From contig JAJEKV010000039.1 in assembly GCA_021234155.1 (NCBI GenBank), positions 64,001 through 128,000 of the forward strand: a stretch of DNA of 64,000 nucleotides, given 5' to 3'. Numbering within the stretch: the stretch's first letter is position 1; each line of letters starts with the position of its first letter. The position numbers and the translations under genes are program-made. Positions 1-64,000 of the stretch are shown piece by piece. Below the pieces are notes generated by a model. It did no database searches. It was not told where the DNA came from and saw nothing but the letters and a program-made list of their open reading frames with translations. This DNA comes from Isoetes taiwanensis (lineage: Eukaryota > Streptophyta > Lycopodiopsida > Isoetales > Isoetaceae).

Positions 1-769
1 ATAAATGAACAGAGCATCCTACATGTGTCTTCTTGACATTTGTATTCTATCCCTTTCTTCAAGACCATGGTAAAGGTCTTTTGCTTATGACTATGTTGAA
101 GCTTGACTCATCATCATTAGAGTTGTCACAAGGTCCATGTTGGAATATTTTTCTGAATGTTTTATTTATATCAAATGTTGTATAGGCTTGAAGCAATAGC
201 TCATTAGTATATGTCCAATTCCCAGGCAACTCAACTAGAACAAGCGATAATGTCGCTCATACTCGCAATCACACCTCCCTTCCCCTCAAGTTTTTCCCCT
301 CAAAAGAGTGGGGTTTTTTTTTTATATATAAATCCTGACATTAATACATTTGCTATACTCTTTGATTGCATTCCATAGGCCTATTGGTCTCCGTGGACGA
401 TAAAAATCCATTTAATTCAATTCAATTCCTTTTAGGATCATATCAAATACAAAAATTGCAAATCCAACTATCCAAAATGCAACAAGGCAAATGTAAAGAA
501 TCGAGTTCAAAGTTCACAAATGTTTCAGTTTTAAAATCAATCTCCGTCCCCCACCCAAACAAATAAACTTTAAATTATATACCACTACAAAGGAGTAACA
601 TACAACCAAAAAGTTTACGTAAGCATCAAACTAACAATTTCGCAATGTGCAATGCATTGGACAACTCCTTGCTAAGCATCAGTAGGTAATACACATATAC
701 TTAAGTACTTTATGTCTCTACAATAGAACCATATTTATACCGGGCATTGTACAATAGAGCCGTATTTAT
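1..769. other. AT-rich intergenic DNA
   Basis: I see no convincing gene here. The longest open frame (from 366, 66 codons) has no recognisable motif and low-complexity composition. The stretch may include the body of the Helitron-like element whose 3' end lies at 770-798, but I could not find a clear 5' TC end. Confidence 0.5.
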
Positions 770-799
770 GCCCGGCAACGCCGGGCACCCGTTACTAGT
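770..799 (+). mobile_element. Helitron-like 3' terminus (hairpin + CTAG|T)
   Basis: A 7-bp stem with a 3-nt loop, GCCCGGC-aac-GCCGGGC (770-786), is followed 8 nt later by CTAG (795-798) and then T. This is the 3'-end layout expected of Helitrons: a short GC-rich hairpin about 10 nt before CTRR, inserted next to a T. The same hairpin and end recur at 8877-8907, so it is probably a repeated family and not chance. The 5' end was not found, so the length is unknown. Confidence 0.55.
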
Positions 800-1189
800 A
801 GAATTGAAGTGCATTTAAAATTTCGACTAGACAAAAAATTATGCAATGCCACCAACCATACATATCACGAGTGACAAAGTTTTGAATATGAGAAGCAAAT
901 TGAGGCTGTGGTTGTTAAATAGGGGGTTTGGCCCGATAAATCCACCCACTTCTAGAAATTCTAGACAAGTCAAAATATTTCCGACCATTTTTCCAGCTTT
1001 AAAATTAAAAAAATCTGGCAAAATACACGATAAAATGCCCTATCAATAGTTTTTTTTCCGGCGTCTTAAATGCAGGCTGCGTTTTCTCTAGTTAATTGGA
1101 TTGCTATCTTCAAACCATGATAAATTAAATTCCCACAAATAAGCAATAGGTCTACAAGAACATTAGTTCAAATTATCCCGCCCTCCCAC

Positions 1190-1806
1190 CCAATGGGCGG
1201 GATAAATTTGAAAAGCATGCCTTTATTTTTTTTATTCTTCATTCACCAGATCGAAACCCTATTCTCTCTCTTCCAACTGCGCCTCCAGCCGCCAGCGGCC
1301 TGGGTTCAAATCTGCTCCAATGGCGAATCCAACTCCGGCTTCTGCTCCAACATCTCCTTGGCGGATCCAACTCTGGCCCTCTTCTCCTTTGCAGCTCCCC
1401 ATTACATCTGATTGTTGTTCTTGTTAGTTTCAAGGTTATTTTTATGTTTTCTTTCCTCTATCTGTGTTAATTTTTGACGTGAACCAGAGTTCTTGTTGGA
1501 AGACTCCTTCTGATTTTTTGTGAACAAGGAGCCGGGCGGCACAGGATATCTACTTATTGGTACCTACTTACTGGTACTACTCTTGATCTCTGCCATCCAT
1601 TATCTTGTTTCTACTATCGATAGGTTTAAACTTTTTTTGCAGATTGTTAAGAAACACAGAGACGCAGGACTGATGAAGCTAATGCAATTTTTCCTGGCGG
1701 GCTTGGTTATTTTTCCAGCTTATCCACATTACCTTAATCTGTTTGAAGTGCAAATGGAAGGCTTGGACCAGCTTTACATCCAGCACTTAGATCATTGCTT
1801 TGCCCT
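1190..1806 (+). other. Possible transcribed remnant or captured gene piece, function unknown
   Basis: This stretch is richer in G+C than its surroundings. It contains a CT-rich leader-like segment (about 1245-1285) followed by an ATG at 1320 that opens a 35-codon frame ending at 1427, and a separate 96-codon frame from 1520 to 1810. None of the translations shows a family I recognise. The arrangement (CT-rich leader, ATG, pyrimidine tracts ending in CAG further on) resembles the 5' part of a plant gene, but no continuation was found. It could be a truncated gene or a fragment carried by a transposon. Confidence 0.2.
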
Positions 1807-2168
1807 GTAAAAGAGGCTTCCTAGCATCTCTGGCCGTCTATTTGATTCTGAGATTCCAAGGTAGAGTAGTCTTGCTGATATTTAGTTTGAACTAGTTCAG
1901 AAAATTTAAAGTTTTACACCGATTTTCTTTGTTTCATACATTGAAGGACTGTTTTTTTCTTTGTTTGCAGCAGAGGAGTTCCTTGGCTGTAAAAGAGGCT
2001 ACCTAGCATCTTTGGCCGCATATTTCATTCTGAGCTTCCAGGGTAGAGTAGTCTTCCTGATATTTAGTTTGAACTAGTTCAGAAATTTTAAAGTCTTACA
2101 CTGATTTTCTTTGTTTCATACATTGAAGAACTATTTTTCTCTTTGTTTGCAACAGAGGAGCTCCTTGA
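1807..2168. repeat. 182-bp direct tandem duplication
   Basis: The block starting GTAAAAGAGGCT at 1807 is repeated from 1989 with a period of 182 bases and roughly 90 percent identity by eye. Each unit ends in a pyrimidine-rich tract and TTTGCAGCAGAGGAG or TTTGCAACAGAGGAG, which resembles a splice acceptor followed by exon sequence. The second copy changes the AG of that site to AA. The duplication may therefore be an intron-plus-exon duplication in a decayed gene. Confidence 0.8.
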
Positions 2169-2445
2169 TGATGCGATGGGGCAGAGTTTTGCCCCCTTTG
2201 TCTATTCTGTTCTATCTGTTATATAAAACTAGGTCTAGCAGAACAATTTTCCCTAGGTGGAAATAATCTAGAGTTAAAAGTTTTTTCTTAGATATGAAAA
2301 GTTCTTAATGCCTAATAAACATATGGGAGTGCTCGAGATGGATAAACAACTTTTAGCTGGCTTTTGGAAAATAATTTGTTCACATTTGCTTGTAATGCAT
2401 ATATGATTTAAGATTGTTATAATATCATATCCTGAATGGATCAAT

Positions 2446-2462
2446 TTGGGTTCGATTCCCAA
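2446..2462 (+). other. Isolated tRNA T-arm-like sequence
   Basis: TTGGG-TTCGATT-CCCAA forms a perfect 5-bp stem with a 7-nt TTCGATT loop, like a tRNA T arm or Pol III B box. No D arm or anticodon arm is evident upstream, so this is not called as a tRNA. A degraded tRNA-derived SINE is the likeliest explanation. Confidence 0.3.
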
Positions 2463-2594
2463 AAGGCTATATTAAAACATTAGTGAAGCACAAGTAAACC
2501 AAAAGCATGGATTTAAGTAAAGAATTGATCAAGAGTAGGACAATAAAAAAAAACAATGACTAGTTTTCTTAAGAACCGTAGTTAAGAATCATGT

Positions 2595-2900
2595 AAAACA
2601 ACTATTGAAAAAAACCACATGTGGATATTCTTTAGAACCATGTGTCTTTATTTGACAAGCACCACATTTGAAAACAACTCTTTTAGAAAACCGCATGTGA
2701 TTATTCTGTTAAACTACATGTTATTATTTAGTAAAAACAACACTTGAAAACAACTACTCGTGGATTTTCCGCTAAACCACATGTTTTTTTAGCAAAAATA
2801 ACACTTAAAAACAACTACTAGTTTAAAAGCCACATGTAGATATTCTGTTAAACCACATGTTGTTTTAGTAAAAAACAACACTTAAAAACAACTACTATAA
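2595..2900. repeat. Degenerate ~70-bp tandem repeat (AACCACATGT / AAAACAACTACT)
   Basis: Four to five imperfect units each carry an 'accacatgt' block, an AT-rich 'gatattctgttaaa' block and an 'aacacttaaaaacaactact' block. Spacing drifts around 65-75 bases. The flanks to about 3380 are AT-rich and carry scattered 'accac' and 'accat' words, with no gene. Confidence 0.65.
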
Positions 2901-3423
2901 ACAACGAAGTGTTACTGGTTATCATCACTGGTTTATAAATGATAACCATGAAGATAAGGCATAACCAAACCATGCACATTTGGAATAAACTATTACTAAT
3001 AGTAATAGTAATTTGAATCTAACACATTGGGAACCATATGCATTTACCATGACAATTAGCCATGTTAGTTCACCACAATAACCAACCACACTATAGAATC
3101 ACATGAATAGAGCAGCATATTAAACCACATCCACACCATCGTGTTATACCATAGGGACTAACCATACCCTTAAAACACTATAATATACCACATAAATTTA
3201 CCAACATGCTATACCACATTGACAAACTCTACAAAGGAAACCATTAGCAATTCCACCCTAACAAACCTTACAAAAGAATCCATTAGTTTAGCCTCATATG
3301 GTTTTTAATGATATCAACCCACAAACATGTATTGGTTTTGTAAAATGGTTTTGTAGTCACAACCATGGGAAAAACCATGTAGTGTTTTAATTTTGGGTGC
3401 CTTGTGAGTACCGAGTTCTAGGC

Positions 3424-3477
3424 GGTCTCGAACTCGAGACCACATTGCTAAGGAACTAGTGTGTTACCACTAGACCA
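3424..3477 (-). mobile_element. tRNA-derived SINE-like promoter region
   Basis: On the minus strand TGGTCTAGTGGTAACAC (3477-3461) matches a Pol III A box, and GGTCTCGAGTTCGAGACC (3441-3424) is a B-box/T-arm with a self-complementary stem. The A-to-B spacing of about 30 nt fits a tRNA-derived SINE head. A related arrangement lies at 58642-58700. The unit overlaps the 3' end of the ORF1-like frame 3448-5148. Confidence 0.5.
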
Positions 3478-5148
3478 AAAGAAGTCACTTTTATCTTCCA
3501 TCTTGGCTTTGGGGATAATGTCAATAATTTTGCTGCCGTTTTGCATCTCGTCCTCAAAAGTCTTCTTCTTTGGATGCCACTCTTGTCTGATAATGAGAGG
3601 GGGTCTGAGATTCGGGGGGCTTTTATTATCCATAGGAGCCTTCTTAACTGGAATTTCTATAACAGGGAGCTTAGAATAAACAATGTCCAAGTCCATAGTT
3701 CTGCCCTCTGAAAGCTTGATCTTAACATTCCTCAGCCATCTGGAGTTGATATTCTTAGAAATACAGACGGAGGGGAAGTTAGTTTGAGGAATATTAATAG
3801 AAATAATGTCCCCGAGGTTCCCTGCAATTGCCTTAAGATGAGAAAGGGTCCACAGAGCAGGGGGTAAATTGGGAAAGGTAGTCCAAGTAGCAGTAGATAT
3901 GTGATCACTATTTCCCGGGGTAAAAAATGGGCTCCATCTCATAATATAGAAGTCACAGTTGCTAATTTTGTCCAATTTCTTTTTTAGAATGTATGAAACA
4001 CTAAAATTATCTTTGCACAAGATTTGAAAGGTTCTGGCATCGATCTTGAGCAAAGATAAAATAGGGATTCTCTGAGTCTTAGTAATCCAGAATTTGACTT
4101 CTCCTAGGGAAGGGCAATTGATAGGGAAGTGGATGATCAGACCTTTTTCAGAATAAAGATTAACAGCTGTAGAATCTTGAATATCCGAGAGATCAATATA
4201 ATCCAAATTATCTTTAGGCATGTCAGAGGGATTATCACAAGAAACCACATTAAGCAAAGCATTTTTATAAGAAGGAAGAGCTTGACCTTTTGCTTTGTCG
4301 CTTTTGCCCAGAATCGGAATCCGGTTGCTGACATTCTGATCACCTACAAAAGTACTTGCTTTGCTGAACCCGGATGTGTTTGTACTCATGCAGTTCTTGC
4401 ATTCGCATTGGTCCGTTTCCAAAGGGTTGAAGTAGCCATTTGAGTGCCTTATTTTGCATGCCCTGGTATCTTTTTTGAGTGTGGTCTGTAGAATCCCATA
4501 GTCCTGAGAGACTCCCTCTAGTAACAGGTCTGTGCCAGATGAGAGCCTGCTTTTGGCCTGCCTTCGATGCCTTTCTATGACTGTGTCATCAGCTTCTTCC
4601 CATCTCTTAATCAGTTTTATCGAGGCCTTGGAGTTCCACTTGAGATTTTCCAGGTCCATAAGCAGGGCTTTCGCTGAATTGAGGAGTTCATCCATTGATT
4701 TCTGAAAGATATTATTTTTTAGGCTACAGCAATCCGACTCAGAGTGGCCTTGCTTCACCATTATCCTTTTACAGAGGTTTCTGTCCATTTCTTGAAGTAA
4801 TTCCAGAAAATTCCAAGCCCAATCACGGTCGTTAGCTCTACCGGAGGCATAATCCTTCTCTAAAGCTCTCATTTTATCCAAGGTGTCACAAAGCACTCCG
4901 TCCTCCTGAACATCCATGCAGACTGCAGCAGCTCTTTGCTGATCTTGGATAAGCGCAAAAGTAATGTATAAGGTTTTCAATTTTTCCCACACCTTATCTT
5001 TCTTATCTTCCATCCAGAATATGTTCGTCCATTCATCATCCTCTATGATTCTGAGGGCTTTTTCTTTGTCGATTGAGTTATTGGAGGGCCCCGAACCATT
5101 TTTTCCTTGTCTGTGAGACATGACTAGTTTTCCCCCGCAAATCTCCAC
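3448..5148 (-). CDS. LINE ORF1-like protein with DUF4283-type domain, intact
   Basis: This is a 566-codon uninterrupted frame. Residues about 385-455 (RWSPFFTPGNS...TWTTFPNLPPALW...LKAIAGNLGDII) match the pattern of the DUF4283 domain found in ORF1 proteins of plant L1-type LINEs and their domesticated relatives. The N-terminal half is charged and probably helical. A Cys-rich patch (CECKNC, about residue 248) is not a classical CCHC knuckle. Two start codons are possible: 5148, or the Met nine codons later that begins MSHRQGKNG. The last residues are read from a SINE-like sequence. No ORF2 follows, so this is either a 5' LINE fragment or a solitary DUF4283 gene. RNA binding is inferred from the family only. 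Confidence 0.65.
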   Translation of the reverse strand: MEICGGKLVMSHRQGKNGSGPSNNSIDKEKALRIIEDDEWTNIFWMEDKKDKVWEKLKTLYITFALIQDQQRAAAVCMDVQEDGVLCDTLDKMRALEKDYASGRANDRDWAWNFLELLQEMDRNLCKRIMVKQGHSESDCCSLKNNIFQKSMDELLNSAKALLMDLENLKWNSKASIKLIKRWEEADDTVIERHRRQAKSRLSSGTDLLLEGVSQDYGILQTTLKKDTRACKIRHSNGYFNPLETDQCECKNCMSTNTSGFSKASTFVGDQNVSNRIPILGKSDKAKGQALPSYKNALLNVVSCDNPSDMPKDNLDYIDLSDIQDSTAVNLYSEKGLIIHFPINCPSLGEVKFWITKTQRIPILSLLKIDARTFQILCKDNFSVSYILKKKLDKISNCDFYIMRWSPFFTPGNSDHISTATWTTFPNLPPALWTLSHLKAIAGNLGDIISINIPQTNFPSVCISKNINSRWLRNVKIKLSEGRTMDLDIVYSKLPVIEIPVKKAPMDNKSPPNLRPPLIIRQEWHPKKKTFEDEMQNGSKIIDIIPKAKMEDKSDFFWSSGNTLVP

Positions 5149-5946
5149 ACAAGAATCTATAAATCTGTGAAGAACCAGGCCGGCCTAAGGTCGAAAAACT
5201 CTGTCCAATAAAGAATCGGCTCGATTCCAAACCGTTCCAGTACCGAAATTTGAAAGAGATTTCTTGAGAATCTGCCTAAGGCTAGATAGCCAGAGTCCTT
5301 AATTTGAGCATGCACCCAAACAAAAGAGGGGAATTTATACAAAATCCAGATTAATACCAATTTCTGCACAGTCCAGCCTAGTGTCGATTGTGATTTCTAA
5401 AACCGAGTCTAACCTTGATCCATTCATACCGTTTGAGAAGGCTAATTAACGTGTAAGAAGTAACTATCAGAATTGAAAAAGCAAATCTTAAATTAAAAAA
5501 TCAATGGTTTATATCAGGTGGGCGTACACTATGCAAACAGAAAGAGAATCTGAACTTCTAGAGACCCATGACCATGTTGACACCACGTTATACTTATATA
5601 CATTCTCATGCATTGCCCTAGCTACAATGCATACTACCAACACCTGAACAGATATATGTGCGTATGTCAATATACATACCAGAAAGTAGCAGTATAGATA
5701 CAAGATACAACAAATAATTAGTAACAAAATCATTTTGTTCAAAAATAATCTATTTGTCTATTAAGAAGCAAGCATTTTTGAAATATCTGCCAATGACTTG
5801 AGGTTGCACTTGATCAAAGTATCTACAAAAAAACATGTCTCTTCTTTTGTGTTTCCCTCTGGAATATCTAGAACATAAGACTTTATGCCCGATATGTATG
5901 AATTGAGAAAAAATAATTATATTCCGTTCTCCGCATAGTTTCTAAA
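5149..5946. other. Intergenic flank of the ORF1-like frame
   Basis: AT-rich sequence without a supported gene. The part up to about 5400 would be the 5' leader of the minus-strand ORF1-like frame. A 70-codon minus frame at 5157-5369 has no recognisable motif. Confidence 0.4.
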
Positions 5947-6439
5947 AACACAAACCATTAACACACAACTACCTTAAACATTATTAACACAAACCATTAC
6001 ATTTGACACATTTAACACAAACCATTAACCATTTGACACATTTAAATAAAAATCCCCCTTAAACCCCCTTTGGTTTGGGTGCATATTCACACGGGGGGTT
6101 ACTCCGGGCAACGAGAGCTGTCGGATGGGCATATTTGCCCTTTATTCCAAGATCTGGACCGTACATAGCAATCCTCGTTTGTGGGGTATGCACGTACAAG
6201 TTTTTGTATACCGTATATTAAGGTTTGCAAAATACTATAAGGTTTGAGAGAATATACTTAATAGTGTTAATTTTGTACATGTATTGTAAAGTTTTTGGGG
6301 CTCTCGGCCTCCCTCGTAACCCCGTGTGAATATGCACCCAAACCAAAGGGGGTTTAAGGGGGATTTTTATTTAAATGTGTCAAATGTAATGGTTTGTGTT
6401 AATAATGTTTAAGGTAGTTGTGTGTTAATGGTTTGTGTT
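5947..6439. mobile_element. ~493-bp MITE with long terminal inverted repeats
   Basis: The left arm (5947 to about 6093) and right arm (about 6305 to 6439) are near-perfect inverted repeats beginning AACACAAACCATTAACACAC and reaching the block around CCCCCTTTGGTTTGGGTGC. The left arm carries an extra ~30-bp internal duplication of the ACATTTGACACATTTAACAC block. No transposase is encoded; the ~210-bp centre is AT-rich. Target-site duplications are not clear, so the superfamily is not assigned. Confidence 0.8.
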
Positions 6440-6455
6440 AACTAAAAAAATTTTT

Positions 6456-6470
6456 GGCCCCTTCGGGGCC
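6456..6470. other. GC hairpin GGCCCC-TTC-GGGGCC
   Basis: A perfect 6-bp stem with a 3-nt loop sits just outside the MITE right arm and follows an A/T tract. A similar hairpin (GCCCC-TCC-GGGGC) lies at 14321-14333 next to a long poly-A. They may be ends of small retroposons. Confidence 0.35.
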
Positions 6471-7659
6471 TTAAGGATGGTGTAGGGATGTAGATATAGA
6501 CATTACCTAATACTCTAATGATGGATGGTATATCATAGCCTCACAAATCTAACAAACTAGAGGTGCTCAAATTATGGAAACGAAAACATTGCATAGAATT
6601 AGACATATAATATTATACCAATACCAATATTAATACATGAGGTAGTAGTATATAATAATAGAATTTATTAATAATGAACAAGTCTTACACATGAGACATT
6701 CTATTTCTGTGATGCCAAATTGCCATCAATCAAGCCATTGGCTAAATTCATTCCCACCTATATTGACCAGTGCTAAGTTGCAGTTAGAAACTGATCAACC
6801 CTCTTTCCAGGTTCGATATGGCATTGTTAATTTGACCAGCAGGTTGCTTACTGACAAAATCGCTTCAGAGTCTATCCATCCATGGACTGCCTTTTATCTT
6901 GTTAGAGGGAATGAATAAGTAACCGTGTTAACATACATGCTCCTCATACCAGTGGCATGGAAGGGAGTCCAAGGCTCGTTCAAGAATTTGAGAAGATCTG
7001 ACACCACACTGACTTGCTCCAGAGTCTTCTCAGTATCCTGAATTCCACAGCATCACTAATCAATGTTGTTCAATGACAATCGAGAAATGACAATCGAGTC
7101 CGTGTTAGAAATAAAAGATCTTGGAGTCTCAGATGGACCACGGTTGGTAGCCTGCAAGATTTCACCCTCCTGTTTAGGGTATAGGTCTGCTTAGCTTAAA
7201 GGTAATGCATGATTCACCTTCTGGTTCGATTAAAGTTCCAAACCTACAATATAAATGCATTCTTGTGGCCACTGTTTGACTGATCTGCATGACTCAAAAA
7301 GGGCGTGGAATAATCCGCTGTCGTGGTGCATGAGAATCCGTTTGTTGATTGAAGCTAAAGGTCAAGCTACTATGAACAGTCAATCCGTGAGCCAAGAATA
7401 TCCAAGAGTTGGAAGCAAACAGAGGGCCTAAACTCTATATTCTTTTTGAATCTGCAGCAAATTTTAGAACACATAAAGGGAAGGAAACAAAGGCGGGTTT
7501 TGCAGCACTACATTGTAGAACCAGGAAACTAATACCTTGCAAAAAAAACCATTATGCTAACTGAAGAAACATTAAAAAACAAATACCTTTGCAAGTATGA
7601 GCAAAAAATCCACCTCATGGTAGCAAAAATCCACTCCGACAACAAGAATCCAAGAGGGC
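6471..7659. other. Intergenic DNA, no supported gene
   Basis: A 75-codon plus frame (6691-6918) and other short frames show no family motif. I see no RNA gene or clear element end here. Confidence 0.4.
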
Positions 7660-7795
7660 AAGTACACATGCACATGCACATGCACACACACATGCACTTA
7701 CACTTGCACATGCACAGTACACATGCACATGCATGCACGTGCACATGCACATGCACATGCATACGCATGCACAGTGTTCATGCACAAACACATGC
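7660..7795. repeat. CACATG/CATGCA microsatellite
   Basis: An imperfect array of alternating purine-pyrimidine hexamers (ACATGC, CATGCA, CACATG). All open frames across it (Met-His-Val-Cys-rich) are consequences of the repeat and are not proteins. Strict purine-pyrimidine alternation is typical of Z-DNA-prone sequence. Confidence 0.9.
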
Positions 7796-7865
7796 AGAGA
7801 AAGACAACAACCCTCGGATTGTTCCAACTAATGAAAATCAACGGCCCATAAAGGGTGCACTCTAG

Positions 7866-8439
7866 AAATACTATTTAGTACACCTCAACGAATACAACAA
7901 TGAAATCATAGAAAAACCATGTGAAAAAACGTACAAAAATTTAAAAGTAACCCCCTGTTATTGTGCTACATATTAAAGTGCACCATCTTGAAATGGAAGA
8001 GAGTTTGTTCCAAGGTATGTTCAAACAACACCTTTGGAACTTTTACCATAAATCACTAAACAAACATTGTGGCATACACGTGGCTGAGAAAGAAAAAAAT
8101 GTCAAATGAAGGAACACATCCAATACAAAATCTATAAACCCTAAACCACTGCCAATCCTTGCGAATTATGTCTATATTTGAAGAATCCTGATTATTCCAA
8201 TGATTGTATATAAAAATGGGTGTCTATCGAGGAGGCATTAATAGCTAGCATGTGTGTATATATTTACACAATGCCTTTATGTACTTACTAATATCGATGC
8301 ATTTCATACTAATTATGATGCGTAGTCATAACATCCACTTCTGTTGTGGATGTCTGTTGTGTGTTGCCCTAAATTAGACGGCAGATTTGATCCAGATCAT
8401 GCCCAGACTGTCCAGATCATGCCCTAGATCGGGTCTGGT
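7866..8439. other. Intergenic DNA
   Basis: AT-rich sequence with no supported gene or repeat. Confidence 0.4.
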
Positions 8440-8778
8440 GTGGTTTTTTGCAAAGGCCTCCTAGGGTTAGGGAGAATCCCGGGACTTGCCGAAGCTCACA
8501 TGAGAGGATCCGGAAATCCATTTGGAATTCCTCTGTTGGGCGGTGCAGGCATAGCGATGCCCTCTCCTGCAGGGGACGTGGATGAATTCTTCTCTAAAGA
8601 TGCTGAATGCACAATTTACAACATGAATCTTCTTGGCATCAAAGATGAGACTGTGTATAAAAAACAGCTTCCAGAAATGAAACCAGTTGGGCACATGTTC
8701 GGACATGAAGAATCATCAAACAATGGATGTCATTACAATGCTCAAGTGAATCTACACCTCTCAAAGATGGGGCCATGA
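8440..8778 (+). CDS. Hypothetical 112-aa frame, possibly a captured exon
   Basis: The frame encodes a Gly/Pro-containing N-terminus (about residues 1-45) and a mixed C-terminal half with no recognised domain. It lies about 100 bases upstream of a Helitron-like 3' end (8877-8907) and has higher G+C than its flanks, so it could be a host gene fragment carried by that element. No splice signals or promoter are convincing. It is not conserved in anything I can recall and may be non-coding. Confidence 0.25.
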   Translation: MVFCKGLLGLGRIPGLAEAHMRGSGNPFGIPLLGGAGIAMPSPAGDVDEFFSKDAECTIYNMNLLGIKDETVYKKQLPEMKPVGHMFGHEESSNNGCHYNAQVNLHLSKMGP

Positions 8779-8876
8779 ATGATGTAATCTTATAAAACAT
8801 ACACTTTATTGATATTTATGAAATTAAACATACGGATCTAACTACATGCCGAGTAAAAACACATGCCAGGAACTTA

Positions 8877-8907
8877 GCTCGGCAACGCCGGGCACAAGTT
8901 TACTAGT
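8877..8907 (+). mobile_element. Helitron-like 3' terminus, second copy
   Basis: GCTCGGC-aac-GCCGGGC (8877-8893) forms a 7-bp stem with one G-T pair. CTAG follows 9 nt later (8903-8906), then T. It shares 'ggcaacgccgggcac' and 'ttactagta' with the copy at 770-799, so both probably belong to one family. The 5' end was not found. Confidence 0.55.
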
Positions 8908-9409
8908 AATCTTATTATATATGATGGTTTTTAGATGATACAGTAGTGGTTTAATATATTTGTCATGGGAGGCCTTGTGTTAATCAAGTGCCTAATTATG
9001 CGGAGTAACCATTCCATTCATACACTAATATTCAAATTTTGAAAAAGATGTAAATGACATTTCATTATCTTTTGGTGTCCAATTTAATTCAATGTAAATT
9101 ATTTTTCCCTATTTTCCTGCGCCTTTATTTTCAATGGCCTTTGGCGTGCCGTTTTGCTAGTTTAAATTACCTTTTTTTTTCAAATTTTTGTGATTTCTTA
9201 TGTTAAATGCAATTGTTTTGGATTTTTTCAATGATTTAAATGAATTTTTTATGATTAATTTAAATTTGTGATATTATTCCTTTATTTGTTTATTTATTAG
9301 TTCACCTTTTTTCATAAGTATTCATATTATCATGTATTAATTTTGCTAAATTATGTTCCCCATTTTTTTTAAATACACTGTATGTCATTTAATGATGTTG
9401 CTCCCCTGC

Positions 9410-9442
9410 ATGCCATGTAGACAGTCGCCGTCTACATGGCAT
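9410..9442. repeat. Perfect 13-bp inverted repeat
   Basis: ATGCCATGTAGAC (9410-9422) and GTCTACATGGCAT (9430-9442) are exact inverted repeats around a 7-nt loop. They lie next to a T-rich tract at the inner edge of the CACTA-like subterminal region. Confidence 0.8.
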
Positions 9443-9454
9443 TTTTTTTGTTTT

Positions 9455-9853
9455 TTAAAGAAAACGTTGACGTTGTTGAACGACGTTACACACGGACATG
9501 ACGTAGGTTCCATGCTGGCGGCACATGGCTTAGCCTTGGCATGCACGTGGCGACGCCACCCAAGCAACATTGTTTAACGACGTCGACAGCGTGGCACCGT
9601 GTTGGCATCCACGTGGCTTGGTGGGTACCCATCGCGCTGGCATAACCGACACCACGTATACGTGAAGTCGTTAAATGATGACTTTTGGACATTTAACAAC
9701 GATGCGGTTGCGACGAGAATATCGACGACTGGATGTCGTTTAAGGACGTCGTGATGTCGTTATAAACATTAAAGATGTCGTATCGTCGTTCATCAATGTA
9801 TCAGACGTCCAGACGTCGATATAGAGTTGCAATGGAAGGATGATTTTGTAGTG
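9455..9853 (-). mobile_element. CACTA (EnSpm)-like terminal region
   Basis: Reading the minus strand from 9853 the sequence begins CACTACAAAATCA, the canonical CACTA terminus. The next ~400 bp carry short palindromic words of the form GTCGTT(t/g)AACGAC, such as those near 9475, 9572 and 9733. Arrays like this are typical of subterminal repeats where EnSpm transposases bind. The same word family occurs at 61733-62270. The partner end and a transposase were not found, so this is a non-autonomous or truncated copy. Confidence 0.55.
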
Positions 9854-9859
9854 GTATCA

Positions 9860-10600
9860 TAATCTATGATCACCAAAACGAGCACGAGTGATGTGAGCTA
9901 GTAGGTCCAAAGGACCCACAAAACCCATCCCCCATTTGCTAATGAAAGTGGATGGCAGCAGGAGTCAGTGCTAAAGCATCATGCGTCGTGAGTCATCACG
10001 CCACATAAGTGTGGTCAAGTTCATTAAGGGACACTATGTTAGCATATGAGTTGGTCTCCAATAGCATCAAGAATATGCGCTTCTTCTTCTTCTTCTGGTA
10101 CAATTCTTTAGTAATTGGATAAAATGAGACAATATATCATGAGACATGCATTTAGTAAAGGAGTTAGCCCTTGGCATTGCCACCTATAGGGTCAACGATA
10201 TAGATATTGTAGTTAAGCTACAACCTAGAAGGCATCCACCTGTATGTTGTTGCTTACAGATGCAAGGGATAAATGCGAGTGACTCAAGGTGGATCATAGA
10301 ATCATCGTCTTGGGAGCTTAGTTGACAGATGCCACATGCATGTGGTATGGCGAGATAAGCTGCACATGATTCTCCGAGGTATTAACATGGTAGAAACACT
10401 TGAAGGGAGAACGCAATGGAAAGTATTTAGTATTTTTTGGATCCATGTTCACATAGATCGAAAAATACCAAACAAAAAGATGGAGAGGAATCGAGGGGAA
10501 GGTGCATGTATGAACGTGCTAAGTTAATGGGGGGTTCTACTCCACACACCTTGGAACGCCTACCATACTAATGCGGCCGCTAAGATAAGGACAGCCACCG
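9860..10600. other. Intergenic DNA upstream of the Ole e 1-like gene
   Basis: No supported gene. A short CTT microsatellite lies at about 10081-10098. The stretch would contain the distal promoter of the gene starting at 10655. Confidence 0.4.
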
Positions 10601-10613
10601 CCCATTTTTCCAT

Positions 10614-10620
10614 TATAAAA
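10614..10620 (+). promoter_or_regulatory. TATA box of the Ole e 1-like gene
   Basis: TATAAAA lies 35-41 bases before the ATG at 10655. This implies a very short 5' UTR if transcription starts about 30 bases downstream of the box. No other core promoter word fits better. Confidence 0.55.
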
Positions 10621-10654
10621 CAGGCCACCCAAATCCCTGCTCTACCGCTGCAGC

Positions 10655-11412
10655 ATGGCCTGCTCGATTCTCCTTCGCTTTCTCGCCGTCCTCATCGCCA
10701 TGGCCATGCAAGGCCGAGCTCAAACTCAAAGCGCCAAATCTCTCGCAGTTCTGGGTTCGGTCTCTTGCCAGGGTCGGCCCGGCCGTTTGGATCGCCTCAT
10801 GGCAGGTAGACTACGTTAATTATATTAACTTAACTTTGAGTTGTTGTGATATGATTTCGCTGCAATTCATTTTCTGTTCGTGGGTTTTGTTTAACTTATT
10901 TTGGCATAACACAGCAGCCTCGGATTTTGGCAGGTGTTGAAGTGCTTCTGCAGTGCAGGAACAGTTCTGCAGCAGTGTATTTTCGTAGTAGTGCAGTCAC
11001 TACCAGCGATGGATTCTTCCGTATGCGAATTCCGGCAGCGATAACCAGGCAGCAATGCTACGGCGCAGTGACCAAGAACCCAGTTGCTGCATGCAATATT
11101 CGTGCTCGGGGGAGTTCCAGAATCAAAGGGTTGGCTGCAAAGACGTTGGAAAATGGAGATGTGGAGTACCGGGTTGAACCTTTTGTGTTTCGACCTGGGC
11201 GCAGTTCGTCTAAATTGAGAAAAGGAAAAACAGACAGATTGGCAGCAGACAAGATATCTGAACGGCCTCATTCTTACATGCTGGGGCCTCCTGATCCGCC
11301 AGAACCATGGATTTCCACATCTGAAGCTACTAGCCGGGCTAATACCTTCAAACTTGGGCCCCCCGATCCTCCACATCCCTGGGCTTCTCAGTCCGCTTCT
11401 TCAACCCCTTAA
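10655..11412 (+). CDS. Ole e 1-like (pollen allergen/extensin family) secreted protein, two exons
   Basis: Exon 1 is 10655-10805 and exon 2 is 10934-11412; the GT..AG intron is 128 bp and the joined frame is exactly 210 codons (209 aa). Residues 1-24 form a hydrophobic signal peptide ending near QGRAQ. Residues about 30-130 follow the Ole e 1 pattern: VLGSVSCQG, a GVEVLLQC strand, a T(S)DGFF turn, a conserved Cys before GAVTKNPVAAC, then a basic stretch. The C-terminus has two copies of a LGPPDPP(E/H)PW motif (about residues 160-200). Family members are secreted to the wall or apoplast; the exact role is unknown. Cysteines at the expected positions suggest a folded domain. The start was chosen for its TATA box and signal peptide. 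Confidence 0.85.
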
Positions 11413-11479
11413 CTTAGTTCTTCCATTTCATTGTAATTAGCCAATGTATGTCCCATAGCCCATTTGGTCTTCGTGTGAC

Positions 11480-11543
11480 TGCTACGTTTTTCTTCTTCAG
11501 AAGAATTCTGTGTGCTACGTTTTTCTTCTTCAGAAGAATTCTA
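11480..11543 (+). repeat. 33-bp tandem duplication in the 3' UTR
   Basis: TGCTACGTTTTTCTTCTTCA and the following AGAAGAATTC occur twice in tandem (from 11480 and from 11513). Each copy contains the small palindrome CTTCTTCAGAAGAA. It lies about 70 bases after the stop codon of the Ole e 1-like gene. Confidence 0.85.
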
Positions 11544-11549
11544 TGTTTC

Positions 11550-14320
11550 CCTTTCTGAGAAGGGTTTACTTCGTTTTAACCAAGTTTTTCAGAGCCCAGT
11601 TTTTTGCTCGTTTATGTTTTGTTTCTCTACACTGAACATTCGTTTATCTGAGGAACTTTAAATGCTATCATTTCGCTTCCATCACTACATGAGATGCAAA
11701 CATCATAACTATATATGAACATCCAAGTATACTGTGATAACTTCTGGGTATCAGTTGACTTTCATTCGTCCCAAATAATGGTGCAAAATGCCGAGATCAA
11801 GTCCACTTAGAGTCTGTAGGGATGGTGCCCATAAACTGCCCACTTAAGCGAAAAAACATTATTATGATGCATTTTTTTTTTTTTAATCTCTTATTTTGAA
11901 ATAACATTATGAAATTTTAAAGTTTAGCCTTCAATAGATACTAAGCACGAGTTGTTTCGACAAATTGGAAGGTTACTATAAAGGATTTAAGTTGTATGGT
12001 AATTTTGACACCAATAGACCCCAAAATGCCCTTTAATGGACCACCAAAAACCCTCCAATGGACCACTAAATATTCACAATTTACCTTGACCACAAGTGCC
12101 CATCAATAGACCCTACATTTAGCTCAATTTTTAATAGTTCTTAAGGTGGGCTATTAAAGGGCAAAGGTGGGCTATTAAAGGGTATTAATGGGCAAAAAGT
12201 GGGCCATTGAAGGAGGGCACCCTCCTCCCCTAAATATAATTTGGTTATTTACTAGAGTAGGATGATGGTAATATTGTTTCTTCACAAATTTCAAAATAAT
12301 CCAAAAATAGGTAGGCGCCCATTTAAGCATGAGAGGTTTGCCTCCCGGGTGAGCTTGCTCGGAAGTAAGTCGAAGTTGATAGAACATCCTACACAAATTG
12401 GGCGACTGCCCACTTTCACTTGGTTAGTCTTTCAGCTTCAAGTTTGTCCAGAGCAAGCTAATCCGGGAGGCAAACCTCCCACGCTCAAATTGGAGGCCGG
12501 CCCATCTTTTGAGTATAATTTGGAATGGTCTGCTGCAACAAATCGCCCAATTTGGTGGCGAAGTTGGAAACATGGATCAAACAACGTACATGTCATTGAT
12601 CTCGGTGTACGTGCAAGGCATACTCATATCTATACATAATATTGCTACAATGTTGATCTGTTATTTTTCATGGTATAAATTAGAGTTCACCTAATGCATC
12701 CAACATCCATTTGCCATTTGTCTTGCAATCGGATGCCACGAGTCTACCTTGCCTCCCCTTCCAAAAAGTCTAGAGTCGATTACGTGCATTATGAATCATT
12801 CTAGTTACTGTAGATGGCAATAAAGAGGTTTACAACTCGACCCTTGGCTGGAGGAAATAGCTGTAAGCCTAGCAAGAGCTAATCCAGATTTATTCCGTGT
12901 TGTCATTCATCTTCTGTGGGTACCAGAATATGGTGTCTATGAAGTTACCAGAGTGACCATGCCACATGCTCATGATGAACCTGGCTAGTGAATGAAGAGG
13001 ACTTCCCATTCTTGAAACTGCTATGGTTTTTCATGGATGATTTTTGAATATATAATCCTTTGGAACATCAACAAGAAGTTGTATTGAAAATATGACATCT
13101 TGCGTTTTCTTCCATTAGGTGTCCGACGCTGCAAATTGGGCGACTTCCCAATTTGATGGTCTTCGATAAGGTGTCACTTATTTTGCATGGAAGGAGCTGC
13201 AGTTCTTATTAGGGGCTCCCACTTGGTTCACTGATAATTGGTAGTGACAGGTCTCGCCTCTGCCATCTCGAGCCTAACATTGGGGTTCCATCAGCACGGG
13301 AGCACCACTAATAGACTATTGGGTAGTAGACACTGTGGCAAAACATATGTCTGTAGCCAATTTATGGGGACCATTACTGGGGAAGTCAATGTTGTGCCTA
13401 GAGGTCAACATAAGCATTTTAAAGATATTTCCTTAGCTAAAGAAATAATTCCCTGATTAAAATGTTAAAGAGGTGGCCCGTGTCGGATTTCTTCTTTCTA
13501 GGAGTTCATGTAACAAAGGGCTAAAAGTTGGACGGATATTTTGGCATGGAAATGGGGGCTGAGACTCGGAAGCTAAGGTGGGTGCATGATTCCACATGCA
13601 AAAGGGTCAATAGACTGCTGATTTGCATGACTCGATGCCATTCCAGTCTATACAAGTTTGCATGAGAGATTCGTGAGGACAAGAAAGGAAGAAGACCCAA
13701 TAAGCTTTTGCATAACCATGCAAATTTGATTTGGGTCATAGAAGTGGACTGCAATTTTAACCAGGGGTTGGAGTAATCAGCTCAATTTGGCCTTCTAAAT
13801 ACATTGGGCATGTATTAGATTGAAGGAGGCAATTTGGAGCTGTTGTGCTTGCAAGAATTATCCTACAAATAATTCCATCTGATTCTGTGATGTACAATAA
13901 AAAGGAAGCAAGGCTTCCTGATTAGCAATCTTGGGAGGGGGGGTTGGGGGGGCGAGGGGGCTTATATCCTAGTTGATCAAGGGGAATTCATAGAGTGGGA
14001 GGTAGATGACTGGCCTTTGCATTTGTTGGAAGAACTGTAATTTACATTGGACATTCAATAAACATTATGTTGTGATGGTACAGATCAAAACTAGATGGGT
14101 CAAGCTTTGTGAATTGTCCTACCACCTATCAAAAATCAAATCTGCTAACTAATGCCTGTCAAATAATCAAACAACAAGTTCGCTCAATAGCCACATGAAG
14201 CAAATAAAAAAAATTGAAAATAATGTTTGAAATGTATTATGTATACCAAATGACTCGTTGTTGACCTACGAATCTAGGGATATTCGTAAACCTCTTTTTT
14301 ACACCATCAAACAAAGGTGT
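11550..14320. other. Intergenic DNA with repeat fragments
   Basis: No supported gene. A pair of inverted segments, GAGGTTTGCCTCCCGGGTGAGC (about 12329) and the reverse-complement-like block ending GGGAGGCAAACCTCC (about 12465-12479), flanks ~120 bp. The word CAAATTGGGCGACT recurs at about 12395 and 13132. A G-rich run lies near 13936-13960. The short frames here (for example 12262-12639 and minus 13521-13754) have no family motif. Confidence 0.4.
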
Positions 14321-14331
14321 GCCCCTCCGGG

Positions 14332-14363
<32 letters not shown>
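14321..14363 (+). repeat. GC hairpin followed by a ~30-nt poly-A tract
   Basis: GCCCC-TCC-GGGGC (14321-14333) is directly followed by a run of A. This is the layout of a small retroposon 3' end. No target-site duplication could be matched. Confidence 0.45.
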
Positions 14364-14364
<1 letters not shown>

Positions 14365-14529
14365 AAGATTTGTTGTGACTAAAATATAAAGAGGGGTAAA
14401 AGAATGCTAGGGTGTCTTTTAAAAAGTGTCATATATTGACAAGAAGATACCAAAATAGTACCCAATATAGCACCCTACATTGGGTAGTTGGTACTTGAGA
14501 CTTTATGCAATCTCAATGCATTCTTTTTA

Positions 14530-14810
14530 GTCTCTAGTAGGTTTATTTTTCACTTAACACGAATCTTCACGTATCCTAGGCTTTAACTGAATTTAATAAA
14601 AAAGGAAAAATAAAAGTAATAGTTTCTAGAGTACATAGTGTTGGTACTCTGGCAGGTTCCAAAACTGGACACCTGTAATATACTTTAATTCAGATCATCT
14701 TAAGTCTCTAGTTGATTTATTTTTCACTTAACAAAGTGTCCTTGACTTTAATTGGTTTTAATAAAACGAAAAAAAAAAAAGTAATAGTTTCTAGAGTACC
14801 TAGTGGCAAA
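14530..14810. repeat. Diverged ~170-bp direct duplication
   Basis: A block running from 'agtctctagt.ggtttatttttcacttaac' to 'aaaagtaatagtttctagagtac.tagtg' occurs at about 14530-14640 and again at about 14703-14805. A further piece ('ggcaggttccaaaactggacacc') occurs at about 14655 and 15069. Confidence 0.65.
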
Positions 14811-15360
14811 AGCATACTACAGATGTCCACTTTTGAAACTGCCAAAGTACCTACACTTTGTAATTCATAAATGGGTACTGTTTTCTTGTTCTTTCTTTAC
14901 TAATTCAAAAATTCAAAATAAAATTAAAAGCATGTTAATGTTTAAGGTCAAATAAAGAGAGTGGAAGATGAAAATGAATGAATCCAATTTAACACTTATT
15001 AGTTATTGAGGCATCATAATATTTTTTGCGGTATGCAGTAGCATGCTTATGCCCTAGTGTTGGTACTTGGCAGGTTCCAAAACTGGACACCCAGGGTCAT
15101 CAAATCAACAATAAAGGTTTATTGTAGAAGATATTAGTAGTTCGAAAAGAGAAATTCTTTCCTTTCCTATAGGATCATATCAACAATAAAGGTTTGTTGT
15201 AGAAAATATAAATAGTTTGAAATGATGATGATGGTCATGGAATTTCAATGTCTATGGGAAGTCCTAGCTTATGGAACACTATATAAACACACCCAGATGG
15301 AACCTGCCCCACCACTGTACAATGGTTGAAGTGTGTCCTTCCCCCACCAACTTTGCAACA

Positions 15361-15573
15361 ATGCATGACCACTTTCATAACAAGGCATTGACCCTGGCCT
15401 TGGGTATGGCGAAGAGACCCTCCTAGAGGATCATGATACTCAATAGTCGAGATCTTCATGAAGTCAATGCATCCCCACTTTCATAACAAGGCGTTGACCC
15501 TGGCCTTGGGTATGGCGAAGAGACCCTCCTAGAGGATCATGATACTCAATAGTCGAGATCTTCATGAAGTCAA
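15361..15573. repeat. 106-bp near-identical tandem duplication
   Basis: The unit beginning ATGCAT...CCACTTTCATAACAAGG at 15361 is repeated at 15467. The two copies differ by only a few bases (for example gcatt versus gcgtt), so the duplication is recent. A separate short direct repeat (ATCAACAATAAAGGTTT) occurs at about 15101 and 15180. Confidence 0.9.
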
Positions 15574-15579
15574 CGGTAA

Positions 15580-16560
15580 AGGTTTATTTCAAAAAAATAT
15601 AAATATTTTGAAAAGGAAAATTCTAATATAAATACTTCAAAACGAGAAATTCTCTTCCCTCCCAACCTGATAAAAGTTATTTGAAGGAGTGTGGCAACCT
15701 TCTCTTGGTTCTTCGATCATAGAGCCCCCCATAGTCTAAGGATATATAAGTGCTCATTCTTTTTTATTCCTCATTTCTTTTTCTATATGGAGAATGTTTT
15801 TGGGCCCACATTAATAAGTGGATCATACGTTTCAAGTAAGTGCCGTGCAACATATGGTACTAATAAAAAAGGCAACTTCACTTTTCCAATATCCTTCTTC
15901 AACATTTAAGTCATCTTAAATTTGCAAGCTTCCAACTTAATATAGGGGAAAAAAGAAAGAATGTAAAGTAGTAAATTACTTTCTCATTAAGTGTGGTCAC
16001 GAGATTCCAAAAAATAAAGTTTCAAAACCATGAAAGAGTTGAATATTTTGAAAACCATGAAAGAATAAATTCAGCTGATATTAAAATAAAATGCATTTTT
16101 TAATATGTCAGCAAAGGCGTCAAAACGTGTGCAAATAGACATAGAATTGTGAATCAAACTAGCATCTATATCTATTCTATTGTCATCTACTTGATTTATG
16201 TTCTTAAAAGATTTACTCTTGTTGTTTCATTGTTTAACAAATACCACTAACAAGACGAGTCCATTTTAGCATAATTATGATCTGAAAGCAGAATGCAACG
16301 TTTCAGAAGAGATGAGTATGCAAATATGGCAGGTTATACATTCTTAGTTGAAGATTGAAGGACATATAGTTTGGGGTAAAAGGCAGAAGTCAAGCAGCAG
16401 GAATGTTGGGGGAACTAATGTTTTGATTAGTAGCAGAACAGAATTTTGTCACAATTTATGTGTCATTATATTGTAAACCATTTTACATTCAATTCTGTTG
16501 AATACTTTGCAGAAGAACCAAAGAACAAGAGAGCCGAAAAAACTTCCCCAGCCTACATAC
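15580..16560. other. Intergenic DNA
   Basis: AT-rich. A 72-codon frame at 15691-15909 has no recognisable motif. No RNA gene or element end seen. Confidence 0.4.
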
Positions 16561-16568
16561 TTATTATT

Positions 16569-16830
16569 CCAGCTGATGAAGCTACACTGAGGAAAGAATG
16601 TCCATAACTCAGACTATATACACACACACTACGCCTGCAAAAATGTCCTCTCAAACATGGACAAGGAACAAACATCTGTCCAAACTTATTAATCCACCAG
16701 ATGAAGCTACATTGAGCAAAAGAATGGAGACAAACTCAGTGCATATACAGAAGGCACCTGGAAAAAGATCTAACCTGATGAAGCCAGGCAAAGAATGTTG
16801 ACAAGCTGAGTGAATATACACAAGACACCT
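16569..16830 (+). repeat. Three diverged direct repeats (GATGAAGC...AGAATG...ATACAC)
   Basis: Three imperfect units each contain 'gatgaagc(ta)ca', 'aaagaatg', 'ctcag/ctgag' and 'tatac(a)ca', starting at about 16574, 16700 and 16778. They are too diverged for a confident period. They could be degenerate exon-like repeats or a decayed minisatellite. Confidence 0.45.
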
Positions 16831-16850
16831 TGAAGGTGGTCTACTAAAGC

Positions 16851-17420
16851 TTGAGCAAGGGCACAAACACAAAAATCTGGTTAAGTTTGGAGGAAAGGAG
16901 GGTGGGAGGGATCGCGAGGATCGAGCGAGAAGCCGAGGCGACAGGAGCTGGGAGGATTGAAGTCAGGGGGAGGGGCAACATGATGAGGGGCAACATGATG
17001 TTGCAAAAACATGGACAAGTGATGGTGAGAGGGGGATCTGGTGATGCAAAGGGAGGCTTCAAAAGGCTGGGAATTGGCCACATGGAGGAGAAGATGGCCA
17101 TCTTTGGAGATGCTTCTCTGGAGAGTAGTGGATGGCACAGTGGGAGGGAACCTGTCATGCTCCCAATTTTTTCTCCTTACAAGATAGGGCAGAGGGGGAG
17201 GAAATTTGCCTACCTTCTTCGTCTCCATCATCCCAGAACTGGCCTGCTTTGCACCCCCTCCGTTTCTCCCTTATGTAGCCTATGCCTTTCCAAAGGCTCC
17301 CTTCAGCCTTTTTCACCACCCTTTGGATTTCGTCCTTATCGCTCCCCAACAATGAACGCATTTCGCCCTAAAATCATCGCCCCTAAAATTAGCCCCCTCC
17401 TATCCTGTCCCTCGATATAG
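16851..17420 (+). other. 189-codon open frame, probably not a gene
   Basis: A G-rich first half and C-rich second half produce long open frames on both strands (plus 16851-17420, minus 16881-17231). Neither shows a known domain. The plus frame has a small internal repeat (NMMRGNMM). CT-rich sequence at 17250-17420 resembles a gene leader read on either strand. Kept only as a candidate. Confidence 0.2.
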
Positions 17421-17866
17421 TTCCTCTCCAATTCTGGCAACTTTTGTGACCGCCTTCTGTTTATTTAAACCGTTGCAATGCAATGCATACATACTGCTTC
17501 AAACTATCTCCACACGTCAATTTGTCTTCCATGGAAATCAGCTCCTTCCAACCACAATCGCTAGAATTTTACACGTTAGTTTTGCATAAATTTATTTAAC
17601 CTACATACATATTTGGTAGTTCACATTGCATTGTGCAAATATATTGTTTTGTTTTGCATAAACTTATTTAACATACATACCTATTGCTAGTATGTATTGC
17701 TCGCGATGGTGCATTGTGCAACTACATTGTGCATTGTGTAAAATGTTCTATGGAAATGTTTTTCTTACGCTGTTCCTAGTTCACTAAATTGTAGCACAAC
17801 TATCCAATAACTGCTTTGGCAATTTAACCATGAACTGGCATGGAAGTATGCTAGAACATGCATGCA
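17421..17866. other. Downstream flank of the PPR gene
   Basis: No gene. It contains repeated 'tttgcataaa(t/c)ttatttaac(c/a)tacatac' words at about 17581 and 17654, a ~73-bp-spaced direct repeat. The PPR polyadenylation site would lie here on the minus strand. Confidence 0.4.
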
Positions 17867-20800
17867 TCACTCTTTCGTAATTAGAGAATTGTAGCTTCCA
17901 AGAGAATTAGTTCTTTTACGTGGTTCTGCATGTTTGATTGAAACATAGAGACTAGTTAATTGAGAGTAAGTAGTCTCAAATCGGCCTGATTGTTCCCCAG
18001 AGAGACTATCTTCACAAAACACATGAAAGTCTCCCTTCCCAAATGCTTTAAAAACCATTGGATCAGTTCTCACATCAGGAAATAAGTTACCCATTTGCAA
18101 TTCATCTAATTCAGTGGCAAGTTTTGTTTCTAATTTTCCTGCCAAATATGCGTCAACTACTGCACCATATGTAACAATGTCTGGAATAATGCCAAGAGAA
18201 TGCATATGTAAGACAGCAATATGCAAATCCCAGAACATCTGCATCCTTGAAAAGGCAAGTACACGAATATTGAATGAAGTCAAATCTGGTGAGAAGCCTG
18301 ATTCCACCATTGCCATAAATTCCCTTTGCAGGTTTTTCATAGAAAAGTTTGAAGAGCATGATAACAGAACCAAATTCCAAAGAAGGTTGCCAACATCTGG
18401 GCGCCTGAGCCCCACTTCTTTGGCAAACTCTCCCAACTGATGAAACAGATTCTCCCGTATATACGCAAGAGCCACTGTCTCTATTGTCAACTTATTCACA
18501 GAAACTCTAAACATTTTAAAACATAAATACAGCTTTCTCATTTCCCTCAAAAGGCCAACTGTTGCATAGGCCTGGACCATCATATTAAGCGATTCTGAAT
18601 CTGGAGGCCACCCTTTCTCCAGCATTTCTGTATACACCTTTTCCATTCTGCTAATAACCCCACCTCTAGCATAAGCTTTGATAAGGGCTTGGTAAGTAAA
18701 GCTATCTGGAATACAACCTACACTCTTCATGTCAATTAAAAGACTGGACATCAGGTTATAAAGACCTTTTTTCCCATATATATAGATAAGCCCTGTGTAA
18801 GTAACAACCGTAGGTTGCTTGCCACTATCCACCATCCTTCTTATTATCTCTTCAACTTTTTTGTACTGTTCTGAGGCTGCATAAGCATGACATAGAGATG
18901 TCCAAGTTGCAACTGTGGGCTGAATATCCAATGTTTCCATTTCATTGAAGAGCTCTTCTGCCGAATCTACCATTTGAGCCTTTCCTAGCATATTTATAAA
19001 CCTTGTGTAATGTTGCTCACAAGGTCGGTATCCTTTTTGGCGTTTCCACCAATTGTAGGCCTTGAAAATGCAAAAAAGATACGTTAACATCAACCACAGT
19101 AAAATAGAAAACCCAAGATCATCTGTTTGTCTCCAACCACTCAGACTTTTAACACTGCCCCACCATATAACGAGGAACAGGAAACAAAGCAACCTCTGCC
19201 AAGCAGTTTGCAGTAAACAATGATCTGATAAAGTGACAGAACACAACAAAATGTAAAGAAATAACTGGATCAACCAACAAAAAGTTGTCCCAGATGGGTA
19301 CAGAAGAATTACAATATACCTAAGAAGACTTTCTCTCGGAGGGAAACAACTTATGTCATCTTGACAAAATATATTAGGCTTAACAGCATAATGTGTAATC
19401 CCTTAGGAGTAATACATTAATCGATAAAGCACAGTGTCACATGTAATATGATTCTATTATCTAGCTCAGGGGAACCAACTTCTTAGTCTATTAACAAAAT
19501 CCCAGCAGGGATAATGATATATGCTGCTTTTGGTCAGTAGTTTTCTGCAGATGTTTCAGATAATTTTATCCATAAGCGAAGATTTGTGCACTTCCTCTTT
19601 AAGCACATATTAAATAAGTTTGACTACGAAATAGGTGTGACAAAGCAACATTTGCTAAAGGATTGGCCTCAAATACACAATATTTTCTGTTTCCAGCAAG
19701 ATGGATTGTGATTTCATATATCACTATTGTGGATACAAATCCCTGCACAACCAGTTCAAATCCAATGGACATATAACCTGATTGCGGCTTTCTGACTCTC
19801 AATTTTGATTCAACACGCATTGGAGGACACAAACAGCTAATAATGTCTACAATCTGAGAGAAGAACACTCTTATTTTCGCAATCTGTTCATAGTGAAGTT
19901 TCCTGGGTACAGGAGGCCAGCTGCTATTCATAAATATCTGGAGGACCCTAAATGTACACAACATTATGTTGGTTGCTGCAATGAATGGCTTGCACCAGAG
20001 ATTGACAAGGAAGGAATGACCCATCAAACAATACAATCTTGCAGATTACGATATATCATTGGCATAGGTTTTCATCGCAACATGATATTTTCTTTGTGGA
20101 ATGCCAGAAAGAGCTCGTAGAGAGCATGAAGTAGATGGAGGTTGCTGCAAGGAATTTGATGCTAATGCAGTTCAAAGCAATCTCAAATATTGTCAGCTAT
20201 AAAGGCCAACTACAAAAGCGAACTTTGGTGGCAATAAGCAGTCAGTAGTTGAGTTGGTTCTCTTAGAATGTTATTATACTTGTCAACAATAGTGCTTTCA
20301 ATCTCTTTAATTTAGATAATGCAGAACAAAACACTTTCAGGTTTAGAAGCAGAAAATATGAATTATGTGCCAAATGACAATAAGGACATGAACAATTGCC
20401 GATCTGAATCCGTCTTCGCTTAACTAGTAATAGACTAGTCCCTTGCCTAACATGTGCTATTCATTATACTATCAAAGTTGGTATGTCCACAGCATTTTTA
20501 GCAATCCAGCATGCTGCATGAATTTAGTCTTTGCTACCATTTACTTCATCACTTGGAAAGGGAATGCTCTATCATTGGAAAAACGTCATAATAGTTTTAT
20601 TACATAGATAGAACTGTTATATGGCTAACTGATGGTAGAATCTTGTATATCTACATGCAAGATTGGTGGCATTTTTTATATAATCGTTCTACCTTATGGA
20701 CTAAAATGACTTTTGGGAGAGGGCACAGAGAGCATAGAGATCACAGTCAATGGCTGATATATGAGTCCGAGGTAGACCACTTAGCTTTTCACTGAGGATT

Positions 20801-21181
20801 CTTGGCATTCCCAACAAACTACCTAGTCCGGGGCAGAATCTAATGATGCAAGTTTATACACTATGGTTAGCTGATTACCTGTAATGCCTCCGCTATTCGA
20901 CCATGGGCTCTAAGAAAATCAATGACAGCCCAGAAAACCACAGGAGACCATTCTCCCATGCCATCCAAAATCTCGAGGGGAGCTTTGCCATTTCTTAGCA
21001 TCTCCACAAACTCCTTTCTCTTCTTCTTTCCTTTACATGGCACTTCCTTCTCCAAAATAAAGGAGATTTGGGCAGGGATGTGTGATTCCTTTGCTATGGC
21101 AAATCGATGGCTTACAGATGTAGGGGCCGGAAAAGAGGAAAACATCGACCAGCGCAGGATTGCCATCCGGTCACTAGGCAA
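17867..21181 (-). CDS. P-class pentatricopeptide repeat (PPR) protein, two exons
   Basis: Exon 1 is 21181-20879 and exon 2 is 19060-17867. They are joined across a 1.8-kb GT..AG intron, between codons, giving 498 codons plus stop pattern (497-498 aa). Exon 1 encodes an N-terminus with a few basic residues, plausible as an organelle transit peptide, and a helical WSPVVFWAVIDFLRAHGRIAEALQ segment. Exon 2 carries about seven 35-residue P-type repeats, including one starting TVVTYTGLIYIYGKKG, one starting DSFTYQALIKAYARGG and one starting DIVTYGAVVDAYLAGK. No E, DYW or SMR domain follows. Family knowledge: such proteins bind specific organellar RNAs for stability, splicing or processing. The target is unknown. 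Confidence 0.85.
19061..20878 (-). other. Intron of the PPR gene
   Basis: The intron is bounded on the minus strand by ACAG|GTAATC at 20879/20878 and TTTTCAAG|GCC at 19061/19060, and it preserves the reading frame. It contains a 145-codon minus frame (19599-20036) with no recognised domain, which I take as chance. Confidence 0.75.
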
Positions 21182-21590
21182 AGCTTAGTCTTTGTTCTTC
21201 ACATTAGGGCATTTCAAAGATACGTAAAGTTTGGTTAGGATTCATTCTGGCTAATCCGCCAATGAGCTGCCGCCACGTGTCATATTTTCATTCTCGGAAT
21301 GTCCTCTTGCCTTGCATTCTAAGTTTTTACCGGACATACTAGAATTTTTTACGTGTATTCTGACTCTATCCTTAAGTTTTACTTGCATTCCCGGATTGTT
21401 ACCTGCATTCTAATATTTTTACCTGCATTTTGACTCGCATTCTGCTTTCTTGTTTTAGTTTATAAAACATTGAAGATTTACTGCCCCAGGGAATTGAACC
21501 CCGGTCCAAAGCACCAGCAACAGATTTTTTAACAAAAAGCTTCAGAGCACTTACAGATTCCTTCAAAGAAGACTTCAGAACGAAAGCAAT
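21182..21590. other. Upstream region of the PPR gene
   Basis: No additional gene. A B-box-like segment on the minus strand (21510-21484, CCGGGGTTCAATTCCC core) resembles a tRNA T arm but has no matching upstream tRNA parts. Confidence 0.35.
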
Positions 21591-21975
21591 CTTCAAAAGC
21601 TTCGAAAACTTCAGAAATGAAAAGCTTTGAAAGAATAAAAGCTTCAAATGCTTCAAAAAAACTTCGAAAAGAAAAGAAAAGAAAAGCTTACCCATCGCCG
21701 GACTTGCTGCACAGAAGGAAAGCTTTGAAAGAATAAAAGCTTCAAAAGCTTCGAAAAGAAAAGGAAAGCAAAGCTTAGCCATCGCCGGAGTTGCTGCACA
21801 GAAAGAACAGAGTTAGAAAGAAACAACAGAAAACAACAGAAAGAAAGAACAGAAAGAGTTAGAAAGAAAACAACAGAACAGAGTTAGAAAGAAACAACAG
21901 AAAGAGCTTTGTTACGCCATCGCCGGAGTCGCTGCACGGAAAGAACAGAGTTAAGAAAAATACAGAAACTAAGAA
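21590..21975. repeat. Purine-rich tandem repeats (AAAGCTT.. / GCCATCGCCGGAGT)
   Basis: An AAAGCTTTGAAAGAATAAAAG block occurs at about 21620 and 21720. A CCATCGCCGGA.T(T/C)GCTGCAC block occurs three times, near 21691, 21780 and 21919. Between them are AGAAAGAACAGAGTTAGAAAG-type repeats. Strand asymmetry is strong (purines on plus). Confidence 0.75.
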
Positions 21976-22330
21976 CAGAGGGAACAAGCCGTTGTGCACA
22001 CCTTCCAGGCCAGAATTGCACCTAAAAAGCAATTCTTGTATACAAAAACATCAGTACAAACGTGTTTTCTATCTTCAACGTAATGTAATTGTATTCACAC
22101 CTTATAAACAGGCCCTCAGGCAAACAAATTACATACAAAGTATAAACAGGCCCTCAATGTCCAATCAAATATTATACCGGATGATGATAGTAGTACAAAG
22201 CCTGCACAGCATCAGGACAAATGAATCTACAGCCTTTGCACACTCCATCTTCGATGCTAATACACTATGAGTTAAAATTTATTTCATAGTTGGAGCTATT
22301 GTTGTAACCAATTTCAAGTTATACTTCATG

Positions 22331-22407
22331 CAACAAGACGCCAAGAGTTTGTTATCTAGGCAACAAGATGCCAAGAGTTTGTTATCTAGGCAACAAGATG
22401 GAAAGAA
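22331..22407. repeat. 30-bp tandem array interrupted by a MITE
   Basis: CAACAAGA(C/T)GCCAAGAGTTTGTTATCTAGG occurs at 22331 and 22361. A third, diverged unit starts at 22391. A fourth diverged unit resumes at 23146 on the other side of the 719-bp insertion. The array therefore predates the MITE. Confidence 0.85.
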
Positions 22408-22416
22408 TTTATTATT

Positions 22417-23135
22417 GGGAAAAACTACAAAATGCCCCTAACTTTTCACTTATTTCACAATATGCCCTTAACTTTCTGAAAATTCACAAAATGCCCCGGC
22501 AATGTATACATGTATTTGTACTCATTGAAATTTTACAAAATACCCTTAACTTTTACTTAAATTCATGCAATGCCCTTAACTTTTGCACATATTCAGAAAG
22601 GCCTTTCTAAATGTACACCCTTCTAGAACTTTTGATCAAATTCATAGAATACGCTTTATTTTTGCGTACCTTCACACAATGCCTTTTGTACCATCAAAAT
22701 ATTTCAGATATCGGGAAGACATATGAGAATATAAGAAATAAGTTTTTTAACTCAATGAGCTAGAAAAATCGTCTCGATGTGTTTTGTTCGAAGATTAGAA
22801 TTTCAATTGAGCTAGAAAACTTGTTTCTAAAATTCTAAGATGAATGTTCCTAATATCAAGGGTACAAAGGGCATTGTATGAAGTTAAGCTAAACTAAAGT
22901 GCATTCTATGAATTTAATTGGTTGTAGAATGTATACATTTAGGAAGGGCTTTTTGTGATTTTGTAAAAAAGTTAAGGGCATTTCATGAATTTAAGTAAAA
23001 GTTAAGGGTATTTTATAAAATTTCAAATAGTACAAATACATGTATACATTTTCAAGGGCATTTTGTAAATTTTTAGAAAGTTAGGGGCATATTATGAAAT
23101 ACATGAAAAGTTAGGGGCATTTTGTAGTTTTGCCC
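22417..23135. mobile_element. 719-bp Mutator-type MITE with 9-bp target duplication
   Basis: The ends are inverted repeats of ~200 bp beginning GGG(A/C)AAAACTACAAAATGCC. TTTATTATT directly flanks both ends (22408-22416 and 23136-23144), a 9-bp direct duplication as produced by Mutator-like elements. The arms themselves contain repeats of AAAATGCCC(C/T)TAAC. No transposase is encoded in the ~310-bp centre, so it would be mobilised in trans. Confidence 0.85.
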
Positions 23136-23169
23136 TTTATTATTTCAACAAGATGCAAGAGTTTATTAT

Positions 23170-23831
23170 TTTAAACTTACAGTTTCCTTGATGTAAATAC
23201 AGAATTCCAATGTAAGATGGTTGGGGGCAGAACCCAACAGAACAATTTTTCGTGTGTTGTATGTGTCATACGTCCAATCGAATGCCGCAATGTGGCATGA
23301 CGTAAGAATTGCTTGTTCGTCTTAATGCAAATCAAGTTATTGTTATTTCATATGTCTAGTTTGCTCATTATCTTCTACAATTGTTGACAGGGTAGGGTAT
23401 TGCATATGCTTGGCATGGTTTAGGGGGGTATTCGTATCCCTAATCTTTCGGTGATGTCAGAAAAATGGTCTGACTTTCGCATGGTCAGCCATTTATGGAA
23501 CCCCTTTCTTCTTGTGAACAGATGATGGTGTGGTGGCTCTTTTGGAAGTTTTTTGGTTGGCAGGAAAGGCATGGTCGCATGGAGATGGGTATGGCGATGA
23601 AGGTCCTCCATTTTCTAAAGCACATGCCTTTGTGTCGGAGTTACTGCCATATCCGACCTCTTCAAGCCAGCCTTTTTTTGGGCCCTATTTTTTTCTTTTT
23701 GTTTGTGGAGGCATGCGAGGCACTGTTTAGGAGCTTGGACTTCCAGTTCCACTGACGCATTTTAGAGTCAGTAGAGCTCAAGAACGTGTTATGTTTTGTT
23801 TATCCTACCTGATTAGCAAGAAGGTTGTGAA
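23170..23831. other. Intergenic DNA
   Basis: No supported gene. Overlapping 60-90-codon frames at 23495-23755 on both strands have no family motif. Confidence 0.35.
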
Positions 23832-24010
23832 TGATAAATTATCCAATTCTTGTGGAGAATAGATAGATGAGCTTGTATTGAATAATATATAGGAACAGAT
23901 ATATATATGCATCTCAATGATGCGACTCTCTACATCTAACTGACACGACTCTTGGACATGTGGACATATATGACATGGCTGTATGCTGACTAGGATATTA
24001 TATGTTAACA
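23832..24010 (-). repeat. 3' LTR of the small LTR element
   Basis: This LTR is nearly identical to 27100-27285, apart from a 9-base deletion near ATATATGC. It has TG..CA ends and is preceded by the GTGAA duplication. Confidence 0.8.
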
Positions 24011-24034
24011 CTCCCCCATCAGCATCAACCATCT

Positions 24035-25687
24035 CTAACCAAAATCATCATGTCCAGGAATATAAGTGAGCCAACTTTGGCTCATGTTAGTTTGTTTGTT
24101 GACCTTCCTTTTGAAGTTGCATGCACATGAATGTGCTTGAACTGCTTGAGCATTCTGTTGAAGCTGTACACTCTTCAAGTTCCTTTTATGAAATAAGATC
24201 TCCAACAATTGAGATCTTGGATAGTGTTCCACCGCTTCTCTTCCATAACATAATTGTTGAAGATTATAATTTATCCAATTCTCCTCCTTAATCTTCAATA
24301 ATTGCTCAATAATTTCTTTGGAATGCTCCCCCATAAACATAAGCATAATTAGAGCAGCCATTTCAATTACTTTCAAGCATGATACCTGGTGAATCTGAAG
24401 GTCTTGTAAAATTTTCTTCTCATCTCTTGTATCTTCAATGCGGGTCTTCAATGCAATAGGCTTGCAAATATGCTCTCTTAACTCTGATTGAACAGTTACC
24501 TTCTTGGAAAAGTCTGCCCAGACAGGCTTGCCTACCGGTACTCCTTCTTCATCGACAGTCTGTGCCTTGGTAACCACTTCAAATGATAGAGGTGCAATGG
24601 CTCTTTCTGCCTGAACGAATTCTTTTTCTGCATTTCTTGCTTCAACCGTCTCCAATTGCGGTGCCCGCTGATTGGCGTGAGCATCAATATCACTGCAGAT
24701 CTCTCTTTGGTCTACGCCTTCAATAACTCCAGGAGCCATAACTGAATTTGCATCCTCTAATTGGGGCATCGTTGGGCACACAAATTCTTCTGTCCCTAGC
24801 TTCATCTTTGGAGCTATACACAAGGCATCCCTATCCGTGAGGTCTGCTGTCAGAATGGTTGGCTCTGTGAATAGGATTTCGTGCATTAGTGTTGCTGCTC
24901 CGTTATCTTGAATTAAGGCATGCAATATTTCTGGATCATCTCCAAATAGATCCAAGACATCTCGAATATCCTCTTTTTGTCTTCGTTTTGCCAGTGGGCT
25001 TAGTTCCATCTGCTTTGTCTTCAGATCCATTTGCATCTCTTCTGCAGCCATGCTTCTTTCTCCCAAATCGTCTTGGGTTGCCACTATTTGTTGGGCAGCA
25101 TCCTTCTGGCTATCTCCTGCGGTATCTTCACCATCTCTGGCTTCTCTAAATGGAATCCCTGTGGCTATCTCCAACGGCACTGGGTTTTCTGCTGCTGCAT
25201 CCAGAATCCCAAAATTCGTCTCTGCATCATGTCTTGGCATCCGTGGGTCTTTATGTGCATGACCAGCAATCTGATTTCCAAGCAATTGATGTTGAATTTT
25301 GACCTCGTTGTCATCTTCTGAATGGATTGTTGCTGCCCTATTATTGGCCTCATATTTAATGGCCATGTCTGCAATGTTTTCTTCAATTGTGTCCTGTCTT
25401 GAACAAATTTCAATCTCAGCTTTAATAGCCATGGGATTTCTGTCTGGAATTCCCTCACGGCCCCTTCTTTCTATCATGGCTCCTTCTTCATTAACGAATG
25501 CCTTGAGGATTTCTGATTGAGGGCTCTGCTTAACCCCATCTGTTAGCAGCAATGGGTCGACTCCTTCAAAGCCAGATTTGGCTTCTACTTCTTCTTCTAC
25601 AACCTTTTCGACGGCATTTGCAGAATCTGCTTCAACGGCTTCTTCTACTGCACGATTAAAGGCGCCAATGCTATGGCATATTTGCAC
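24035..25687 (-). CDS. C-terminal part of an unknown ORF of the small LTR element
   Basis: This 550-codon open frame on the minus strand has its first ~50 residues (SIGAFNRAVEEAVEADSANA onward) matching the end of the plus-strand frame 25942-26836. The protein is acidic, rich in Glu/Ala/Ile, and contains no zinc knuckle, protease, RT or integrase motif that I recognise. The Met at 25687 is probably not the native start, because the homologous plus frame continues far upstream. It could be a captured host coding sequence or a gag too diverged to recognise. Confidence 0.5.
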   Translation of the reverse strand: MQICHSIGAFNRAVEEAVEADSANAVEKVVEEEVEAKSGFEGVDPLLLTDGVKQSPQSEILKAFVNEEGAMIERRGREGIPDRNPMAIKAEIEICSRQDTIEENIADMAIKYEANNRAATIHSEDDNEVKIQHQLLGNQIAGHAHKDPRMPRHDAETNFGILDAAAENPVPLEIATGIPFREARDGEDTAGDSQKDAAQQIVATQDDLGERSMAAEEMQMDLKTKQMELSPLAKRRQKEDIRDVLDLFGDDPEILHALIQDNGAATLMHEILFTEPTILTADLTDRDALCIAPKMKLGTEEFVCPTMPQLEDANSVMAPGVIEGVDQREICSDIDAHANQRAPQLETVEARNAEKEFVQAERAIAPLSFEVVTKAQTVDEEGVPVGKPVWADFSKKVTVQSELREHICKPIALKTRIEDTRDEKKILQDLQIHQVSCLKVIEMAALIMLMFMGEHSKEIIEQLLKIKEENWINYNLQQLCYGREAVEHYPRSQLLEILFHKRNLKSVQLQQNAQAVQAHSCACNFKRKVNKQTNMSQSWLTYIPGHDDFG

Positions 25688-25705
25688 CCCAACAAATCTT
25701 TCTGC

Positions 25706-25879
25706 AATATTCTAGTCAGCATACAGCCATGTCATATATGTCCACATGTCCAAGAGTCATGTCAGTTAGATGTAGAGAGTCGCATCATTGAGATGCATAT
25801 ATATGTTTTGTATCTGTTCCTATATATTATTCAATACAAGCTCATCTATCTATTCTCCATAAGAATTGGATATTTATCA
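25706..25879 (+). repeat. Third, inverted LTR copy lacking its first ~12 bases
   Basis: The sequence matches the outer LTRs in the opposite orientation. It starts inside the LTR at AATATTCTAG, where the neighbouring minus ORF ends ...TGCAATAT. The junction therefore shares AATAT microhomology. Its other end is intact and followed by TGGTATCAGATCC. Confidence 0.8.
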
Positions 25880-25941
25880 TGGTATCAGATCCTGTAGGCT
25901 CTTGATCCTGGGACCTGATCGATCCTAGTGAGTAAGCAGAA

Positions 25942-26913
25942 ATGAAAGCGGAAGTAGGAGAACCGCCTCCAAATAAAATTACTTCAAGGAAGAAGAAACG
26001 GAATGCTATATCTCAGAAATTGAAGGTATTTAAATTCAAAACCAAAGCTTGCATAACTCCATGTTTTGCTGGTGGGCAACGTACTCCGGAAGATGATAGA
26101 GTTCCGGTGGCGAATTCCAGTGTAGATGCTCAAATCTTCAGTAACCTAAGACTTGCAGGTGCCGAGATTCAAGATTTGGAAAGGGCGAATTCAAAGAAGC
26201 AGCATAATGAAGGGAAAATTCTAGAGAAAGTTTGGGTTTCCAGCAAGGGAGGGGGGCCTCGAGTTTGTTTGATGCGCCCTGGCGCGATGGCCAAGCAAGA
26301 ATTCATTCAAAATATGGCTTCACTGAAGGAGAAAGATGCCACAAATTTTGCCGAGGTCCTTGAAGCCCTAAATTATGGTCAGAAAATAGCTTATGCAGCA
26401 CCCGTTGGAGATGACGTCAAGAATAGGGCCGCTGGTGGAATTGGCGCAGAGGATGGGTTAGATCTCCCAAACTTAAAAATTGAGGATGATTATCCTCACA
26501 AAAGTGATGCATCTATTCGAGAGTATTATGCCCAACCCATCACAGATATCAGTTCCTGGCTAGATCTTGCTTATGGGAGTAGTATTATGGCAAGCAAACA
26601 GAATCAACATGAAGGACGATTGACAGCCGTTGAAGACCCTGTATTGCTGAAAGATATTGCAGAAAAATTTGTTGGGGTGCAAATACGCCATAGCATTGGC
26701 GCCTTTAATCGTGCAGTAGAAGAAGCCATTGAAGCAGATTCTGCAAATGCCGTCGAAAAGGTTGTAGAAGAAGAAGTAGAAGCCAAATCTGGCTTTGAAG
26801 GAGTTGGCCCATTGCTGCTAACTGATGGGGTTAAGCATCTACAGATTGAGCATCTACACTGGAATTCGCCACCGGAACTCTATCATCTTCCGGAGTACGT
26901 TGCCCACCAGTAA
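25942..26913 (+). CDS. N-terminal part of the unknown ORF, inverted copy
   Basis: This 323-codon frame begins MKAEVGEPPPNKITSRKKKR, with a basic stretch that could serve in nuclear entry or nucleic-acid binding. From about residue 255 it matches the minus frame 24035-25687. The last ~20 residues (from 26837) are read through the inversion junction and are not native. The same N-terminus occurs on the minus strand at 27037-26831, truncated after about 65 codons. Confidence 0.5.
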   Translation: MKAEVGEPPPNKITSRKKKRNAISQKLKVFKFKTKACITPCFAGGQRTPEDDRVPVANSSVDAQIFSNLRLAGAEIQDLERANSKKQHNEGKILEKVWVSSKGGGPRVCLMRPGAMAKQEFIQNMASLKEKDATNFAEVLEALNYGQKIAYAAPVGDDVKNRAAGGIGAEDGLDLPNLKIEDDYPHKSDASIREYYAQPITDISSWLDLAYGSSIMASKQNQHEGRLTAVEDPVLLKDIAEKFVGVQIRHSIGAFNRAVEEAIEADSANAVEKVVEEEVEAKSGFEGVGPLLLTDGVKHLQIEHLHWNSPPELYHLPEYVAHQ

Positions 26914-27037
26914 AACATGCAGTTATGCAAGCTTTGGTTTTGAATTTAAATATCTTCAATTTCTGAGATATAGCATTCCGTTTCTTCTTCCTTGAAGTAA
27001 TTTTATTTGGAGGCGGTTCTCCTACTTCCGCTTTCAT
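26831..27037 (-). pseudogene. Truncated N-terminus of the same ORF beside the outer LTR
   Basis: The first ~65 codons match the start of the plus frame at 25942. The frame is then cut at the inversion junction, where GTAGATGCT/AGCATCTAC words are repeated (about 26835-26862), and stops soon after. Confidence 0.65.
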
Positions 27038-27099
27038 TTCTGCTTACTCACTAGGATCGATCAGGTCCCAGGATCAAGAGCCTACAGGCTCTGATACCA

Positions 27100-27285
27100 T
27101 GATAAATTATCCAATTCTTGTGGAGAATAGATAGATGAGCTTGTATTGAATAATATATAGGAACAGATACAAAACATATATATGCATCTCAATGATGCGA
27201 CTCTCTACATCTAACTGACACGACTCTTGGACATGTGGACATATATGACATGGTTGTATGCTGACTAGAATATTATATGTTAACA
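27100..27285 (-). repeat. 5' LTR of the small LTR element
   Basis: TG..CA-bounded 186-bp LTR on the minus strand, followed by the primer site (27099-27087) and flanked outside by GTGAA. Confidence 0.8.
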
Positions 27286-27290
27286 GTGAA

Positions 27291-28849
27291 TGCTTGTCTT
27301 GGCCTTCGAAATGCTTGTAGTTGGTAGCAACAAGTTATGAGAAGTTTGAAGAGTTTCTTAGCTGAAGCATGGTGCTTTTCAGATGAGGTGATGCCGATTT
27401 GGCAAGGTGTTCAAATCCCCAAAAAAAAAAAGACTTTTTAATTTTTTGCAACATTTAAAACTATGCTCTGTTTGTGCTCTTAAGCAAGTCTGAAGGGGAT
27501 TGCCCGCTGCAAACTTCTTGCAATGGGTAGATGGTTGTAACTTGTTATATTTAATTGTTTTCCCCTTCAAAAAATTGCTCCAGAGAAGCTTGCAGGGAGT
27601 ACATGAGAACATGCTTCCTTGCTGCAATATTTTTGCAGTTGATATGTCATTTGAATCTTATTCTTTGTTGTTTCTTTAATGAATTTGCATAAGTTGAATT
27701 GCTGGAAAGTTCTCAATTGATATAATCTTGTGTTTATACTGCGTAAGTTTTGATAGAAGCGCAAGACTTGTTCCCATGTTGACTGTATGGTTGACCTGCA
27801 TCCTATTGTTTGTAAATCATAGGGTGAAATGGAAATCCGAGTTTGATGGCTGGGGTTGAGCCATATGGAATGTTGGATAAAATATTTCATGATTTAATGG
27901 TCCAGATGAGATGAGTATCCGGATGAGATGAATATGTTGCTATTTGTATGCATGTATTAACGAGTATTCGCCTTTTTGAGAACACTCTTTATAATAGCTT
28001 ATCTACACTTGTGTTTTGGCACCATTGGTGGGCCACCATTTTTAAGGGCACGAAGGGACCGAAAAGTTTTGTATATCAACCCTCAATACATAATAACCAT
28101 TGTCATTAATTAAAATGCCATACAATCATTAACATTATTCATAACACCTACCCCCTCCCCCAAAAAAAAAAAAAAGAAAGCCCCCTTTTTTTATTGCATT
28201 AACTTGTTTTATCTACATACTTAAAATGTTTTTGTGGGGATGTGTCCTCTTTTTTCCGGCCGCCGGTAACGCCGGTAACACCCTATTTTCCAGCCAAAAA
28301 GTGAAATTTTGGAAAGAGAATTTTTTTTGGCAAGCAAAGGCTAACCCTAAAACGTTTTTTCTTGAGCGTTTTGCAATATGATTATGGGCGAACAGCTTAA
28401 CCCTCTTCATCTTCAAGAAGATTGCACAGCGCTGGCTTTCTCCACCTTTTTTCATCGTTTTTTGGTTCTTCTGTGTGGACTTGGACACCTGAAATTCGTT
28501 CTCAGGGTCTTTGCTTGCTGCAAGGGTAGCAAGGCCCATTCTTCCATAGGTCCAATTCTTAGATGAATGGAAGAGGCATGGAAATGGTAGCTTACTTCTT
28601 TGACCAGATTATTTTCCGCAACTTCTGCTGTTGGCTGCATCTTCATCTACGTGGTATGCTACTATTTACATTTGTCTCTTTCATGGGTCTTACTTTAAAA
28701 ACTGTTCGAAGTTGTTGCTATAGTTCAAGTCTTACCATGTGGACAGTGCATTCCAATGTCAAGCATCTGTATAGTGTAAAACATTTAAAATTTTTCATTT
28801 TAATTATGGTGCAATGTTACTTATGGTGTAAGTAAACAAAAGGTGGACG
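27291..28849. other. Intergenic DNA
   Basis: No supported gene. A CT-rich, relatively GC-rich segment at about 28240-28640 has short frames on both strands, such as 28378-28566 and minus 28213-28539. It looks like a gene leader, but I recognise no domain and no continuation. Confidence 0.35.
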
Positions 28850-29245
28850 ACGTATAATTAGAGAGAGAAAGTGGCGAAGGGTTAGAGGGACACCTTGGTA
28901 GCTAGAAGGTGTGGTCCAAGACTAGAGAGACCATAAGGTGGCTAGAGAGAGAGAGAGAGGAGGAGGTAGAGAGAGAAGATGGAGAAGGAGGACTTAGATA
29001 GAGAAGGAGGGCCCAGGCGCTAGAGAGAGAAAGTGGAGAGGGAGGATTACAGAGAAAAGGAGGGCCCCGGCACTAGAGAGAGAAGGTGGAGCAAGGCGCT
29101 AAGAGAAAAAACCTCAAAAAGTGGGAGGATTACAGAGAGAAGGAGGACCCAAGCACTAGAGAGAAAAAGTAGAGAGGGAGGATTACAGAGAGAAGGAGGG
29201 CCCAGGCGCTAGAGACGCTAAGAGAAAAAACCTCAAAAAGTGAGG
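28850..29245. repeat. GA-rich minisatellite
   Basis: Imperfect repeats of the type 'agagagagaaggaggaccc(a/g)(a/g)gc(a/g)ctagagag' and 'gagggaggattacagagagaaggagggcccaggcgctagagag'. A longer word, GCTAAGAGAAAAAACCTCAA, occurs at about 29098 and 29218. Confidence 0.8.
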
Positions 29246-32200
29246 GGCTGGTCACGCGACAAAAAACAACATTTAAAATAATATACACATGAAGGGAGGA
29301 CGGGTGGGAGTCAAGGGAACTGCTGAGAGAGGAGAAAACGACGATAAGAAGTCGATGAAGAATCTGCAAGAAATAGCGATACCCAAACGAACCAGAGCCT
29401 CAGAAAATGCATGCAACGCATGCATGCACAGGAGAGATGCATGCTCGCCCATTCATAAATTCCGAGTCGATGGCTCGGATCGATGGCATTATTTGAAGAA
29501 ATGAAAGGAGTTTGTGACATAATTGGAGAATGAATTGCAAATGAAATGCTACCTGGTGGTATTGGTGGAGGAACCGCTATAGAGTTGAAAGTTGACTTGT
29601 GCATCTACTTAGATGTTACATTTATAATAGATGCAAGATGATGCTGAGAGCTCATAAGGAAGACGGAAGATCCCTTAAATAGTTCAACTTGATACACTTC
29701 CAGGGTATAAAGAAATTGCAGGAAATAAATTAGAGCAGTTAGCATCTTCTAAAGTTAGTGAGTAGTGCTTCAATGCATGCTGATTGTCAGTACAATTGGC
29801 AGTGATAATGGCTTGCTGCATACGCATAAATTAAAGAAAAAGTAACTGAGCAATGTAAATAGATATTGAGAAACTGCAAAACATATGTAGATGGATAGTA
29901 TAGTTCTTACCATAGTTCTATATGGCAGCAACATCCATTTTTTCTACAGATAATTATTCTAGAATGTATGGCACTTGGACATATACATTATCTATTCTCT
30001 TATGCTCTAACATGAGTTTTATTGCTCATTTCTTCAGATCCATACAACGATCATGCCATGGATCTTATCTACTTGACAACACTTTGGACAGTTTTATCCA
30101 TGTCGTCTATAAGCTTGTGCATGTGATAGGCCAAAAAATACGTGGAAAGAAATGTTTCCCACTGAGCAGTTCATGATGAGATATAAACCTCTAGTGCAGA
30201 AATAGGATAAGAGAATGGGACAAATTTGACAAAAGAATTAATCAAATAACATATCCAGCAAGATCAAGAAATATAATTGGGGTCAAAATTCCAATACCAA
30301 GATGCTTATTTTTACACATGTATAGACTACCGCATAACAATCCTCAATAACTAAATATTAAGATAAACCTCATGAGAGCATTACGTTGAAAAGGATTTCT
30401 CAGAGCAAATTATAGCTAATGATGGAATGGAGCTATTTATCTGCAGCAACGGCTGCGCATAGACCTAATAAAAAGATGGAGAAAGATTGACACAGAGGCA
30501 GAAATGATGAGAAGAGAAGCTTGCATACCTCCATATACTATTCCTGCCATTAGACAGTCAAGTAATTGAAAGAGGTAAATTCAGAAGTTCGAGTAGCCTG
30601 GTCAATTAGAGTATACGTTCGTAAAAAATGTGCTTCCTCATTTCTATCTAACCAACTAATGCCCCTTGCAAGAGAGGGGGAGTAAAAGACTAAATATGTC
30701 ATAACAGGTTAGGGTAAACACCACTTTTCTGTGTATTCATGTACCCTAGTTTTCAGTAAATCTGGGAGCACTTTTGAGCCCATACATCTGTTCAAGGAAC
30801 AATTTCTGTGTTTGCACTGCATTCTACTTACACAGAAAAGAAAATACTATCATCTCTATGTAGTTGTTATCATTTTTACCATGGCAAATGGTCTTTTCAC
30901 TTTTTGAAGTAATTAGGGGCCCGTGACAACTCATGTTGCCTCTTCCCCTGCAGTTAGATTTAGGGCCTGCAAGTGAAGGATACTATGCAAGGGTGGATCA
31001 AGAGACATTATTATTACTGCTAAAGATAATGAGACACCTTTGTAGGAGTGCATACGACTACTAACATGTTTAGTTAATTACCTTAAAGTTGTGCCCATGT
31101 TGCAAGAGCCATGATCCTTTCACATTTCATCTCTAAAACTTTTTGGTTCTAAATTGGAAAACAACACATAACGTACATCAATGGATGTGGAAGAAAATAT
31201 TCTTACATACACACTGCAAGTAACGTACATCAATGGATGGTTCAAGGATATCCATCGTACTTGAAAGATGTAGCTTCTTCAATTCAATTTAGATATTATG
31301 GCACTTCTTTAAGTTCAGCAAGACGAAGTTTATCCTCCTGCATATTCATTTTTAAGATAAGATCTATTGAATTATTAACTATAAGAAACACATTGACAAA
31401 ATAAGCATATTCTCAAAGGCAAGAGTGCTGGATGTAGAATGTTCATTTATTGCATGCGCATGCAGCACACACATAGCCAGAGAATACACACAACCATGTA
31501 GCATAAACACAACAAAAGAACCCAAATAATACATAGATAAAGTGGATGACACAGGAAATGCCCAGCCTGTGAATCATGACTCTGAGCTAGTTGATAATGA
31601 TGCAGAAATTCATATCAAACAAAGAAGACTTAAGTTCCAAATGATTTGCAGGAAAAAACGCATACTCGGACAACAAAATATAACAGAAGCATTGTCTACT
31701 CAATAAAGTTGCATCACGGTTCAAGAAACTTAATGCACTCCAGTAAAGTGTTATCAACTACTTACCAATAATTGTCAATGCAATCAGCTTTTAATTGAAC
31801 CACCTTGATATAAAAGGAATTATGAATTTCCTGCCTTCATAACCCATAAATTGGCAGGCACCATGAGATATCTGTCACCATGAATGTATATAGAGTCATG
31901 CTAAGCAAACAAACTAAAAGAAACAATATGCAAGATAGATAACATTGATTTACCACAATTCTCTCATCTCCATTCAGTAGAGGTTAGGCTCACGTGCAGA
32001 AGTCATAGCATTTCTAGTGATCTAGAATCTGGATTAGTTTTAAAAGTGCAATGAATACAGGCATCTTTCAGTACATCGCTACAAAAGGGGTGTATTAGCA
32101 TGCCCCAAATACCATGAGAGCGATTGTGTCTCAACCAGAAGGCCTAATTCAAGACGTAAATCATACCTGCTAGCAGATGACCTGGTACTAAAGGTTTAGG

Positions 32201-32742
32201 TCACAATCCACATGATGCTGGACCAGCAGATAATCATAGTGTCATAAATTCAGCCTACAAAAATCGCCACCAGTAGCCATCGTCAAAAGAGAAGTAAGGA
32301 CAAAACTACATTAGTTGAACAATGCGGATGAAGGCAGAACATGTATTACCCAAGATCTCTTTAAGTTCCACATAACCATATCAAACAATATCGCAAAAAT
32401 GGGATATGCCTTAAAGCGACCTCCGAATCATGAGATGTTCCCTTAATGCATCTTCAGGAAGGAAACAATCATACATTAAGGGCTGCAACCACCATAGCAA
32501 CTGCAAAGAAATGATTCTGCCTTCTTAACCGGCTATTAATTCAGCATGCAGACCCTGCCAACAAACACTTACATTAAAAATCTTCTCTGCCCAAGAGAGC
32601 AAAAATATATTGTTGTTTGATGTAGCACAGATGATCATGAACCTGGATCAGACAAAAAAGAAGAAATACCTTATTTTACACGCTGGTTTATTGCTCTATA
32701 GAGAAGCTATGCTTTACAATTTAGAACTGATAAAATCAACAT
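29246..32742. other. Long AT-rich intergenic stretch
   Basis: I find no frame longer than about 97 codons and no recognisable domain or element end. 'acgtacatcaatggatg' occurs twice (about 31173 and 31224). This may be old, decayed repeat DNA or a large intron of an unseen gene. Confidence 0.4.
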
Positions 32743-33072
32743 GTGCTCTCAGTCATGGCCTTCACAGAAAGTATTCCACCTCAAGATAAACCTGCAATGC
32801 AAAATCGTCTAAGATATTTTCTCTCAGATTTTTTCCCCATAATACGCAATGAAATTCAATCAGAAATTGAAGGTACAATGAAACTCAATCAAAAGGACCT
32901 GATTTTGCTACTCCTTGATGCCCTTGTGGCTCCAGGCTTCAAAAAATGGCAGCCCAAGCTGCAGGTGAAAGCTCCAGCCGCTAAGAGGTATTGTGGAAGA
33001 TGGCAATCGACCACCGCTAGTGCTACATCCACCGCCATGCCTAAGACCGAAAGGGGCAAATCGATGCCTTGA
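32743..33072 (+). CDS. Hypothetical 109-aa frame
   Basis: The frame has a helical, acidic-amphipathic first half (DKPAMQNRLRYFLSDFFPII...LLLLDALVAPG) and a basic C-terminus. No family is recognised. The ATG six codons later (starting MAFTESI) is an alternative start. It lies just 5' of the gypsy insertion and could be a captured or chance frame. Confidence 0.25.
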   Translation: MLSVMAFTESIPPQDKPAMQNRLRYFLSDFFPIIRNEIQSEIEGTMKLNQKDLILLLLDALVAPGFKKWQPKLQVKAPAAKRYCGRWQSTTASATSTAMPKTERGKSMP

Positions 33073-33506
33073 AGATTGAAACGGCAAATAAAATCACACA
33101 AATTCTAGATTTTTGGAAAATTCCCGATTTCTGGAAAACCGTTTTTTTTTTCAGGCGTCTGAGAATCCCAAAAACCTTAGGGAAATCAAGTAGAAAAAAT
33201 TCCAAAAACATTTTTCTCCAGACCGGAAATTTCCAAATTAACAAGATTGATATATAGGTGATTCTGGTGCAATATATGGCTACAATTGGCGTTTTTGGAA
33301 ATTTTTTAAGGCATATATAAGGGGGTTTTTTACGACCCCTTGCATGCACATGAGGTATCCCGTATGTGACGTTCCAGGACAGTATACGGTCCTAGGACGT
33401 ATACTGTACTGCCTCGTCACGCGTACACGCCACCCCGACTGACGTGTACGCCAACGTGTAGCTAGGTTAGTAGCCTAGGGGGCAACGTGTAAGGAGTGTG
33501 CAATTA

Positions 33507-33665
33507 TTAATGTGCACATTCATTAATGTGCACATTCACTTAGGTGCACATTTCCCCATATGGCCACTTGATACCAAGTGGGCCACACCCATAGGTGCAA
33601 TTAATGTGCACATTCTCCAATGTGCACATTCATTAATGTGCACACATTTCCATGTGGGCACATTT
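33507..33665 (+). promoter_or_regulatory. GTGCAC-containing repeats in U3
   Basis: Five to six copies of (T)AATGTGCACATT(C), each centred on the palindrome GTGCAC, lie 100-250 bp upstream of the TATA box. Clustered palindromic words in U3 are typical of enhancer sites. The binding factor is unknown. The same cluster is preserved in the 3' LTR (about 45633-45790). Confidence 0.5.
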
Positions 33666-33758
33666 GGCCACCTAAGCCTTAAAGGCAAGTGGGCCAATTT
33701 CCAATTATCCCACATGCCAAAAGGGGATAATTGGAAACCCTAGCCACCCCCCCTTGTC

Positions 33759-33764
33759 TATATA
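33759..33764 (+). promoter_or_regulatory. LTR TATA box
   Basis: TATATA within CTTGTCTATATAGGG, conserved in both LTRs. Transcription would start about 30 bases downstream, near AAACCCTAA. Confidence 0.5.
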
Positions 33765-35030
33765 GGGTGGGAAACCCTAACTTGCCCATTTTCGTTTCTA
33801 GGGCTTTAGAACTCTGTTTTGGCTGCCTCAACAGCCAAAACCGCCTCCCAGACTCTGCCTGGGAGAATTGCACCCTTAGTTTCCATTGATTCGAGCGTTT
33901 CAGCAGGATGGTCGAGCTCAGGTCAGGAGGAGCCCCTCAAGAATCAGGTATTGAGCCAATTAGATAGTCTAAACCCTATTTCAGTCATAGAATCAGTAGG
34001 TTTAGCCTCTTAGATTGCCCATAGCAGCTCTCTAGATCTCTAGATAGCAGATTCTAACTAAAGAACCTAACTCTATGTTGTAGATTAGATCTAGTTCTTT
34101 AGTTCTCTGTGAAGTATATGGATGAGGTATCTCTATGAACTCCTTGTATTGGGAAGGGGGTAGAGACCTAAAGCTTTGTAGTTGATGCTCCTAGAGTAGC
34201 CTCTCTAGCACACTGTAGATTCGGCCAGTGCACAAGAACCACACCCAGGTTGTGGGTGAAGGGGCCAGGCCCGGCTAAGAAGGAGGTTCATGTCGACTCT
34301 TGAGCGATCCCTCCGGTGTGTAAAGCCTACCGGGATCATTGTGACTAGGTTCGATGGCTTGCCACCACATGTGGGGCAAGGCATGGGCTCGACACCCGCG
34401 TGAAGTGGTGTTCACTTTCCGTGGGTTCAATGAATCACGGGCGGTGGCCCTCTAGTCACCTTGAGTCAGCATGTAGATCTCTGGAGGGAGTGATCCCTAC
34501 CTGCCCCATCGGAACTGGGAAGATGAGCCCAGGAATAGCCCTTTTGGCTATGCATCCGGCGGGCTACAGTCAGGTCCCGACACTTTTCAGCCCACTCTGC
34601 AAAGTGTGCACAGGAGGGGCGGATGGAGTGGACAACCCTATGCCATATTCATATGCCAGCCAAATCAATTGCCATGAATTCTGTCTGCAATGAACTCTGG
34701 AGACCCAAGCCGTCAGTCATCCCCTTGAGTCTGAGCCTTGGGTAGGATTCCCCTTATGTATTGTGCTCACCTTGTTTATGCAGATGTGATGGACCACCCT
34801 TCGAGGTGGATATGTGCTTATGTTATGTACTGACATGTATGTTTACGCTTCTGCAGCTAGGTAGGCCCTGAGGGAGACGGGGTAAAATGACCCCTTCACT
34901 CTTCCCACTGGAACCCGTCATGGTTGCAGTGTCATGTGGAGGGCCCTGTATCGGCCCGGAGCTGGTATGGGGGGATGAACTCCTGTTTGTATACGGTGAG
35001 GGCACCGTATGCGAGTAGGGGACGTCACAG

Positions 35031-35042
35031 TGGTATCAGAGC
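35031..35042 (+). other. Primer binding site (initiator Met tRNA type)
   Basis: TGGTATCAGAGC starts one base after the 5' LTR and is the usual complement of the 3' end of plant initiator tRNA-Met used by many LTR retrotransposons. Confidence 0.9.
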
Positions 35043-35667
35043 TATGTTCTTGGAGACCAAGAGCAAAGCACTGGCCATGTCCCAATAGTACTAACTTGAT
35101 AGGATCCTTAAACCTCGAAAAATGGGAAATTTTTTTCTCATTTTTATAGTTTTGCTAAGCTAGTAACAGTTAAAATAAATGAAAACATAAAAATAGTGAG
35201 AATTGGTGAACCAACATCCAAAAAGTAGGGTGGTCTCACACGTCGTGCCAGGACAGGAAATGACATTTTCATTTTCGGTCAATAACGTGTGAGACATTCA
35301 AACTTTTAGACACCAAAAAGTTGTAAACTACAGTGAAATAACTTGATAATTCTAATTTTAAGCTAAGAATCAGTAGATGTTCAAAAAGCACAAAATTTAG
35401 TAGTGGGCCCCACCATGTCTCACACGTCGCGCCAGGACAGGAAATGACTTTCTCATTTTCGGGCTGGGCGCAACGTGTGAGACCTTGCTTAATTAGGTGT
35501 TTTAGATGCTTTAGGCAACCCAAAAAGGTAGTTTAAAAGTTGACCTAAAAATTGGCCCTATAAATAGACCTAGACCCCTCCCATTTTCGCGCTCTCCCTT
35601 AGAACTTTGCTCGTGCTTGCTAAGGCGATCTTCTGGCGCTTAGCTCCGATCGACAAACTACCAAATG

Positions 35668-36948
35668 ATGGCCCGCACCAAACAGACTGCAAGGAAGCCT
35701 AGACGAAGCGGATCCTCCAGAATCCTCCAAATAACGTTCTTCAGAGTCCTTCGAGAACTTATGAAGGCGACCTTCTTCGAAATGAGGAAGCAGGATCGGA
35801 TCGGAGCGACCGACAGAGCTCAGAGAGAGGACGACCGCCTGACATCATGCACCAAATCCGAGGAGATCGACAGAGGAGGGAAGAAGCAGGAGCAAACAGA
35901 GCGAGAGGGGCCAATGTTCGTGAGCAACCCAGAGGACACCCACCCACGTGAGGAGTATAGCCGAGCAAGCGGACGACCAATCAATCGTGAGCAACCCCAA
36001 GCCGAGATCCACCGCAGAAGAGCAAGGAAGAGAAGAGCAAGCTGTACCAACACTCATCCCGCAGAAGAAGCCGATCTTGCACGCCCATCGCCAGTATGAA
36101 GCCAAAGAGCCGCCGAGCGTGAGCGTGGGACTAAGAGTCGGAGGATGACCCGACCCCCGCCCAGCCCAAGAAGAGGAAGGCCAAAGCCATTAAGGCGGGC
36201 AAGAGGAAGGTAGTGAAGGTCGGCGAAGTTTTTGGCCGGGTCCCGGATCAACGAAACCAACAGCGCAGCAGACCCCCTCTCTACCCACCCACTGGACGAG
36301 GATTACGCCCCCAACCCGTAGGGGCGAAGCTCTTCAAAACCCCACCCGCGGAGAAGGAGGTACCCGAAAGCGTGTGGCACTGAGGAAGATCAAATCCGAG
36401 CGGTGCATCAAGCCCCCACCTTTTCCAATGTGGGATAGAGTTAAAGCCACCACCACAACGGAGATTCACGCGGATAGACCCGGCCAAGGTCTATCGGAAG
36501 AAGATCAAAGAGCACAACGCCGCACATGGTGAAGTGGGAGGCATAAATGCCTACTATCGAACAACATGGTAAGAACTATCGGCGACACATCCACAAGAAG
36601 TCGACCTTGAAGCCACCGCCACCCGCCCAAGCCTCCCCGAGCACCGTAAGAAGCGGAGCAAGAAGAAGAAGTTGAGGAGAGTTTCAAGGAGATCCGCCAC
36701 TTCCAGGAAGAGTTACTGGACTCTTGATCCCGGGCCCGCTTCAACGCTTTGGTTCGTGAAGTCATACAGAATACAACACGGATATCGAAGTAACAAGCGA
36801 AATGTTGCTGTGCCTACTGGAGGCGTGCGAGGCAAAAAATAGTCAAACATTTTGAAGATTCAACGGCCCGCGATTACACGCCAAGAGGGTTACCCTCATG
36901 AGGCGAGATATGTATCTTGCCGGGCACATCAAGGGAGAACGGCCTTGA
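35668..36948 (+). pseudogene. Histone H3-like coding region carried by the retrotransposon (frame broken)
   Basis: The frame starts M-ARTKQTARK (Met at 35668; a second Met lies just upstream), identical to H3 residues 1-9 including K4 and K9, with Pro in place of S10. It stays open to 36099. A basic segment with PKKRKAK lies at about 36165. From 36683 the three frames together give segments resembling the H3 fold in the right order: FKEIRHFQEELL (alpha-N), FNALVREVIQ (alpha-1), MLLCLLEACEA and IVKHFED (alpha-2), and HAKRVTLMRRDMYLAGHIKGERP followed by stop at 36946-36948 (H3 C-terminus). At least four frame changes separate them. The linker (~300 codons) is far longer than in H3. Function is unknown. 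Confidence 0.75.
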
Positions 36949-37195
36949 AAATGTTTTTGTAAATAATGAACATTTTTGCTAATGTAAAGAATTTTTGTGT
37001 AAATAAAGTCTCAGATCTTGTTTAAATAAGTTAAGATATCGATTCCTAGCTTTTGTTTTAGTTAAATTGGAGCTTTGAGCAAAATTGAGACGATGTCTCA
37101 CACGTCCGCGCCGGGATGTAAAAATGAGATTCTCATTTTCGGGCTGGGCGCAACGTGTGAGACCATGCCCAAAAGTGCCCAAAACGGAACTCCAT

Positions 37196-37641
37196 ATATA
37201 TCATCCGGGATGTGGTTAATCCGGACAAAATAGAGTGGTTAATCCGGACATCCGGTATCAGCCAGGGTGGTTAATCCGAACATCCGATATCAGCCAGGGT
37301 GGTTAATCCGGACATCCGATATCAGCCAAATGGTTAATCCAGACAAAAAGTGGTTAATCCGGACAAAACCAAGCGTAGACTGCTGTGAGGGGGCGAATTT
37401 TGATCGATCGCTCTTTGCTCCCGTGGCGGTTTGATCCACTTTAAAAAGCATGCCAATCGCTTTGTATGCCTCTTTTATGTTAGATTGATGAAGAGAGGAA
37501 GAGATTTAAGACGAAATAGAGCAGAATCGATCAAAAAAAGGGCAAAAACAGTTGGTTTTTTGGCTTCAAACTGCGCAGGTCCTGATTAACCACAATGGCT
37601 GATAACGGGTGTCCGGGTTAACCACATCCCGGATGATATAT
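37196..37641. repeat. Fold-back element inside the leader
   Basis: Arms 37196-37226 and 37611-37641 are inverted copies around ATCATCCGGGATGTGGTTAA and its complement. The left side also has four to six tandem TGGTTAATCC(G/A)GACATCCGATATCAGCC words (37213-37370). The flanks share 'cccaaaac..(a/c)tcc'. This may be a small TIR element inserted in the leader of an ancestor, or native leader structure. Confidence 0.7.
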
Positions 37642-38139
37642 ACGGTCTTCCGCCCAAAACAGCTCCAAATCGACCAAATAAGGGGTGAATTCTGCCTAAC
37701 TCGATGAGTTTAGTGGAATTGCAGCCTTAGATCACTTAAATTGAGTAAGGCTAGCCCAATTAGGACCCATGTCTCGCACGTCGCGCCAGGACAGAAAATG
37801 AGATTCTCAAAATCGGTCTGGGCGCAACGTGTGAGACCTCGTACCATTTTCCTCACCAAATGATCTCCAAGTTGTTGCAATAGGCTCATTAGTTGTTCTT
37901 AACATGCTCAAACCCTAGAAATAGTCTTCAAACTTGCAATTGCATCCCTTAATAGATCAGAATCACCTGATCTCAGTAAAATCTAGGTCATCCAAAAATT
38001 AGAATTTCCCCCAATTCTATAAATAAGTTCCCCATTTCTCATTTAGCACCCTGCAAATTTGCTCTCCACTGCTTAGGCGATCTTCCAGCTCCTTGAGGCG
38101 CTTCTGCATCCGTCTGTTACTCCCTTCCTTGCTAGATCA

Positions 38140-39648
38140 ATGGCCACCGCCGACTTGGGCGATGGTGCAGTAGCCGGTGCTACTATCTTTGCCGAGGCGG
38201 ATGTCAACGACATCTTCCAAGTCTTTGGGAAAGAAATTGATATCCAAGCTACACTAAATGCAACCCCAGCATATAGGCAAGTGCTAGCAGAGTTTCAAGC
38301 TAGGGTAGGACCCTCCCTTGTTCAGGTCCCTCCTTGCATAGGATATTTCGTTCCCTACCCATCCTTTCAAAGCGAAATTGGGTGATGTCCCTAACATCGC
38401 CAAGTACTTAACCAACAAGGCGCAGAGGTTACCTGACTACATGGTCCTAACAGCCAATAGGACCAAGTATTTCTCTTACACCGCCGCCCTAGCCATCTTC
38501 TTATCCCACCGCGCCGAAAACCAAATGGGGGCAACCTCTATCCCTCCGATGGAGGTGGACCCCATAGCAGCCCAAGCAGAAGAGCAGATGCTTCTGCAGT
38601 ATCAACAAGAGTAGGAAGGAGAAGACGAAGAAGAAGAGGAGTCCGACGACAATAAGTACACGGAGCTCGACTCAGATGAAGAACTAGCCAGCGCAGCAGA
38701 GCCGATCAACTTCGGAGCTTCAGGCATCGAGTTGCTCCCCACTCGGGCTAGGCATCACAAGCCTAGCCCCTATCATCATCAACGGAGAGGAGTATCTACT
38801 CCTCAACACATCGGGGAACCTTCCCAATGCGGGAGAGGGAGCCCGGATTGATGAATCGCTCCCACCAAGCTGCGGCGAGGCCGACGCATGGGCGACTTCA
38901 TCGTCCGGGAGCCTCGGACTTCCCGCCAGGTCGGAAAGCCAACACCTACCACGGGGAAGCGGCCTCCCGCGTATCCGTGCCTACAGCAAAGATCGAGGCA
39001 AATGATGGACGAAATGGAGCTGCCAACAGAGGAGGAGTTCCTCGCCCTCAAGAACAGATGGGGATCCGCTGAAAACCACGAGCATCCTAATGCCTAGGCC
39101 TTGACACCACCCCAAGAAGAGGAGGAGGAATCGACCTGGGAGAGTCGACTCCACAATTGAAGACTACCGAGCTCACCGAGATAGAGGCTAAGCCAGTATC
39201 TGAGGCGACATAGAGCGGGAGGCCAAACAAGCCGAGAAGCTTCAAACAACCTGGCAACCAGGTCTCTCGTGTACTACTTGCCGCCAGCCGGATGGGAGAG
39301 TAGCAATAATACACCGCAAGTTCAGTCCCAGGTGAAGAAGGAGGTTCATGCCGATTGCACTCTCGTGCCCAGGCAGCATGCTCGAATAGCAACAAACGTC
39401 GACTATGCTGTCCTAGTCAAGAGGGCAATGGCACTTGACCTCTTCGACTTCGCCATACCCCATCGACGTCATGCGAGATTGGCGGTGACTGCGGCCCTTA
39501 CATCCGACCGCAGGGTAGAAGACACAGTGAGAGCCTTGGCTGGGGCTCGTCGCCAAACATCATCGGGAACTTGGGTCACTCAGTAGGGACGGCCCAAGTT
39601 AAGAAGTTTCTTGAAGACAACCCGTCTTACCGGCGATTTCAAGACTAG
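38140..39648 (+). pseudogene. Pre-gag ORF of the chromovirus (acidic protein, unknown function)
   Basis: The first part (38140-38385, from MATADLGDG) continues in another frame to 38614, then through an Asp/Glu-rich stretch (about 38620-38690). A further part (38888-39097) includes the motif ELPTEEEFLALKNR, and 39269-39586 includes ARIATNVDYAVLVKRAMALDLFDFAIP. The region ends NPSYRRFQD and stop at 39646-39648. The minus-strand relative (60962-61731) has matching motifs and the stop at the equivalent place. The protein is distinct from gag and precedes it by about 170 bp. No known domain. Confidence 0.6.
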
Positions 39649-39822
39649 TTAGACTCTTGATCCCGGAGACTTTTTGTACTAAAATATTATATATAATATA
39701 CGAATATAATCTCTGTTGCACTTTAAATGTTTTGTTGATGTATTTTTGCCCCACAACTATACCAACAAACATAAACAATGCAAGAGAACAAGAAAAACTA
39801 ACCATATAGCCATGAATCACTT

Positions 39823-40773
39823 GTGGATGCAGCTAGAGGCCTAAGCGCAGGGGAACGACAACTGCGAGAACTTATAGATGAGCAGACCCTGCCCAGACCA
39901 CCCCCGGCAAGGAACCTATTTGAAGATATGGAACCCATGACCCCAGAGGAGGAGATATCCCAGATGAGGACGGACCTTGAGCAGATAAAGGCCTTGCTGT
40001 CCGCGCAAGCAGGAACGGGTTCGGTGGGCAATGCTCAATTGCCACAAGCACCAGCTCGGAAAACAGGAAGAGACAAGAAGAGGAGCAAGAGAAGGAGATC
40101 CCCGAGCTCGGATTCCTCCGACTCAAGCTCAGACTCCGACTCCGAAGAAGAGGAAGAGCAGGCCCAGGACCGAACAGATGCAAGGCAAAGGAACACTGAA
40201 GAGGGAAGGCAGAGGAACACCCCAGATGGACGACAAAGAGACACCAGGGTCTCTGACTACCAGAAGAAGGTAGATTCCGCGCTGGGCAATGTATGGAAGG
40301 CCCGCAAACTGGAACAATTCTCGGAGGAGAACAGGTCAGGATTAGAAGCAGAGGCATGGCTGGACGAAATGAGTGAGTACGGCAATGCTTATGGCATGAA
40401 GGATAAAGACAAAGGAAGAGTGGCAACAGCCAACTTGAAAGGAGCCGCACGGATTTGGTGGAAGGGCTATGCAAAGGCACATGGCTTAAGCAGGGATGCT
40501 TGTAAGTTCAGGAAGTTTGCTAAAGCCTTCAAGCGCCATTACGTCCCAAGGGAACACAAGTCCAGTATGATGCGGCAGTTCTATAGGCTCCAACAGGGAA
40601 ACAAAGCAGTCCAGAAATATACAGAGGAATTCACGAGGCTAAGGCTGTATGTGCCAAAGTTGGGAGAGAAACATGCAGTAGAAAGCTATATTGAGGGGTT
40701 GAATGAGGAGATCCGCAAGCTTGTGAGGGCAATAAACCCTAAGACAATGTCGGGCGGGAGTCCAAGGCTATAA
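39823..40773 (+). CDS. gag: Gag (Retrotrans_gag type), chromovirus
   Basis: The frame is open for 316 codons. The N-terminus is charged (residues 1-140, with Ser/Asp/Glu-rich and Arg-rich tracts). Residues about 150-300 match the plant Retrotrans_gag domain (AEAWLDEMSEYG, KGAARIWWKGYAKAHG, FRKFAKAFKRHYVP, FYRLQQGNKAVQKYTEEFTRLR). The frame ends early, just after KLVRAINPKT, by an apparent frameshift. A zinc-knuckle-like Cys pair follows out of frame at about 41033-41090. It packages element RNA in virus-like particles. Confidence 0.85.
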   Translation: MDAARGLSAGERQLRELIDEQTLPRPPPARNLFEDMEPMTPEEEISQMRTDLEQIKALLSAQAGTGSVGNAQLPQAPARKTGRDKKRSKRRRSPSSDSSDSSSDSDSEEEEEQAQDRTDARQRNTEEGRQRNTPDGRQRDTRVSDYQKKVDSALGNVWKARKLEQFSEENRSGLEAEAWLDEMSEYGNAYGMKDKDKGRVATANLKGAARIWWKGYAKAHGLSRDACKFRKFAKAFKRHYVPREHKSSMMRQFYRLQQGNKAVQKYTEEFTRLRLYVPKLGEKHAVESYIEGLNEEIRKLVRAINPKTMSGGSPRL

Positions 40774-41311
40774 GCTTGCGAGGGACGGACCTCCAGAATA
40801 GTGGGCGGCGGCAATATTTCTAGGACAAAGGCAAGGCGTCAGGAAGCTATAGCCCTAGGGCAGCCAGTCCAGGTCCAGCTAGAGCCCCGCATGGTGGCAA
40901 CCACGGGAAATAGCAGGAGAAGAAGCAGGTGTCCTTCAAGGACAAGCAGGAGGGGTCAAACTACTCCAAAGCAAAGGCGATCCTTTTTGCGGCGTGCCCA
41001 AGGAAAAGAGATGGAGTGCATAGAAAAGTAGCTTTGCTTCAGGTGCTTCCAGCCGGGAGCCATAGGACAAAAAACCGCCCCTACGCCATGAGTGCAAAGA
41101 CTACGAGTTGGGAGATTGGGACGCCTCATGACGACGACGGCGGCGAGGAAGCCCGCGACTACATTCGTGGTGAGTGCCATATCTTTGCCAATAGATAAGT
41201 GAGCAAGCGAGAGAGCGGTATAAGGTAATTTCCACGGTAGGGAAGGCCAAGGCCAAGTCCTTCATAGTCTTGATAGACTCCGTGAAGTAGCCATAACTTT
41301 GCATCCCCGTA

Positions 41312-41548
41312 ATGGTTCCCAATGTTGAAGTTGAAACCACTAAAGTCAAAGCCAAGGCCCGTTTCTTAGCAAGTGGTGCGAAGAAGGCGCATCTGCCAGG
41401 CAAGAGAATTAACTTCGACATCGACTTGCCGAGGATTAATATCCGGATGGGGGCAGTAATGGGCATTGGCAAGTACGACTTGATCATAGGAATGGAGTAC
41501 CTTGGACCAAAGGCGGGGGCCATTATTGATTGTGGAAGCGGAAGGTGA
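41312..41548 (+). pseudogene. Aspartic protease fragment of pol
   Basis: The segment GKRINFDIDLPRINIRMGAVMGIGKYDLIIGMEYL resembles the second half of the retropepsin domain (a 'D-x-I-x-G-M-D/E-x-L' flap region). The catalytic D-S/T-G triad upstream is not in frame; a TTCATAGTCTTGATAGACTC segment near 41261-41280 is its likely position. Confidence 0.6.
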
Positions 41549-41628
41549 CCTTCCCAACACCCGACGCAAGATCATTGAGATAACAGTAAGGAAGTTGTTC
41601 CCATCATGCGGTGTATGTCTTCTAAAAT

Positions 41629-42557
41629 TTGTTCAAGTGCATCAAGAGTGAGCAAGTGGCATACATCTTCAAGCTTGAAATTAGTGAGCCGGAATCGGAG
41701 GGAAGCAAAGAAGACAAGGTGCTCAGCAAGTTGCCGAAGCAAATAGCTAAGCTGATCACGGAGTTCTATGACCTCTTTCCAGATGAGATCAAGCAGCTCC
41801 CTCCTTATAGGGGAGTCGAGTGCGAGATAGCACTCGAACCGGGAACAAAGCCAACAAGCAAGGCTCCATATAGGATGACAACGCAAGAGTTGTCGGAGCT
41901 AAAGAAGCAGTTGCAAGAGCTGCTTGACCTAGGTTTCATTAGACCTAGTGTTTCGCCATTTGGAGCGCCCATTCTCTTCGTTAAGAAGAAGGATGGCAGT
42001 TTAAGGATGTGCATAGACTATAGGCAGCTGAATAAGCACACCATTAAGAACAAATATGCACTCCCAAGATCAGATGACTTGATGGATCAGCTACAAGGAG
42101 CAAGAATCTTCTCCAAAATCGACTTAAGGTCAGGTTATCATCAGATCAGGATAAAGGAAGAAGACATCCATAAGACCACCTTCAGAACGCGGTATGGGCA
42201 TTATGAGTTCACGGTAATGCCTTTCGGCTTATCGAATGCCCCGCGACGTTCATGAGACTCATGAACGACATCTTCAGGGAGTTTTTAGACACCTTTGTGA
42301 TTGTTTTCTTTGATGACATTTTGGTGTATAGCAGATCCCTTGAAGAGCACGCACAACACTTGAGAAGAGTCTTTGGAGAAGTTGAAGAGGCACCGGTTAT
42401 CGCCAAGTTGTCGTGCCGCCACTTCGCAAGAGAAGGTGGAGTATCTCGGTCATGTGATCTCGGCAGAAAGGCATCTCGACGGATCCCGCAAAGATTGAAG
42501 CCGTCATTCAAAGGGCCGGCCAAGAATGTGCATGAAGTCGAAGCTTTCTCGGCCTAG
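41629..42557 (+). pseudogene. Reverse transcriptase of the chromovirus, one frameshift
   Basis: 41629-42255 covers the RT fingers and palm: a connecting stretch ending [13 protein letters not shown], then [62 protein letters not shown] and FGLSNAP. A frameshift at about 42240 moves the remainder to 42252-42557, which has the catalytic FFDDILVYS. The shift sits at a CCGCG where relatives usually have a CAG-type context. Confidence 0.85.
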
Positions 42558-43400
42558 CGGTACTACAGGAAGTTCGTGAAGAACTTTGCTAAGATAGCGG
42601 CCCGATTACGGGACTTGGCGGGCGGAGAAAGTGAAAGATTGGGCGAGCATTGGCACAAGAAAGCCCGCTGGGTTTGAATTGTTGAAGGAAGCTTTAACAA
42701 CCGCCCCTCTTAACCCCTCCGGACCCGAGAAAAGACAAGCTTGTAGCAACGGGCGCGAGTAAGATAGCCACAGTGCGGTGCTTTATGCAAGAAGAGCGCA
42801 GGTAGCGTATGATTCCGGGGAAGATGAATGACGCCGAAACGCCGCTACCCCACGCACGCATCGTGAATTGCTTGCGGTTGTCGGTATGTTAAGAATTTGG
42901 AGGCACTACCTTTTGGGAAGGAAGTTCCAGTTGGATACTGCAACCACCGAGCCTCCAATATGTATTCACGCAACCACACCTCAACCCGAGGCGCAGAAGG
43001 TGGATGGAGTTCCTTGAAGAGTATGACTTTGATATAGTCTACAAGCCGGGAAGCTCAATGTGGTAGCGGATGCGCTTTCAAGGCATCCCCTCGACAACTA
43101 GAGTGCATTGCAACGCAATTTCGACCCTCTCCAAATACTTTGGTAAGAAGATTGAAGATTCCTTTGCCAACGGATGTGGATTTCAAGGAAGTATGGGCAA
43201 GCCTCTCTAAGGAGGCTAGAAATCGTATAAGGAGCGGGAAGCCTTTAAACATTATAAGAAGGAAGGCAACTTGTTGTACCATAAGAACAAGTTGTGCGTG
43301 CAGAATCATCGGGTCTACGACCGCGCACAACAAAATAATAGCTGGCCATGCGATTCATGAAAACATATTTCAAAGTCTTGGCAGCCTATTATTGGCGAGA
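42558..43400 (+). pseudogene. RNase H region of pol, heavily frameshifted
   Basis: Short pieces on different frames are consistent with the RNase H-connection region: a YRKFVKNFAKIA-like start at about 42558, then SRGAEGGWSSLKSM-like and KPGKLNVV-like pieces around 42990-43070. No single frame is longer than about 90 codons. Confidence 0.55.
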
Positions 43401-44263
43401 ATGAAGAAGCGGTAGCTCGCTACATCAAGGAATGCCGGCTATGTCGCCAGACGAAGGCGAGCGACTTCAATCCTGGAGCATTAGAGCCATTAGCGGTGCC
43501 AAACGCCAAGTGGGAGGTGATTAGCATGGATTTCATCACAGGGACTCCCAAGGACCGTAAGAGGGAAAGATGCTTTGATGGTAGTAGTCGACAAGTTGTC
43601 GAAAATGGCACATTTTGTGCCTTGCGGGACCACGATACGGCTGGATACAAATGAAGCTCTTCACCAAAGAGATCTTCAGCTTCATGGCATGCCAAGGGAG
43701 ATTATCTCCGACAAGGACCAAGTTCATGGCGCCTTTTGGCAAGACCTCTTTCAAGGCGACAATCCGCACGGTTATCCATGAGCACGGCGTATCATCCTCG
43801 AGACGGATGGCGGGACGGAGGCGGACCAACAGATTTTTTAGAGGACATGCTACTAAACTATGTCCGAATAAGCAAGGTATGTGGGAAGAATTTATTCACT
43901 TGGTGGAGTTTGCCTATAATAGCACCAAGCAGAATCATCCCAAATGTCGCCATTTATGATCAATTCACGACTATCGATTGCCTAACTCGGACATTTGGCA
44001 CAAGCCCCGTGTCAAAAGTGGAAGTTTCGCAGCCAGATGTTGGCCGATATCACGGACTTGTGGAAGAAGTTCGAGGGTATCTGGCGGGCAGCAAGAAGTC
44101 GTCAAAAGAGCATCGTAACAAGCATCGAACGATAAGAGAGTTCAAAGTTGGAGATGATGTTTGGCTCAAGATCAAGGTGAAGCGGTGGCTTCGACCGGAA
44201 TTGCAAGAAGCTTCTCCAAGGTGGGCTTTTGGACCTTTCGAGAAAAGTCAAGAGAGTAGGTAA
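43400..44263 (+). pseudogene. Integrase region of pol, frameshifted
   Basis: Pieces include a zinc-binding C-terminal part (Y-I-K-E-C-x-x-C-R-Q-T-K), an ISMDFITGTPKD catalytic strand, VVVDKLSKMAHFVPC, HGMPREIISDKDQVHGAFWQDLF (second catalytic Asp region), a degraded STAYHP motif at about 43780-43830, and WEEFIHLVEFAYNS. Several frame changes occur at CGGA/CGAG words where conserved motifs would have CAG or CTG. Confidence 0.75.
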
Positions 44264-44269
44264 TCAATC

Positions 44270-44580
44270 CTACAAGTTAGACTTGCCAGCACACCTAAAG
44301 ATTCATAAGGTCTTCCACGTGAGTTTGTTGAAGAAGCATACTCCAAATCCAGACGAAGTCTTGGACACTCCAACGTTGTTGGAAATGACGAGGAGCAAAT
44401 TGAAATAGTCCTGCAATGATTCTTGATAAAGCTTTCAAGAAAACAAGGAGGTCAAATTCCTCCAAAGATTTGGTCAAGTGGAAACACTTACCGCTGGAAG
44501 ACGCTGGCGTGGGTACTTAAGAAAGATCTAGTAAAGCAATATCCGCAGTTTATGGAGCAATGGGACGACAAGGTCATCTC
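44270..44580 (+). pseudogene. Chromodomain-like C-terminus of integrase
   Basis: After the SYKLDLPAHLKIHKVFHVSLLKKH motif common to chromovirus integrases, the sequence around 44440-44580 reads, over two frames, LVKWKHLPLEDA and KKDLVKQYPQFMEQW. This resembles the 'YLVKWKG-x-x-x-x-x-x-TWE' chromodomain core. Chromodomains of this lineage recognise methylated histone H3 and guide integration. Confidence 0.6.
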
Positions 44581-44599
44581 CGAGGAAATCGGCTCAGGC

Positions 44600-45475
44600 A
44601 TGTCGATATGTGTAGATTAAGTCTATGTGTAGTTAAGATTAATCTACGCATGCAACCTATGCTAGGTATGGGTCGCATGCGTGTGACCGATGATGAGACC
44701 ACTACGGTGATCTCTAGGGCGTGGTGTAATGTCAATGTAGGCATGACCGCATTTTCGCTTGGGCGAGTGGAAGATAGATTAGAAAGTCTACTGTCCCCAC
44801 GGAAGTAGACGACCTCGAAGAAAGGAGGTCATGAAGGAATGCACTGATAGGAAAAGCACCTCTAGCCCCATATTTGCTTTGATAGGAGGAATCAGGCCTT
44901 CACGCCCCATATACGGGAAGGACCTATCCTCCACGCTGGGCAACTAGGGTGTAGGCATGAGCGGCATATAGGCATATAGGCGCCGTCTCCACGGCCATAA
45001 TGGAAGATTCACCCTCTTCCTACGCCGGGAGATTAGCCATGCATCCATGTAGATAGGTGGGGTGGTCACCATATAACCAAAATTTTATTAATAATTAATT
45101 AATGATACTAACGTAGTGTCGACCTGCAGGCCAATAGAGCGCTCCGGAGGGCAAGGAGGTCGAGCTACGAAGACTTGCAACACAAATTTTGTTGCAATGT
45201 GTTGCAAGGAATGAAGAGGACCTCGGACCTTAATCTTAATTTTGATAAACTTAATTGTTATGTTAAGTGAATTATTGAGTAACCTGTTTTAATGGTGTAT
45301 GAATTGATAAGTTATTTCATAATATAATGGCGCGATAATGTCCTAAAAATATTACCTTTAAGGTAATCTTAATAAATGTGTAAGTATTATAGTAATTATC
45401 TTATGTATCAGGTTGATTGCAGGTTAGGATGATCCCAAGGTGGGGAGACCCACGATGCTGCGGACAGCATCATTT
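44600..45475 (+). other. 3' untranslated region of the chromovirus
   Basis: No coding sequence recognised. A decoy polypurine word (CCCAAGGTGGGGAGACC) lies at about 45434-45450, about 40 bases before the true one, and may be a duplication. Confidence 0.5.
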
Positions 45476-45489
45476 CAAGGTGGGGAGAA
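45476..45489 (+). other. Polypurine tract
   Basis: CAAGGTGGGGAGAA lies immediately before the 3' LTR and would serve as primer for plus-strand DNA. Confidence 0.85.
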
Positions 45490-47151
45490 TGTGACGTTCC
45501 AGGACAGTATACCGTCCCAGGACGTATACTGTACTGCCTCGTCACGCGTACACGCCACCCCGACTGACGTGTACGCCAACGTGTAGCTAGGTTAGTAGCC
45601 TAGGGGGCAACGTGTAAGGAGTGTGCAATTATTAATGTGCACATTCATTAATGTGCACATTCACTTAGGTGCACATTTCCCCATATGGCCACTTGATACC
45701 AAGTGGGCCACACCCATAGGTGCAATTAATGTGCACATTCTCCAATGTGCACATTCATTAATGTGCACACATTTCCATGTGGGCACATTTGGCCACCTAA
45801 GCCTTAAAGGCAAGTGGGCCAATTTCCAATTATCCCACATGCCAAAAGGGGATAATTGGAAACCCTAGCCACCCCCCCTTGTCTATATAGGGTGGGAAAC
45901 CCTAACTTGCCCATTTTCGTTTCTAGGGGCTTTAGAACTGTTTTGGGCTGCCTCAAACAGCCAAAACCGCCTCCCAGAACTTCTGCACGGAGAATTGCAC
46001 CCTTTAGTTTCCATTGATTCGAAAGCGTTTCAAATAGGATGGTCGAGCTCAGTCGAGGAGCCCCTCAAGAATCGGTATTGAGCCAATTAGATAGTCTAAA
46101 CCCTATTTGGGTCCATAGAATCGGTGGGTTTAGCCTCTTAGATTGCCCATAGCAGCTCTCTAGATCTCTAGATAGCGATTCTAACTAAAGAACCTAACTC
46201 TATGTTGTAGATTAGATCTAGTTCTTTAGTTCTCTCAGAAGTATATGGATGAGGTATCTCTATGAACTCCTTGTATTGGGAAGGGGGTAGAGACCTAAAG
46301 CTTTGTAGTTGATGCTCCTAGAGTAGCCTCTCTAGCACACCGTAGATTCGCCTGTGCACAAGAACCACACCCGGTTGTGGGTGAAGGGGCCAGGGCCCGC
46401 TAAGAAGGAGGTTCATGTCCCGACTCTTGAACGATCCCTCCGGTGTGTAAAGCCTACCGAGGGATCATTGTGACTAGGTCGATGGCTTGCCACCGCTGCG
46501 TGTGGGCAAGGCATGGGCTCGACACCGTGAAGTGGTGTTCACTTTCCAGTGGGTTCAACCGAATACGGGCGGTGGCCCTCTAGTCACCTTGAGTCGAGAT
46601 GTAGATCTCGGAGGGAGTGATCCCTACGCCCCCATCGGAATCGGGAAGATGAGCCCGTGAATAGCCCTTTTGGCTATGCATCCGACTGGCTCTGATCAGT
46701 CCCCGACACTTTTCACCCACTCGCAAAGTGTGCACGGGGAGGGCGGATGGAGTGGACAACCCTATGCCATGTTCATATGCCGGTAAATCCATTGCCATGA
46801 ATTCTGTCTGCAATGAACTCTGGAGACCCAAGCCGTCAGTCATCCCCTTGAGTCTGAGCCTTGGATAGGATTCCCCGTATGTATTGTGCTCACCTTGTTT
46901 ATGCAGATGTGATGGACCACCCTTCGAGGTGGATATGTGCTTATGTTATGTACTGACATGTATGTTTACGCTTCCGCAGCTAGGTAGGCCCTGAGGGAGG
47001 CGGGGTAAAATGACCCCTTCACTCTTCCCACTGGAACCCGTCATGGTTGCAGTGTCATGTGGAGGGCCCTGTATCGGCCCGGAGCTGGTATGGGGGATGA
47101 ACTCCTGTTTGTATACGGTGAGGGCACCGTATGCGAGTAGGGGACGTCACA
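45490..47151 (+). repeat. 3' LTR
   Basis: 1,662 bp with TG..CA ends, followed by CCGTA. The first ~430 bp are essentially identical to the 5' LTR. From about 45,930 to 46,800 there are many small indels, mostly where the 5' LTR has CAG or CTG and this copy has CG. Confidence 0.93.
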
Positions 47152-47156
47152 CCGTA

Positions 47157-47361
47157 TATGATAGGTACATCCCTCGGGGACTCTGCATCATCTTCTCAGC
47201 AAATGCGATCGGACTATGATCAATTTGAGGTTCGAGATGGACTCATGTTCCTTGATGGGCTTCTGTATGTGCCAGATGGTGCTTTGAGGCTTCAAGTTCT
47301 CCAGGCTTGCCATCTCGGAGCTCGACCAGCCACTGCATTCGTGGTCTCAAGTCTTTTCTAA
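47157..47361 (+). pseudogene. Older Ty3/gypsy integrase fragment at the insertion site
   Basis: SDYDQFEVRDGLMFLDGLLYVPDG and RLQVLQACHLGA match the H2C2 zinc-finger entry region of a different gypsy integrase. Only about 60 codons remain. The large chromovirus starts directly upstream, so it inserted into or beside this older copy; no continuation is seen on the other side at 33,364. Confidence 0.7.
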
Positions 47362-48187
47362 TAGAAAGAAAGAACTTTGTCATTTGCCGACAACTGAACT
47401 CACATCACTAGAGTGGATTCTCTATTGTTTCTTGTCATTATATAGCCTCTCTTATTAGTAGCATTTATAAAACAAAGAAGAATATTTATAGTTGCTTTTG
47501 AAATGATAAAGCACATTTTTAGTATGCTTATTGAACACCCTCCTCTCCCTTCCTTTCCGCCTTTTCCAATCATAAACAACTTCTGATGCTTATCACTAAC
47601 TCAATCATTGAGTTTTTTTTGTTAGTAAAGTAACGTACGTAAGGATATAGTTCTTGTTAGATGAAGCTTCATATTCATGGGCCATATTGGCAAGTGGCTG
47701 TAATCTAATCCAAAATATTAATTAAAGAAGTCCCGGCCCACTAGCGGTAGAGATCTAATGCAGAATAATAGAAGTTGCTTTTGAATGGAATACTGCTTTT
47801 GACCTCGTACATGACAACTGTGCAAGGATAAGGGCAAAAAGACTCTACTTTATTCGAGCTAAACTGCTTAAACTCAAACATAAGTACCACCAAGATGCAA
47901 CCTTAGTTAGTAGTACTTTTGAGTTCTAATCAAACATATCGAAGTTGAATTTTAAAGTACATCCTTCTGTATTCAAACGTCAGGTGAAGTTGACTGTGTG
48001 TTGGAGGGACTTTTTTCTTCGTTTTTAGTTTAAAATATTGCAATGCACATGAGCCCTCTCAACTACAGACAAGTCCTTGGAAAGATTTCAGAAACTTCTT
48101 CATGCTAGTTGGATAAATAGCTAATGACCATCATCTTCTTAGAAGCATTAAGGTCTCAGATTAAGGTTGACCAACAAGCCCTTTTTG
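47362..48187. other. Intergenic / 3' flank of lipoxygenase gene
   Basis: No gene. It should contain the polyadenylation region of the minus-strand lipoxygenase. Confidence 0.4.
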
Positions 48188-51100
48188 TTACACGGAGATG
48201 CTATTTGGGACACCACGAGCAGTGATTCCTGGACCAGATTTGGGACAAAACAATTCATACGGAGGCACCCCAGCTCCATGTCTATTCTTAAGTTTAGGGT
48301 CGTTATTTCTTGCTGAGATCACCGCCTCTAAGCTCTCAATTTCATGAGAGAATTTTTGGAATGCCTTTAATACTTCATTGTCATTTGTCCAATTGCGTTG
48401 AGTCCTTGTTCCTAGATATTCTTCATCTGAAGAATGTGTTGAAAGAGCTTCTAGTGCAGCCATAACTGTGGTTGCCTGAACCTGACTTGGAAGTGTTCCT
48501 AAGTAATGTTTCTGAGGGTTTTGGAGGAAGCGCTTGTACTCTATGTCACCTTCCTCAGGGATCAGTTTTCTTGTCAAGCATGGGAGATTAGGAACGTAAC
48601 CTGCATAGAAAAACTGGCCAAAGTTGACACCAGTATGGTGTCCTGCTGCAATCCAGATTATTGTGGTCAGTATTTGACTTAAATCTTCCTTGTTCTTTAG
48701 ACTAGGCCACCATGGTTCATCTTTCTTGTCACGATGCCCTTGAGTTCTTATCTCTGTCCACCAATTCTGAAGCTCAACGTCATTGATTACAGTCTCAGGG
48801 TCCCTATAGTACAATGAGACATAGGTTTCTACCCAGGATTTAATGCTAGACCATACAAGAAGTCCATCTGCTGCATACGGATAGTCCTCAAGTACAAGAC
48901 GCAATCCATGTGGTGCAGAAGGATCTTCTACAGCCATACCTCTGTACATACATTCCAAGTTAGCCATCTTTAATTATAATGGTGCCACAAATAAACTGAT
49001 TATGCAGATATTACAACCAACCTCTTGATCAAATCTGCAGGCAATCCCTCTTTGTCAAAGCGCCACTCAGCTGCATAAGCTGCAGAACTCATTTCCAATG
49101 CATATTGGCCTGGAGTAAAGCACTTCTCTATGATGCCATCTACACTAATCAGTGTTTGTCTTGCAGCTCCATTAATATCCAGGGTGTATCTTAAATGTGG
49201 AAGAAGCAACTTATATATAGGGTGCATGGTACTCAATTGTCTATGAGTGGCAATCACATAAGGCTCCATGCAGGCATGAGCTCTCAACCTATAACCTCGA
49301 ACAAGTCAATCCAATCAGTTTATTCTTGACCAAGCCAGATGTATAAAAATTCTTGCTTATGAGAAATATATACCAGTGACAAACAAGCTGGTGATATCCA
49401 CAGTGATTATTGCTGACATGAGTTTTTGCAAGCTGCCACAACCAATTAATGGTTGGCTCGTGTCCTGGACACATTACTCTTTTACTTCCTTGGGGCCTAG
49501 TTTCTGAAGGAGGTAAGCTTAACTCTATTGCGATAGGCCTGAGGATCCCTGCTTTGTCTGAATACAATATTGTCCTGGTGGCATAGGTTTTACGCCCATC
49601 AAGTGCATTGATTCTCTCAACAAATGGCATGAAAATATCGTAGTAGTCAACTATGAACAGTTTCTCCTTCGCAATTGCCTGCAAGAAGTAAAGATTATAA
49701 ACAACACAGATACAACCCACACTTCTAGGACGTTGAATATGAAGCAGTGCTACCTCTTCGACTGTTAGCCCCTCAAGAGATGGTAACAAATGCTCCTCCT
49801 TAAGGGCTGACATTTTAAGCCCATATGTCTCATCTAACTGACTGACTGGAGGAAATTCCTGTAAGTCTCAAAAGTTAGGTCAACGAAGGGAAAAAATTTA
49901 TAGTCCCTATTTCTGTTTAGGATCTTACTGTGAGCCTTCTAATTCTCAATGGGTTAATACCACATAGCATTTGACGCCCAAATTCAGAATCTCTCATCCA
50001 AGCAAACTTGTCTCCTGCAGTTGAAAATATTAGATAAAGGATCTATATATATTCTATACAGATAAGAGATCATTTCAGAATCAGCTGTCTTATTTGCAAG
50101 TACTTACTGTGAAGCAACTCAGGCACTGGAAATTGCAAAAGATGAGATACGCCTTTTCTAGAACTGATAACTTGTTTTATGGTTCCTGGAATAGGTAGAA
50201 AGTCCCAAATGGTTTTATCCGCATCATCGTAAGTAGTTAGTTCAAGGCCTTCATGGTAGAGACGGTCGATATCAGAAAAGCTTTGAAACTGCTTTGGAGC
50301 CTCTCTGAAGTGATTGACTATTGCTGGAACAAGCCTGTTAATGATACCCTTCATTCTACCAACAGCAATATATTGAGCTTTAATCTGGTCGAAGTCCTCG
50401 TCTCTAGGAACATAAATCTTGTCCAGCAATGGTAATCTGGTCTCACAGGTAGCATCTGCATGGTGCATTAAGTAATAAGCCCAAGTGGAGTACTAACTTT
50501 TGATGCTTTAATCTTCGTAATGACATGAATGGACATGGTGATTTTAACAGATAACTTTGTAGAATATTTATGATTGCATGGTGATGTTTGCCAAAACCAT
50601 CAAAGTTGGATAGTGACATCGATTCTAATCAGTTGCAGCTGCATAATTTTCTAAAACTTCAAAACTATCTGATCAGAAAAGCTGGCTTTCACGAAGACAC
50701 ATAAACCCTAGCAATGCTCTTAAAGACCTGAAATCAATCTGAATAACAAAACGCACCATTTTTGCAGGGAGGTCGGCCAGTTCTGCAGCGGCGAGGATAT
50801 GGATGCTTTTTAGATCCTCCAAGGGTAGGGCGGATAGAGTTTGGTCCCTTATTAGGATCGCCCAGATCATTATAGACATCATAGTCGTAAACACGTTCCC
50901 ATTTCTTGCGCAAACCCTTGCCAGTTCCTCTCAGAGCTCTGAGCTCAGCTTCTCGCAAATCCTTCAGCCCTTCCGGAGTTTCAGAGGGCAAATACACCTA
51001 CCATAGCCATGGCCACCATTCTGTCATTCCATGGAAAAAAAAAACTAAAAGTTCAAGGCTCTCATGGTTACCTGATTTGAGAAGAAGACCCTTTTTGCTT

Positions 51101-51865
51101 CGGTGTTTTCTTGAGTATGAATCCACGAATAGCAGGAAAAATTGATCGGCGCTTTGGTTGCACCAGAGATGGAGATTGTCTCCAGAAAGAATTCATGTCT
51201 GAGCTTATTTACCACCACCACAGCTCTGGGTATTCCAAAACTAGGATCAGTCTTGAATTCTGTTGTAAAACTAAGCTCATCCGGTTTTAGATTGCCGTCC
51301 AAAACACGGGTTTGAAGCGTAACCTCTTGGCTCCGTTTCCCTAACCCAGTTTCTGGAAAATGGGTTCGTAAGTTAAAATCAAAACCCACCAAAACAGAGC
51401 TTACATAAACGCTGAACAAAATAGAGGGTTTTTCTTACTTGGGTCTATTTCGCAGCTAACAAGCTGCAAAACAATCTTTCGGGCTACAGGGTCGGCAAGA
51501 ATGGACTCTACCCCTTCCAAGACAGAGTCTGTCATGCTCAGAGTTGGGCTTTTCTTAATCGTTACTACGGCTTTCAGAGAAAAAGATCTGCCCGTATTCG
51601 TCCGGTTCAGCACAACTGATTCTGTTGTCGAAATACTGCTTCTTGCAGAGCGTAAAGCAGTGCCTCGATTCCCATTTCTCTTCAGCACACATTTGTGCCT
51701 CTGTTTGCTTGAAAAGACGAGCAGATTGGCAGATTCTGGAGCTAAACGGGAAGATCTTGAAGCCAAGGAACTGCTGGATGGAGGTATATTAACAATTTGC
51801 AGCCGATTCAGGACCTTTGCCTGAGATACATGCGCCATAGCTCCAATGGAACCAAAACAACACAC
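48188..51865 (-). CDS. LOX: Plastid-type lipoxygenase (LOX), nine exons
   Basis: Exons (minus) are 51838-51439, 51352-51072, 50997-50757, 50455-50108, 50014-49929, 49858-49754, 49678-49374, 49288-49022 and 48941-48188, all with GT..AG introns. They sum to 2,787 bases = 928 aa. An upstream in-frame Met at 51865 would add nine residues. Residues 1 to ~75 are Ser/Arg-rich and resemble a chloroplast transit peptide. A PLAT domain (~85-230) and the catalytic domain follow. Key sites: YHQLVCHW (two iron-binding His, end of exon 7), HHTGVNFG (His and Asn ligands, exon 9) and the C-terminal GVPNSISV, whose terminal carboxylate binds iron. The usual last residue is Ile; here it is Val. It oxygenates linolenic/linoleic acid in the oxylipin and jasmonate pathway; 13- versus 9-specificity is not settled. 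Confidence 0.95.
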
Positions 51866-52889
51866 AGAGCAGAAATTGAGCTCCAGGGATGGAGAAAAAA
51901 TAGATCAGAATTATTTTTACGACATTCCCAAAATCAGATTCAATGGATGTTGATCTGCGAATTTGAGCTGATGACTAGAAATTCCACCGAGGCAAAGCAG
52001 ATGAAATTCCAGGAGATGTGGTGCTGCTGGAACTGCAATTTGCCTATATGCACGTGTATTTCGTTCTGATAACTTTCATAGACTCCCCAGAATTTTCGAT
52101 ATCATAAAGTAGATGCCGGGCATTTCCGGTCAAAATTTTGTAAAAATAATGCAAAATTTGGCATTGGAGGTTTTTTCATTAACAATCTTGTAAGTACAAA
52201 TAAAGAGTGGCTCTGCTAGATGATCCGAGACGATCAGGACCATTTAAAGTTCTAGTGCATGAGATCTTGCCATGCTGGCTCCTTGATTATGGGTGGAGAT
52301 CTTGGACGTAAAATGTCCTGGCTTGTAAAATGTGTTGATTATCCCTTGGTCATCAGTCAAAACGTATGCAGGCGTAAAGCTCGGAGACAAAATGAGGGCT
52401 GCACACGATTGTTTACAATTTCACAATTATATTACATGTTCACTCCCTCGCCTAAGGTGGAGGAACATTCAAACCTATCTTAAATTCAATGGTGTCAAAC
52501 ATCCCAATGACGTCTTATGACGTCAGACATCCCAATGGCATCAAAGCATATGACTCTGGTCCTAGGATTGCAACATTTGGCACCTGCCAACCATCGGACG
52601 GCTGAAATTTTCCTCCCCCAGCTATTACTTTGAAGAAGGTATGCCTGCAGGCCCTTATGCGAGGTAAGGGGCAGGCTAACCCCCTTACCACACTTTTATT
52701 TATGGCGCAATTAGTTTGGCTATCTATTATTACACTATATGGCCCCAATAGTACGCACTACACGCCACAACTCGTCGCTACAATTCCTAGTTTGTTTATG
52801 AACCACTAATAGTTTTATCTTACTATCAACTCTAATATCGATTTGATTATATGAAATTGGTGACATACATCATAGGTCATGTACAACAA
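51866..52889. other. Lipoxygenase promoter side and intergenic DNA
   Basis: No further gene. A 90-codon plus frame (51797-52069) overlaps the LOX start and is taken as chance. No convincing TATA box was pinned for LOX. Confidence 0.4.
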
Positions 52890-52905
52890 GTCATCAAGAA
52901 GCATG
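52890..52905 (+). repeat. Left 16-bp target duplication of the LINE
   Basis: GTCATCAAGAAGCATG is repeated exactly at 58140-58155, on the far side of the LINE. Confidence 0.9.
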
Positions 52906-53003
52906 TTTGTGGTTGCGTTGAAAAGCCTGTTCTGAGGGCTTTCTGAGGTGTACAGCATCAGCACCTTTGCTACGGATTTCAATCCCGGATTTAGCCGTTT
53001 CTT

Positions 53004-54380
53004 ATGTTGGCCATGATGGCTTCCTCATCTAGAACACATGCACAAGCTTTTGCTTCAATCTCTGACCGGAGTCTGGTAATCAGTGATAATCCTTTCACTT
53101 TGGCTCTCCAGTCAGGCTTTGATCAAGTTGCTGGTGCTCCAGATCTTTCTTCTTCTGATTTTCCTGAATTGCCATCTAGATCTGTTGCTACACCTCCTCA
53201 CCCGTCGGCATGGAAGCCTTCCACATCTGGTGAGGGTATATCTCGAATGCACTAGTGAATGGATCAAGAAGGACGTCTCTTCTGCAGTGGCAGCATCTCG
53301 CATTTCCAGTGCTATTGACCTTATGGTCCATGATAACAGGAAAGATCTCAGTAATCTTCTAGGGGAGCTTAAGGCAAGGGAGTCTCAATTGAACCTTCAG
53401 TTGCCTCCAGTGGATGTGTTCTATCAGGCAGATGTGTGTAAGAATACTCTTCAGGCATCAGGTTATGGCGTGGCAGAGATTGATCATGAATTGCATAAAA
53501 AGTGTATTGGCAATCTTGTCTCTTCAGCTGTGGTGGCAGATTATACTGGTGCTTATCTGGATTCTAGGAATTGGCTACTGGTTGACAGGCAATCTTCGCA
53601 GAATTGGGCTACCTGCTTACCGCACATCGAAGATGTTGGATAAGAGGTTCTTTTTAATTGTGTTTTGATGATGCGGATGCTGTGGATAAGCTTGTGGCTC
53701 ATAGTGTAGATCCGATGTGGAGCGACTATATCTTATATCAACCATACTCTCCTGGCTTTACTCCTGGTATGTTGACTGCTGTCAAAATGCCCTGCTGGTT
53801 TTCAATTCCCAACTTGCCTCCTGATCTTCTATTGTCTGAGTTTCTCATTAATATTGCTAATGCTTTGGGCAAACACCTGTCCTATTCTATAGTCGATGGT
53901 GCCAAGATATGTGTGACTCTCCCACGTGGTCGTGCCTTACCTGACTGTGGTGTTGTTAAAAGTGGCCCTCTGTTTTTCAAATTTGGATTGGAACTACTTA
54001 ATAGTCCTCAACTCGCCTTGCTCTTTCCCCACCTTGCCATGTTTGACAACTTTCGAGTCCAAAGAGATCAGCCTATGCCAATCCCCATCACACCTCCAGC
54101 TCCATATGCTGATGTTCCTTCTTCGCCCCCTCCATATTTAGGTTCTTCCCCTCAGGCTAAAGGGAGGGAGAACATTGATGCCCATGTAGTTGTGTCTCAA
54201 ACCAGCCCATTCTTCGGTGTTCTAAGTGATGCCTCAAGAGAAGCTGCAAAAATTTCAAGAGGCCCAAGAGCGTAGGGAGCAAGATGGGTGGCAAAACGTG
54301 AATCTGAAGAAGGCTGCCAGGAATAAGTATTTGCAGTCTATCTCTCAAAGCCGCAAGTTCTGGTGGATAATATAAATGGA
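53004..54380 (+). pseudogene. LINE ORF1 (DUF4283-type), frameshifted
   Basis: Pieces: 53004-53255 (start MASSSRTHAQAFASISDRSL), 53240-53643, then 53658-54275 with YSPGFTPGMLTAVKMPCWFSIPNLPPDLL...INIANALGKHLSY, the DUF4283-like domain. A Pro-rich segment (PITPPAPYADVPSSPPPYLG) precedes the C-terminal piece, which continues in another frame to about 54374. The copy at 63530-64000 keeps the frame open at the place where this one breaks (about 54234). It is an RNA-binding chaperone by analogy with LINE ORF1. Confidence 0.75.
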
Positions 54381-54668
54381 AGGGTGGGGGGGGGCTCGCC
54401 CTTGCCAAGTGTGCCTAAATGTACAAACAATCTGTTATGTCTTCACCTTCTCCAGAAGTGACTAGACATAATGGGAGGGTGGAGCAGAGAGGAAGCTCGC
54501 CCTCGCCAAAATTAATGGCAGACACGATGGAAGGGTGGAACAGAGCAAAAACTCCCCCTTGCCAAGTTTGAAATTGCAATGGGCTGATTTACCAGTTGAT
54601 ACTTGTGACATGGAGGTTACAGAGATTGAGATAATGGGAATGGAAATTGAACGTCAATCCTTGAACAC

Positions 54669-57600
54669 ATGAACATACTCTCATGGAATGTCCGGGGCAT
54701 AGCTTCTTCCCCTCGCAAGAGAAGCTGCCTAGCTTTGTATCTTGAGAAGTTATCTGCTGATTCCTATTGCCTTCAAGAACATAAATGTTGTAGAGGTGAT
54801 ATACAAAAGTTGGTTGGCTTGTTTGGTTCTCAATATAATGTCCTTGTCTCTTCTCGCCGGCTCCTTTAAAGGCTGGTGTGCTTACAAAGATGGAAGTCAT
54901 CCATCAATATCACTTTCACAATAAGACGGATGCCTTTAGGCGATGGATTAATGTCAAGTGGAAGGATCAAGTCGAGAATGAGGTTTGGTTAGCATTTATC
55001 GCTAATGAATGCAAGTCAAAGAGGGGCTTTATGGGCTGCATTGAGAAGCAAACTATGTAGACTTGGCCATGGTGTAGCTTGGTTGTTTGTGGTTGAACTT
55101 GAGACTGACAGGAGCGGAACGGGGTCGGCAGTGGTGTAAGGTTTTGAACGTGATCAGTGGTGCGCCTCCTTCATGACTGTGGGCTTACAGAAATTGAAGG
55201 CGATCCATCTTTTACCTGGTGTAATGGCCGGATTGGTCTTGGTAGGGCATATGCTCGTCATGATAGAGGGTATTTCAATGCTCATGCTTTGCTCATAAAC
55301 TCTCAAATTTCCGTGAGGTATAACCTTTTGGATGGTTCTATCTCTGATCACTATCCTCAACTTTTCTCCTGCAATGTGGCTAGTTGTCATAGACCAACTA
55401 GAACTTATTTCAAGTTTAATGTCACGTTCTTGGAGAATGTGGAATTTCAAACTCGCTATCAGCATGCTTAATCCCAAGCATTTTCCTCTAGAAGAGGCAT
55501 GGCTGGTCTAGTTGCAGCTCTTTCTGCTGTTAAGTCTCTCGCTAAATAATGGAGCAGAGTTTGAGCATTAGAGACAAGAGAGCAACTCTCTACATTGTAT
55601 AGTGAACTTGCAAGTTGTTGTCCTCATGTTCCTTCTGATGCAGCCAGAGAAAAACTAGTCCTTTCACAAATTAAACTGCTGGAAAATGAGCAGGTTCAGC
55701 ATGCTCGAGTGAAAGCTGGTTTTCAATGGTTCAAAGATGGGGATAGGTGTACTCGCTTTTTCTTTGCAGCATCCGAAAGGAGAAGGCAGGCAACATCTGT
55801 TCATCCCTCCAGCTTCTTGATGGCTCTCTCATCTCTGATCCAGTGCAACTCAAGCAATATCTTTTTTATCATCTCTCTTCCTTCTTTTCTCAGCACCCCA
55901 TGCCATTCCAGGAGGATATGCAGACTATTGTGTTGTCTAAGGTACATCCAATTATTTCCACTGAGAAAAGGAGGTTACTTGAATCGAATATCACAAGAGA
56001 GGACTTGAAGGAGGTTGTGTTTCATTTGAAGCATGATAAATGTCCTGATCTTGACGGCTTCCCTATTGAGTTCTTTCAAGCGTGCTGGCCTTGGCTCAAC
56101 AATGATGTCTATGCTGCTTTTGTGACTAGTGTCGGCGTGGTCTACGGTGCTTTTTCAAGGTGAGCCATCCCAAATCTTTGCTGTTGCTCGGGGGATCCAG
56201 GGTTGTCCCTTGGCTCCCTTGCTCTTCACTATTGCTGTAGAAGTGTTGTCTCAACTCTTTGATGTTGCAGCTCGAGAAGTTCTCATCCAGGGTCTACCCA
56301 TGCTGGACGGTTCTCAAGAGGTGTGTAATCAGTATGCTACTGACACTTTTCTTTTTCTTATGGCCAATGATGAAAACCTACATAATGCTAAGCTGCTCCT
56401 AGATATTGTCCTTGGCCTCTGGGGTTCTTGTGAATTGGAGAAAGTGTACTGCTCTATGGACACTGGATAGTGATGTTCCCCCTTGTATTCTTGACTACCC
56501 CTGGACGGTGCTTCCAACCCACAAAACTTTTGGGCATTCCTGTGGGGATGCATGTTTTGCACCTCATATGCTTGGGATGAGATCATTAAAGGTCTTGAAA
56601 AACATCCGCTTACGGTGGAAGGTGGCTAAGTTATCCCCGCATGGTAGGACCACGCTTGCAAGATCCACCCTTAACAACACCCATATCTATATGGCATCTA
56701 TCTTCTTGGCTCCTCAATGTAAGATGAATGAGACCGTGTGTATTGTCGAATTTCATCCGGGGTGGTACATCGAAGGTGTTGTTGTTAAGGTATCCCGGGC
56801 TAAGTGCATCAAGCCTAAAGGCACCGGTGGCCTTGGAATGTTGGACTTCATTCGCCAAAGTCGGGTCATGATCTCAAAGTTCATTTGGAGGCTTCTCCTC
56901 AATAAAGATGACTCTTTTGGCTTAAGGTTGGTGCGACAATCACTTCTCGCATTGTCTCCCCTTTCACAAGACATCTATCAAGCCTAGTCTTCCATGGGCC
57001 TTGTTGTACCCTCTGCATCCATATCCAAATGCTTCCATTCCTTAAAGGTCTATTTGCGTCCTGGAATGCGGTTAGATCCTTATTCCATGTTAATCCCCAA
57101 GCTTGTGCTTCATTGTCAATGTCATGCTTTGTGGCTTCTCTTGCAAGGTACGATGATCGGCATCCTTTATGTGCACTTGTACATCCAAAGACCCAACGGC
57201 GTTGCGCTAGGCTGGGGTTTTAATGATTGCAACTTGGTATGATTCCGGGTCATCTTTTGTCATGGGAGGCTTTTTAGACGAGATTTCTCGTTATACGATG
57301 GGATCGGCAAATCACGGCCGGGATGGTCGATGTTTTGCCATCCATTGTGCAGCAACCACAGGCTGATGCGCCTATTTGGATCTGTGATGCATGTGTTAAG
57401 TCAGACAAGTTTGTTTCTTCCACGTACAGGCTGCTTTTGGATTGTCAGCCTCTCCCCCCATCCCAGCACTGGCATCTTCAGGTTCCTCAACCACAGTGAA
57501 AAAAGTGTTTGGATGTGGACATGCGATAAATTGCTCCATCCTAAAGTGTCAGCGCTGCGATGGCAAATTCTCCATAGATGTGTTCGAGTGAATGTCTTGG

Positions 57601-57950
57601 TTCACAAGATGAACCCTAAGAGTCTCAGATCGTTGCCCTCTCTGTGGCCAACGTGTTGAAACGATTGAACACTGCTTCTTCTTGTGCGATCATCTACGGC
57701 TTGTTTGGGCGTGGTTGTTCACTCTTTTCAGTGTGTCTCACTAGCCAGAAGATCCTATTTCCACTTTATCTTTCTGTTTGGCCGAACTTGCATAAGCGGG
57801 CATTTCATCTTGCTTCTAGTTGGATTTTGTGGTCTATCTGGCAGAGGCGACATTTGTGTATTTTTCAAGGTGCACACATCTCTGATCAGCAGCTTCTTCA
57901 TTGTGCTCAGTAGAAGATCACTAAAGCTTATCGTTGCTCATCTCTAGTTG
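54669..57950 (+). pseudogene. LINE ORF2 (endonuclease-reverse transcriptase-zf-RVT), decayed
   Basis: The endonuclease start (MNILSWNVRGI...LQEHK) is at 54669; after a deletion, the endonuclease end with ISDHYPQLF is at 55157-55471. RT pieces are at 55595-56163 (DLKEVVFHLKHDKCPDLDGFPIEFF) and 56129-56470 (GIQGCPLAPLLF and the active-site box, read YATDT where YADDT-type is usual). 56406-56987 has the thumb region, and 57560-57720 a Cys/His zf-RVT tail, out of frame. The RT core between 56,140 and 56,160 lacks about 150 codons. Not active. Confidence 0.8.
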
Positions 57951-58139
57951 ATGATAAAAAAGAGATAATTTGGCAGACGTATTTACAACATTCTTTCTTA
58001 TGCATAGATGGGTGCTTGTGCCTAGTTGGGTCAGCCTATCCACTAGGGTTTTATTGATGTCTGTGCATTGTGTATTACGCCTTTGTTCTTGTCAATAAAA
58101 AGAGTCTCACGTCCTTCCCAAAAAAAAGGGAAGGGGGGT

Positions 58140-58155
58140 GTCATCAAGAAGCATG
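58140..58155 (+). repeat. Right 16-bp target duplication of the LINE
   Basis: Exact copy of 52890-52905. Confidence 0.9.
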
Positions 58156-58640
58156 ACAAAACTTCTATTATGTTGTGAACATCTAATACTTGTGGTGCAC
58201 CTCTAATATTTCTAACCATCTAGTTGACCTAAGATCTTACATGCTTGCTTAAGACTATACACATCTAAAGCTCGCGTCAACTACCTTTCGCATATTATCT
58301 CTTTTTGTCCTTGGGATGGCTATTTTGTGCTTCATCTAAATGCAAATTCTTGAGGAAAAACTGGCAAACCGCACGATTCTACAAGTGAAAGTGACTACAG
58401 TGGTGTTGAAGGAATTCATAATTGATGGGATCGACTTGATAGTCCAAGGAAGTCTATAACTAAAGCTCGAGAGGATGGGAAGTAGTTCGATATCTTGGGC
58501 AATAGAAACTATCTCAAGTCAATAGTTGAGCCTACGACCTCGGTTTGAGGTCTCTATCACAGGACCAATTTGTCATACTTGAACGTATGACCTCGGGGCA
58601 ATGGATTTTAAGTTTCCATTACTAGCTTGATGTTGGTCAT
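58156..58640. other. Intergenic DNA with degenerate SINE-like words
   Basis: Words such as 'cctacgacctcggtttgaggtc' (about 58532) and 'acgtatgacctcggggcaa' (about 58583) resemble the B-box side of the SINE that follows, which suggests tandem or nested decayed copies. Confidence 0.4.
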
Positions 58641-58641
58641 A

Positions 58642-58700
58642 CTTGAACCTGTGACCTCGGATGTGTCGGGTTTAAGGTCCTACCACTAGACCATGCCTCG
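58642..58700 (-). mobile_element. tRNA-derived SINE head
   Basis: On the minus strand GGCATGGTCTAGTGGTAGGA (A box) is followed about 25 nt later by GGTCACAGGTTCAAG (B box). This is the pattern of plant tRNA-related SINEs such as the Au family. The body and tail were not delimited. Confidence 0.6.
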
Positions 58701-59654
58701 AAGGGCTATCGCTAGTCTCCTTTCCTGCCCTTAAGCATGACATTCCTTGACCAATTCTTTGGCCTTATCTACATGCACGATTCTTGTGACTAGATATCTT
58801 ATTTTCGGGTCCCAATCTTTTGGGTTAATACTAGAGATTCATATGTAATTCATTGCCATGATCTTTGATCTTTGACAAATTGATGCCATTTTGGGCGTTT
58901 ATTATTCTTAGGTCCACTACTTAAATTTTTCATCACTAACAACCATCAGAATCATCGAGCCAATTTAATTTCAAGTTCTGGGAATTGAAGTTCTAAGAAT
59001 TTGTGGGAGAAAATTGTTTAGATTGTCCCAAATCCATATCTAGCTAGACATCTGTGAAAGTAATTTGGTAGCAATGGCTATTATTAGTTGCAAAAAATTA
59101 GGGACTTAGCAAAGACACAAGCAAGATTTTGAGGCAATTGACTTTGAATATTAAGTTCTGATAATACGAAGCACCAAATAGAGGCTATTCATAGCCACCC
59201 TTTAGCATTTGTAGAGATCATCAAATGGTAACATGTGATGGTCTAGGCCATGTTGCAAGGCAGATGTTTCTAAAAGAAAAGCATTAGACAGGCTAAGGAA
59301 GATGATACTAAAACAAGAAGAGCGTATAAATCAATTTAAATTGCTATTAGTACAATAAGATAACATCCTTTCTTCAATTAAAAAAGAATCATTTTTATAT
59401 TACCTTCAAGAGCACATAGAATAGGTGACATTCGCCCCGGGGGGGGGATTCATCTCTACGTTGGGGGCATATGGCATGTGCGTGCTTCAGGTCGGAAGAA
59501 ATCCCTACGTATACAGCTCGCCCTCCATAGAAACCCCTATGTATACAGTCTTGTGTTGTCGAAGCAGAATACCTGATTCTATACTTTTACACCGAGTCTA
59601 ATCCTAATTTACCTTACCCTTATCACTAGATTTGTTACTGGAACTATCCTGGGT
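58701..59654. other. Intergenic DNA
   Basis: No supported gene. A G9 run lies at about 59440-59448. Confidence 0.4.
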
Positions 59655-60888
59655 TCATCCACCAGAATTGGTCCAGCATATCCCTCTGCCTCTTAAACCC
59701 AGGTATCTAACAAAAGAAATTTTCATTTCACAAGATACCACCACTTTTTGAATCTTCACTAGATTCTTTATGACCATGGAGAATTTTATGACCAATAGAT
59801 TTACTAATATGTTGTAGTGATTGCCTCTTGTGGCCTTCCCCTTGTCTTGATAGTATTGTTGCCTCAGCCCACTCCCTTGAGGTCCTATTCCTTGTAAGCT
59901 CATTGCCTTGGACTCTGCTTCTGCCACTGTTCTGGGGTTTATTACTCTTACCAGCTTCTTGATCTCCTCATTCAAGCCTTCGATGTACCCCTCTACTGCA
60001 TATCTTTCACTCAATTTTGGCACCATGAACTCTTTGGTGTACTTCTGGACTGTCTTATTGCCCTGCTCCAACCTGTAGAACTGTTGCATCATATGGCACT
60101 TGTGTTCCCCTGGCACATAATGACGCTTAAATGCCTTGGTGAACGTCTTAAATCTGCAGCTATCTCTGCTTAACCCATGGGCTTTGGCATAGCCTTTCCA
60201 CCAAATTTTGGTTATTCCCTTGATGTTGGTTGTTGCTACCCTGCCGTTGTCCTTATCTTTCATGCTAGAAGCATTCCCATACTCCCTCATTTCATCCAAC
60301 CAAGCCTCGGCTTCCATTCCAGACCTGTTGTCCCCTGAGAACTGTTCTAACTTCCTGGCTTTCCACACATTGCTTAGTGTCGAGTCGACTTTCTTCTGAT
60401 AGTCGGCTTCCATTCTGCCCCTATCATGGTTGGGACCCTCTCGGCGGTCCTGTCGATCGTTCTCCTGCTCTTCAGACTCGGAGTCAGAGTCGGAACTAGA
60501 GTTGGAGGAATCCGTGCGAGGTGATCTCCTTTTCCCAGCTCTCTTCTTTGCTTTATGCGCTCTGTAGCCGGTGTTTGAAGTAGTTAGACATTCTGGTCTG
60601 GTCCCATTGTTGCCGCCCCTGCCAGCAAGGCTCTTATTTCATGGATATCTGACCTTATCTGCGATATTTCTTCTTCTGGGGTTGGTGCCCGAACTCTTGG
60701 AATAGGTTCCTTGGCTGAAATTGCCTTGTAGGTGTTTGGTCTTCCTGAGGTTGTCTATCTTGTTCCACATTCCTGGGTGCCCTAGCTACATACACATTAG
60801 ATTGCACTCTGATGATTACTGTTTTGTTTGTTATTGCATTAGTTTGTTTGATGATATAGTTGTGGGGACAAAATATATCAAAGAACAC
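59655..60888 (-). pseudogene. Gag of a second, related chromovirus (minus strand)
   Basis: 60413-59655 reads DYQKKVDSTLSNVWKARKLEQF, GITKIWWKGYAKAHGLS, FTKAFKRHYVPGEHK and YIEGLNEEIKKLVRVINPRTVAEAESKAMSLQG, closely related to the gag at 39823-40773 but clearly diverged. It continues past the point where that gag is broken. The upstream start region is in another frame at 60888-60655. The rest of pol is missing; the sequence fades near 59655. Confidence 0.8.
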
Positions 60889-60961
60889 ACATAATTCTAT
60901 AACTTATATTCATAAAGTGCAATATTTTTACAATTGATAAGAAGGAGAGAAAAGTTTTAAT

Positions 60962-61731
60962 CTATTCTTGGAATCTTCTATAAGCTGGGTTGTCCTCCAT
61001 GAACTTCTTCACTTAGGCTGTGCCAACTGTTCGCCCCAAGTTTCTAAGGATGTTGGTGGCCATGCCACCTTGGAGTGCCGTCACCAAGTCTTCGACCCTT
61101 CTATCTGATGTTTAGGTTGCAGTGACGGCCAACCTACCCTGGCTCCTGTATGGGACCGCAAAATCGAAGACGCTTAAAGCTATTATCCTGTTGACCAGGA
61201 TGACGCGGTCGATGTTTGGAGGCATTCGAGCATGTCTTCTGAATCCTGAGAGGGCAATCAGCATGAAGATTCCTTCTTCTCCGCGTGGGCTAAACTGGCG
61301 GTGTATAACTGCTATCCTTCCGTCGGTGAGGAGTGGTAAGTAAAATCTGAGGGCTTTGTCGTGCCCTGTCTCCCCTGCCTGTTCTTTCTGATTCCGGCCC
61401 TGTGTCTTTCGGAGTATTCGTCCACCGGTACCGCTATCATCTCCCTGTAGTCGCCGAACTTGGACCTAGAAGAGGTCAAGTTGATACCGCCTCTTTCTTG
61501 TTCGATTGGTGCTATTGCAGAGGTGGTGGATAAGGGTGCATTCGTTGTTTTCCCTCTGATTCCCATCCGCTCTTGGAGTGCTATGAATTCCTCCTCTGAG
61601 GGTAGCTCCTGCTGTGCCATCATTTGTCTGATGCTGGTGTAAGCTTCGATGTTTGTTAATGACTGGCCAGTGTAAGTGCGCGCCTCTCTAATGCTGATGG
61701 GAAGTCCTGAGTCTCCCGTCGATGAAGTCAT
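60962..61731 (-). pseudogene. Pre-gag ORF of the second chromovirus, truncated
   Basis: 61731-61312 is open and has the motif ELPSEEEFIALQERMG, matching the first element's pre-gag ORF. The following ~340 bases (RRHARMPPNIDRVILVNRIIAL, then FDFAVPYRSQGRLAVTAT) contain one internal stop and end NPAYRRFQE and stop at 60964-60962, equivalent to 39646-39648 in the first element. The 5' part is cut exactly at the CACTA-like end at 61733. Confidence 0.7.
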
Positions 61732-61732
61732 C

Positions 61733-62275
61733 CACTACAAGGGATAGTCGACGTCCAACGACGTCGCGACGTCGAAGAACGACGGGTCGTCGTCGAACAT
61801 CGACGACATCGTCGTTCAACGACGACAACGTCGTTTCGACGTCGTTCAACGACGTTTCTCAGGGCTGACGTGTCGGATTGGCCTGCGTGGCATGGTACTG
61901 CTGCCAAGCTGGCAAGCGTGCGTGTCGTGCCACGTGCACAAAACGTCGTTTAACGTCGTCTCGTGGATCTGACGTGGCACATCCGGCTGCGTGGCTTGCT
62001 GACATGCCAGGCTGGCACGCCACCGTGTTCTGCCACGTCGACATGACGTCGTTGAACGACGACTAAAAATCGGCGTGACCGGTCGGCCGTGGCTTGCTGA
62101 CATGCCAGGCTGGCACGCCAAAGTGTCCTGCCACGTCGACGTGACGTCGTTAAACGACGCCTAGAATATCTGACGTGGCAGCAGTTTTGCCAGCGTGGCC
62201 GGCATCGTCCGCGCCACGCTATTGTCAGCAGAGCGCCACGTAAGCAACGTCGTTTAACGACGTTTTTTTTTTTTT
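61733..62275 (+). mobile_element. CACTA (EnSpm)-like terminal region with subterminal repeats
   Basis: It begins CACTACAAGGGATAGTCGAC at 61733. It is followed by at least six GTCGTT(C/T/G/A)AACGAC palindromes and an internal 98-bp direct repeat (GTGGCTTGCTGACATGCCAG at 61991 and 62089), and ends in a T-rich tract (62262-62281). A 3-bp target duplication would be ATC at 61730-61732. The other end was not found, so the element may be truncated. Confidence 0.6.
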
Positions 62276-62332
62276 TTTTTTGGAAAAAAAACGAGGCGAA
62301 AAAATTTTTAATACTGACGTCGCTTATCATTT

Positions 62333-62389
62333 GGAATGCCAAAATTACCCTATGGACTAAGTTACACGGTCAGTTTTGCAAAAAAACGA
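62333..62389 (+). repeat. ~57-bp direct repeat, copy 1
   Basis: GGAATGCCAAAATTACCCTA and the following GGAC(T/C)AAGTTACACGGTCA recur at 63471-63527 with about four differences. Confidence 0.85.
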
Positions 62390-63470
62390 CACACTTATGC
62401 CTTACATTGCAGTATTCAACAGCCACCTCCTAGGCCAATTGACTACGAGTGTGTTGGACATAAGATAGTTTGGCGCTTCTTCGAGAAGGAGTGGGCTTCT
62501 GGCCACAAAACTTGTTCCCTAGGGCAATGTCGACGTTCTGAGTCCATTGGCAGAGACAGATCACGGTTCCGGAGAGGGGAAGTTGCCCGTCCGTCGCCAG
62601 GGCCTTCGGGAGAGGACTTTTGGGGCAAGCTGCTTTCGGGTGGTTTTTAGGGTCCGTGCTCAAGGCCAACACCCCCTCTACGCCAAGACACCTGCGCCAA
62701 GGTCCCTAGTCAAATCTGACAAGCATAGAGCCTCCGAAACGTAAACCCTATGAGTTGTCAGGTTCTAGCAGGGTTTGCGTTTTGGGTGCCGAGTTTTGGT
62801 CTTTTGCATTTGGGACGTGGCCAATCACATGCAGTTGAGAACGCGAAGCAAGGGAAACTGACGGAATGGAGTTTGGACCTGTACTCCTCCCGTTGTGGCA
62901 GTTAGAAGTCAAGGCCCGCTTTTGCAGTAGCAAGACATTCGTAAATTCGTAATTAATGCATAGTACGGACTTAAATTCTGATTTTTTGTCAGCTAGCTTC
63001 TTAAGTCATCGCCAACATACAGGCCAACTTTCAAAAATTTTGGATAAGGTTTAGATCAAATAGTTTGCACTAGAACAGTCCGGGCAGCCTGATGTTGGGC
63101 AGCCGAGCTGGCACACTTGCCCAAGTCAAACAAGGCCAGGACCTTGCAAGGCCTCCTCATTAGAGGGGAGAGTCCGAACCCCAGGAGGCGAGCCCCAAAA
63201 AGCTTCCCGAGGCAGCCTTTCCTGGCAGCGCTCCGCCGGGGGGGTGTACGCTAAAGGTCGCACTCCCGGATCTCGGTTCCCGTATCCGACCGTTGAATCC
63301 TTTGTTCCAGGAACCTGGTCCGAGAAGGTCCAAAAAAATCCAACATCCGTCCGGGAGAACATATCAAACCGCGAAGCGTCCTGCGGGCGACAGTGTAGAA
63401 ACCAAAGTGTTTTGTCGTTCGGCCATTGCGGAGGCTCCGAAATGCCGATCCGACTTCGTCACATCGTCCG
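62390..63470. other. GC-rich stretch between direct repeats
   Basis: Higher G+C than most of the window. Overlapping short frames occur on both strands (for example 62430-62672 minus and 63244-63633 plus) with no recognised domain. The two flanking direct repeats could be LTR or satellite remnants, and the stretch an unclassified repeat. Confidence 0.35.
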
Positions 63471-63527
63471 GAATGCCAAAATTACCCTAGGGACCAAGTT
63501 ACACGGTCAATTTTGCAAAAGAAAGAA
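63471..63527 (+). repeat. ~57-bp direct repeat, copy 2
   Basis: Matches 62333-62389. It ends right where the second LINE fragment begins. Confidence 0.85.
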
Positions 63528-63529
63528 AC

Positions 63530-64000
63530 ACCCTGCTGGTTTTCAATTCCCAACTTGCCTCCTGATCTTCTATTGTCTGAGTTTCTCATTAATATTGCTA
63601 ATGCTTTGGGCAAACACCTGTCCTATTCTATAGTCGATGGTGCCAAGATATGTGTGACTCTCCCACGTGGTCGTGCCTTACCTGACTGTGGTGTTGTTAA
63701 AAGTGGCCCTCTGTTTTTCAAATTTGGATTGGAACTACTTAATAGTCCTCAACTCGCCTTGCTCTTTCCCCACCTTGCCATGTTTGACAACTTTCGAGTC
63801 CAAAGAGATCAGCCTATGCCAATCCCCATCACACCTCCAGCTCCATATGCTGATGTTCCTTCTTCGCCCCCTCCATATTTAGGTTCTTCCCCTCAGGCTG
63901 AAGGGAGGGAGAACATTGATGCCCATGTAGTTGTGTCTCAAACCAGCCCTGTTACTGGTGTTCTAAGTGATGCCTCGCAAGAGAAGCTGCAAAAATTTCA
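63530..64000 (+). mobile_element. Second LINE ORF1 copy, 5'-truncated, running off the window
   Basis: Nearly identical to 53791-54255 (only a few differences in ~460 bases). It starts abruptly inside ORF1 at CCCTGCTGGTTTTCAATTCC, a typical 5' truncation. At about 63944-63985 it keeps the ORF1 frame that is broken in the first copy. Confidence 0.85.

Follow-up and report, generated by a model that had tools for sequence, protein, structure and literature searches.

A selected histone H3-like gene in the leader of Ty3-type LTR elements of Isoetes taiwanensis

The window element and its leader genes

The window, that is, the whole stretch of 64,000 nucleotides of I. taiwanensis DNA analyzed here, contains a Ty3-type LTR element whose LTRs, each of about 1.66 kb, are 94.7% identical. 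The features of this element (family F1), together with a remnant of a second element, are as follows:

33365-35029, plus strand: 5' LTR (TGTGACG...CGTCACA), with the CCGTA target duplication at 33360-33364
35031-35042, plus strand: primer binding site TGGTATCAGAGC, tRNA-iMet type
35233-35295, plus strand: palindromic element GTCTCACACGT...ACGTGTGAGAC, copy 1 5' of ORFA
35417-35483, plus strand: palindromic element, copy 2 5' of ORFA
35558-35567, plus strand: TATA-like box CTATAAATAG, 110 bases 5' of the ORFA start, kept in the F1 copies L031, L033 and L035
35668-36948, plus strand: ORFA, H3-like gene, frame-broken in the window copy (tail MARTKQTARKP at 35668-35700, H3 core at 36680-36948)
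within 36662-36724, plus strand: H3-like piece KEIRHFQ
within 36728-36790, plus strand: H3-like piece LVREV
within 36787-36852, plus strand: H3-like piece LLEACEA
within 36833-36880, plus strand: H3-like piece IVKHFED
36877-36945, plus strand: H3-like piece HAKRVTLMRRDMYLAGHIKGERP, followed by a stop at 36946-36948
37095-37163, plus strand: palindromic element, copy 1 5' of ORFB
37771-37837, plus strand: palindromic element, copy 2 5' of ORFB
38018-38025, plus strand: TATA-like box 5' of ORFB
38140-39097 (extent approximate), plus strand: ORFB, second leader gene, broken in the window copy
39928-40773, plus strand: gag (Pfam Retrotrans_gag and Ty3_capsid)
41626-44617, plus strand: pol, broken (RT pieces in 41626-42554; integrase pieces; SH3_Tf2-1)
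45490-47151, plus strand: 3' LTR, with the CCGTA target duplication at 47152-47156
59655-61734, minus strand: remnant of a second element, of family F3 (gag and part of ORFB)

The primer binding site TGGTATCAGAGC is presumably the complement of the 3' end of plant initiator tRNA-Met. The first-pass annotation of this DNA had described an element bounded by LTRs and a CCGTA duplication with an H3-like ORF in its leader, and the LTRs, the duplication and the primer site confirm that description. It had also reported an ORF start identical to the H3 tail and, about 1 kb further on, segments in H3 order; the ATG at 35668 indeed opens MARTKQTARKP, and the segments are present, spread over two frames. 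In a frameshift-tolerant alignment, 36600-36960 scored 135 against the plant H3 core, compared with a mean of 28.3 and a maximum of 45 for 100 dinucleotide shuffles; among 636 tiles of 400 bases from both strands of the whole window, only three scored above 41, all of which overlap the ORFA core. These two controls rule out chance resemblance to H3. The last 23 residues of the window ORF alone gave a Pfam Histone match below the curated cut-off (E = 0.003) and matched Cse4/H3 chains in PDB (best E = 0.0006). A protein search with the linker (residues 13-143) yielded 13 candidates, none at E <= 10.

The rve and H2C2 matches of the window's integrase pieces are weak, and its chromodomain (approximately 44404-44570) is discernible by eye alone, by comparison with L034. 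Differences between the window LTRs are patchy, ranging from 0 to 14 per 100 columns, and relative to the intact copy L008 there are 62 indel runs in 1192 bases of ORFA and 15 in 858 bases of the flanks. Because the published assembly is Nanopore-based (PMC8566536, in the part of that paper drawn on here), the LTR differences are patchy and the ORFA indels are denser, part of the breakage of the window copy may be uncorrected consensus error. The pattern looks as if repeats had been left partly unpolished. Between the two palindromes 5' of ORFB, at 37190-37650, lies an inverted-repeat insertion with ends like CATATATATCATCCGGGATGTGGTTAA (judged by eye), perhaps a small DNA transposon, which is missing from the same place in L033.

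Three other F1 elements were read, each as two adjoining stretches (L031/L032, L033/L034 and L035/L036). Their LTR pairs, again of about 1.66 kb, are 92.2, 92.7 and 95.8% identical, and all three carry the primer site and ORFA. The 3' LTR region of L031/L032 is compound; the other two elements have LTRs with TG...CA ends and 5-bp target duplications (ATGTC in L033/L034 and CTCTT in L035/L036). A pol domain scan of one piece per element (L031, L034 and L036) identified protease followed by RT in L031, RT, RNase H and the integrase zinc domain in L036, and a chromodomain at the integrase C-terminus in L034 (PF00385, E = 4.4e-10). The order of gag and then PR-RT-RH ahead of integrase is that of a Ty3/Gypsy chromovirus (Metaviridae). 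The earlier label "chromovirus" is thus upheld by L034, although Pfam Chromo was not matched by the broken chromodomain pieces of the window copy.

By eye, and aligned to HP1, the L034 chromodomain (VPELILDKA...YLVKWKHLP) is without the first and third aromatic cage residues, and it does not have the HP1-type Y24 and Y48 of the Tcn1-like group I. Chromodomain cage residues are the criterion separating group I from group II chromoviruses (PMC3350952, in the part of that paper drawn on here), and the F1 chromodomain looks like the group II type. The idea that the element's own chromodomain reads its own H3 tail is weakened by this likeness, and a loop through its own H3K9me is left without support because L034 is missing the two cage residues.

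In L033 and L035, two palindromes (GTCTCACACGT...ACGTGTGAGAC) about 200 bases apart lie 5' of each leader gene (in L033 at 2503-2770 for ORFA and 4337-4602 for ORFB), and CTATAAATAG follows the pair, 94-123 bases 5' of the ATG of both genes. The window copy has both palindrome pairs, that of ORFB being 676 bases apart, and both TATA-like boxes; in L031 the pair and the box precede ORFA, while upstream of ORFB we found one palindrome and no TATA-like box. These upstream repeats are apparently duplicated promoters, and because palindromes and TATA-like boxes precede both leader genes, each gene looks like a transcription unit of its own. A palindrome pair followed by CTATAAATA is seen 5' of each F1 leader gene in the window, L033 and L035.

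ORFB is open over 508 amino acids in L033 (4905-6428), with no Pfam match, and nothing in PDB matches it below E = 0.93. A 501 amino acid relative encoded in a public sequencing contig (P0124) is 47% identical at 99% coverage. Among the ten pairs of five ORFB copies, dN/dS is approximately 0.11-0.25 in eight; the two least diverged pairs, both of which involve L007 and cover 160 codons only, have values of 0.64 and 0.74. By these ratios ORFB is constrained as well. ORFB is common to F1, F2 (24% identity), F3 and the one public contig.

Copies, selection and related families

A DNA search of the same genome with 35600-36960 as query (40 scored of 1830 first-look candidates) returned 54 matching pieces including the window, at 70-84% identity outside it; this copy number, like those of families F2 and F3 below, is a lower bound. 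Thirty loci (L001-L030, L001 being the window) were cut out and read. In five of them ORFA runs in a single frame from start codon to stop codon and encodes a protein of 411-451 amino acids (L005, 439; L006, 417; L008, 417; L011, 411; and L016, 451, which begins MACTKQ). The remaining 25 are not open through, among them L003 and L004, which have no indel relative to L008 but a frame split by a stop. The intact proteins consist of the tail ARTKQTARK (in four copies; ACTKQTARK in L016), a long element-specific middle and then a full H3 fold. MARTKQTARK is exact in 16 of the 30 loci, and the proline at position 10 that had been pointed out in the window copy holds in 15 of the 17 loci with a readable tail, the other two having Leu and His. 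The middle region carries basic blocks (KKRKAKAIKAGKRKVVKVGKR and KKRSKKKK); the "very long basic linker" of the first-pass annotation was nevertheless not borne out as stated, since residues 1-322 of L008 have a pI of 7.8.

Against Pfam Histone, the intact copies L006, L008 and L011 scored 98.1, 95.5 and 96.1 bits (E = 5.7e-28 to 3.6e-27), with a cut-off of 26.4 bits below which the broken window pieces stay. The initial reading had been made dependent on whether other family members possess the ORF and whether profile searches detect a histone fold. Other members do possess it, five of the 30 open throughout, and three intact copies lie far above the Pfam cut-off. A one-off insertion of H3 into the window element is ruled out by the copies elsewhere in the same genome.

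In PDB, L008 matches H3.3 best (E = 3e-28), and its leading matches are canonical H3s; CENP-A is absent by name among the best 60 of 175. The intact F1 protein P0002 gave 2775 matches, and among the 120 listed all carry Pfam Histone and none is more than 48% identical. Two of the matches that were read, P0031 and P0106, are H3 doublets, which indicates that these matches align by the fold.

Across the ten pairs among the five intact copies, the NG86 method gave dS of 0.100-0.475, dN of 0.016-0.093 and dN/dS of 0.15-0.25, and eight copies open over the fold gave a pooled pN/pS of 0.10, both measures being biased toward low dN by the choice of open copies. Within the 95-codon fold of the five intact copies there are 0 to 5.5 non-synonymous changes per pair, and L005 and L008 differ there by 11 synonymous and no amino acid changes. 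Substitutions by codon position in 29 copies versus L008, a count that takes in broken copies too, were 732/700/1479 in ORFA, compared with 732/547/690 in the upstream and 380/341/298 in the downstream flank; the third-position excess of ORFA is absent from the flanks. We conclude that ORFA is almost certainly a gene with a complete H3 fold kept by purifying selection.

A protein search of the genome with plant H3 (150 scored of 9064 candidates, all at E <= 6e-49) separated 15 whole H3 genes (96-98% identity), taken as host genes, from 135 matches at 71-86% identity to H3, many of them in open frames of more than 400 amino acids. Five of these 135, copies of a second family, F2 (L052-L056), were read, along with the surroundings of one (L057 and L058). 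The latter (L057 2467 to L058 9478) is a complete LTR element with LTRs 92.8% identical, a CCGGC duplication and the order primer site, ORFA, ORFB, gag, pol. Its 409 amino acid ORFA starts MAITKRAPDP, has no ARTK tail in the copy read and ends in the H3 core; the N-terminal region is unrelated to that of F1, and its 300 N-terminal residues are acidic (pI 5.9). F2 ORFB is 24% identical to F1 ORFB over 279 amino acids (E = 4e-10), and pol matches of at least 100 amino acids are 68-81% identical between the families. Neither a palindrome pair nor a TATA-like box was found upstream of ORFA in this F2 copy.

Searching the genome with the 409 amino acid protein (102 scored of 11953 candidates, all at E <= 1.4e-195) gave 68 stop-free sequences among the best 102 matches, 57 of which span residues 1 to 408 or 409. 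In L054, 84 of the 95 positions of the F2 core carry the host H3 residue. The five F2 copies have dS of 0.11-1.17 and dN of 0.005-0.026, and the F2 fold is more constrained than that of F1. L052 and L054 carry EIAQEF, as does host H3, and the other three F2 copies EIAQQF; Arabidopsis H3 has EIAQDF.

The third family, F3, includes the second element of the window (59655-61734), whose gag is 66.5% identical to that of F1 over 227 amino acids and which by eye retains an F1-like part of ORFB; no H3 was found in the leader of this remnant. F3 occupies at least 40 places in the genome including that one (40 scored of 3942 candidates). Of three 5' flanks fetched, that of L061 contains an H3-like ORFA about 0.7 kb 5' of ORFB, with two stops and no recognisable ARTKQTARK tail, 53% identical to F1 over 163 amino acids including part of the linker (E = 8e-51). 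L059 and L060 have no H3 in the 3.4-3.8 kb upstream of ORFB; they cease to resemble L061 at ORFB or a short distance upstream of it, and their 5' ends look replaced. For these reasons we rejected F3 as a related family lacking H3. Since L061 carries ORFA, the gene was most likely already present before F1 and F3 diverged. The H3-like gene occupies the same position in F1, F2 and F3, in the leader 5' of gag. Because three families have it in the same place and it is under selection in F1 and F2, ORFA is, as judged from these comparisons, a gene that a chromovirus lineage has long possessed and that selection has maintained, and not a one-off capture.

Fold residues and possible uses of the H3-like protein

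Both F1 and F2 keep C110, H113, D123, L126 and I130, which we take to form the H3-H3' contact, and R69, R72, R83 and K115-T118, which we assume to contact DNA. F1 has the changes R42K, R49K, R63P, K64R, K79N, F84V and K122Q and an RPGTV segment ahead of alpha-N, which could weaken nucleosome binding. AlphaFold models were of low confidence (mean pLDDT 54.8 alone and 57.1 with a 29-row alignment), and their Foldseek matches to H3 (TM about 0.36, rmsd above 9) lend no independent support to the fold.

The explanation that we favor overall, with a probability of roughly 0.5, is that a selected, element-encoded H3 fold is used as a nucleosome anchor for an element-specific region. In both F1 and F2 an H3 fold closes an element-specific N-terminal region of about 300 residues, and a histone anchor for such a payload appears to be the most economical reading. 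ORFA would be transcribed from its own promoter, and its fold would pair with host H4 and enter nucleosomes by way of the H3-H3' and DNA-contact residues that are conserved; the nucleosomal fold would then anchor the N-terminal region of about 300 residues in chromatin. We put entry of the ORFA protein into nucleosomes at slightly less than even odds. It would most likely be used on DNA of the element itself, either new cDNA or provirus, where it could keep the element expressible or lead the integration complex to nucleosomes, a specific use that we propose only tentatively and regard as rather unlikely in itself. In F1 only, the ARTKQTARKP end would add a possible site for H3K4/K9 enzymes. 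A wider scenario, possible though doubtful, is that H3 fusions encoded by the element are assembled with H4 on element DNA (or, for F1, in centromere-type chromatin). The element would thereby acquire a heritable chromatin identity of its own making, one that escapes or redirects host silencing and guides integration.

Other uses of the protein have to be weighed against a nucleosome anchor. Viral mimicry of H3 tails is established, and the ARTKQTARK end might act as a mimic or decoy that titrates or recruits H3K4/K9 writers and readers and so blocks silencing of the element. Consistent with this are the exact MARTKQTARK of 16 of the 30 loci and, where the tail is readable, proline as residue 10 in 15 of 17. 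The F2 copy, however, starts MAITKRAPDP, yet the F2 fold is the more constrained of the two; since F2 keeps the fold without an ARTK tail, mimicry would be at most an added function of F1, and we consider it unlikely as the main explanation. For the same reason, the suggestion of the first-pass annotation that the element might compete for chromatin readers or writers is, if read as bait by the H3 tail, not supported as a function shared by the families. The protein could instead serve structurally in the particle, its basic blocks and fold packing or condensing nucleic acid much like an extra nucleocapsid, with no entry into host nucleosomes. The blocks KKRKAKAIKAGKRKVVKVGKR and KKRSKKKK in the F1 middle and the location of the gene 5' of gag in the same element would suit such a role; the acidic N-terminal 300 residues of F2 would not, and an F2 fold that matches H3 at 84 of 95 positions (L054), histone-partner surfaces included, preserves more of H3 than general DNA binding should require, which makes packing in the particle improbable. 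That the gene is a passive passenger, a captured H3 transcript carried without function, recalls the fungal hAT transposons that captured and amplified H3 in copies losing function (PMC6710886, in the part of that paper drawn on here), and 25 of the 30 F1 loci are not open through. Against it stand dN/dS far below 1 in F1 and F2, the same position in three families and the many stop-free copies; the passenger would require the selection data to be an artefact of picking intact copies. We regard it as ruled out by dN/dS and the shared position, leaving it only a very slight residual chance.

The origin of the F1 fold bears on a further alternative, in which F1 derives from a host CENH3 and targets or builds centromere-type chromatin, with canonical H3 captured separately in F2. 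Our tree recovers both F1 and F2 as monophyletic groups and puts F1 on a long branch; by sequence identity, F2 lies near host H3. The F1 residues RHFQ, LLIPRAPF and VTLMRQD are CENH3-like, and Y54F and A135P are the only changes from host H3 common to the 95-residue cores of F1 and F2. The best tree, in which CENH3 was represented by angiosperm CENH3 and human CENP-A only, puts F1 on the same side of a branch as two plant CENH3s, with non-significant support (79/85). The F1 core nevertheless aligns to host H3 without gaps and with a loop 1 of canonical H3 length, unlike the longer loop 1 of angiosperm CENH3s, and it scores higher against host H3 (262) than against CENH3 (201). F1 copies are also scattered over many contigs, and a single F1 plus F2 clade is not rejected (p-AU = 0.156). 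Evidence on both sides is weakened by long branches, and we judge this alternative as a whole to be unlikely; the source of the F1 fold itself may have been H3 or CENH3. H3 was acquired at least once by these elements, perhaps twice.

Relation to known systems and other features of the window

Retroelements are silenced via histone marks, and the chromodomain of chromoviruses is thought to read such marks. With an element that encodes the histone itself, the relation between retroelement and nucleosome would become testable with a single purified protein. Mobile elements carrying host genes are known; what appears to be new here is that a retroelement lineage has a core-histone gene under selection, a gene that has evolved long outside host control with its fold nearly unchanged within each family. 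Among DNA viruses, a bracovirus encodes H4. If the element does make its own nucleosomal H3, it would be the first reverse-transcribing element known to us to encode a working core histone. Our search of the open-licence PMC literature, preprints excluded, found no report of an intact H3 gene under selection in an LTR element, and the word "histone" is absent from the main text of a study of extra ORFs in plant LTR elements (PMC7264820).

Several known systems share parts of this arrangement; each is compared here with the part of the cited account drawn on. In Dothideomycete fungi, first in Pyrenophora tritici-repentis, hAT DNA transposons captured H3 and amplified its coding sequence to tens or hundreds of copies; some of these have been inactivated by RIP, and others are recent and may be active (PMC6710886). 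These are DNA transposons with a captured transcript, and that account describes no long-term selection on the copies, whereas the I. taiwanensis elements are LTR retrotransposons with a fusion gene, a TATA-like box in F1, strong selection and several families. The Culex element Helentron-Cq-32A also contains captured histone sequence (H4 and H15 fragments), but it is a rolling-circle element and the fragments are short, with stops and frameshifts (PMC4067079). An orchid Ty3/Gypsy element resembles ours as a plant Ty3 element with a host regulatory gene as extra ORF, in that case an AlkB-type m6A demethylase; its AlkB domain is functional and is proposed to help the element, yet it acts on RNA rather than being a histone, and the host is an angiosperm (PMC9289625). 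Giant DNA viruses are likewise virus-like genomes with core histones of their own, often as full sets or doublets, and are not reverse-transcribing (PMC9145170, PMC11500106), in contrast to the single H3 fused to a long element-specific N-terminal region found here. Finally, group II chromodomain plant chromoviruses share the gag-pol order and a cage-less, integrase-linked chromodomain, and the account used describes neither a histone gene nor a leader gene pair in them (PMC3350952).

During construction of the I. taiwanensis repeat library, repeats with homology to plant proteins were removed (PMC8566536, in the part drawn on here), and this may be why such elements went unreported. Similar elements may be hidden elsewhere by annotation pipelines in which repeats resembling host proteins are discarded.

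The window holds other features besides the two elements. A 300-base direct repeat (53785-54084 and 63526-63825; 9.7 kb apart, 99% identical) flanks the F3 remnant on both sides and by eye carries LINE-like coding sequence. A minus-strand primer-site sequence, GCTCTGATACCA, lies at 27088 near a direct repeat (23901-24010 and 27176-27285), perhaps marking another LTR element. On the minus strand at 48188-50492, ORFs resemble, by eye, pieces of a plant lipoxygenase gene.
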